A stretch of 20,069 nt of DNA, taken from a virus. The translations under genes were made by a program, and so were the position numbers. The notes beneath the pieces were generated by a model, which did no database searches, was not told the origin of the DNA, and saw nothing but the letters and a program-made list of their open reading frames with translations. Location of the stretch: the IMG/VR virus record IMGVR_UViG_3300043468_000690, positions 1-20,069 of that record, one strand, 5' to 3'. Numbering within the stretch: position 1 is the first letter of the stretch; each line of letters begins with the position of its first letter. Shown piece after piece: positions 1 to 20,069 of the stretch.

Positions 1-66
1 GCGAACCCGGTAAATTTAGGACGCTGGCTTAGCGGCTGGGGCAGTAAACAGTGTGCAAACTTAAGC

Positions 67-141
67 GGGGGATTAGTGCTAATGGGAACACGCGGGCTTT
101 GCAAGCCTGAGTTAGGAGTTCGATCCTCCTATCCTCCACCA
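67..141 (+). tRNA. tRNA-Ala (anticodon TGC)
   Basis: A full cloverleaf: a 7-bp acceptor stem (GGGGGAT with ATCCTCC) including the G3-U70 wobble that marks alanine tRNAs, a D-arm, an anticodon stem CGGGC/GCCTG with loop TTTGCAA, T-arm AGGAG-TTCGATC-CTCCT, discriminator A and encoded CCA. It opens the array in this window. Its final A is also the first base of the ribosome binding site of the next protein gene. Confidence 0.95.
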
Positions 142-152
142 GGAGACATATA

Positions 153-395
153 ATGTGGCGAAATAGTTTAGGCGTATATACTGTAGCAACTGAGTTTATA
201 CCGTGGTTTCCAGAAACCAAAAAAGAATTTAAACCACTAGAGATTAAGCGAGTATACTATGAAGATACCAAAACTAAAACCGAGAAATCCGCTAGTAGCC
301 TTAGCACTGAAACGCAAGGCGGGGTCACACAAGAAGACCAACAAACAACTACGCCAGCAGTTGAACCGGCAACTGGAACTATAACTCAATGGTAG
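153..395 (+). CDS. Small phage protein of unknown function, ending inside a tRNA
   Basis: 80 residues, with ATG 6 bases after a clear AGGAGA site that begins at the CCA end of tRNA-Ala. The N-terminal half is mixed and aromatic (WRNSLGVYTV, IPWFPETKKEF). The C-terminal half is a low-complexity Ser/Thr/Gln-rich tail, probably disordered. No family recognised. The last 21 bases overlap the following tRNA-Lys, and the TAG stop lies in that tRNA's D-arm region (393-395). Cleavage at the tRNA 5' end would therefore leave a message with no stop codon. The good ribosome binding site and the spacing that fits the tRNA-protein alternation support a real gene, although function is unknown. Confidence 0.65.
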   Translation: MWRNSLGVYTVATEFIPWFPETKKEFKPLEIKRVYYEDTKTKTEKSASSLSTETQGGVTQEDQQTTTPAVEPATGTITQW

Positions 396-449
396 AGTAA
401 TCGGCTTTTAACCGATAAGTTCTGGGTTCGAGTCCCAGTGGTTCCACCA
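375..449 (+). tRNA. tRNA-Lys (anticodon TTT)
   Basis: Acceptor stem GGAACTA/TGGTTCC (one wobble), anticodon stem ATCGG/CCGAT with loop CTTTTAA, T-arm CTGGG-TTCGAGT-CCCAG, A73 and encoded CCA. It starts 21 bases before the end of the upstream reading frame. Confidence 0.95.
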
Positions 450-528
450 TATAAAAGTGCATTAGCAATCGCGATCTTTACCTAGGGCGGTGACCACCAC
501 TGCGGAGATACCTAGTGCACTTCTATAT
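450..528 (+). ncRNA. Structured spacer RNA between two tRNAs (not a canonical tRNA)
   Basis: The whole gap between tRNA-Lys and the next tRNA can fold. Bases 450-453 plus 455-461 (TATA, AAGTGCA) pair with 516-522 plus 524-527 (TGCACTT, TATA), around one A-C mismatch. Bases 482-486 (CTAGG) pair with 511-515 (CCTAG). Bases 487-492 (GCGGTG) pair with 498-503 (CACTGC) around a 5-base loop. No T-loop consensus, CCA or proper anticodon arm is present, so it is not an ordinary tRNA. It could be a processing guide, a decayed tRNA or a small RNA released when its neighbours are processed. Confidence 0.45.
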
Positions 529-629
529 GGCCCCGTAGCTTAACTGGTTAAAGAACCGAGCTTATACCTCGGCATAGCGCTGTCTAGATAAGGCAGAGTG
601 TGGGGGTTCGAGTCCCTCCGGGGCTACCA
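529..629 (+). tRNA. tRNA with anticodon TAT (probably Ile) and an oversized variable arm
   Basis: Acceptor GGCCCCG/CGGGGCT, T8 A9, D-loop with A14 and G18 G19, anticodon stem CCGAG/CTCGG with loop CTTATAC (anticodon TAT, reading AUA), T-arm GGGGG-TTCGAGT-CCCTC, A73 and CCA. The variable region is 29 bases (573-601) and contains a 5-bp hairpin, 580-584 with 592-596. That is far longer than the 4-5 bases normal for isoleucine tRNAs and longer than usual class II arms. The identity is therefore uncertain: an Ile tRNA with an insertion, or a class II (Leu/Tyr/Ser-type) body with an altered anticodon. Confidence 0.75.
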
Positions 630-633
630 AATT

Positions 634-725
634 GGATAGTTGGCCGAGAGGTCTAAGGCAGCGGTTTGCTAAACCGTCCTCGGATGAAAGTCTGAGCATA
701 GGTTCGAATCCTATACTATCCGCCA
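634..725 (+). tRNA. tRNA-Ser (anticodon GCT)
   Basis: Acceptor GGATAGT/ACTATCC, serine-type D-arm, anticodon stem GCGGT/ACCGT with loop TTGCTAA, long class II variable arm, T-loop TTCGAAT, discriminator G73 as expected for serine, and encoded CCA. Confidence 0.95.
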
Positions 726-740
726 CTACTAGGAGATTAC

Positions 741-1058
741 ATGGATCCGTATGTACAAAAAATAGAGCAGTACAGTATGCTCTTACAAAAGATTGCTGAA
801 AAGGCTGCTAAACTAAAGCGCGGCGACAGTGTAAGCTGGAACAGCAGTGGTGGCCGTGCTCGTGGCAAGATTACCAAAGTAATCACTAGTGGAAGCGAAG
901 CTATACCGGGCAGTAGTTTTACTATTACTGGTACGGAAGACGATCCTGGCACACTTATTCGTGTGTATCGTCCTGATGACAGTGGCAAGTATAAACCTAC
1001 AGATACTATTGTAGGCCACAAAATGAGCACATTAACTAAGATTGAAGCACTGGACTAA
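741..1058 (+). CDS. DUF2945-like (HVA1/TUDOR-type) small protein
   Basis: 105 residues, ATG 6 bases after AGGAG. After an N-terminal helix of about 28 residues, the stretch GDSVSWNSSGGRARGKI is the signature opening of DUF2945 (hypervirulence-associated TUDOR-like) domains, which are small beta-barrels. The rest (GTLIRVYRPDDSGKYKPT, then VGHKMSTLTKIEAL) fits the family's remaining strands. Family members occur in bacteria and phages and their biochemical role is not established. A TUDOR-like fold suggests nucleic acid or protein binding, but that is inference. It is followed 2 bases later by a Cys-rich protein gene, probably translationally coupled. Confidence 0.75.
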   Translation: MDPYVQKIEQYSMLLQKIAEKAAKLKRGDSVSWNSSGGRARGKITKVITSGSEAIPGSSFTITGTEDDPGTLIRVYRPDDSGKYKPTDTIVGHKMSTLTKIEALD

Positions 1059-1060
1059 AT

Positions 1061-1276
1061 ATGCCATGTTATAAATGCAGCAACGGCAAGTACAAATACG
1101 GTGAACGCGGCCGTTGTCAGTTTGACACGCTTGGTGCGTGCGAAGCAGCAGAACGAGCTATTCATGCACGGCAAAACCAACCAAAAAAGGCTGCTAAAGT
1201 AGAGCGCGGCTGTGGCGGTTGTGGCCGTGGATGCGACTGCCACGAGTGTCGTAAAAACAGAATTAAAAGTACATAG
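1061..1276 (+). CDS. Cysteine-rich small protein, probable metal binder
   Basis: 71 residues. The start ATG lies 2 bases after the previous stop with no strong ribosome binding site, suggesting coupling. The protein has an N-terminal CxxC pair (C3, C6), two further cysteines around 19 and 27, a basic middle, and a C-terminal cluster of Gly-Cys repeats (ERGCGGCGRGCDCHECRK). The cysteine density in a phage intracellular protein suggests zinc or other metal coordination; no named family is recognised. The N-terminal half resembles small proteins repeatedly found in phage tRNA regions, but function is unknown. Confidence 0.7.
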   Translation: MPCYKCSNGKYKYGERGRCQFDTLGACEAAERAIHARQNQPKKAAKVERGCGGCGRGCDCHECRKNRIKST

Positions 1277-1350
1277 CCCCCGATTTTTCTATAGTATACG
1301 GGGTCAGCAGTCCGAGGTTAAGGCTGGCTAAATATTCCTCGGGCCTTATC
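1277..1350 (+). promoter_or_regulatory. Folded leader upstream of the 1373 gene, with two competing helices
   Basis: A first stem pairs CCCCG (1278-1282) with CGGGG (1299-1303). Downstream, CCGAGG (1312-1317) can pair with CCTCGG (1337-1342), while TAAGGC (1319-1324) can pair with GCCTTA (1343-1348). The two helices interleave, so they could alternate or form a pseudoknot. The region ends about 12 bases before the AGGAGA ribosome binding site of the next gene. It is not recognised as a known riboswitch. Confidence 0.4.
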
Positions 1351-1372
1351 ACACAACACACAGGAGATCATT

Positions 1373-1600
1373 ATGAATCCATTTGAAATTCGCGCAGAAC
1401 TACTAAAAACTGCGGAAGAATACCTTAAACAACAACACGAACTGAATACTGAGTTTGCAAAGCGCACCTTTGATGCACTAGTGGCACAAGGTGAAAAAGT
1501 ACAAGCTGACTGGAAAGAGTATATGCCCAAGATGTATACCATTGAAGAAGTGGTAGATCAGGCTAAAAAGCTTTACGGCTTTGTAAATAATGCTAAGTGA
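1373..1600 (+). CDS. Small helical phage protein, paralogue of the 1784-2023 product
   Basis: 75 residues, ATG 6 bases after AGGAGA. Predicted mostly alpha-helical and charged. It is clearly related to the product at 1784-2023: both read FEIRAELLKTAEEYL / PDLRSELLETAQEYL near the start and EYMPKMYTIEEVVDQAKKL / EFMPPMYTMTDVMRLAKEL near the end, with the same length between. The shared E(Y/F)MPxMYT motif is the most distinctive feature. The two genes are tandem duplicates separated by one tiny gene. No function can be assigned. Confidence 0.8.
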   Translation: MNPFEIRAELLKTAEEYLKQQHELNTEFAKRTFDALVAQGEKVQADWKEYMPKMYTIEEVVDQAKKLYGFVNNAK

Positions 1601-1745
1601 TTTAATGCAGCGGCTTCGAGACTATTTTGAGCCGTACACACTTCAGGAGTTTATTGAAGAGTACGGCCCTGCAGACCATCACGAAGTCGAACGCCTAGAA
1701 AAACTCTGGGAACGTCTGCACAATAATCGTCAGTTTTGGTTCTAG
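1590..1745 (+). CDS. Tiny phage protein of unknown function
   Basis: 51 residues, starting within the last 11 bases of the preceding gene in another frame. A second in-frame ATG at 1605 is an alternative start. The product is acidic, aromatic and predicted helical (RLRDYFEPYTLQEFIEEYG, VERLEKLWERL). There is no strong Shine-Dalgarno, so expression probably depends on coupling to the upstream gene. Its composition looks protein-like, with no low-complexity runs, and it fills the gap between the two paralogues exactly. No family recognised. Confidence 0.65.
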   Translation: MLSDLMQRLRDYFEPYTLQEFIEEYGPADHHEVERLEKLWERLHNNRQFWF

Positions 1746-1783
1746 TTGCATAACCCGATAATAACAATAACAAAGAGGGAACC

Positions 1784-2023
1784 ATGGACTTACCAGACCT
1801 ACGCTCAGAGCTGTTAGAAACAGCACAAGAGTATTTAGACGATCATTATAAGATCACAAGAAAATTTGGCGAAGTGGCTTTTGAGGCAGCTGTAAAAGCT
1901 GGCACAAAAACGCTAAATGATCATAAAGAATTTATGCCACCAATGTACACTATGACAGATGTTATGCGACTAGCAAAAGAGCTAGAAACATTTGTTATAA
2001 GTGGAGTAGTACCAGCAAAATAG
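1784..2023 (+). CDS. Small helical phage protein, paralogue of the 1373-1600 product
   Basis: 79 residues, ATG preceded by GAGGGA at good spacing. It aligns along its length with the 1373-1600 protein (shared RxELLxTAxEYL and E(F/Y)MPxMYT blocks), indicating tandem duplication followed by divergence. The TAG stop at 2021-2023 overlaps the first two bases of the initiator tRNA gene, so tRNA 5' processing would break the stop codon. Function unknown. Confidence 0.8.
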   Translation: MDLPDLRSELLETAQEYLDDHYKITRKFGEVAFEAAVKAGTKTLNDHKEFMPPMYTMTDVMRLAKELETFVISGVVPAK

Positions 2024-2100
2024 CGGAGTAGGGAAGCTAGGACGTTCCCGCTAGTCTCATAAGCTAGAGATCGCAGGTTCAAATCCTGCCTCCGCAACCA
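2022..2100 (+). tRNA. Initiator tRNA-fMet (anticodon CAT)
   Basis: The anticodon loop is CTCATAA. Initiator-specific features: position 1 (A) does not pair with A72, unlike elongator tRNAs; the D-stem has purine 11/pyrimidine 24 (G-C); and the 3' end, TTCAAATCC then CCGCAACCA, closely matches bacterial initiator tRNAs. T-arm GCAGG/CCTGC, encoded CCA. The anticodon stem lacks the three consecutive G-C pairs typical of initiators, which is a reservation. It starts inside the stop codon of the preceding gene. Confidence 0.85.
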
Positions 2101-2160
2101 AACCCCACCGCCAGGGACAGTAGCCAGCCTGTCAGAGCGAGAGAGCGTGGGCCTTAAGCA
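2101..2160 (+). other. Short spacer with weak secondary structure
   Basis: No gene is seen between tRNA-fMet and the terminator. CCCAC (2104-2108) can pair with GTGGG (2147-2151), enclosing GACAG/CTGTC (2116-2120 with 2129-2133). This may be a further structured spacer RNA, but the helices are short. Confidence 0.25.
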
Positions 2161-2165
2161 GAGGG

Positions 2166-2210
2166 CTTAAGTTTGCTAGAATATTCTACCAAACTTAAGT
2201 CTTTTATTTT
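2166..2210 (+). terminator. Rho-independent terminator
   Basis: A perfect 10-bp stem, CTTAAGTTTG (2166-2175) with CAAACTTAAG (2190-2199), is followed by TCTTTTATTTT. Between the arms the loop is itself palindromic (TAGAATATTCTA), so the hairpin could extend past a C-C mismatch. It separates the first tRNA/protein group from the next. Confidence 0.8.
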
Positions 2211-2230
2211 AACTAAATTATTAAACTACT

Positions 2231-2464
2231 ATGAGTGACGGCGGAAAAGGAAGTAGCAGAAGACCTATGAGTGTTAGTCAACAAGAATGGGATTCCAGGT
2301 GGGATGCTATTTTTTGTAGAGATGAACCAAATATAATCAAAGCGCAATACGTAATTGACGAGCAGTGCCCTAAGTGTGCAACCGAACTTAAAATTGCTCC
2401 AGGAATTGGGCCGTTCTGCCCCAATAAAGATTGTGACGTAAAAGATAATATCTCGCTAGTGTAA
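2231..2464 (+). CDS. Zinc-ribbon-like small protein
   Basis: 77 residues. The N-terminal part is Ser/Gly/Arg-rich and probably flexible. The C-terminal half has CPKC (about 45-48) and FCPNKDC (about 62-68), a four-cysteine arrangement typical of a zinc ribbon. The ribosome binding site is poor and no promoter was seen after the upstream terminator, so expression level is unclear. The last 15 bases and the TAA stop lie inside tRNA-Trp, so tRNA processing would remove the stop. No named family. Confidence 0.7.
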   Translation: MSDGGKGSSRRPMSVSQQEWDSRWDAIFCRDEPNIIKAQYVIDEQCPKCATELKIAPGIGPFCPNKDCDVKDNISLV

Positions 2465-2523
2465 TGGCAGCATACCAGTCTCCAAAACTGTTGGTCGGGG
2501 TTCGAGTCCCTGGCGGGATGCCA
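2450..2523 (+). tRNA. tRNA-Trp (anticodon CCA)
   Basis: Acceptor ATCTCGC/GCGGGAT with one wobble, anticodon loop CTCCAAA on a CAGT/ACTG stem, T-arm CGGGG-TTCGAGT-CCCTG, G73 as in bacterial Trp tRNAs, and encoded CCA. The 5' end overlaps the preceding gene by 15 bases. Confidence 0.93.
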
Positions 2524-2533
2524 AAATATTAAT

Positions 2534-2562
2534 TTGAATTTGTTCGCCGAACAGTGTATAAT
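2534..2562 (+). promoter_or_regulatory. Sigma-70 type promoter P1
   Basis: TTGAAT (2534-2539), a 17-base spacer and TATAAT (2557-2562) lie upstream of the gene at 2588. An upstream TTG at 2534, in frame with that gene, is the -35 box itself, which rules it out as the start codon. Confidence 0.85.
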
Positions 2563-2587
2563 ATATCTTTGCACTGTAGGAATAACC

Positions 2588-2803
2588 ATGAAATTGATTA
2601 GCAGAATATCTCCACCGATATTTCTTGTGCCTGCTTATGGTAGAACTTATGCTACCAAAGAAGCAGCGCTACAAGCATGGAATAGTGGCAAGGACTTTCA
2701 AATTTATAGAGGCCCGTATTGTTCTATACGGGACGAAAAAGAACTACACAATATGTCTAGTGGAGTATTTATACAATACGACACTGGAACAGTAGAAGTA
2801 TAG
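2588..2803 (+). CDS. Small phage protein of unknown function
   Basis: 71 residues. The ATG at 2588 was chosen because it follows AGGAA by 5 bases and lies downstream of promoter P1. The protein starts MKLISRISPPIFLVPAYGRT and looks like a small globular fold with beta strands (FQIYRGPYCSI, GVFIQYDTGTVEV). No family recognised. The final base of the TAG stop is the first base of tRNA-Tyr, so RNase P cleavage there would break the stop codon. Confidence 0.75.
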   Translation: MKLISRISPPIFLVPAYGRTYATKEAALQAWNSGKDFQIYRGPYCSIRDEKELHNMSSGVFIQYDTGTVEV

Positions 2804-2896
2804 GGTGTGTTGATGCTACGGAGTGTGCATCCCCGGACTGTAAATCCGGTCCCGCGTTGGTAAACACTGTTGGTTCGACTCCAACCACACCCACCA
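2803..2896 (+). tRNA. tRNA-Tyr (anticodon GTA)
   Basis: Perfect acceptor GGGTGTG/CACACCC, D-stem GATGC/GCATC, anticodon stem CCGGA/TCCGG with loop CTGTAAA, long class II variable arm, T-arm TTGG-TTCGACT-CCAA, A73 and encoded CCA. Confidence 0.95.
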
Positions 2897-2900
2897 ATAT

Positions 2901-2984
2901 GCCCCTGTGGTGGAATGGTAGACACAGGAGACTTAAAATCTCCCGCTTTAGGGCGTGCCAGTTCGACTCTGGCCAGGGGTACCA
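2901..2984 (+). tRNA. tRNA-Leu (anticodon TAA)
   Basis: Acceptor GCCCCTG/CAGGGGT, anticodon stem GGAGA/TCTCC with loop CTTAAAA, class II variable arm, T-arm GCCAG-TTCGACT-CTGGC, A73 and CCA. Confidence 0.95.
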
Positions 2985-2995
2985 AGGAATAGTGT

Positions 2996-3181
2996 ATGAA
3001 AAAACAATCACTAAATGAAATTTTGCTGCAAGTATTGGGCAGTAGAGAAATGGTAGAAACTTGGTGGGCTACACCAAATAAAGCATTTGATATGGAAATA
3101 CCAGACGATCTAATACACAGCAATCGTAAGAATGAAGTAATAAAGTATATACTGGCTCAAGTTAGCGGCGAGTATAGTTAA
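2996..3181 (+). CDS. DUF2384 (MbcA/ParS/Xre-type)-like small protein
   Basis: 61 residues, ATG about 7 bases after AAGGA at the tRNA-Leu CCA end. The region from VLGSREMVETWWATPNKAF to the end resembles the C-terminal domain of MbcA/ParS/Xre antitoxins (DUF2384), which typically have a W-x2-TPN-x-A(L/F) core followed by a helical end. In chromosomal toxin-antitoxin pairs this domain neutralises a RES or ParT-type toxin. No toxin partner is adjacent here, so an orphan antitoxin or a re-used domain is possible. The stop sits 1 base before tRNA-Asp and survives tRNA processing. Confidence 0.6.
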   Translation: MKKQSLNEILLQVLGSREMVETWWATPNKAFDMEIPDDLIHSNRKNEVIKYILAQVSGEYS

Positions 3182-3182
3182 T

Positions 3183-3257
3183 GGCCTAGAAGTGTTCATG
3201 GACGCACGCCAGCCTGTCACGCTGGTAGAAGGGGATCGTTACCCCTCTGGGTCGCCA
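3183..3257 (+). tRNA. tRNA-Asp (anticodon GTC)
   Basis: Acceptor GGCCTAG/CTGGGTC with wobbles, anticodon stem CCAGC/GCTGG with loop CTGTCAC, T-arm AGGGG-ATCGTTA-CCCCT, G73 expected for Asp, and encoded CCA. The T-loop starts with A instead of the near-universal T54. Confidence 0.9.
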
Positions 3258-3271
3258 TACTAAAGTACTAT

Positions 3272-3346
3272 TCCCTAGTAGCTCAGCGGTAGAGCAGCAG
3301 ACTGTTAATCTGTTGGTCCGTGGTTCGATCCCACGCTGGGGAGCCA
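3272..3346 (+). tRNA. tRNA-Asn (anticodon GTT)
   Basis: Acceptor TCCCTAG/CTGGGGA, anticodon stem GCAGA/TCTGT with loop CTGTTAA, T-arm CGTGG-TTCGATC-CCACG, G73 and encoded CCA. Confidence 0.95.
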
Positions 3347-3361
3347 AACATGGAGACAACT

Positions 3362-3517
3362 ATGCTAGTTTATCATGGCCGTAATAAAGATACGTGTGAG
3401 TGGGTTATTAAAATGTTTAAAAATGACCCACTAACAAAAGATAACTTGACAACACAGGCTTGGATAAAGGCGTGTGAAGATTACTTAGAATCCATTGGGG
3501 ATTCGCCAAGTTGGTAA
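3362..3517 (+). CDS. Tiny phage protein of unknown function, ending inside a tRNA
   Basis: 51 residues. The ATG at 3362 follows GGAGA by 6 bases. An in-frame ATG at 3350 would precede that site and is less likely, and anything earlier would fall inside tRNA-Asn. The product is small, charged and probably helical (DTCEWVIKMFKNDPL, AWIKACEDYLESIG). The final 22 bases overlap tRNA-Gln and the TAA stop lies in its D-arm, so 5' maturation of that tRNA would create a stop-less message. No family recognised. Confidence 0.65.
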   Translation: MLVYHGRNKDTCEWVIKMFKNDPLTKDNLTTQAWIKACEDYLESIGDSPSW

Positions 3518-3571
3518 GGCATCGGATTTTGATTCCGACACGCGGTGGTTCGAGTCCATCATCCCCAGCCA
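3496..3571 (+). tRNA. tRNA-Gln (anticodon TTG)
   Basis: Acceptor TGGGGAT/ATCCCCA, anticodon stem TCGGA/TCCGA with loop TTTTGAT, T-arm GGTGG-TTCGAGT-CCATC, G73 and encoded CCA. The weak U1-A72 pair is typical of glutamine tRNAs. Confidence 0.95.
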
Positions 3572-3584
3572 CAAACACACAATT

Positions 3585-4055
3585 ATGCGAAAATTTAATC
3601 TTGAAGAAGTAAAGCAATTTATTGTACAATCTAGTCCTGAAACAAAAATTTATCTTGGCGCTGACAGTGAACGAGTTGTGTACAACAACAAGTGGCATGC
3701 AGACTATACGCTGGCTGTAGTAGTGCACATTGACGGCAAACACGGTTGCAAGATTTTTGGCAATGTAATTCGTGAGCTAGACTACGATCAGCGCAAAGAC
3801 AAGCCTGCACTTAGGTTGATGAATGAAGTGTACAAAGTAGCTGACCTATTCAATGAGCTAAGCGATGTGTTGCAAGATCGACACGTTGAAGTGCACCTTG
3901 ACCTAAACCCTAGCGACCGATACGCTAGTAGTCAAGTAATAAATCAAGCAATTGGTTATATTCGCGGAGTTTGTAATATAGAACCACAAGTTAAACCAGA
4001 AGCATTTGCAGCAACTTACGCAGCCGACAGACTAAAATTTGTATTGAGTAACTAA
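3585..4055 (+). CDS. DUF458/YkuK-like RNase H-fold protein
   Basis: 156 residues. The ATG at 3585 is the first plausible start after tRNA-Gln; upstream codons in frame lie inside the tRNA. The pattern matches the YkuK/DUF458 family, which has a predicted RNase H-like fold: YLGADSER near residue 28, YTLAVVVHIDGKHGCKIFGN as the second strand pair, LRLMNEVYKVADLF as the helix, VEVHLDLNPSDRYASS with acidic residues, then a VKPEAFAATYAADRL end. Acidic residues in the strands could form a metal site, as in RNase H folds. Nuclease activity is inferred, not shown. It is followed 1 base later by another small gene. Confidence 0.8.
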   Translation: MRKFNLEEVKQFIVQSSPETKIYLGADSERVVYNNKWHADYTLAVVVHIDGKHGCKIFGNVIRELDYDQRKDKPALRLMNEVYKVADLFNELSDVLQDRHVEVHLDLNPSDRYASSQVINQAIGYIRGVCNIEPQVKPEAFAATYAADRLKFVLSN

Positions 4056-4056
4056 A

Positions 4057-4275
4057 ATGGAACCGCTAATGAAGAAAAATCGCTTTGATCTTGAGCAAGA
4101 AATTATGGAGTGCTGGAATGTTACCAAGGACATTGAAAACTTCTATTATGCACAAGAAGAAATGGACGAAGATGAGCGCTTGAATTACCTGCTTGGTTTA
4201 CAATCAATTTATGAAGTAAGGTTTAATAAGCTGTGGAAAACTTTTGAGCAGTGCGTTAGCAACAGACAAATCTAA
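4057..4275 (+). CDS. Small acidic helical phage protein
   Basis: 72 residues from ATG 4057. An in-frame ATG at 4069 (giving MKKNRFDLEQEI) has a GGA 7 bases upstream and may be the true start. The protein is acidic, probably a helical hairpin, with RFDLEQEIMECWNVTKDI followed by an acidic linker and IYEVRFNKLWKTFEQC. Related small proteins are common in T4-like phages, but no function is known to me. The stop ends exactly one base before tRNA-Cys, so tRNA processing would leave the stop as the last codon of the message. Confidence 0.75.
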   Translation: MEPLMKKNRFDLEQEIMECWNVTKDIENFYYAQEEMDEDERLNYLLGLQSIYEVRFNKLWKTFEQCVSNRQI

Positions 4276-4352
4276 CTCGGCGTGACCCGAATGGTTAGGG
4301 AGCGGATTGCAAATCCGTTTTATGCAGGTTCAAGTCCCTGTCGTCGAGTCCA
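4276..4352 (+). tRNA. tRNA-Cys (anticodon GCA)
   Basis: Acceptor CTCGGCG/CGTCGAG, anticodon stem GCGGA/TCCGT with loop TTGCAAA, discriminator U73 as required by cysteinyl-tRNA synthetase, and CCA. The T-stem pairs best as GCAGG/CCTGT around an 8-base loop (TTCAAGTC), one base more than the usual 7. Confidence 0.88.
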
Positions 4353-4427
4353 GGATGTATAGCACAGCGGTAGTGCACTTCCTTCATACGGAATAGGCCA
4401 GTAGTTCGAATCTACTTACATCCACCA
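4353..4427 (+). tRNA. tRNA with anticodon CAT (elongator Met or Ile2)
   Basis: Starts directly after the CCA of tRNA-Cys. Acceptor GGATGTA/TACATCC, D-stem GCAC/GTGC, anticodon loop TTCATAC on a TTCC/GGAA stem, T-arm AGTAG-TTCGAAT-CTACT, A73 and CCA. The perfect 1-72 pair excludes an initiator. Whether C34 is modified to lysidine (reading AUA) cannot be told from the sequence. Confidence 0.88.
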
Positions 4428-4429
4428 AT

Positions 4430-4504
4430 AGCCATGTAGCTCAGAGGCAGAGCAATCGGTTGATAACCGATAGGTCGACATTTCGAAACTGTCCATGGCT
4501 ACCA
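4430..4504 (+). tRNA. tRNA-Ile (anticodon GAT)
   Basis: Perfect acceptor AGCCATG/CATGGCT, anticodon stem ATCGG/CCGAT with loop TTGATAA, A73, CCA. The T-stem closing pair 53-61 is U-C instead of the nearly invariant G-C, leaving a 4-bp T-stem (GACA/TGTC). Confidence 0.9.
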
Positions 4505-4509
4505 TATTT

Positions 4510-4584
4510 GCCGGTTTAGCTCAGTGGTAGAGCAACCGCCTTGTAAGCGGTAGGTCGTCAGTTCAAATCCGACAACCGGCACCA
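4510..4584 (+). tRNA. tRNA-Thr (anticodon TGT)
   Basis: Perfect acceptor GCCGGTT/AACCGGC, anticodon stem ACCGC/GCGGT with loop CTTGTAA, T-arm GTCAG-TTCAAAT-CCGAC with one mismatch, A73 and CCA. Its CCA abuts the tmRNA acceptor piece. Confidence 0.93.
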
Positions 4585-4652
4585 GTTTATAGTTGTATGA
4601 AGCCTAGCAAAAGGCGTCTTGGACGTGGGTTCGACTCCCACCTGGTCCACCA
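4585..4652 (+). ncRNA. ssrA: tmRNA acceptor piece (3' domain, encoded first)
   Basis: Contains one strand of the P2 helix, a small GCCT/AGGC hairpin, the CTTGGAC connector typical of tmRNA, T-arm GTGGG-TTCGACT-CCCAC, acceptor strand CTGGTCC, A73 and an encoded CCA. It has no D-arm or anticodon arm and cannot form a complete tRNA alone, which is what exposes the permutation. The 5' boundary is set by the CCA end of tRNA-Thr. Confidence 0.88.
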
Positions 4653-4722
4653 GAAACATATTTGCAGACCGTGCCACTCCTTGTGAAAAGGATCGTACTG
4701 CAGGACGAAGTATGTTTCTGAT
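4653..4722 (+). other. tmRNA intervening segment, expected to be removed
   Basis: Links the CCA end to the acceptor 5' strand. CAGAAACATA (4651-4660, including the last two bases of CCA) pairs perfectly with TATGTTTCTG (4711-4720). Within it TGCAG pairs with CTGCA and TCCTT with AAGGA. Such segments are cut out in known two-piece tmRNAs, leaving two RNAs held by base pairing. Confidence 0.8.
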
Positions 4723-4910
4723 GGGCCAGTCATGGTTTCGACAGGGTGACAAGTAGTAAAGTGGACAACTCGGCAATGCAGAAGCCGTAGGGTTGGGATT
4801 ACCTGGCCGTAGACGCAAACAACGTAAATGCAAACGACGAAAGTTTTGCTTTAGCCGCCTAAACTCGGCTTAGGGTTTGCCCGTTTCCTCGTAACAGAAT
4901 AACGGGCCAC
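4723..4910 (+). ncRNA. ssrA: tmRNA coding piece with proteolysis tag frame
   Basis: Begins with acceptor strand GGGCCAG and the tmRNA D-loop. The tag frame runs from a GCA resume codon at 4830 to TAA at 4860-4862 and encodes ANDESFALAA; with the alanine carried by tmRNA itself the full tag is A-ANDESFALAA. The ALAA end is the ClpXP/ClpAP recognition form seen in proteobacteria, and the AND start matches E. coli. The bases before the resume codon (CGTAAAT) are similar to those in known tmRNAs. Confidence 0.9.
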
Positions 4911-4911
4911 T

Positions 4912-5000
4912 GGAGGGTTAACTAGGCTGGGCCTGGCACTGTTTTGAACACAGATGGACTTGGAAACAGGTTGGAGTTCGATTCTACCATCCCTCCTCCA
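4912..5000 (+). tRNA. Probable tRNA-Ser (anticodon TGA), imperfect T-arm
   Basis: An 89-base class II shape: acceptor GGAGGG/CCCTCC, an anticodon stem CTGT/ACAG with loop TTTGAAC (TGA), a long variable arm, T-loop TTCGATT and a final CCA. Problems are only three of five T-stem pairs, an extra base before the 3' acceptor strand, and U73 instead of the G73 typical of serine tRNAs. It may be a decaying tRNA, an unusual variant or contain a sequencing error. Confidence 0.6.
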
Positions 5001-5028
5001 TTGTTAAATATATTAATACAAGTATATT
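5001..5028 (+). promoter_or_regulatory. Possible weak promoter
   Basis: TTGTTA (5001-5006), a 16-base spacer and TATATT (5023-5028) precede the 33-residue gene at 5075. It matches sigma-70 boxes less well than the other promoters, in a very A/T-rich stretch where chance matches are common. Confidence 0.3.
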
Positions 5029-5074
5029 TACCCATGGAAAAATTATTTTTAGCAGTATCAATTAGGAGAAATTG

Positions 5075-5176
5075 ATGCAATATATACTTCTATTTCCTCC
5101 TAAACAAATAATAAGGTGGTACATAGACGAGTTCGGATTCTTACAGTTAGAGCTAGTTGAAATGCCACAAGATTAA
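5075..5176 (+). CDS. 33-residue phage protein of unknown function
   Basis: Starts at an ATG 6 bases after a perfect AGGAG and ends with TAA one base before tRNA-Gly. The product is MQYILLFPPKQIIRW followed by an acidic, hydrophobic stretch ending EMPQD. It is too short for family assignment. The strong ribosome binding site and the neat fit between RNA genes argue for translation. The stop survives tRNA 5' processing. Confidence 0.6.
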   Translation: MQYILLFPPKQIIRWYIDEFGFLQLELVEMPQD

Positions 5177-5177
5177 T

Positions 5178-5254
5178 GCGTGCGTCGTATAGCCTGGTTA
5201 TTATTGCTGGTTGCCAACCAGTGGACGCGAGTTCGAATCTCGCCGCCCGCACCA
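5178..5254 (+). tRNA. tRNA-Gly (anticodon GCC)
   Basis: Acceptor GCGTGCG/CGCCCGC with a T4-C69 mismatch, anticodon stem GCTGG/CCAGT with loop TTGCCAA, T-arm GCGAG-TTCGAAT-CTCGC, A73 and CCA. The next glycine tRNA has the same 4-69 mismatch. Confidence 0.9.
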
Positions 5255-5255
5255 A

Positions 5256-5329
5256 GCGTGGTTAGTTTAATGGTAAAACAGTAGGCTTCCAACCTTCAGT
5301 TAAGAGTTCGATTCTCTTACCCCGCACCA
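5256..5329 (+). tRNA. tRNA-Gly (anticodon TCC)
   Basis: Acceptor GCGTGGT/ACCCCGC with a T4-C69 mismatch, anticodon loop CTTCCAA, T-arm AAGAG-TTCGATT-CTCTT, A73 and CCA. The anticodon stem has one T-T mismatch. It lies one base after the first Gly tRNA. Confidence 0.9.
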
Positions 5330-5345
5330 CACAGGAACACAAATT

Positions 5346-5798
5346 ATGTTATCTAAAACACTACAAAACTTAAGTAGTGCTCTTGCTGGCGAGAGTACTG
5401 CACACATCAAGTACCGGTACTTTGCAAAAATTGCAAGGGACGAAGGTTACGAAGATATTGCCAAGCATTTTGAGCATACTGCCGATCAAGAAATTAAACA
5501 CGCTTGGGGACATCTAGAGCTGTTAATTGGCAGACCTAGTACACGCGAATGTTTATTAAAGGCTATTGAAGGCGAAACTTACGAATTTACAGAAATGTAT
5601 CCAAGATTCGAAGAAGACGCAGAACAAGAAGGTAACGAATCAGCAATACTAGAAGCTAGGTTACAGGCCGAAGAATCAAAGCAACACGCACAAGAATTTT
5701 CAGAAATGCTCAGCAAGGCAGAAGCAAGATTCGCAGCACTAGCAAAAGTGGAAGAGCGACACGCTAATGCTTATAAGAAAGTATTGGAGTCAATGTAA
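5346..5798 (+). CDS. Rubrerythrin diiron (ferritin-like) domain protein
   Basis: 150 residues, ATG after an AGGAA-type site. Rubrerythrins reduce peroxide using a diiron site in a four-helix bundle. The expected ligands are visible: E16 in helix 1, E49-x2-H52 in helix 2, E77 and E80 followed by the hallmark MYPRFEEDAEQEG in helix 3, and E136-x2-H139 in helix 4. The usual C-terminal rubredoxin domain is absent from this chain but is encoded by the next gene, whose ATG overlaps this stop (TAATG). The pair would rebuild a whole rubrerythrin system. A cytoplasmic peroxide-defence role during infection is likely but inferred. Confidence 0.92.
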   Translation: MLSKTLQNLSSALAGESTAHIKYRYFAKIARDEGYEDIAKHFEHTADQEIKHAWGHLELLIGRPSTRECLLKAIEGETYEFTEMYPRFEEDAEQEGNESAILEARLQAEESKQHAQEFSEMLSKAEARFAALAKVEERHANAYKKVLESM

Positions 5799-5935
5799 TG
5801 GAATATGTGTGCGTAATCTGTGGACATATCCACGACGAACAAATTGAAGGCGACTGGGATTCTTTACCTGATAACTTTGAATGCCCTGAGTGTGGCTGTG
5901 GTAAAGAAGACTACGAAGTGTATTCTTTCGAATAA
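5798..5935 (+). CDS. Rubredoxin-like iron protein, partner of rubrerythrin
   Basis: 45 residues, with the start overlapping the rubrerythrin stop by one base. C5-x2-C8 and C29-x2-C32, each followed by Gly, form the FeS4 knuckles, and the spacing, LPDNFECPECG and the GK(E/D)D end match rubredoxins and the C-terminal domain of rubrerythrin. It would pass electrons to the diiron protein encoded upstream. The usual hydrophobic residue in CGVGK is a cysteine here (CGCGK). It ends one base before tRNA-Val. Confidence 0.9.
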   Translation: MEYVCVICGHIHDEQIEGDWDSLPDNFECPECGCGKEDYEVYSFE

Positions 5936-5936
5936 T

Positions 5937-6011
5937 GCGCGATTAGCTCAGCGGTAGAGCGTCTCCTTTACACGGAGAGGGTCGGCGGTTCAAACCCGTC
6001 ATCGCGTACCA
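5937..6011 (+). tRNA. tRNA-Val (anticodon TAC)
   Basis: Acceptor GCGCGAT/ATCGCGT, anticodon stem TCTCC/GGAGA with loop TTTACAC, T-arm GGCGG-TTCAAAC-CCGTC, A73 and CCA. Confidence 0.95.
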
Positions 6012-6021
6012 AATTATTAAC

Positions 6022-6050
6022 TTGAATTCATATCCCCAAATTGGTATAAT
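6022..6050 (+). promoter_or_regulatory. Sigma-70 type promoter P2 with overlapping inverted repeat
   Basis: TTGAAT (6022-6027), 17 bases, then TATAAT (6045-6050) preceded by TGG (extended -10). CCCCAAAT (6034-6041) and ATTTGGGG (6059-6066) are perfect inverted copies flanking the -10 box, an operator-like layout. It drives the DUF1289 gene. Confidence 0.85.
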
Positions 6051-6066
6051 ATATACTGATTTGGGG
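6034..6066. promoter_or_regulatory. 8-bp inverted repeat around the P2 -10 box, possible operator
   Basis: CCCCAAAT and ATTTGGGG arms are separated by 17 bases containing TATAAT. The left arm lies before the expected transcription start, so the symmetry would act in DNA (repressor or activator site) for P2 transcripts. For read-through transcripts the same hairpin followed by ATTTTTTC could act as a terminator. Confidence 0.5.
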
Positions 6067-6077
6067 ATTTTTTCATT

Positions 6078-6217
6078 ATGGAATCACCATGCGTTAAAAT
6101 CTGCAAGCTAGACCCTAAACTGCAGTATTGTTTAGGATGCAAGCGAACTGTAGAAGAAATACAAAAGTGGACGTACTATACGCCCGAACAGCGACAGAAA
6201 ATCATTAAAGAATTACT

Positions 6218-6227
<10 letters not shown>
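6078..6227 (+). CDS. DUF1289-family small cysteine-rich protein
   Basis: 49 residues. The start MESPCVKICKLDP, then YCLGCKRTVEEIQKW and a C-terminal helix (PEQRQKIIKEL), match DUF1289 proteins, which are small proteobacterial proteins with four conserved cysteines (here C5, C9, C18, C21) likely to bind a metal. Their role is not established. Transcription is from promoter P2 about 25 bases upstream, and there is no strong ribosome binding site. The last 10 bases, with the TAG stop, are positions 1-10 of the next tRNA: the stop is its conserved U8-A9-G10. The family is mainly cellular, suggesting capture from a host. Confidence 0.85.
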
Positions 6228-6295
<68 letters not shown>

Positions 6296-6307
6296 AGGAT
6301 AAATACA

Positions 6308-6652
6308 ATGGAAGAATTGCAAAATGAATTTGCTCGTGTATTCAAAGAAATTGAACAAGAGCAAGAACAATACTGGAACTCACTAAGCAAAGACGATCAG
6401 CTTAAGTGCTTTTGTGCTGTAGCTCGTAGAATTTACGAAGGTGAAATTAAGGAATCTGGTAGTTACCGATATGTTCTATACGATGTATTTGGCTTTGGGG
6501 CAGAAGCATATGCACAAGCACAGATGGCAGGCTATTTAAGCATTCATAATGCTATTATGTCGGAAGATCACGATTATAAACTTCTCACCGCATTTTGTAG
6601 GCACCACAACATCGAAAACTACCAAGATAAAGTTTCAGAATTTTTTATGTAA
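6308..6652 (+). CDS. Conserved phage protein of unknown function
   Basis: 114 residues, ATG 8 bases after AAGGA at the tRNA CCA end. Acidic, probably all-helical, with LKCFCAVARRIYEGEI, YRYVLYDVFGFGAEAY and AQMAGYLSIHNAI as its most conserved-looking blocks. Proteins of this type are often found in T4-like phages of aquatic bacteria, but no activity is known to me. It is followed by promoter P3. Confidence 0.8.
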   Translation: MEELQNEFARVFKEIEQEQEQYWNSLSKDDQLKCFCAVARRIYEGEIKESGSYRYVLYDVFGFGAEAYAQAQMAGYLSIHNAIMSEDHDYKLLTAFCRHHNIENYQDKVSEFFM

Positions 6653-6679
6653 CTTATTTTTTGTTGCAAAAATTCTTTA

Positions 6680-6708
6680 TTGAAACTTTATTTCAGATTT
6701 AGTATAAT
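6680..6708 (+). promoter_or_regulatory. Sigma-70 type promoter P3
   Basis: TTGAAA (6680-6685), 17 bases, TATAAT (6703-6708), located 31 bases before the ATG at 6740. The TTG of the -35 box is in frame with the gene but is not its start. Confidence 0.85.
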
Positions 6709-6739
6709 ATTAGATTACAAACCACCTAAAGGGTATAAC

Positions 6740-7081
6740 ATGAAAGTATATTTTAGCGAAGCCAACCATTCCGACATTGACCAGTTTGGTGATGACGGTA
6801 TTTTTACAGTACACACTGAAAACGGTGCTCGTTATTTTTATTGCGGCGTTGAGCACGGAACTAATCCTGGTGGCCTCGATGAAGTAGCCATCTTTGATGG
6901 TTGCAATCGTATGGTTCCCATTGCAATCGAAAATGTTCCCGCACTGGTAGAGGCTCTTAACTATTGCTACAACAATGTCGAGAAACTCAAAGAAGCTGAG
7001 CGTATGCAAAAGCGTTTGGATAGTGACAACACCGTTTCATTTGTAGAAGGTGATGACTATCCGTATGTAGAAGAAGTCTAA
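6740..7081 (+). CDS. Conserved phage protein of unknown function
   Basis: 113 residues. The ATG at 6740 was chosen because it lies downstream of promoter P3 and 6 bases after AAAGGG. The N-terminal half looks like a mixed beta fold (MKVYFSEANHSDIDQFGDDG, ARYFYCGVEHGT, EVAIFDGCNRMVPIAI) and is followed by a helix and an acidic tail. No family recognised. The next gene starts 10 bases later with its ribosome binding site beginning right after this stop. Confidence 0.8.
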   Translation: MKVYFSEANHSDIDQFGDDGIFTVHTENGARYFYCGVEHGTNPGGLDEVAIFDGCNRMVPIAIENVPALVEALNYCYNNVEKLKEAERMQKRLDSDNTVSFVEGDDYPYVEEV

Positions 7082-7091
7082 AGGATAAATC

Positions 7092-7484
7092 TTGGCAAAA
7101 AGCACTAGTAAATCTAAACAAGGGTACTATAGCGCATACAAGGCTAATAATCGCTGGAAAACCAACAGGGAGCGAAAGCTGACAAAACTTCTGGCACAAA
7201 ATCCAAATGATAAGTGTTTAGAAGAAGCAATTAAGAATATTAAGTATAGGCGTAAAAAGCCTCTTGGAACAGGCACCTGGTCTAAGACTAATATCAAAAC
7301 TGCACAGCTATTCAAACAGTTTACAGGTATGGCAAGCCATGACCTTTTTAGTAGCAATCCTAAAATTCAGTCAGCGGCATTGGCCCTTCGCGGAAGGCGT
7401 CAGTACAAACAACCAGAAGGCAAAGTTAACTTTACACTAGGTGCCCGTGCCCATGACAAGTGGGGCAACTTAGTGTGGGCTTAA
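7092..7484 (+). CDS. Basic conserved phage protein, possible nucleic-acid binder
   Basis: 130 residues starting at TTG 7092, 6 bases after AGGA. The first 60 residues are strongly basic (STSKSKQGYYSAYKANNRWK, NRERKLTKLL, KYRRKKPLGTGTW), and the C-terminal half has Gly/Arg-rich stretches (ALALRGRRQYKQPEGK). The overall charge suggests nucleic-acid or capsid-associated binding, which is inference only. Its TAA overlaps the ATG of the next gene (TAATG), so the two are translationally coupled. Confidence 0.75.
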   Translation: MAKSTSKSKQGYYSAYKANNRWKTNRERKLTKLLAQNPNDKCLEEAIKNIKYRRKKPLGTGTWSKTNIKTAQLFKQFTGMASHDLFSSNPKIQSAALALRGRRQYKQPEGKVNFTLGARAHDKWGNLVWA

Positions 7485-7735
7485 TGGAATATTATATAAT
7501 ATTTGCACTAACAACAGCATTAGCCTGTTGTTATGAATTTTTCTGGCCTTGTATTCAGGAGGCTAAAACTTTAGGAGTAGATAACGAGTTTACTAGGCAT
7601 CCACTACTTAGCTGTATTATTTATACTTGCGTAAGTACAATTATTGCCCCACTCCTAATTATACCTTTCTTGTCTACCACTAAATCAGAAAAGTTTAGAC
7701 AAGGCTTGAGAAATACAATTGTCAAAAACGATTAA
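7484..7735 (+). CDS. Small membrane protein with two transmembrane segments
   Basis: 83 residues, ATG overlapping the upstream stop. Two hydrophobic stretches are visible: residues 1-20 (MEYYIIFALTTALACCYEFF) and about 43-64 (LLSCIIYTCVSTIIAPLLII). The loop between is charged and the tail is basic (KSEKFRQGLRNTIVK). This suggests an inner-membrane hairpin. It is too generic to call a holin, and no lysis genes are nearby. Confidence 0.75.
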   Translation: MEYYIIFALTTALACCYEFFWPCIQEAKTLGVDNEFTRHPLLSCIIYTCVSTIIAPLLIIPFLSTTKSEKFRQGLRNTIVKND

Positions 7736-7745
7736 ATTTTTACAG

Positions 7746-7774
7746 TTGAACTAGCAGATTAATGATTGTATAAT
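7746..7774 (+). promoter_or_regulatory. Sigma-70 type promoter P4
   Basis: TTGAAC (7746-7751), 17 bases, TATAAT (7769-7774), 31 bases upstream of the ATG at 7806 with AGGAAA between. Confidence 0.85.
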
Positions 7775-7805
7775 ATCTTTTCACAAACTACAGGAAACCA
7801 AAGTA

Positions 7806-8078
7806 ATGAAACTTATTGAATTTACCTACACTAAAGCTGACGGTACTCAGAGTGATCGTGCAGTTATTGAGCTTGTACAGCCCACTAAGTATGTTGAAGG
7901 TATTGATGTTTCGCAGATGCCTGCTGACGAGTTTGCACAATTCTGTGCCGAATTTAGTGCAATGAAATCCGCCCAACATCAGCAAACTCAAGCTCTGCTA
8001 GAGCAGTTTGATCTTAAGCACAATTACCGCAGGTTTATTCCTGAGCAAATGCAATCGGTAAGCACAGATTATGTCTGA
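7806..8078 (+). CDS. Conserved phage protein of unknown function
   Basis: 90 residues, ATG preceded by AGGAAACC at suitable distance, downstream of promoter P4. It begins with a beta hairpin (MKLIEFTYTKADGTQSDRAV, then IELVQPTKYVEGIDV) and continues with helices rich in Gln, ending in LKHNYRRFIPEQM. Similar architecture recurs in T4-like phages, but no function is known to me. It overlaps the next gene by 8 bases. Confidence 0.8.
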   Translation: MKLIEFTYTKADGTQSDRAVIELVQPTKYVEGIDVSQMPADEFAQFCAEFSAMKSAQHQQTQALLEQFDLKHNYRRFIPEQMQSVSTDYV

Positions 8079-8322
8079 TAAATTCAGAAGCTGGGATAGT
8101 CAGGCATTGTATGACTGTGCTAAGCTAAGCTTACAGATTTCTTCAAAAGTCGAAGAATTGTGTGAAGGCAACAATCTAACCCCCTCCGATCTGCCAGATA
8201 GTTTGATGCCAACAGGTAAATTATATCTGCTGGCCTTGGCATACAATGCCGCTTACGAAAGTTTAATACAATACGATCTAGTAAAAACTGGAAACATTAA
8301 ACAAACAAAAAACACACATTAA
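8071..8322 (+). CDS. Small helical phage protein of unknown function
   Basis: 83 residues, ATG inside the end of the previous gene, indicating coupling. Predicted mainly alpha-helical (ALYDCAKLSLQISSKVEELC, KLYLLALAYNAAYESLIQYD) with a polar tail of Lys, Thr and Asn. No family recognised. The next gene follows 7 bases later. Confidence 0.75.
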   Translation: MSDKFRSWDSQALYDCAKLSLQISSKVEELCEGNNLTPSDLPDSLMPTGKLYLLALAYNAAYESLIQYDLVKTGNIKQTKNTH

Positions 8323-8329
8323 GGAAAAC

Positions 8330-8704
8330 ATGGCTACTACTACTCAATGGACTGACGAACTCAAGGCTAAAGTTATCGAAATGTACGAAGGTGCTGAGCC
8401 TACACCTGAAACTAGTACTGAGATTATCAAAGATATTGCAGAAGAAATCGAAATGTCGCCCAACGGCGTTCGTATGGTTCTTGTGCAAGCAGGCGTATAT
8501 GTAAAGAAAGACCCAGGCTCTAGCTCGGGCGGTACCAAGACCAAGACCAGTTCTGGCGAAGGCTCTAAGCGTGTATCAAAAGAGTCTGCTATTGCTGACT
8601 TGAAGGCCGCTATCGAAGCCAAGGGTGCCCCTATTGACGACGACATTCTTAGCAAACTCACCGGCAAAGCCGCTGTGTATCTGCTGAGCGTTATCAAGGC
8701 TTAA
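8330..8704 (+). CDS. Helix-turn-helix DNA-binding protein with second C-terminal domain
   Basis: 124 residues, ATG after AAGGAAA. Residues 7-55 (WTDELKAKVIEMYEG, then IIKDIAEEIEMSPNGVRMVL) form a homeodomain/Myb-like helix-turn-helix. It is the same kind of unit repeated in the 11473-12225 product, with an opening W-(T/S)-D. A Ser/Gly/Thr/Lys-rich linker (about 57-80) leads to a small helical domain (ESAIADLKAAIEAKGAPIDD, LLSVIKA). The linker and strong terminator right after the stop suggest an abundant, separately terminated product. A chromatin-like or transcription role is possible but inferred. Confidence 0.75.
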   Translation: MATTTQWTDELKAKVIEMYEGAEPTPETSTEIIKDIAEEIEMSPNGVRMVLVQAGVYVKKDPGSSSGGTKTKTSSGEGSKRVSKESAIADLKAAIEAKGAPIDDDILSKLTGKAAVYLLSVIKA

Positions 8705-8706
8705 TC

Positions 8707-8728
8707 AAGGCGGCGTATGCCGCCTTTT
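8707..8728 (+). terminator. Rho-independent terminator
   Basis: An 8-bp perfect stem AAGGCGGC/GCCGCCTT with a GTAT loop, continuing into a T run, 3 bases after the stop of the 8330 gene. Confidence 0.9.
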
Positions 8729-8747
8729 GTATTTATAGGAACAGAAT

Positions 8748-9368
8748 ATGGCACGAAAGCGTAGTGAACTTGAACAAGAGCTGATGACTGATGCAAACAT
8801 TGCAAAAGTTATCCGTCTACTAGAACCTAGTGAAGAAGGTGTAAAACCTATTACTAAAAAAGATGCTTGTCAAATTCTTGGCATGGCATATAACACCACG
8901 CGTCTTGCCACTATTATCCAAGAATACAGAGACAGACGTGAGCGTGAACGGCGATTCCGTGCTGAAAAGCGTGGCAAACCTATCACCAAAGACGAGCGCA
9001 GTTATATTATCTCTGAGTACTTGGCAGGTGAACCCGTTGACAGCATTAGCAAAAGTACGTATCGTAGCACAGCTATAATTAAACAAGTACTAGACGAGTC
9101 TAATGTGCCAATTAGGGTGCCTGGCCACAGTTACTTTAAACCACAGCTAATTCCAGATGGTGCAACACGCGACCGATTTGCAGTGGGTGAAGTGGTGTAT
9201 AGTGCCCGTTACGATACCCTGGCTAAGATTACTAGTGAGCAACTTAGTCCTAAGCATGGCTATATCTACAGTCTGTGGTTACGTGGTATCTGGCAACAGA
9301 GTGCATATCAGCCTGCTTATGAATTGGCAAGCCTACAGCACCTAAGAGAACTAGGGGTTGACGTATGA
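8748..9368 (+). CDS. Helix-turn-helix phage protein with C-terminal beta domain
   Basis: 206 residues, ATG after AGGAACAG. The N-terminal half has two HTH-like units: residues 37-60 (KDACQILGMAYNTTRLATII) and about 80-115 (DERSYIISEYLAGEPVDSIS, then STAIIKQVLDES), separated by a very basic helix (RDRRERERRFRAEKRGK). From residue 120 on, a beta-rich domain follows (FAVGEVVYSARYDTLAKIT, YIYSLWLRG), resembling a small SH3-like barrel. This suggests a DNA-binding regulator or processivity factor, but no named family is recognised. It overlaps the next start by 4 bases (ATGA). Confidence 0.75.
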   Translation: MARKRSELEQELMTDANIAKVIRLLEPSEEGVKPITKKDACQILGMAYNTTRLATIIQEYRDRRERERRFRAEKRGKPITKDERSYIISEYLAGEPVDSISKSTYRSTAIIKQVLDESNVPIRVPGHSYFKPQLIPDGATRDRFAVGEVVYSARYDTLAKITSEQLSPKHGYIYSLWLRGIWQQSAYQPAYELASLQHLRELGVDV

Positions 9369-9658
9369 GTGATAATCTACACTACGAAAAAACTATTTAT
9401 CACAACGAAGAAAAGTTTTATCAGCTAAAGCTTACGCTTAGTGAGTTTCGTGATAAGTATTACGTCAACTTGCGTAAATACTTCCAAAGTTATGAAGGCG
9501 ACTTTGTACCCAGTAAAGAAGGCGTATCTATGGAAGCTAGCATGGAAAATATTTACGCACTGCTAGACGGACTATTTGATATAGTCTCAAAAGGTGAGGC
9601 AGAAGAAATTGTGCGGCACTATGCCAACAAAATTTCTGGCTTGAATCCCAGACCCTAA
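9365..9658 (+). CDS. PC4/YdbC-like single-strand DNA-binding domain protein
   Basis: 97 residues, ATGA overlap with the previous gene. The order of elements matches PC4 (transcriptional coactivator p15) domains: a strand-forming opening (FYQLKLTLSEFRDKYYVNLR), then KYFQSYEGDFVPSKEGVSM, equivalent to the PC4 signature of a D/E-G-x2-x-P-x-(K/R)-x-G-(I/V)-(S/T) turn, then a helix (MENIYALLDGLFDI). Bacterial and phage relatives bind single-stranded DNA and cluster with replication genes, as here next to the ligase. Promoter P5 overlaps its 3' end. Confidence 0.65.
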   Translation: MSDNLHYEKTIYHNEEKFYQLKLTLSEFRDKYYVNLRKYFQSYEGDFVPSKEGVSMEASMENIYALLDGLFDIVSKGEAEEIVRHYANKISGLNPRP

Positions 9659-9669
9659 ACTGCTATAAT
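9641..9669 (+). promoter_or_regulatory. Sigma-70 type promoter P5, giving a nearly leaderless ligase mRNA
   Basis: TTGAAT (9641-9646), 17 bases, TATAAT (9664-9669) preceded by TGC (extended -10). The ligase ATG is at 9679, only 9 bases after the box, so transcription starting about 7 bases downstream would leave an RNA leader of 0-3 bases. The promoter lies in the end of the PC4-like gene. Confidence 0.8.
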
Positions 9670-9678
9670 AGTTGTCTT

Positions 9679-10632
9679 ATGAATAAATTGGAACAATTTC
9701 TTAACATCGCAAGTCGGGCTTATTATGCCGGACAACCCATTATTAGTGACGAGCAGTTTGACAAACTCGCCGAGAGCTGCGGCTACTCGGCTGTTGGTGC
9801 ACAGGCTACAGGCTCAACTGAAAAGCATATGTACCAAATGTACTCGCTGCAAAAGTACTATGAAGACGAGGGCAAGCGTCCTCTTGAAGGTTATCAAGAC
9901 CTTAGCATGACAGTAAAGCTTGACGGTGCAGCAATCAGCTTGCTGTATGTCAACGGAGAACTAGTGCGTGCACTTACTCGTGGCGATGGCACAGAAGGCC
10001 AAATTATTACAGACAAGATTCTGGCGCATAAGGGTCTAGTTCCGCACAGTATTCCAGTGACTGGTATCTATCAAATCACTGGTGAGATTGTAGCTCCTAA
10101 ACATATTGAGAATGCTCGCAACTATGCGGCAGGAGCACTAAACCTAAAAGATATTGAAGAATTCAAGACTAGGGCGGTAAGCTTTTTTGCATACGGCATT
10201 CAGCCTAGCCTGTGTCCAAAGTTCGATCAAGATCTAGATATGTTGAGAACATTTGGGTTTAGCGTAATCAGCGATGCGGACCTAGACAAAATTTACCCTT
10301 GCGATGGTATTGTGTTCCGTGTAAACGACAACACAGTTTTTCAAAGCCTTGGGTATACGGCCAAACATCCTCGCGGAGCGTATGCCCGCAAGGAGCGAGC
10401 CGAGCATGTAGAAACCAAACTACTCGATGTAGAGTGGCAAGTTGGTAAAAGCGGTAAGGTTACCCCTGTAGCCATACTTGAGCCTGTTATGATTGGTGAT
10501 GCTGTGGTATCCAGAGCTACACTAAACAACCCAGGTTTTATCGAAATGCTTGATTTGCAGATAGGAGACACGGTGGCCGTAATTCGCAGTGGCGAAATTA
10601 TTCCGTGTATCCTACACAAAGTAGATGCGTAA
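9679..10632 (+). CDS. ligA: NAD-dependent DNA ligase, N-terminal (adenylation + OB) subunit
   Basis: 317 residues, against about 670 for a complete bacterial LigA. Domain Ia is marked by YYAGQPIISDEQFDKL (NMN-binding region). Adenylation motif I is K80-L-D-G with K80 as the nucleotide-accepting lysine, followed by TRGDGTEG (100-107), G-E 135-136 (motif III), FFAYG (169-173), C-D-G-I-V-F-R (208-214, motif IV), and YTAKHPRGAYARKE (226-239, motif V). The OB domain contains VGKSGKVTPVA, EPVMIGDAVVSRATLNN and GDTVAVIRSGEIIP. It ends exactly where the zinc finger would start in LigA; that half is encoded by the next gene. There is no Shine-Dalgarno and the start is nearly leaderless from P5. Confidence 0.95.
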   Translation: MNKLEQFLNIASRAYYAGQPIISDEQFDKLAESCGYSAVGAQATGSTEKHMYQMYSLQKYYEDEGKRPLEGYQDLSMTVKLDGAAISLLYVNGELVRALTRGDGTEGQIITDKILAHKGLVPHSIPVTGIYQITGEIVAPKHIENARNYAAGALNLKDIEEFKTRAVSFFAYGIQPSLCPKFDQDLDMLRTFGFSVISDADLDKIYPCDGIVFRVNDNTVFQSLGYTAKHPRGAYARKERAEHVETKLLDVEWQVGKSGKVTPVAILEPVMIGDAVVSRATLNNPGFIEMLDLQIGDTVAVIRSGEIIPCILHKVDA

Positions 10633-10664
10633 ATTTCCTAGCCTTGGGCAAACGAAATTTTCGC

Positions 10665-10693
10665 TTGTCAACGAGCAGTTAATACTGTATAAT
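10665..10693 (+). promoter_or_regulatory. Sigma-70 type promoter P6, between the two ligase genes
   Basis: TTGTCA (10665-10670), 17 bases, TATAAT (10688-10693), 25 bases before the ATG of the ligase C-terminal gene. A dedicated promoter here argues that the split is functional, not a sequencing error. Confidence 0.85.
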
Positions 10694-10718
10694 ATCTATA
10701 TAAATTAACAAAGCAACT

Positions 10719-11480
10719 ATGAGAATCACAATACCCACTGAGTGCCCTTGCTGTAACTACCCACTAGAACTGGTCAACGATCAGCTCTTCTGTCGTAACA
10801 CAGCCTGTGGAGCGCAGCTTACTAAGAAGGTCGAGCATTTTTGCAAAACCCTTAGTATTAAGGGTATGGGTTCTCGCACAATAGAGAAACTAGGTTTGGG
10901 CGATATAACTGAGTTGTATTATCTAGACTTGGCCGAAGTTACTGAGGCACTTGGTAGTGAGAAAGTAGCCACAAAGTTACTGGATGAAATTGAAAAGAGT
11001 AAACAGGCTGATCTGGCCACGGTTATCAGTTCTTTTTCTATCCCACTAGTGGGTCAAACCGCAAGTAAAAAGTTGTGTGAAGTAGTTACATCTGTAGACG
11101 AGATCAGTTTCGAGACTTGCAAGCAGGCCGGTTTAGGTGATAAAGTTACACAAAATCTACTAAGCTGGCTAGAAACCGATTTCCAAGAGATGAGAGAGTT
11201 CTTGCCTTTCTCGTTTCGTTCCGACAAACCTGTAATTGCAAATACAAACTCAAAAACTATTTGTATTACTGGTAAACTGCATTCTTATAAAACTAAAGCC
11301 GAAGCCTATAAAGCATTAGAGGTGGCAGGCTACAAACCAGTAGAGTCTGTAACTAAAACTACGGACTATTTAGTTGACGAAGAAGATAAAGGTAGTTCAA
11401 AACGTAAAAAAGCCGAGTCTCTCGGTATTACAATCATCACAAATTTAAATACTTTCTTGAAAGAAAATACAAATGACTGA
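10719..11480 (+). CDS. NAD-dependent DNA ligase, C-terminal (zinc finger, HhH, BRCT) subunit
   Basis: 253 residues. A zinc finger with C9-x2-C12-x12-C25-x4-C30 (TECPCCNYPL, LFCRNTACGAQ) matches the LigA Zn domain. Helix-hairpin-helix units follow: SIKGMGSRTIEKL (46-58) and SIPLVGQTASKKL (107-119). A BRCT domain runs from about 178 (SKTICITGKLHSYK) to the end, with the conserved VTKTTDYLV. These are the domains that bind nicked DNA in bacterial ligases and are missing from the upstream 317-residue protein, so the two must associate to form a full enzyme. It overlaps the next gene by 8 bases. Own promoter P6; weak ribosome binding site. Confidence 0.93.
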   Translation: MRITIPTECPCCNYPLELVNDQLFCRNTACGAQLTKKVEHFCKTLSIKGMGSRTIEKLGLGDITELYYLDLAEVTEALGSEKVATKLLDEIEKSKQADLATVISSFSIPLVGQTASKKLCEVVTSVDEISFETCKQAGLGDKVTQNLLSWLETDFQEMREFLPFSFRSDKPVIANTNSKTICITGKLHSYKTKAEAYKALEVAGYKPVESVTKTTDYLVDEEDKGSSKRKKAESLGITIITNLNTFLKENTND

Positions 11481-12225
11481 AAAGACTAAAAAGTGGTCCG
11501 ATGCCGCTGTTGATAAACTAATGAGTATTATTGGTGGCCAGCGTCCCGTTAGCGCTGACACTGTTGAGCGTGCTGCTCAAGAATTGGGCGACGAGTTTAC
11601 TGCTCGTAGCGTTGCCAGCAAGCTGCGTCAACTGGACGTCGAAGTAGCTTCTATGGCTAAGGAAAAGACCAGTGCCTTTACTGAAGACGAAGGTGCTGAA
11701 CTTGCTGAGTTTGTTATCGCTAACAGCGGTAATTTTACTTACAAGCAAATCGCTGAAAACTTTGCCAGTGGCAAGTTCTCGGCTAAGCAAATTCAGGGTA
11801 AGCTGCTTGCTCTTGAACTGACTGGCAGTGTCAAGCCTGCTGAGAAGGTTGAAGTTGCTCGTACTTATACCGATGCAGAAGAAGCAAAGTTTGTTGCTAT
11901 GGCTGAAAGCGGTAGCTTCATTGAAGACATTGCCTCTGCTCTGAATAAGACTGTGGCTAGCGTTCGTGGTAAGGCTCTGAGCCTGACACGCAAGGGACAA
12001 ATCGCTAAGATTCCCGCACAGCGCACCAGCCATGCTAAGGAGCAGGTTGATCCTGTTAGCGCACTTGGCGACAAGATCCACAGCATGACAGTTGCTGAGA
12101 TCGCTAAGGCTGTTGACAAGACTGAGCGTGGTCTTCGTACTCTGCTGACCCGTCGTGGCATTAAAGTTGCCGATTATGACGGTGCTGCTAAGAAGGCCAA
12201 GGCAGAAGCAAAAGCTGCCGCCTAA
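11473..12225 (+). CDS. Protein with four helix-turn-helix/Myb-like repeats and a basic tail
   Basis: 250 residues. Four related HTH units: about 7-55 (KWSDAAVDKLMSIIGG, then FTARSVASKLRQLDVEV), about 66-115 (AFTEDEGAELAEFVI, then YKQIAENFASGKFSAKQIQG), about 129-178 (YTDAEEAKFVAMAESGSF, then NKTVASVRGKALSL) and about 193-233 (HSMTVAEIAKAVDKTERGLR, LLTRRGIKV). Each starts with an aromatic plus T/S-D/E and ends with a recognition-like helix. The tail (AAKKAKAEAKAAA) is Ala/Lys-rich and histone-like. It probably binds DNA at multiple sites, perhaps as a nucleoid protein or regulator. A strong terminator follows. The unit type is shared with the 8330 product. Confidence 0.8.
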   Translation: MTEKTKKWSDAAVDKLMSIIGGQRPVSADTVERAAQELGDEFTARSVASKLRQLDVEVASMAKEKTSAFTEDEGAELAEFVIANSGNFTYKQIAENFASGKFSAKQIQGKLLALELTGSVKPAEKVEVARTYTDAEEAKFVAMAESGSFIEDIASALNKTVASVRGKALSLTRKGQIAKIPAQRTSHAKEQVDPVSALGDKIHSMTVAEIAKAVDKTERGLRTLLTRRGIKVADYDGAAKKAKAEAKAAA

Positions 12226-12245
12226 TCTGCAGATACAAATGTTTA

Positions 12246-12279
12246 GGTCGGGAGTTTGTAAAAGGCTCCCGGCCTTTTT
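12246..12279 (+). terminator. Rho-independent terminator
   Basis: A 9-bp stem GGTCGGGAG/CTCCCGGCC (12246-12254 with 12266-12274, one wobble) and a TTTTT run follow the HTH-repeat gene. Confidence 0.92.
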
Positions 12280-12297
12280 ACTTTGTGGAGTCGAAGT

Positions 12298-12597
12298 ATG
12301 AAAGTTACAATAACATATCACGACAACGAGTCTTTTACAATTGAAGAAGTTGTAAAACAAGCTATGCACAATTACGGCAAAGCGGCACAAGTTGAAGTTA
12401 TGCCAGAAAGTACAATGGCATACGACATGATTTACTTTGGCTTGCAACAATTAATTACTCATGAGCAGTTAAGTCTGCTTTTTGATAAAGACACTGCGTA
12501 CCAGCAAGATATAAAAAAGCTAAGGGACGCAGTACTTTATAAGGTTACAGAAATTATTGACCAAGTTATAATTGATAATGAATCGAAAGTAGGGTAG
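12298..12597 (+). CDS. Small acidic phage protein upstream of the helicase
   Basis: 99 residues. The ATG at 12298 was chosen because GGAG lies 7 bases upstream; an in-frame TTG at 12283 falls in the terminator tail. The N-terminus looks like a beta strand pair (MKVTITYHDNESFTIEEV) and the rest is helical and acidic (MIYFGLQQLITHEQLSLLFD, VLYKVTEIIDQVIID). No family recognised. It ends 2 bases before the helicase start, so the two are likely coupled. A helicase-loading or accessory role would be guesswork. Confidence 0.75.
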   Translation: MKVTITYHDNESFTIEEVVKQAMHNYGKAAQVEVMPESTMAYDMIYFGLQQLITHEQLSLLFDKDTAYQQDIKKLRDAVLYKVTEIIDQVIIDNESKVG

Positions 12598-12599
12598 CC

Positions 12600-13985
12600 T
12601 TGGATACTTCAGCAGTAGTCTTAAATAAATTATTAACAGAGCGAAATCTAGAAATCTGGGCTAAGCTCAAGTTAGTATTTTTGGATGCTGCGTACTCTTC
12701 CCTTTACAGTGCAATTAATAAATACTATGAAAAGTATAGCACTGTGCCGTCGTTTGATGATCTGGAACTAACCTTGAGGGAGGGGCCAGCGTCCAAGACG
12801 TTAGCAACTCTTCGTTTAACCGAGGTTCCTGACGTCTCAGCAGAAGTTGCGCTAGACGCATTAATAGATCAATACACACAAAACGAAACCGTAAAACTAT
12901 TAGATAAATTTGTAGATAAGCTACCGCTTTACGATTCTAACGAAATCAAAGATAACTTAGCAAATATTGCACTTACTATTGAGGAAAAAACACATACATC
13001 AGAAAAGGTCTTTACTATGGCCGATATGATGATGTTTCAGCATCCTGACGAAATGGAGAAAGAACGTGTTTATCTTGGTCTTAATAATACTTTTGATGCT
13101 GTTCTCGGTGGTGTTAGCCGTCAAGAACTCATACTCATTGGGGGTAAACGGGGATCTGGAAAATCTATTACTAGTAGCAATATTTTTGTTAATCAATATG
13201 AGTCTGGCAATACTAGTTTATATTTTAGTATTGAAATGACCGCTATGGAAACAATGCAAAGAAACTTGGCAATTTTAGCCAACGTTAATTTGCAGAATCT
13301 AAAGCAAAATAAGCTAACAGATGAAGAAGTATTAAAAGTTGTAAAAGCCAGAGCCAATATGTTCCAGAACGCCGATGAAAGCGTGCTGGAATTTATGCGA
13401 CACAGAGACAGATATAGATTTGAAGAAACACTTGTAAGAAACCACCTACTAAAGTCCGATAATCAAATGATTATTGTAGACGACAGAGACTTGAGCCTAA
13501 GCAGTATTGATCTGCACATTGGCAAAGCCAAATCTAAGTTTGGTGATAAGCTAAAAGTAGTAGTGGTTGACTATATTAACCAAATTGTGCTAGAGGGTAC
13601 GGATCAATATGATTGGAAACCACAAATTGAAGTTTCCAAGAAACTTAAAAACCTTGCCCGTAAGTATGAAATCGTTATGGTTTCACCGTATCAAATTGAT
13701 GCAACAGGTGAAGCCAGGTTTGCGAAGGGTATTCTTGATGCGGCCGATATTGCTCTTACTATGGAAGCCCATGACAAAGAAACAAATGCAATTAGCTTTG
13801 AAACCACAAAAATACGTGGAGGTAAAGAAATGGCATTTACCTGCCCAATTGATTGGGACACCTTACGCATCAGTCCACAATCGGTTGATAAGCCAGCAGC
13901 TAAAGAACCAGTTAAAAAGGCTGGCAAAAAAGAAAAGCAAGATTTAAAGCAAGACGATACTAACGCAGATTTACCTTGGAATTAA
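12600..13985 (+). CDS. Replicative DNA helicase, DnaB/gp41 family
   Basis: 461 residues starting at TTG 12600, 5 bases after AGGG, with the helicase unwinding DNA at the phage fork as a hexamer. The N-terminal 140 residues are helical (domain for primase and loader contacts). The RecA-like core has Walker A GGKRGSGKS (181-189), YFSIEM (208-213, DnaB motif H1a), Walker B VVVVD (320-324) followed by YINQI, VSPYQID (361-367, sensor Gln) and the arginine finger region KIRGGKE (404-410). The tail is Lys-rich and then acidic (QDDTNADLPWN). Primase and polymerase genes follow directly, as in T4-like replication clusters. Confidence 0.93.
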   Translation: MDTSAVVLNKLLTERNLEIWAKLKLVFLDAAYSSLYSAINKYYEKYSTVPSFDDLELTLREGPASKTLATLRLTEVPDVSAEVALDALIDQYTQNETVKLLDKFVDKLPLYDSNEIKDNLANIALTIEEKTHTSEKVFTMADMMMFQHPDEMEKERVYLGLNNTFDAVLGGVSRQELILIGGKRGSGKSITSSNIFVNQYESGNTSLYFSIEMTAMETMQRNLAILANVNLQNLKQNKLTDEEVLKVVKARANMFQNADESVLEFMRHRDRYRFEETLVRNHLLKSDNQMIIVDDRDLSLSSIDLHIGKAKSKFGDKLKVVVVDYINQIVLEGTDQYDWKPQIEVSKKLKNLARKYEIVMVSPYQIDATGEARFAKGILDAADIALTMEAHDKETNAISFETTKIRGGKEMAFTCPIDWDTLRISPQSVDKPAAKEPVKKAGKKEKQDLKQDDTNADLPWN

Positions 13986-13986
13986 C

Positions 13987-14841
13987 ATGAGCGATCCAGT
14001 ACTTGAACTAATACAAAAGCAAGGCTTAGCGTACCAAGTATCGGGTCGCGACTACTTGATTCGCTGTTTAAATCCAGAACATGACGACAGTAATCCTAGT
14101 TTTCGTATTGACAAAGTAAGTGGCGTAGCTCACTGCTTTAGTTGTGGATTTAAAACTAATATATTTAAGTTTTTTGGTATATTTACCAATCCGATCCCAA
14201 TAAAAATAGCTAAGCTAAAAGAGAAATTAGCAGAGTTAAAAACTAATAGCACAGGACTAGAACTACCAGCGGGATATACTCCGTACACAAAGAGTTTTCG
14301 CGGTATTAGTCCACAAACACTTAAATATTTTGGAGCTTTTTATACTAATCAAGTTGAAAAGCTACAAGACAGAATAGTTTTTCCAATTAAAGATATTGTT
14401 GGAAAAACAGTAGTATATGTAGCCAGGCACACACTGTCACAAGGTAATCCACGATATGTGAACTATCCTAGCGGTGTTAAAATGCCGGTATTTCCAAGTC
14501 ATTTACCGAGTGGATATAGTTCAATGGTTTTGGTAGAAGGCATATTCGATATGCTAAACCTATACGACAAAGGCTTGGAAAATGTTGTTTGTGCCTTTGG
14601 TACAAACACACTACAAAATGACACAAAACAAAAATTATTGCCATTCAAAGCGCAAGGAATAACTCATATTTACTTGTTGTTTGATGGAGACGAAGCTGGC
14701 AAAAAAGCTGCAGAACTGCTAAAGCCACTTATAGAACAGGAAGGCTTTATAGTAGAAATTATAAAACTTCCAGACGATACAGATCCAGGCGAATTAGACA
14801 CGGAAGATGTGCGCTCTATCGCCGAATATATAACCAAGTAG
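13987..14841 (+). CDS. DNA primase, DnaG/gp61 type
   Basis: 284 residues, shorter than cellular DnaG (about 580), with ATG 1 base after the helicase stop. A CHC2 zinc finger is present: C27-x4-H32-x17-C50-x2-C53. The TOPRIM fold follows: LVEGIFDML (182-190, catalytic E184) and YLLFDGDEAGKKA (229-241, with the acidic D233 and D235). The protein makes RNA primers for lagging-strand synthesis and acts with the helicase encoded just upstream. There is no C-terminal helicase-binding domain of the DnaG type, as is usual for phage primases. Confidence 0.93.
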   Translation: MSDPVLELIQKQGLAYQVSGRDYLIRCLNPEHDDSNPSFRIDKVSGVAHCFSCGFKTNIFKFFGIFTNPIPIKIAKLKEKLAELKTNSTGLELPAGYTPYTKSFRGISPQTLKYFGAFYTNQVEKLQDRIVFPIKDIVGKTVVYVARHTLSQGNPRYVNYPSGVKMPVFPSHLPSGYSSMVLVEGIFDMLNLYDKGLENVVCAFGTNTLQNDTKQKLLPFKAQGITHIYLLFDGDEAGKKAAELLKPLIEQEGFIVEIIKLPDDTDPGELDTEDVRSIAEYITK

Positions 14842-14866
14842 CCTAAATACGCTATAAGAAAGTATT

Positions 14867-17149
14867 ATGACAAAAATTGCATTGATTGATAAAGCACCCA
14901 ACAGAACAAAGTATAGTGATTATTTCAAGTTTGATTTCGATCACTTTCACATGAGTAGCAAGCCTATTCAGAAACTGTTGAAAAAAGACGTAGATCTAGA
15001 TATTGATCTAGATTTGTACGATTTCGTTATTTTGGTTGGTGCTGAGGCAGCTAAAGAATATGCTAAGATTACCTCAGTAACTAACTATGCAGGACAACTA
15101 GTTAATGATAAGTTTATTCCTATTAGCAATCCTAGTATGCTGGCTTTTAAGCCGGAAGGCAAGCCTGACTTCCAACGAGCTTGTGATAAAATCCACAAGT
15201 ACATCGAAGGGACTCTGCGACCTGCTACTGAGGGAGACTATAAGGGGATTGATTCAACAGAAGAAGCCGTCGAGTTCTTTCAAGAAGTACTAGACAATGC
15301 TCAAGGTTGGGTTGCACTAGACACGGAAACTACAGCACTATACCCACGTGATGGATATGTACTTGGTTTGTCCATGAGCTATAAGTCTAAGCACGGTAGA
15401 TATATTCTAACAGACTGCCTGGACGAAGCGTGCATGAACTTATTGCGTAAAATTGTAGACTCGTACTCTATTGTGTTCCACAATATGAAGTTTGACTACA
15501 AGATGATTAAGTATCACCTTGGACTGGATTTTGATCGTAGCAGAGTGCATGATACAATGGTTATGCACTATGTACTAGACGAGGCAGATTCACACGGTTT
15601 GAAACAACTGGCACTGAAGTACACTGACTATGGCGACTACGATAGCGAGCTAGACGAGTTCAAAAAAGAATATTGTGCTAAAAATGGTGTTCTACAGGAC
15701 GACTTTACCTATGACCTTATTCCGTTCGATGTTATTAGTCGGTATGCTGCAATTGACACAGCCGTTACATACGACCTTTTTAACAAATTTTGGCCCATTG
15801 TTCAGAAAAACGATAAATTGCGTAAGGTTTATCAAGAAATCTTGATTCCTGGTACGCTATTCCTTATGGACATGGAAGAAGTAGGTATTCCTATTAGCCG
15901 TGAACGTATGGAGGCTGCAAACCTGTATCTTGATGAAGAAGTTCAGCGAGCAAAAGAGGCTATTTATGCTTTTGATGAAGTTAAACGCTTTGAACAGGAT
16001 ACTGGTAAAATCTTTAATCCTAATAGTGTTATGCAGCTGCGTGTTGTCTTGTTTGACTATCTTGGTCTAGAACCTACTGGTAAAAAGACGGCAACAGGCG
16101 CAATCTCAACAGATGCCGAAGTTCTCGAGCAGTTGAGTGAATTGCACCCACTTCCAGCAGCAATTTTGAAAGTGAGGCAGCTTGGAAAGATTCAGAACAC
16201 TTACATTCAAAAAATTCTTCCGGAGCTTGATAGAGATAGTAGAATCCGTACCAATTTTAATCTTACTTTCACCACTAGCGGTCGCCTGTCTAGTAGCGGT
16301 AAGTTTAATGCTCAGCAAATACCTCGCGATGACCCTATTATCAAAGGCTGTATCAAAGCTCCGCCAGGTTATACAATCGTATCGCAAGACTTGACAACAG
16401 CAGAAATGTATTATGCTGCGGTGTTAAGCGGCGATAAAAACTTGCAACAAGTTTTCTCTAGCGGTGGTGACTTTCACTCAACTATTGCAAAAATGGTATT
16501 TAGTTTGCCGTGTGATGTAGACGATGTAAAAAAGCAGTACGCTAGTATGCGTCAGTCAGCAAAAGCTATTTCTTTCGGTATTTTGTACGGTTCAGGTGCT
16601 AACAAGGTATCACAGACTGTTACAAAAGCAACTGGTGAATACTATCCAGTAGAGCAAGCCCAAAGTGATATTAAGCAGTACTTTAGTCGTTTTAGCAAAC
16701 TAAAACAGTGGTTAGATACTCGCAAAGCTTTTATTGAGCAAAACGGATATACTTACTCGTTTTTTGGCAGAAAACGGCGCTTGCCTAATGTATTTTCCAG
16801 CGACAAAGGGATTGCTGCTCACGAAGTACGAAGCGGCATTAACAGTGAAATCCAGTCCTTGGCAAGTGATATTAATTTGCTTGGAGCTATTGGAACTCAA
16901 AAAGAAGTTGAAAAGCTGGGACTCGATGCAAAAATCTTCATGCTGGTACACGACTCGATAGTGGCACTTGTCAGACAAGATCATGTAGAGCAGTATTGTG
17001 CAGTTCTGCGTAAGAACACACAACAAGACTGGGGTTGCAGTATTACTGGCTCACCTATAGGTGTAGATCAAGATATTGGGGATGACTACAGTTTTGGAAA
17101 ATTCGAAGATACATATACTATTCAAGGAAATAAGCTGGCCCGTGTTTAG
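14867..17149 (+). CDS. DNA polymerase, family A, with 3'-5' exonuclease domain
   Basis: 760 residues. A proofreading exonuclease domain is intact: DTE 152-154 (Exo I), HNMKFD 205-210 (Exo II) and Y293-A-A-I-D297 (Exo III). No 5' nuclease domain is present. Palm and fingers: TSGRLSS (470-476), motif A Q-D508-L-T-T-A-E513 (the catalytic Asp and the steric-gate Glu of pol I), motif B R562-x3-K566-x3-F570-G-x2-Y574-G, motif C V-H695-D696-S697 where most enzymes have HDE. F570 predicts exclusion of dideoxynucleotides. This is the replicative polymerase of the cluster. Its extreme 3' end overlaps the probable start of the next gene. Confidence 0.95.
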   Translation: MTKIALIDKAPNRTKYSDYFKFDFDHFHMSSKPIQKLLKKDVDLDIDLDLYDFVILVGAEAAKEYAKITSVTNYAGQLVNDKFIPISNPSMLAFKPEGKPDFQRACDKIHKYIEGTLRPATEGDYKGIDSTEEAVEFFQEVLDNAQGWVALDTETTALYPRDGYVLGLSMSYKSKHGRYILTDCLDEACMNLLRKIVDSYSIVFHNMKFDYKMIKYHLGLDFDRSRVHDTMVMHYVLDEADSHGLKQLALKYTDYGDYDSELDEFKKEYCAKNGVLQDDFTYDLIPFDVISRYAAIDTAVTYDLFNKFWPIVQKNDKLRKVYQEILIPGTLFLMDMEEVGIPISRERMEAANLYLDEEVQRAKEAIYAFDEVKRFEQDTGKIFNPNSVMQLRVVLFDYLGLEPTGKKTATGAISTDAEVLEQLSELHPLPAAILKVRQLGKIQNTYIQKILPELDRDSRIRTNFNLTFTTSGRLSSSGKFNAQQIPRDDPIIKGCIKAPPGYTIVSQDLTTAEMYYAAVLSGDKNLQQVFSSGGDFHSTIAKMVFSLPCDVDDVKKQYASMRQSAKAISFGILYGSGANKVSQTVTKATGEYYPVEQAQSDIKQYFSRFSKLKQWLDTRKAFIEQNGYTYSFFGRKRRLPNVFSSDKGIAAHEVRSGINSEIQSLASDINLLGAIGTQKEVEKLGLDAKIFMLVHDSIVALVRQDHVEQYCAVLRKNTQQDWGCSITGSPIGVDQDIGDDYSFGKFEDTYTIQGNKLARV

Positions 17150-17645
17150 GCTAGGTGAAAAACGACCCGAAACCGCAGAAAATATCACATTCTATAAAGC
17201 AGAATACAGTGATAAAGATACTGCGGAGTATAGGTTTAACTACAGAATAGTAGACGATAAAAACATAGATAAACCGACCCTAGGATTGCGTAGACTAGCC
17301 CTTGTAGAAAAAGTTTCGCTATATCCTATAGGGTCGGCTCTTTATTTTATAAATGATGTTATAAAGCTTGCAAAAGCAACAACATGGTTTATAGATAGCA
17401 ACGGCAAAGTATTTCAACATAAAAAAACTACGCGCGCCAAGCTGACAACAAAAAGGCTAAAACAAGTGTTACCTGCCCAGGGACTAGGGTGTGTGATTGA
17501 AGTCGAAGGTCTGTCTGCTAGATTTAAAGCTATGCGTGCTCCTAAATCCTATGAAACTTATGTTGGCCTGCTACAAGTTAGTAATGGCTATATATTGTAT
17601 GGATTTTACGATCACCAAATAAAAGACACTTGGAGACTAGTATAG
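17142..17645 (+). CDS. Conserved phage protein of unknown function
   Basis: 167 residues if translation starts at GTG 17142 inside the polymerase 3' end, 14 bases after an AGGAA. Codons further upstream in this frame overlap the polymerase C-terminus and are unlikely. The protein has alternating strands and helices (EYRFNYRIVDDKN, ALYFINDVIKLAKATTWFID), a basic patch (KKTTRAKLTTKRLKQ) and an aromatic end (YILYGFYDHQIKDTWRLV). It sits between polymerase and SF2 helicase, suggesting a replication or recombination link, but no family is recognised. Confidence 0.75.
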   Translation: MFRLGEKRPETAENITFYKAEYSDKDTAEYRFNYRIVDDKNIDKPTLGLRRLALVEKVSLYPIGSALYFINDVIKLAKATTWFIDSNGKVFQHKKTTRAKLTTKRLKQVLPAQGLGCVIEVEGLSARFKAMRAPKSYETYVGLLQVSNGYILYGFYDHQIKDTWRLV

Positions 17646-18940
17646 TGCCTAAAGCAGTTATATCCAATAGAATTTATATTGACGATCCTGGTAAGGACCA
17701 CGTCAAGCATATAATGAAAACACTTACCTACAAAATCCACAAGGATACTGGTAGTAAAAAATTCGTAAGTGTAGAAACCATTAGAAACTATAAAACACTA
17801 GTTAGTGGAATAGTATCTATGCCACAAGGCAGACTAGATTTAATTCCACAAGATTACGAAATAGTGGACAAGCGAGTATTAGTACCTGTTCCATTTCCTA
17901 ATCCAAAGTTTGGGTTGCGCGAAGATCAAAAAGTAATATTTGACCAAGTTGAAGATACTTGTTTTATTAATGCACTTGTAGGCTGGGGCAAAACATTTAC
18001 AGCATTACACATTGCTAGAAAACTAGGGCAGAAAACACTAGTTATTACACATACTACAGCACTGCGAGATCAGTGGATAGAAGAAATTAACACTCTATTC
18101 GGAATTCAGCCAGGAGTTATTGGCAGTGGAAAGTTCGATATAGAAGATCATGCAATAGTAGTAGGAAATATACAGACACTAGTTAAAAACTTAGATAAGT
18201 TGGCTAAAGAGTTCGGTACAGTTATTCTTGATGAGGCACATCATTGTCCGGCCACAACATTTGCAGGCACACTAGACGCATTCCATGCTAGATATAGAAT
18301 AGCACTTAGTGGAACAATGATCCGAAAAGACGGAAAACACGTTATTTTTCAAGATTATTTTGGAGCACAAACATTTAAGCCACCACAAGCAAATACAATT
18401 AATCCCACTGTACACTTGGTAAAAAGTGGGATGACACTAAAACCAGGTGCTACATGGGTTGAGAAAATAAATGACTTAACCCAAAATGACCATTATAGAA
18501 AGTTTATTAGTAGTATTGCTTCTATGCATATTGCTGGAGGCCATTCTGTACTCATTGTAGCTGATAGAGTTGAATTCTTAGAGAAGGTGAAAGAATATGT
18601 TGGAGAAACGTGTTTGTTGGTTACTGGCGAAACCGATTTTGAATCAAGGCAACGAGCCAAAGAACAAATACTCAGCAAAGAAAAAATGTGCATTGCTGGA
18701 AGCCGCCAAATCTTTGCCGAAGGCATATCGATCAACATCCTAAGTTGTGTAATTTTAGCAGTACCAATGAGTAACGACAGTTTGCTAGAACAGATTGTTG
18801 GTAGAATTATGAGACCCCACGAGGGTAAACTAGACCCTATTGTAGTAGACATTCAGTTTGCTGGCTGGGCAGATAAAAAACAAAATAGTGATAGATTAGG
18901 TTTGTATCTACGTAAAGGCTGGGAAGTCTTAACGGTATAA
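17645..18940 (+). CDS. SF2 DNA helicase, UvsW/XPB-like
   Basis: 431 residues from GTG 17645, which overlaps the upstream TAG by one base and has GGAG 9 bases before it. An earlier in-frame TTG at 17630 would itself contain part of that site. After an N-terminal domain of about 90 residues: LREDQ (Q-motif-like) about 91-95, motif I ALVGWGKT (110-117), DEAH (196-199), SGT (222-224), and C-terminal QIVGRIMRP (383-391, motif VI with the arginine finger). The motif set and length match phage UvsW-type helicases, which remodel branched recombination and replication intermediates. It sits in the replication cluster as expected. Confidence 0.9.
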   Translation: MPKAVISNRIYIDDPGKDHVKHIMKTLTYKIHKDTGSKKFVSVETIRNYKTLVSGIVSMPQGRLDLIPQDYEIVDKRVLVPVPFPNPKFGLREDQKVIFDQVEDTCFINALVGWGKTFTALHIARKLGQKTLVITHTTALRDQWIEEINTLFGIQPGVIGSGKFDIEDHAIVVGNIQTLVKNLDKLAKEFGTVILDEAHHCPATTFAGTLDAFHARYRIALSGTMIRKDGKHVIFQDYFGAQTFKPPQANTINPTVHLVKSGMTLKPGATWVEKINDLTQNDHYRKFISSIASMHIAGGHSVLIVADRVEFLEKVKEYVGETCLLVTGETDFESRQRAKEQILSKEKMCIAGSRQIFAEGISINILSCVILAVPMSNDSLLEQIVGRIMRPHEGKLDPIVVDIQFAGWADKKQNSDRLGLYLRKGWEVLTV

Positions 18941-18950
18941 AAAATTTAAC

Positions 18951-18979
18951 TTGTCACGGGATAGCTAATCTGCTATAAT
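18951..18979 (+). promoter_or_regulatory. Sigma-70 type promoter P7
   Basis: TTGTCA (18951-18956), 17 bases, TATAAT (18974-18979) preceded by TGC (extended -10), 19 bases before the ATG at 18999. Would serve the 18999 gene and the single-strand binding protein gene. Confidence 0.87.
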
Positions 18980-18998
18980 ATAATATAAGTTTAGGAAT

Positions 18999-19382
18999 AT
19001 GACGCTTTTCTTTAACCTTGACAAACTAGAAAGCCGAACTAAAAATAATCCAAAACTTTTAGTTGAAACCTTACATCTGCATTTCCTAAATAAAACTATA
19101 CCAAAAAACGCACGATCTAAAGCCAAACCGCTTTTAAACCTTGGTGGTAGTAGTTTTATATTAAATGCAGAACCACTTTTTGCGGATACTATCACAGATA
19201 TTATCTATAAGGCGCAATATATCATACTAGCTGGACGCAGAGATTATACTATCTATTTTTTATATGGCAGCAAGTACCTTGATCTATCGTTCTTTTTAGA
19301 CATTGACATAAACTCAATAAAACACAATCCGCTACTAAACATCAAAGACAACAAAATTTATTTCAAATACGAGGAAAATTAA
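18999..19382 (+). CDS. Basic phage protein of unknown function
   Basis: 127 residues, ATG after TTTAGGA, transcribed from P7. The N-terminal third is Lys/Arg-rich (NLDKLESRTKNNPKLLVETL, KTIPKNARSKAKPLLN). Hydrophobic strands and helices follow (ADTITDIIYKAQYIILAG, YTIYFLYGSKYLDLSFFLDI) with a basic end. Its place before the single-strand binding protein gene in the same transcript suggests a replication accessory, but no family is recognised and this remains inference. Confidence 0.75.
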   Translation: MTLFFNLDKLESRTKNNPKLLVETLHLHFLNKTIPKNARSKAKPLLNLGGSSFILNAEPLFADTITDIIYKAQYIILAGRRDYTIYFLYGSKYLDLSFFLDIDINSIKHNPLLNIKDNKIYFKYEEN

Positions 19383-19385
19383 AAA

Positions 19386-20027
19386 ATGGCACTTAGCTTT
19401 AAACAAACAAAGGGCAAGGCACAGTCAAATAAAGTCGAAGCATACGAATACAAAGACGGAGAAAATACTGTTCGTCTAGTAGGTGGAGTATTGCCACGTT
19501 ACATTTATTGGCTGAAGGGCACTAACAACAAGGATATCCCTGTTGAGTGTCTTGCATTTAGTCGGGACAAAGAAAAGTTCGATAACGTAGAAAAAGACTA
19601 TGTTCCAGAATTCTTTCCAGATGCAAAGTGCAGCTGGAGTTATAGCGTAAACTGTATCGACCCTAAGCAGGGCAAAGTTGTAGCACTCAACCTTAAAAAG
19701 AAGCTGTTTGAGCAAATTCTCACAGCCGCAGAAGATCTGGGTGACCCTACTGACTACGATAATGGCTGGGATGTTGTATTCAAGCGTACCAAGACTGGTC
19801 CACTTGCATTCAATGTAGAATACACCCTGCAAGTTCTACGCTGCAAAAATCGACCGCTAACAGACGACGAACGTGCAATGGCAGAAGCAGCAAAGTCCAT
19901 TGACGAAAAGTTCCCGCGTCCCAATGCTGAAGAAGTTAAAGCTCTGCTGGAGAAGATTACCTCTAACGAAGATGGCGATAGCGACGACGATAGCGCAGCC
20001 GAAGCTGTCAGCGAACTGCAAAGTTAA
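19386..20027 (+). CDS. Single-stranded DNA-binding protein, gp32-like
   Basis: 213 residues, ATG 3 bases after the preceding stop with GAGGAAAA upstream. The N-terminal basic region (FKQTKGKAQSNK) is followed by an OB-like core with aromatic and charged blocks typical of phage gp32-type proteins: RLVGGVLPRYIYWLKG, VECLAFSRDKEKF, KCSWSYSVNC and VVFKRTKTGPLAFNVEYTLQ. Cysteines at 55, 82 and 90 could contribute to metal binding as in gp32, but that is uncertain. The C-terminal tail is strongly acidic (NEDGDSDDDSAAEAVSELQ), the part that in gp32 and SSB recruits replication partners. A strong terminator follows. Confidence 0.87.
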   Translation: MALSFKQTKGKAQSNKVEAYEYKDGENTVRLVGGVLPRYIYWLKGTNNKDIPVECLAFSRDKEKFDNVEKDYVPEFFPDAKCSWSYSVNCIDPKQGKVVALNLKKKLFEQILTAAEDLGDPTDYDNGWDVVFKRTKTGPLAFNVEYTLQVLRCKNRPLTDDERAMAEAAKSIDEKFPRPNAEEVKALLEKITSNEDGDSDDDSAAEAVSELQS

Positions 20028-20033
20028 TAACCG

Positions 20034-20066
20034 GCCCAGTAACCTAAAAGCTTACTGGGCTTTTTT
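20034..20066 (+). terminator. Rho-independent terminator
   Basis: A perfect 9-bp stem GCCCAGTAA/TTACTGGGC (20034-20042 with 20052-20060) followed by six T, just after the single-strand binding protein gene. Confidence 0.95.
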
Positions 20067-20069
20067 GTC

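What the first reader, a model, noticed from the sequence alone, without database searches (positions are those of the whole stretch)
4585..4910. Phage-encoded, circularly permuted two-piece tmRNA
Seen directly: the T-arm/acceptor/CCA half lies upstream of the acceptor-5'/D-loop/tag half. The two acceptor strands pair over 7 bp with the alanine-specific G3-U70, and the tag frame encodes ANDESFALAA. Established: permuted ssrA genes with an excised intervening segment are known in alphaproteobacteria, a betaproteobacterial group and some cyanobacteria. Finding one inside a phage tRNA array is unusual, and I am not certain it has been described. It would let the phage run ribosome rescue and tagging itself, and raises the question of whether phages spread the permuted form between bacterial lineages.
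Basis: partly seen in the sequence, partly recalled or inferred. Interest (0 to 1): 0.93.

Follow-up and report, generated by a model that had tools for sequence, protein, structure and literature searches.

The report
Phage two-piece tmRNA gene, permuted
A bacterial virus carries, inside its block of tRNA genes, its own rearranged two-piece copy of the RNA that frees stuck ribosomes; such viral copies are already known, but the short segment cut out of the middle turns out to be a conserved hairpin that is shared between otherwise very different viral genes, which was not expected.

Summary
ARAGORN calls a permuted tmRNA (tag ANDESFALAA); Rfam RF04321 matches 4591-4862 (E 3.7e-24) and RF01850 matches 4528-4938 (E 1.5e-36). 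Acceptor pairing, G3-U70, A73-CCA and tag are intact. The contig is a T5-like phage fragment with 19 called tRNA genes; the tmRNA sits directly behind tRNA-Thr.

The kind is already known. A 2022 survey counted 53 two-piece tmRNAs in phage genomes, and Stenotrophomonas phage Marzo was reported with a beta-class tmRNA in a tRNA cluster. One pattern scan of IMG/VR returned at least 119 viral stretches.

New here is the excised segment (4653-4722). In 131 loci it forms a stem starting right after CCA and ending four bases (usually UGAU/UAAU) before the second piece; pairing is 90% against 56% in controls. Its core sequences form families that are 85-100% alike between phages whose tmRNA halves are only about 60% alike. 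One core (not the window's) also sits between tRNA genes of phage tRNA arrays, again inside a compensating stem, and matches no Rfam family.

Verdict: a new member of a known kind, most likely functional with host SmpB. The spacer hairpin deserves follow-up.

The parts
4510..4584 (+). tRNA-Thr(UGU), directly upstream; its 3' end sets the earliest possible start of the tmRNA
   Evidence: ARAGORN
4585..4652 (+). acceptor piece (first in the gene): 5' strand of the P2 region, T-arm, acceptor 3' strand CUGGUCC (4642-4648), A73 (4649), CCA (4650-4652)
   Evidence: RF04321/RF01850 alignments; coordinates
4653..4722 (+). excised intervening segment, 70 nt: stem 4653-4663 with 4708-4718, core 4664-4707, then UGAU 4719-4722 before the second piece
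   Evidence: fold (z -4.4 with the acceptor stem); inverted repeat 4642-4663/4708-4729; comparative pairing
4723..4911 (+). messenger piece (second in the gene): acceptor 5' strand GGGCCAG 4723-4729, D-loop region, P2 strand, tag frame, 3' structures
   Evidence: 3' end inferred from the neighbour at 4912
4830..4862 (+). tag reading frame ANDESFALAA plus UAA
   Evidence: ARAGORN
4853..4874 (+). probable pseudoknot around the tag stop codon: AGCCG/CGGCU stem with CCUA/UAGG
   Evidence: read from sequence; stem in fold; not tested by covariation
4879..4907 (+). 3' terminal hairpin GCCCGUU...AACGGGC
   Evidence: fold; RF01850 alignment
4912..5000 (+). tRNA-Ser(UGA)-like sequence directly downstream, not called by ARAGORN or Rfam, T-stem has mismatches
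   Evidence: read by eye; coordinates; weak in fold
67..6295 (+). tRNA array: 19 tRNA genes called, with the tmRNA among them
   Evidence: ARAGORN, Rfam
9679..20027 (+). T5-like replication block: NAD ligase in two genes, DnaB-like helicase, primase, family A polymerase, helicase, SSB

Best explanation
It is a working circularly permuted tmRNA gene of a T5-like phage, related to the betaproteobacterial (RF01850) type. One transcript of the tRNA array is cut by the host's tRNA enzymes: the neighbouring tRNA-Thr 3' end and tRNA-Ser-like 5' end would free the outer ends; RNase P would cut before G4723 and 3' trimming would stop at CCA 4652, so that the 70-nt spacer is lost. The two pieces stay together through the acceptor stem and P2, are charged with alanine (G3-U70), and with the host's SmpB rescue stalled ribosomes and add ANDESFALAA, a ClpXP-type tag. 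The spacer hairpin, which continues the acceptor stem through ACCA facing UGAU, probably holds both cut sites in one helix during folding and processing. Shown by sequence: anatomy, pairing, tag, spacer stem. Inferred: transcription, processing, charging, use of host SmpB, benefit to the phage.
For: Two Rfam models and ARAGORN; 7 of 7 acceptor pairs and G3-U70 here, and in all 131 compared loci (U70 and the terminal UCC were fixed by the search pattern); intact tag ending ALAA; same arrangement (tRNA-Thr directly upstream) in L037, L066, L079, L083, so the gene is kept in related phages; downstream half 76-83% identical to those of L056, L079 and L037; no SmpB in 15 tmRNA-bearing viral records, including long ones, with 10 of 14 control genomes positive; spacer stem conserved with all pair types.
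Against: No expression or processing data. The window is a 20-kb fragment of a metagenomic virus with unknown host. The beta_tmRNA score (120 bits) is well below that of true bacterial members (169-296 bits), so part of the fold is diverged. A tmRNA-like RNA without rescue activity (as suggested for phage DS6A, PMC4131195) cannot be excluded by sequence alone.
Confidence: 0.86

Rival explanations
1. The gene is made but does not rescue ribosomes: it acts as a decoy that ties up host SmpB or alanyl-tRNA synthetase, or it is decaying.
For: Phage DS6A carries a tRNA-like-domain-only tmRNA, and a similar molecule inhibits host tmRNA (PMC4131195, PMC11915505). Some viral loci have odd tags, for example those of L019, L041 and L042.
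Against: Here the resume codon, the full 10-codon tag ending ALAA, the stop, the D-loop and the acceptor identity elements are all intact; tags ending ALAA recur in relatives with diverged sequence.
Confidence: 0.1
2. The gene is bacterial: host DNA in the contig, or a metagenome assembly chimera joined at the conserved T-arm or D-loop.
For: Such chimeras exist: contig L123 joins a standard Bacillota-type tmRNA exactly at the T-arm/CCA to part of a permuted one.
Against: Phage-type replication genes on the same strand; tRNA genes on both sides; several viral contigs have the same tRNA-Thr-tmRNA order; both flanks of the window's spacer resemble the same relatives.
Confidence: 0.04
3. For the spacer: likeness between phages is due only to recent recombination of cassettes at the conserved flanks, with no function of the core itself.
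For: Mosaics with sharp breakpoints: L037 and L066 share upstream half and spacer but not the tag half; L007 and L116 share spacer and tag end but not the middle. 34 pairs show the reverse, like halves with unlike spacers.
Against: Acceptor stems around like spacers differ in 15 of 24 independent pairs; the spacer stem differs about twice as often per base as the core (13.8% against 7.4%) with 19 double compensatory changes; one core occurs outside tmRNA next to tRNA genes.
Confidence: 0.45

Closest known systems
Permuted two-piece tmRNA, Rfam RF04321 / betaproteobacterial type RF01850
   Same: gene order, acceptor and T-arm, D-loop, P2, tag frame; both models match above their cut-offs
   Different: lower score than bacterial beta members (120 against 169-296 bits); 70-nt spacer; the model's terminal stem is absent and a tRNA-Ser-like sequence follows instead
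Phage-encoded two-piece tmRNA of methylophage Melnitz (PMC9004378)
   Same: permuted tmRNA carried by a lytic phage; host SmpB presumably used
   Different: Melnitz type is alphaproteobacterial and linked to a glutamine riboswitch; here beta type in a tRNA array of a T5-like phage
tmRNA of Stenotrophomonas phages Marzo, Yut2 and relatives (Menderavirus; PMC8928761)
   Same: permuted beta-type tmRNA between tRNA genes; related upstream 66 bases (78.8%)
   Different: T4-like myophage; tag VAANDDSYTVRIAA as called by ARAGORN; spacer of another family
Viral contigs L037, L079, L083, L056
   Same: tmRNA of the same clade; L037, L079 and L083 have tRNA-Thr directly upstream; rubrerythrin/rubredoxin genes also in L037 (read)
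   Different: spacer unrelated to the window's (58-62% identity against about 49% for shuffled sequence)

Membership tests
Permuted tmRNA (RF04321) | covariance model match above gathering score, full length | tested here: met
   123.5 bits against 47, model 1-213 of 213
Permuted tmRNA (RF04321) | 3' acceptor half upstream of 5' half with a removable spacer | tested here: met
Permuted tmRNA (RF04321) | alanine identity: G3-U70, A73, CCA | tested here: met
   G3-U70 in 131 of 131 compared loci, U70 fixed by the pattern
Permuted tmRNA (RF04321) | tag reading frame with resume codon and stop | tested here: met
   ANDESFALAA, 4830-4862
Permuted tmRNA (RF04321) | two mature RNAs made by processing | not testable with these tools
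   needs RNA from infected cells
Betaproteobacterial type (RF01850) | model match above gathering score | tested here: met
   120.3 bits against 84
Betaproteobacterial type (RF01850) | terminal stem of the model | tested here: not met
   positions 4911-4938 aligned with many non-pairs; a tRNA-Ser-like sequence lies there. The gene is therefore filed as a permuted tmRNA (RF04321) related to the beta type, not as a typical beta member
T5-like phage (Demerecviridae) | T5-type replication genes in order, two-gene NAD ligase | tested here: met
   polymerase about 49% identical over 98% to Vibrio phages Thalassa and others; families; T5-likeness of those phages from general knowledge
T5-like phage (Demerecviridae) | T5-type virion genes | not tested
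   not in the 20-kb record
Known self-cleaving ribozyme (for the spacer core) | match to an Rfam ribozyme family | tested here: not met
   no Rfam match at E up to 10 in the window region other than tmRNA, tRNA and chance hits, nor at E up to 1 at other cores

The most novel reading that the evidence does not exclude
The 'discarded' spacer of phage permuted tmRNAs is itself an RNA element: a hairpin with a freely compensating stem and a conserved core, of several families, that phages place directly behind CCA ends in tRNA arrays and in tmRNA genes, where it guides or protects 3' and 5' end processing or is released as a small RNA. For the window's own core this rests on five loci, all in tmRNA genes.
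Probability: 0.4. Interest if true: 0.75.

Novelty: new member of a known kind. Interest (0 to 1): 0.5.

Why it matters
The gene adds a T5-like, beta-related example to the known phage tmRNAs and shows that the type is common in uncultured viruses. The comparison made possible by it is the more useful part. It shows that phage tmRNA genes are mosaics and that the segment thought to be thrown away is a conserved hairpin shared across divergent genes, one family of which also sits between tRNA genes. That makes two questions testable: how the ends of two-piece tmRNAs and of phage tRNAs are made, and whether phages exchange these modules among themselves.

Tried and rejected
Spacer families in cultured phages: no match for two concatenated spacer sets in 50,697 records. 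Spacers in host genomes: 15 spacers against 399 Burkholderiales genomes, one 28-nt marginal hit. Known RNA family for the cores: none. SmpB in the phages: none found. L123 as a natural tandem or permutation intermediate: rejected as an assembly chimera. The tmRNA spacer as a hammerhead because of CUGAUG: rejected, since the first bases vary (UGAU, UAAU, UGAC). One analysis of the F2 stem used a register off by one and was redone. First attempts at parsing bacterial loci failed and were redone. Literature on the spacer hairpin: no held paper found; the 2004 paper on the third two-piece lineage is not held, and other early papers were not read, so an earlier description cannot be excluded.

Full report
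Observation. ARAGORN calls a permuted tmRNA with tag ANDESFALAA. Rfam's merged permuted model and its betaproteobacterial model both match well above their cut-offs. The acceptor strands 4642-4648 and 4723-4729 form 7 pairs with G3-U70; CCA is at 4650-4652 and the tag at 4830-4862. The gene fills the space between tRNA-Thr (to 4584) and a tRNA-Ser(UGA)-like sequence (from 4912, my reading; not called by any program). ARAGORN's bounds, 4560-4953, are too wide.

Setting. The record is a 20,069-base virus record of IMG/VR. ARAGORN lists 19 tRNA genes and the tmRNA in the first 6.3 kb. The rest holds phage replication genes: NAD ligase in two genes, DnaB-like helicase, primase, family A polymerase, a helicase, a single-strand binding protein. 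The polymerase is closest to Vibrio phages of the T5 type (about 49% over 98%). The host is unknown.

What is known. Phage-encoded two-piece tmRNA has been published: PMC9004378 found ssrA in 402 of 18,146 phage genomes and 53 two-piece structures, most from water; PMC8928761 reports a betaproteobacteria-class tmRNA in a tRNA cluster of Stenotrophomonas phage Marzo. The Marzo relative Yut2 is called permuted by ARAGORN and both Rfam models. PMC11915505 lists 79 phage tmRNAs and describes RF04321. A pattern for T-arm, CCA, spacer and D-loop hit at least 119 stretches of IMG/VR and 9 in 84,980 bacterial and archaeal genomes. Of 150 Burkholderiales genomes 4 had a beta-type match above cut-off.

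Function. All elements needed for charging, entry and tagging are intact. No SmpB gene was found in 15 viral records with such tmRNAs, including ones of 95-355 kb, so the host's SmpB would be used. This is inference; nothing here shows expression.

The spacer stem. Window bases 4653-4663 pair with 4708-4718; with the acceptor stem this is a 22-nt inverted repeat, 86% complementary, one of three found in the tRNA region, and the fold is far better than shuffled sequence (z -4.4). In 131 loci, 49 after removing similar ones, 12 pairs starting right after CCA and ending four bases before G1 are formed in 90% of cells, against 56% (sd 2%) when 3' ends are exchanged between loci and 37-53% when the register is slid; all pair types occur. 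Bacterial spacers, mostly alpha type, often form a similar stem: 11 of 25 have at least 6 pairs against 10% of shuffles. The structure lines of RF04321, RF01850 and RF01849 show no pairs in the spacer.

Spacer families and mosaics. Spacer cores fall into discrete families. The window's core is shared with L016, L057, L140 and L141. Window and L057 are 96% identical in the spacer but 57% in either half (shuffled sequence gives about 49-51%), whereas window and L056 are 83% identical downstream and 62% in the spacer. Among 120 viral loci, 129 pairs have spacers more than 85% identical; 68 of these have downstream halves below 70%, involving 61 loci. None of 272 bacterial pairs with downstream halves below 70% has a spacer above 65% (the bacterial set is small and mainly alpha type). 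The reverse also occurs: 34 viral pairs have like halves and unlike spacers. Alignments show sharp breakpoints at the D-loop and at the start of the tag, so recombination between phages is clear. Part of this could be assembly error, since L123 is such a chimera, but pairs with unequal spacers, compensated stems and changed acceptor stems (15 of 24 independent pairs) are hard to explain that way.

Is the core constrained? In 24 independent discordant pairs the stem differs in 13.8% of bases and the core in 7.4%, with 19 double compensatory stem changes. Scans by core sequence gave 49, 22, 40, 17 and 8 stretches for five other families (core conservation in these sets is inflated because they were found by core sequence). 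One family (core CTTTGAGGTCTTGGTCGTTACCnGCGTAGCAAAAACGGCGACAG) occurs 28 times in tmRNA spacers and 20 times elsewhere. Many of these lie in arrays of up to 27 tRNA genes, for example between tRNA-Gln and tRNA-Trp in L211, and behind tRNA-Arg in L229, tRNA-Asp in L233 and tRNA-Lys in L230 and L232. Stems there have 10-21 pairs; 95.5% are paired against 72% (sd 3.5%) in controls, 11 sequences. The stem often includes the tRNA's own CCA, for example ACCATATTGAAGC facing GTTTCAATATGGT in L225. No Rfam family matches these sites. One core of another family, that of L056, lies between a tmRNA and tRNA-Gly in L308. The window's own core was found only in tmRNA genes.

Interpretation. The window gene is a new member of a known kind and most likely works as a normal two-piece tmRNA. 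The spacer hairpin most likely serves end processing. Why unrelated cores are kept and passed around is open: recombination alone, selection on the core, or both.

Spread between bacteria. Not shown. Herbaspirillum sp. LeCh32-8 has both a standard tmRNA (217 bits) and a permuted beta-type one with an odd tag, a possible acquisition from elsewhere, but its source was not traced.

Noticed in passing
window 5346-5935: A rubrerythrin-like gene followed by a small rubredoxin-like gene in a T5-like phage tRNA array, without a PHROG match; the same pair is readable in L037.
   Followed up: partly
window 4912-5000: tRNA-Ser(UGA)-like sequence with T-stem mismatches, missed by ARAGORN and Rfam; an intact tRNA-Ser(UGA) lies further downstream of the tmRNA in L056.
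   Followed up: partly
L208, L211, L225, L229, L230, L232, L233, L239, L242 and others: A conserved hairpin element (core GAGGTCTTGGTCGTTACC...GCAAAAACGGCGACAG) between tRNA genes of phage tRNA arrays, not in Rfam.
   Followed up: partly
L123 6045-6511: Public Bacillota MAG contig that is an assembly chimera of a standard tmRNA and part of a permuted tmRNA, joined at the shared T-arm.
   Followed up: yes
L124 7322-7667 (Herbaspirillum sp. LeCh32-8) and L130: Extra permuted beta-type tmRNA with tags ANDSQFLAYGT and ANEPQFVAYGT; LeCh32-8 also has a standard tmRNA.
   Followed up: partly
L009, L029, L032, L035, L038 and others: Viral permuted tmRNAs with very long predicted tags (28-31 residues, such as ANADTFDFSAMSFTGNTVRGAANESRFALAA), as called by ARAGORN.
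   Followed up: no
L211 10286-10556: Sub-threshold match to GOLLD RNA (106 bits, cut off by the locus end) in a viral contig with a large tRNA array.
   Followed up: no
window 529-629: ARAGORN calls a tRNA of unknown identity with a four-base anticodon (tacc) in a 101-nt gene.
   Followed up: no

What the first reader, a model, noticed from the sequence alone, without database searches (positions are those of the whole stretch)
9679..11480. NAD-dependent DNA ligase split into two separately transcribed genes
The 317-residue protein ends after the OB fold and the 253-residue protein starts at the zinc finger. There are 86 bases between them with a consensus promoter (P6), so this is a real split, not a frameshift. 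The halves must assemble, and different promoters could give unequal amounts; the DNA-binding half might have an independent role.
Basis: partly seen in the sequence, partly recalled or inferred. Interest (0 to 1): 0.6.

Follow-up and report, generated by a model that had tools for sequence, protein, structure and literature searches.

The report
Known two-piece phage DNA ligase
This virus of bacteria makes its DNA-sealing enzyme as two separate proteins, an arrangement already known from phage T5 and its relatives; what looks new is that in some close relatives a selfish DNA-cutting gene has inserted exactly at the join between the two halves.

Summary
ORF A (9679-10632, 317 aa) carries the NAD-binding, adenylation and OB parts of an NAD-dependent DNA ligase; ORF B (10719-11480, 253 aa) carries the zinc finger, HhH and BRCT parts. 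They lie 86 nt apart, out of frame, with a strong sigma-70-like promoter between them.

The arrangement is known. Phage T5's GenBank record annotates ligA ("subunit A") and ligB ("subunit B"), also with promoters between them. The heterodimer of Providencia phage PR1, a T5 relative, is solved on nicked DNA (PDB 9hu3, 9i5i); its chains are the best PDB matches of A and B. All 116 distinct loci checked are split; split A subunits form one clade apart from ten one-chain ligases. The intergenic promoter is conserved in 28 diverged representatives.

Apparently new, though not searched exhaustively: in 8 distinct relatives a GIY-YIG homing endonuclease gene sits at the ligA 3' end. Carriers have altered the otherwise near-invariant GEIIP motif of ligA (7/7 versus 2/73) and often show replaced ligA tails. 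The junction is thus probably a homing site, which suggests, but does not prove, how the gene was split. Independent roles or unequal amounts of the halves are unsupported.

The parts
9679..10632 (+). ligA: subunit A (short NAD-binding Ia part, adenylation domain, OB fold), 317 aa
   Evidence: Pfam aden + OB; best PDB match 9hu3 chain A, E=6.6e-70, 9i5i/9hu3 by fold
9916..9927 (+). Motif I K80-L-D-G (AMP-accepting lysine)
   Evidence: invariant in 29 sequences; role from knowledge of the LigA family
10591..10605 (+). GEIIP motif at the end of the OB fold; changed in relatives that carry a GIY-YIG endonuclease gene, candidate homing target
   Evidence: changed in 7/7 distinct carriers vs 2/73 insert-free tails; the window itself has the unchanged motif and no insert
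10665..10693 (+). Promoter-like site P6 of ligB, TTGTCA-17-TATAAT
   Evidence: 11/12; same place in 28 representatives under 80% alike, mean 10.1/12 vs 7.5 in shuffles
10719..11480 (+). ligB: subunit B (zinc finger, HhH, BRCT), 253 aa
   Evidence: best PDB match 9hu3 chain B 'DNA ligase subunit B', E=1.1e-38; AlphaFold2 model pLDDT 85, best fold match 9hu3_B
10743..10808 (+). Four zinc-binding cysteines C9, C12, C25, C30 of subunit B
   Evidence: invariant in 12 and in 29 sequences
9641..9669 (+). Promoter-like site before ligA, TTGAAT-17-TATAAT with TG before the -10
   Evidence: 10/12; less regular in relatives than the ligB site
11473..12225 (+). Next gene, overlapping the end of ligB; in the place of T5 D5 (DNA-binding protein)
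   Evidence: position; only a weak HTH match in Pfam

Best explanation
The two genes encode the subunits of a T5-type heterodimeric NAD-dependent DNA ligase. Subunit A binds NAD, takes AMP on Lys80 and carries the OB fold; subunit B supplies the zinc finger, HhH and BRCT domains; together they close round nicked DNA and seal it. B has its own strong host-type promoter and may also receive read-through from A. The split is old and fixed in this phage group. Shown here: homology, domain division, conserved motifs, conserved promoter, and one clade of split A subunits. Inferred: pairing of these particular chains (from the PR1 structure), catalysis and relative expression.
For: Domain content; T5 ligA/ligB at the corresponding place with promoters between; PR1 heterodimer on nicked DNA is the best PDB match of both chains by sequence and by fold; split in 116/116 distinct loci; split A rows lie on one side of a branch, support 100/99; promoter conserved; D5-like gene, DnaB-like helicase, primase and DNA polymerase A follow as in T5.
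Against: Nothing found against it. B is only about 36-46% identical to the named homologues, and its Pfam matches are below cut-off. Promoter and read-through rest on sequence alone.
Confidence: 0.96

Rival explanations
1. Added to the above: the ligA/ligB join is a homing site, and the ancestral one-chain ligase was split by insertion of a homing endonuclease gene that was later lost from most lineages.
For: In 8 distinct relatives a GIY-YIG ORF sits in the last codons of ligA, with the original distance to ligB kept behind it in most. At least three diverged types are present. GEIIP is changed in 7/7 carriers vs 2/73. ligA tails are replaced in several carriers (L054/L060, L075/L091, L081/L062), P=0.001 over all. 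Insertions of mobE in Aeh1 nrdA and mobA in T4 gene 60 are known to have split genes (PMC2988022).
Against: The split is family-wide, whereas inserts are seen only in part of the window's clade; T5 and the Vibrio and Aeromonas phages looked at have none at this place. The inserts may have come into a gene that was split already, where an added gene does least harm. L077 shows no tail drop, and carriers are related to each other. No one-chain relative or ancestral endonuclease was found.
Confidence: 0.35
2. The split arose by simple gene fission (a stop plus a new start) and is kept because two chains with separate promoters let the phage tune or stagger the halves; endonuclease inserts came later.
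For: Promoter for B kept in all 28 representatives and annotated in T5 and PR1; PR1 has a terminator between the genes.
Against: No expression data; no terminator in this window. A promoter is needed anyway once other genes can enter the gap.
Confidence: 0.4
3. The subunits act apart: B has a separate DNA-binding role, or A seals nicks alone.
For: None from sequence beyond separate promoters.
Against: A and B occur together in every locus long enough to show both; solved as a heterodimer in PR1.
Confidence: 0.03
4. Artefact: frameshift, assembly error or decaying gene.
For: None.
Against: Same split in 116 distinct loci, conserved motifs and cysteines, conserved promoter.
Confidence: 0.005

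Closest known systems
Phage T5 ligA/ligB (T5.116, T5.117; GenBank AY543070)
   Same: Same two subunits, same order, promoters between and before them, D5, helicase, primase and polymerase genes downstream
   Different: Proteins about 43% (A) and 39% (B) identical; gap 202 nt with two annotated promoters instead of 86 nt with one
Heterodimeric DNA ligase of Providencia phage vB_PreS_PR1 (PDB 9hu3, 9i5i)
   Same: Both chains are the best PDB matches; structure is a heterodimer on nicked DNA
   Different: About 43% and 36% identical; PR1 has an annotated terminator and promoter in a larger gap
One-chain bacterial LigA (E. coli ligA)
   Same: Same domains in the same order; active-site and zinc residues kept
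   Different: One chain of 671 aa; the window's break is at about residue 393-402, and subunit A is shortened
Genes in pieces by homing endonucleases (Aeh1 nrdA/mobE, T4 gene 60/mobA; PMC2988022)
   Same: Endonuclease gene at the join between two pieces of one enzyme, in relatives of the window
   Different: The window itself has no insert; the inserts in relatives are GIY-YIG and lie in the last codons of ligA; that they caused the split is not shown

Membership tests
T5-type two-subunit NAD-dependent DNA ligase | Adenylation + OB on one chain, zinc finger + HhH + BRCT on another | tested here: met
T5-type two-subunit NAD-dependent DNA ligase | ligA and ligB in order in the replication region, before D5, helicase, primase and polymerase genes | tested here: met
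T5-type two-subunit NAD-dependent DNA ligase | Common descent of the split subunits | tested here: met
   Split A rows on one side of a branch, 100/99, in all 200 bootstrap trees; some one-chain rows have long branches
T5-type two-subunit NAD-dependent DNA ligase | The two chains form a heterodimer that seals nicks with NAD | not testable with these tools
NAD-dependent DNA ligase (LigA) | KxDG, RGxG, catalytic E and DG motifs; four zinc cysteines | tested here: met
   Invariant columns
Free-standing GIY-YIG homing endonuclease (inserts in relatives) | GIY-YIG catalytic domain | tested here: met
   PF01541 over cut-off in two of three tested; 22.0 vs 22.6 bits in the L081 type
Free-standing GIY-YIG homing endonuclease (inserts in relatives) | Cuts the insert-free allele and spreads with co-conversion of the flank | tested here: inconclusive
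   Altered motif and replaced ligA tails in carriers; one exception, rows not independent; cleavage not testable
Gene split by a homing endonuclease | Intact one-chain relative and insert at the join | tested here: not met
   No one-chain member found in the clade; only more distant one-chain ligases

The most novel reading that the evidence does not exclude
The heterodimeric ligase arose when a homing endonuclease gene inserted at the OB/zinc-finger linker of a one-chain phage ligase. The endonuclease was later lost from most lineages, leaving a promoter-bearing gap, and the same site is still being invaded, and its target recoded, by diverged GIY-YIG endonucleases in relatives of this phage.
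Probability: 0.35. Interest if true: 0.5.

Novelty: new member of a known kind. Interest (0 to 1): 0.27.

Why it matters
The split ligase is known, so the window only adds a diverged member. What the comparison adds is evidence that the join of a two-subunit enzyme is a probable homing site, with a candidate target that carriers have altered. That makes one route to two-subunit enzymes in phages testable with short DNA substrates.

Tried and rejected
Pfam alone is weak for B; the PDB sequence search settled it. A scan for the T5-type nick motif core RGCGC gives fewer than chance, 30 vs 55, so nothing can be said about programmed nicks in this phage. No paper on the PR1 structure or on endonuclease insertion at this ligase was found in the held library; subscription journals are mostly not held. 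In bacterial genomes only two relatives of A turned up: one in an Aureispira MAG contig with no B seen after it, and one a long one-chain protein. The count of TATAAT in the window alone equals chance; only its fixed position across relatives is informative. Artefact or decay of the gene was rejected.

Full report
Observation. ORF A (9679-10632, 317 aa) and ORF B (10719-11480, 253 aa) are on the + strand, 86 nt apart and in different frames. A matches the adenylation and OB families of NAD-dependent ligase. B matches only weakly in Pfam but clearly matches the C-terminal half of solved LigA chains: 1dgs E=1.1e-16, E. coli 2owo E=2.8e-12 from residue 402 on. A ends at E. coli LigA residue 393, so the break is in the linker between the OB fold and the zinc finger, with no domain lost. 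K80-L-D-G, R101-G102-x-G104, E136 and D209-G210 of A and the four zinc cysteines of B are invariant across relatives.

Already known. The GenBank record of phage T5 annotates ligA and ligB as subunits A and B of NAD-dependent DNA ligase, with two promoters between them and one before ligA. A 2012 paper on a T5-like phage lists DNA ligase as ORF119 and ORF120 (PMC3326045), and a 2019 announcement names subunits A and B (PMC6813398). The PDB holds the heterodimer of Providencia phage PR1 (Demerecviridae) on nicked DNA with the phage nick sequence (9hu3) and with a random sequence (9i5i). Its chains are the best matches of A (6.6e-70) and B (1.1e-38) by sequence, and of both AlphaFold2 models by fold.

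Breadth. In 116 distinct loci from viral contigs (the window's clade, T5 relatives, Vibrio phages) A and B are always separate and in the same order. Gaps are 66-89 nt in most of the window's clade, 202 nt in T5 relatives, and 1134-1374 nt with other genes between in Chester-type Vibrio phages. The few loci lacking one half end at the contig edge. A tree of the A region puts 17 split rows on one side of a branch with support 100/99 against ten one-chain rows, so one fission is enough; several one-chain rows have long branches and the nearest one-chain relative is not resolved.

Promoter. P6 is TTGTCA-17-TATAAT. Among 28 representatives less than 80% alike, 27 have TATAAT and one TATACT starting 30-36 nt before the ligB start, with a TTG-type -35 at 17-18 nt; the mean match is 10.1 of 12 against 7.5 in shuffles. 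No terminator was found between the genes in this window, while PR1 has one annotated. B is therefore expected from its own promoter plus read-through (inference).

The join in relatives. In eight distinct loci of the window's clade (L035, L038, L046, L053/L054, L075, L077, L081, L156) the gap is 810-1047 nt and holds one ORF of 226-299 aa. Of three examples scanned in Pfam, two match GIY-YIG over the cut-off and one just below, with helix-turn-helix or NUMOD-like C-terminal parts. Six of the eight loci carry proteins 65-100% alike; L035 (30-32%) and L081 (18-27% over part) are diverged types. In most, the distance from the endonuclease stop to ligB equals the gap of insert-free relatives (85-87 or 71 nt; 70 in L035 and 54 in L156 are the exceptions), and the ORF's last codons resemble the end of ligA. 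The insertion thus lies in the last codons of ligA, and ligA has regained an end of its own. Relatives of these endonucleases sit beside terminase genes in other phages, so the family moves.

Signs of homing. All 73 distinct insert-free ligA tails have E in the motif G-E-I-I-P; insert-bearing tails have D (2), M (3) or E followed by V (2). Counting any change of E-I, 7 of 7 versus 2 of 73, Fisher P=1.1e-8. The rows are related to each other, so this P value overstates the case, but three different changes occur. Several carriers also show replaced ligA tails: L054 and L060 are 95-100% identical along ligA except 78% in the last 60 nt; L075 and L091 fall from 98-100% to about 80% in the last 240 nt; L081 is about 90% like L062 in the body but 60-70% in the tail. 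Over all carriers the tail drop exceeds that of insert-free pairs (P=0.001), with L077 as an exception. This is what co-conversion round a cut site would leave; cleavage itself was not tested.

Mechanism and limits. The most likely working is that of LigA divided over two chains: A is charged with AMP from NAD and carries the core, B completes the clamp on DNA. For this phage the evidence is homology only. That a homing endonuclease caused the original split is plausible from Aeh1 nrdA and T4 gene 60 (PMC2988022), but no one-chain ancestor or ancestral endonuclease was found, and the inserts could equally be later arrivals in a gene already split.

Verdict. The endonuclease inserts at the join in relatives are the part worth following.

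Noticed in passing
window 4560-4953 (+): Permuted tmRNA gene (ARAGORN tag ANDESFALAA; Rfam tmRNA_permuted 123.5 bits and beta_tmRNA 120.3 bits) inside the tRNA cluster: a phage-borne two-piece tmRNA, hinting at a betaproteobacterial host.
   Followed up: partly
window 67-6295 (+): About 19 tRNA genes; the one at 529-629 is unassigned by ARAGORN with a four-base anticodon call 'tacc'.
   Followed up: no
window 9664-9681: The -10 TATAAT before ligA ends 9 nt before its ATG and no Shine-Dalgarno is seen; a similar short spacing recurs in many relatives, so the ligA message from this promoter may be nearly leaderless.
   Followed up: partly
window 9365-9658 (+): Small protein with a PC4-like (transcriptional coactivator p15) domain directly before ligA.
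   Followed up: no
window, whole: RGCGC, the core of the T5 nick consensus, is rarer than in shuffles (30 vs 55) and uneven between strands.
   Followed up: no
L010 4969-6344 (Vibrio phage Chester): Three genes, one annotated DprA-like, lie between ligA and ligB, so the gap takes in unrelated genes.
   Followed up: no
L202 4001-5952: A contig in an Aureispira MAG holds a subunit A 54% identical to the window's with no subunit B seen after it; probably viral sequence binned with the MAG.
   Followed up: no
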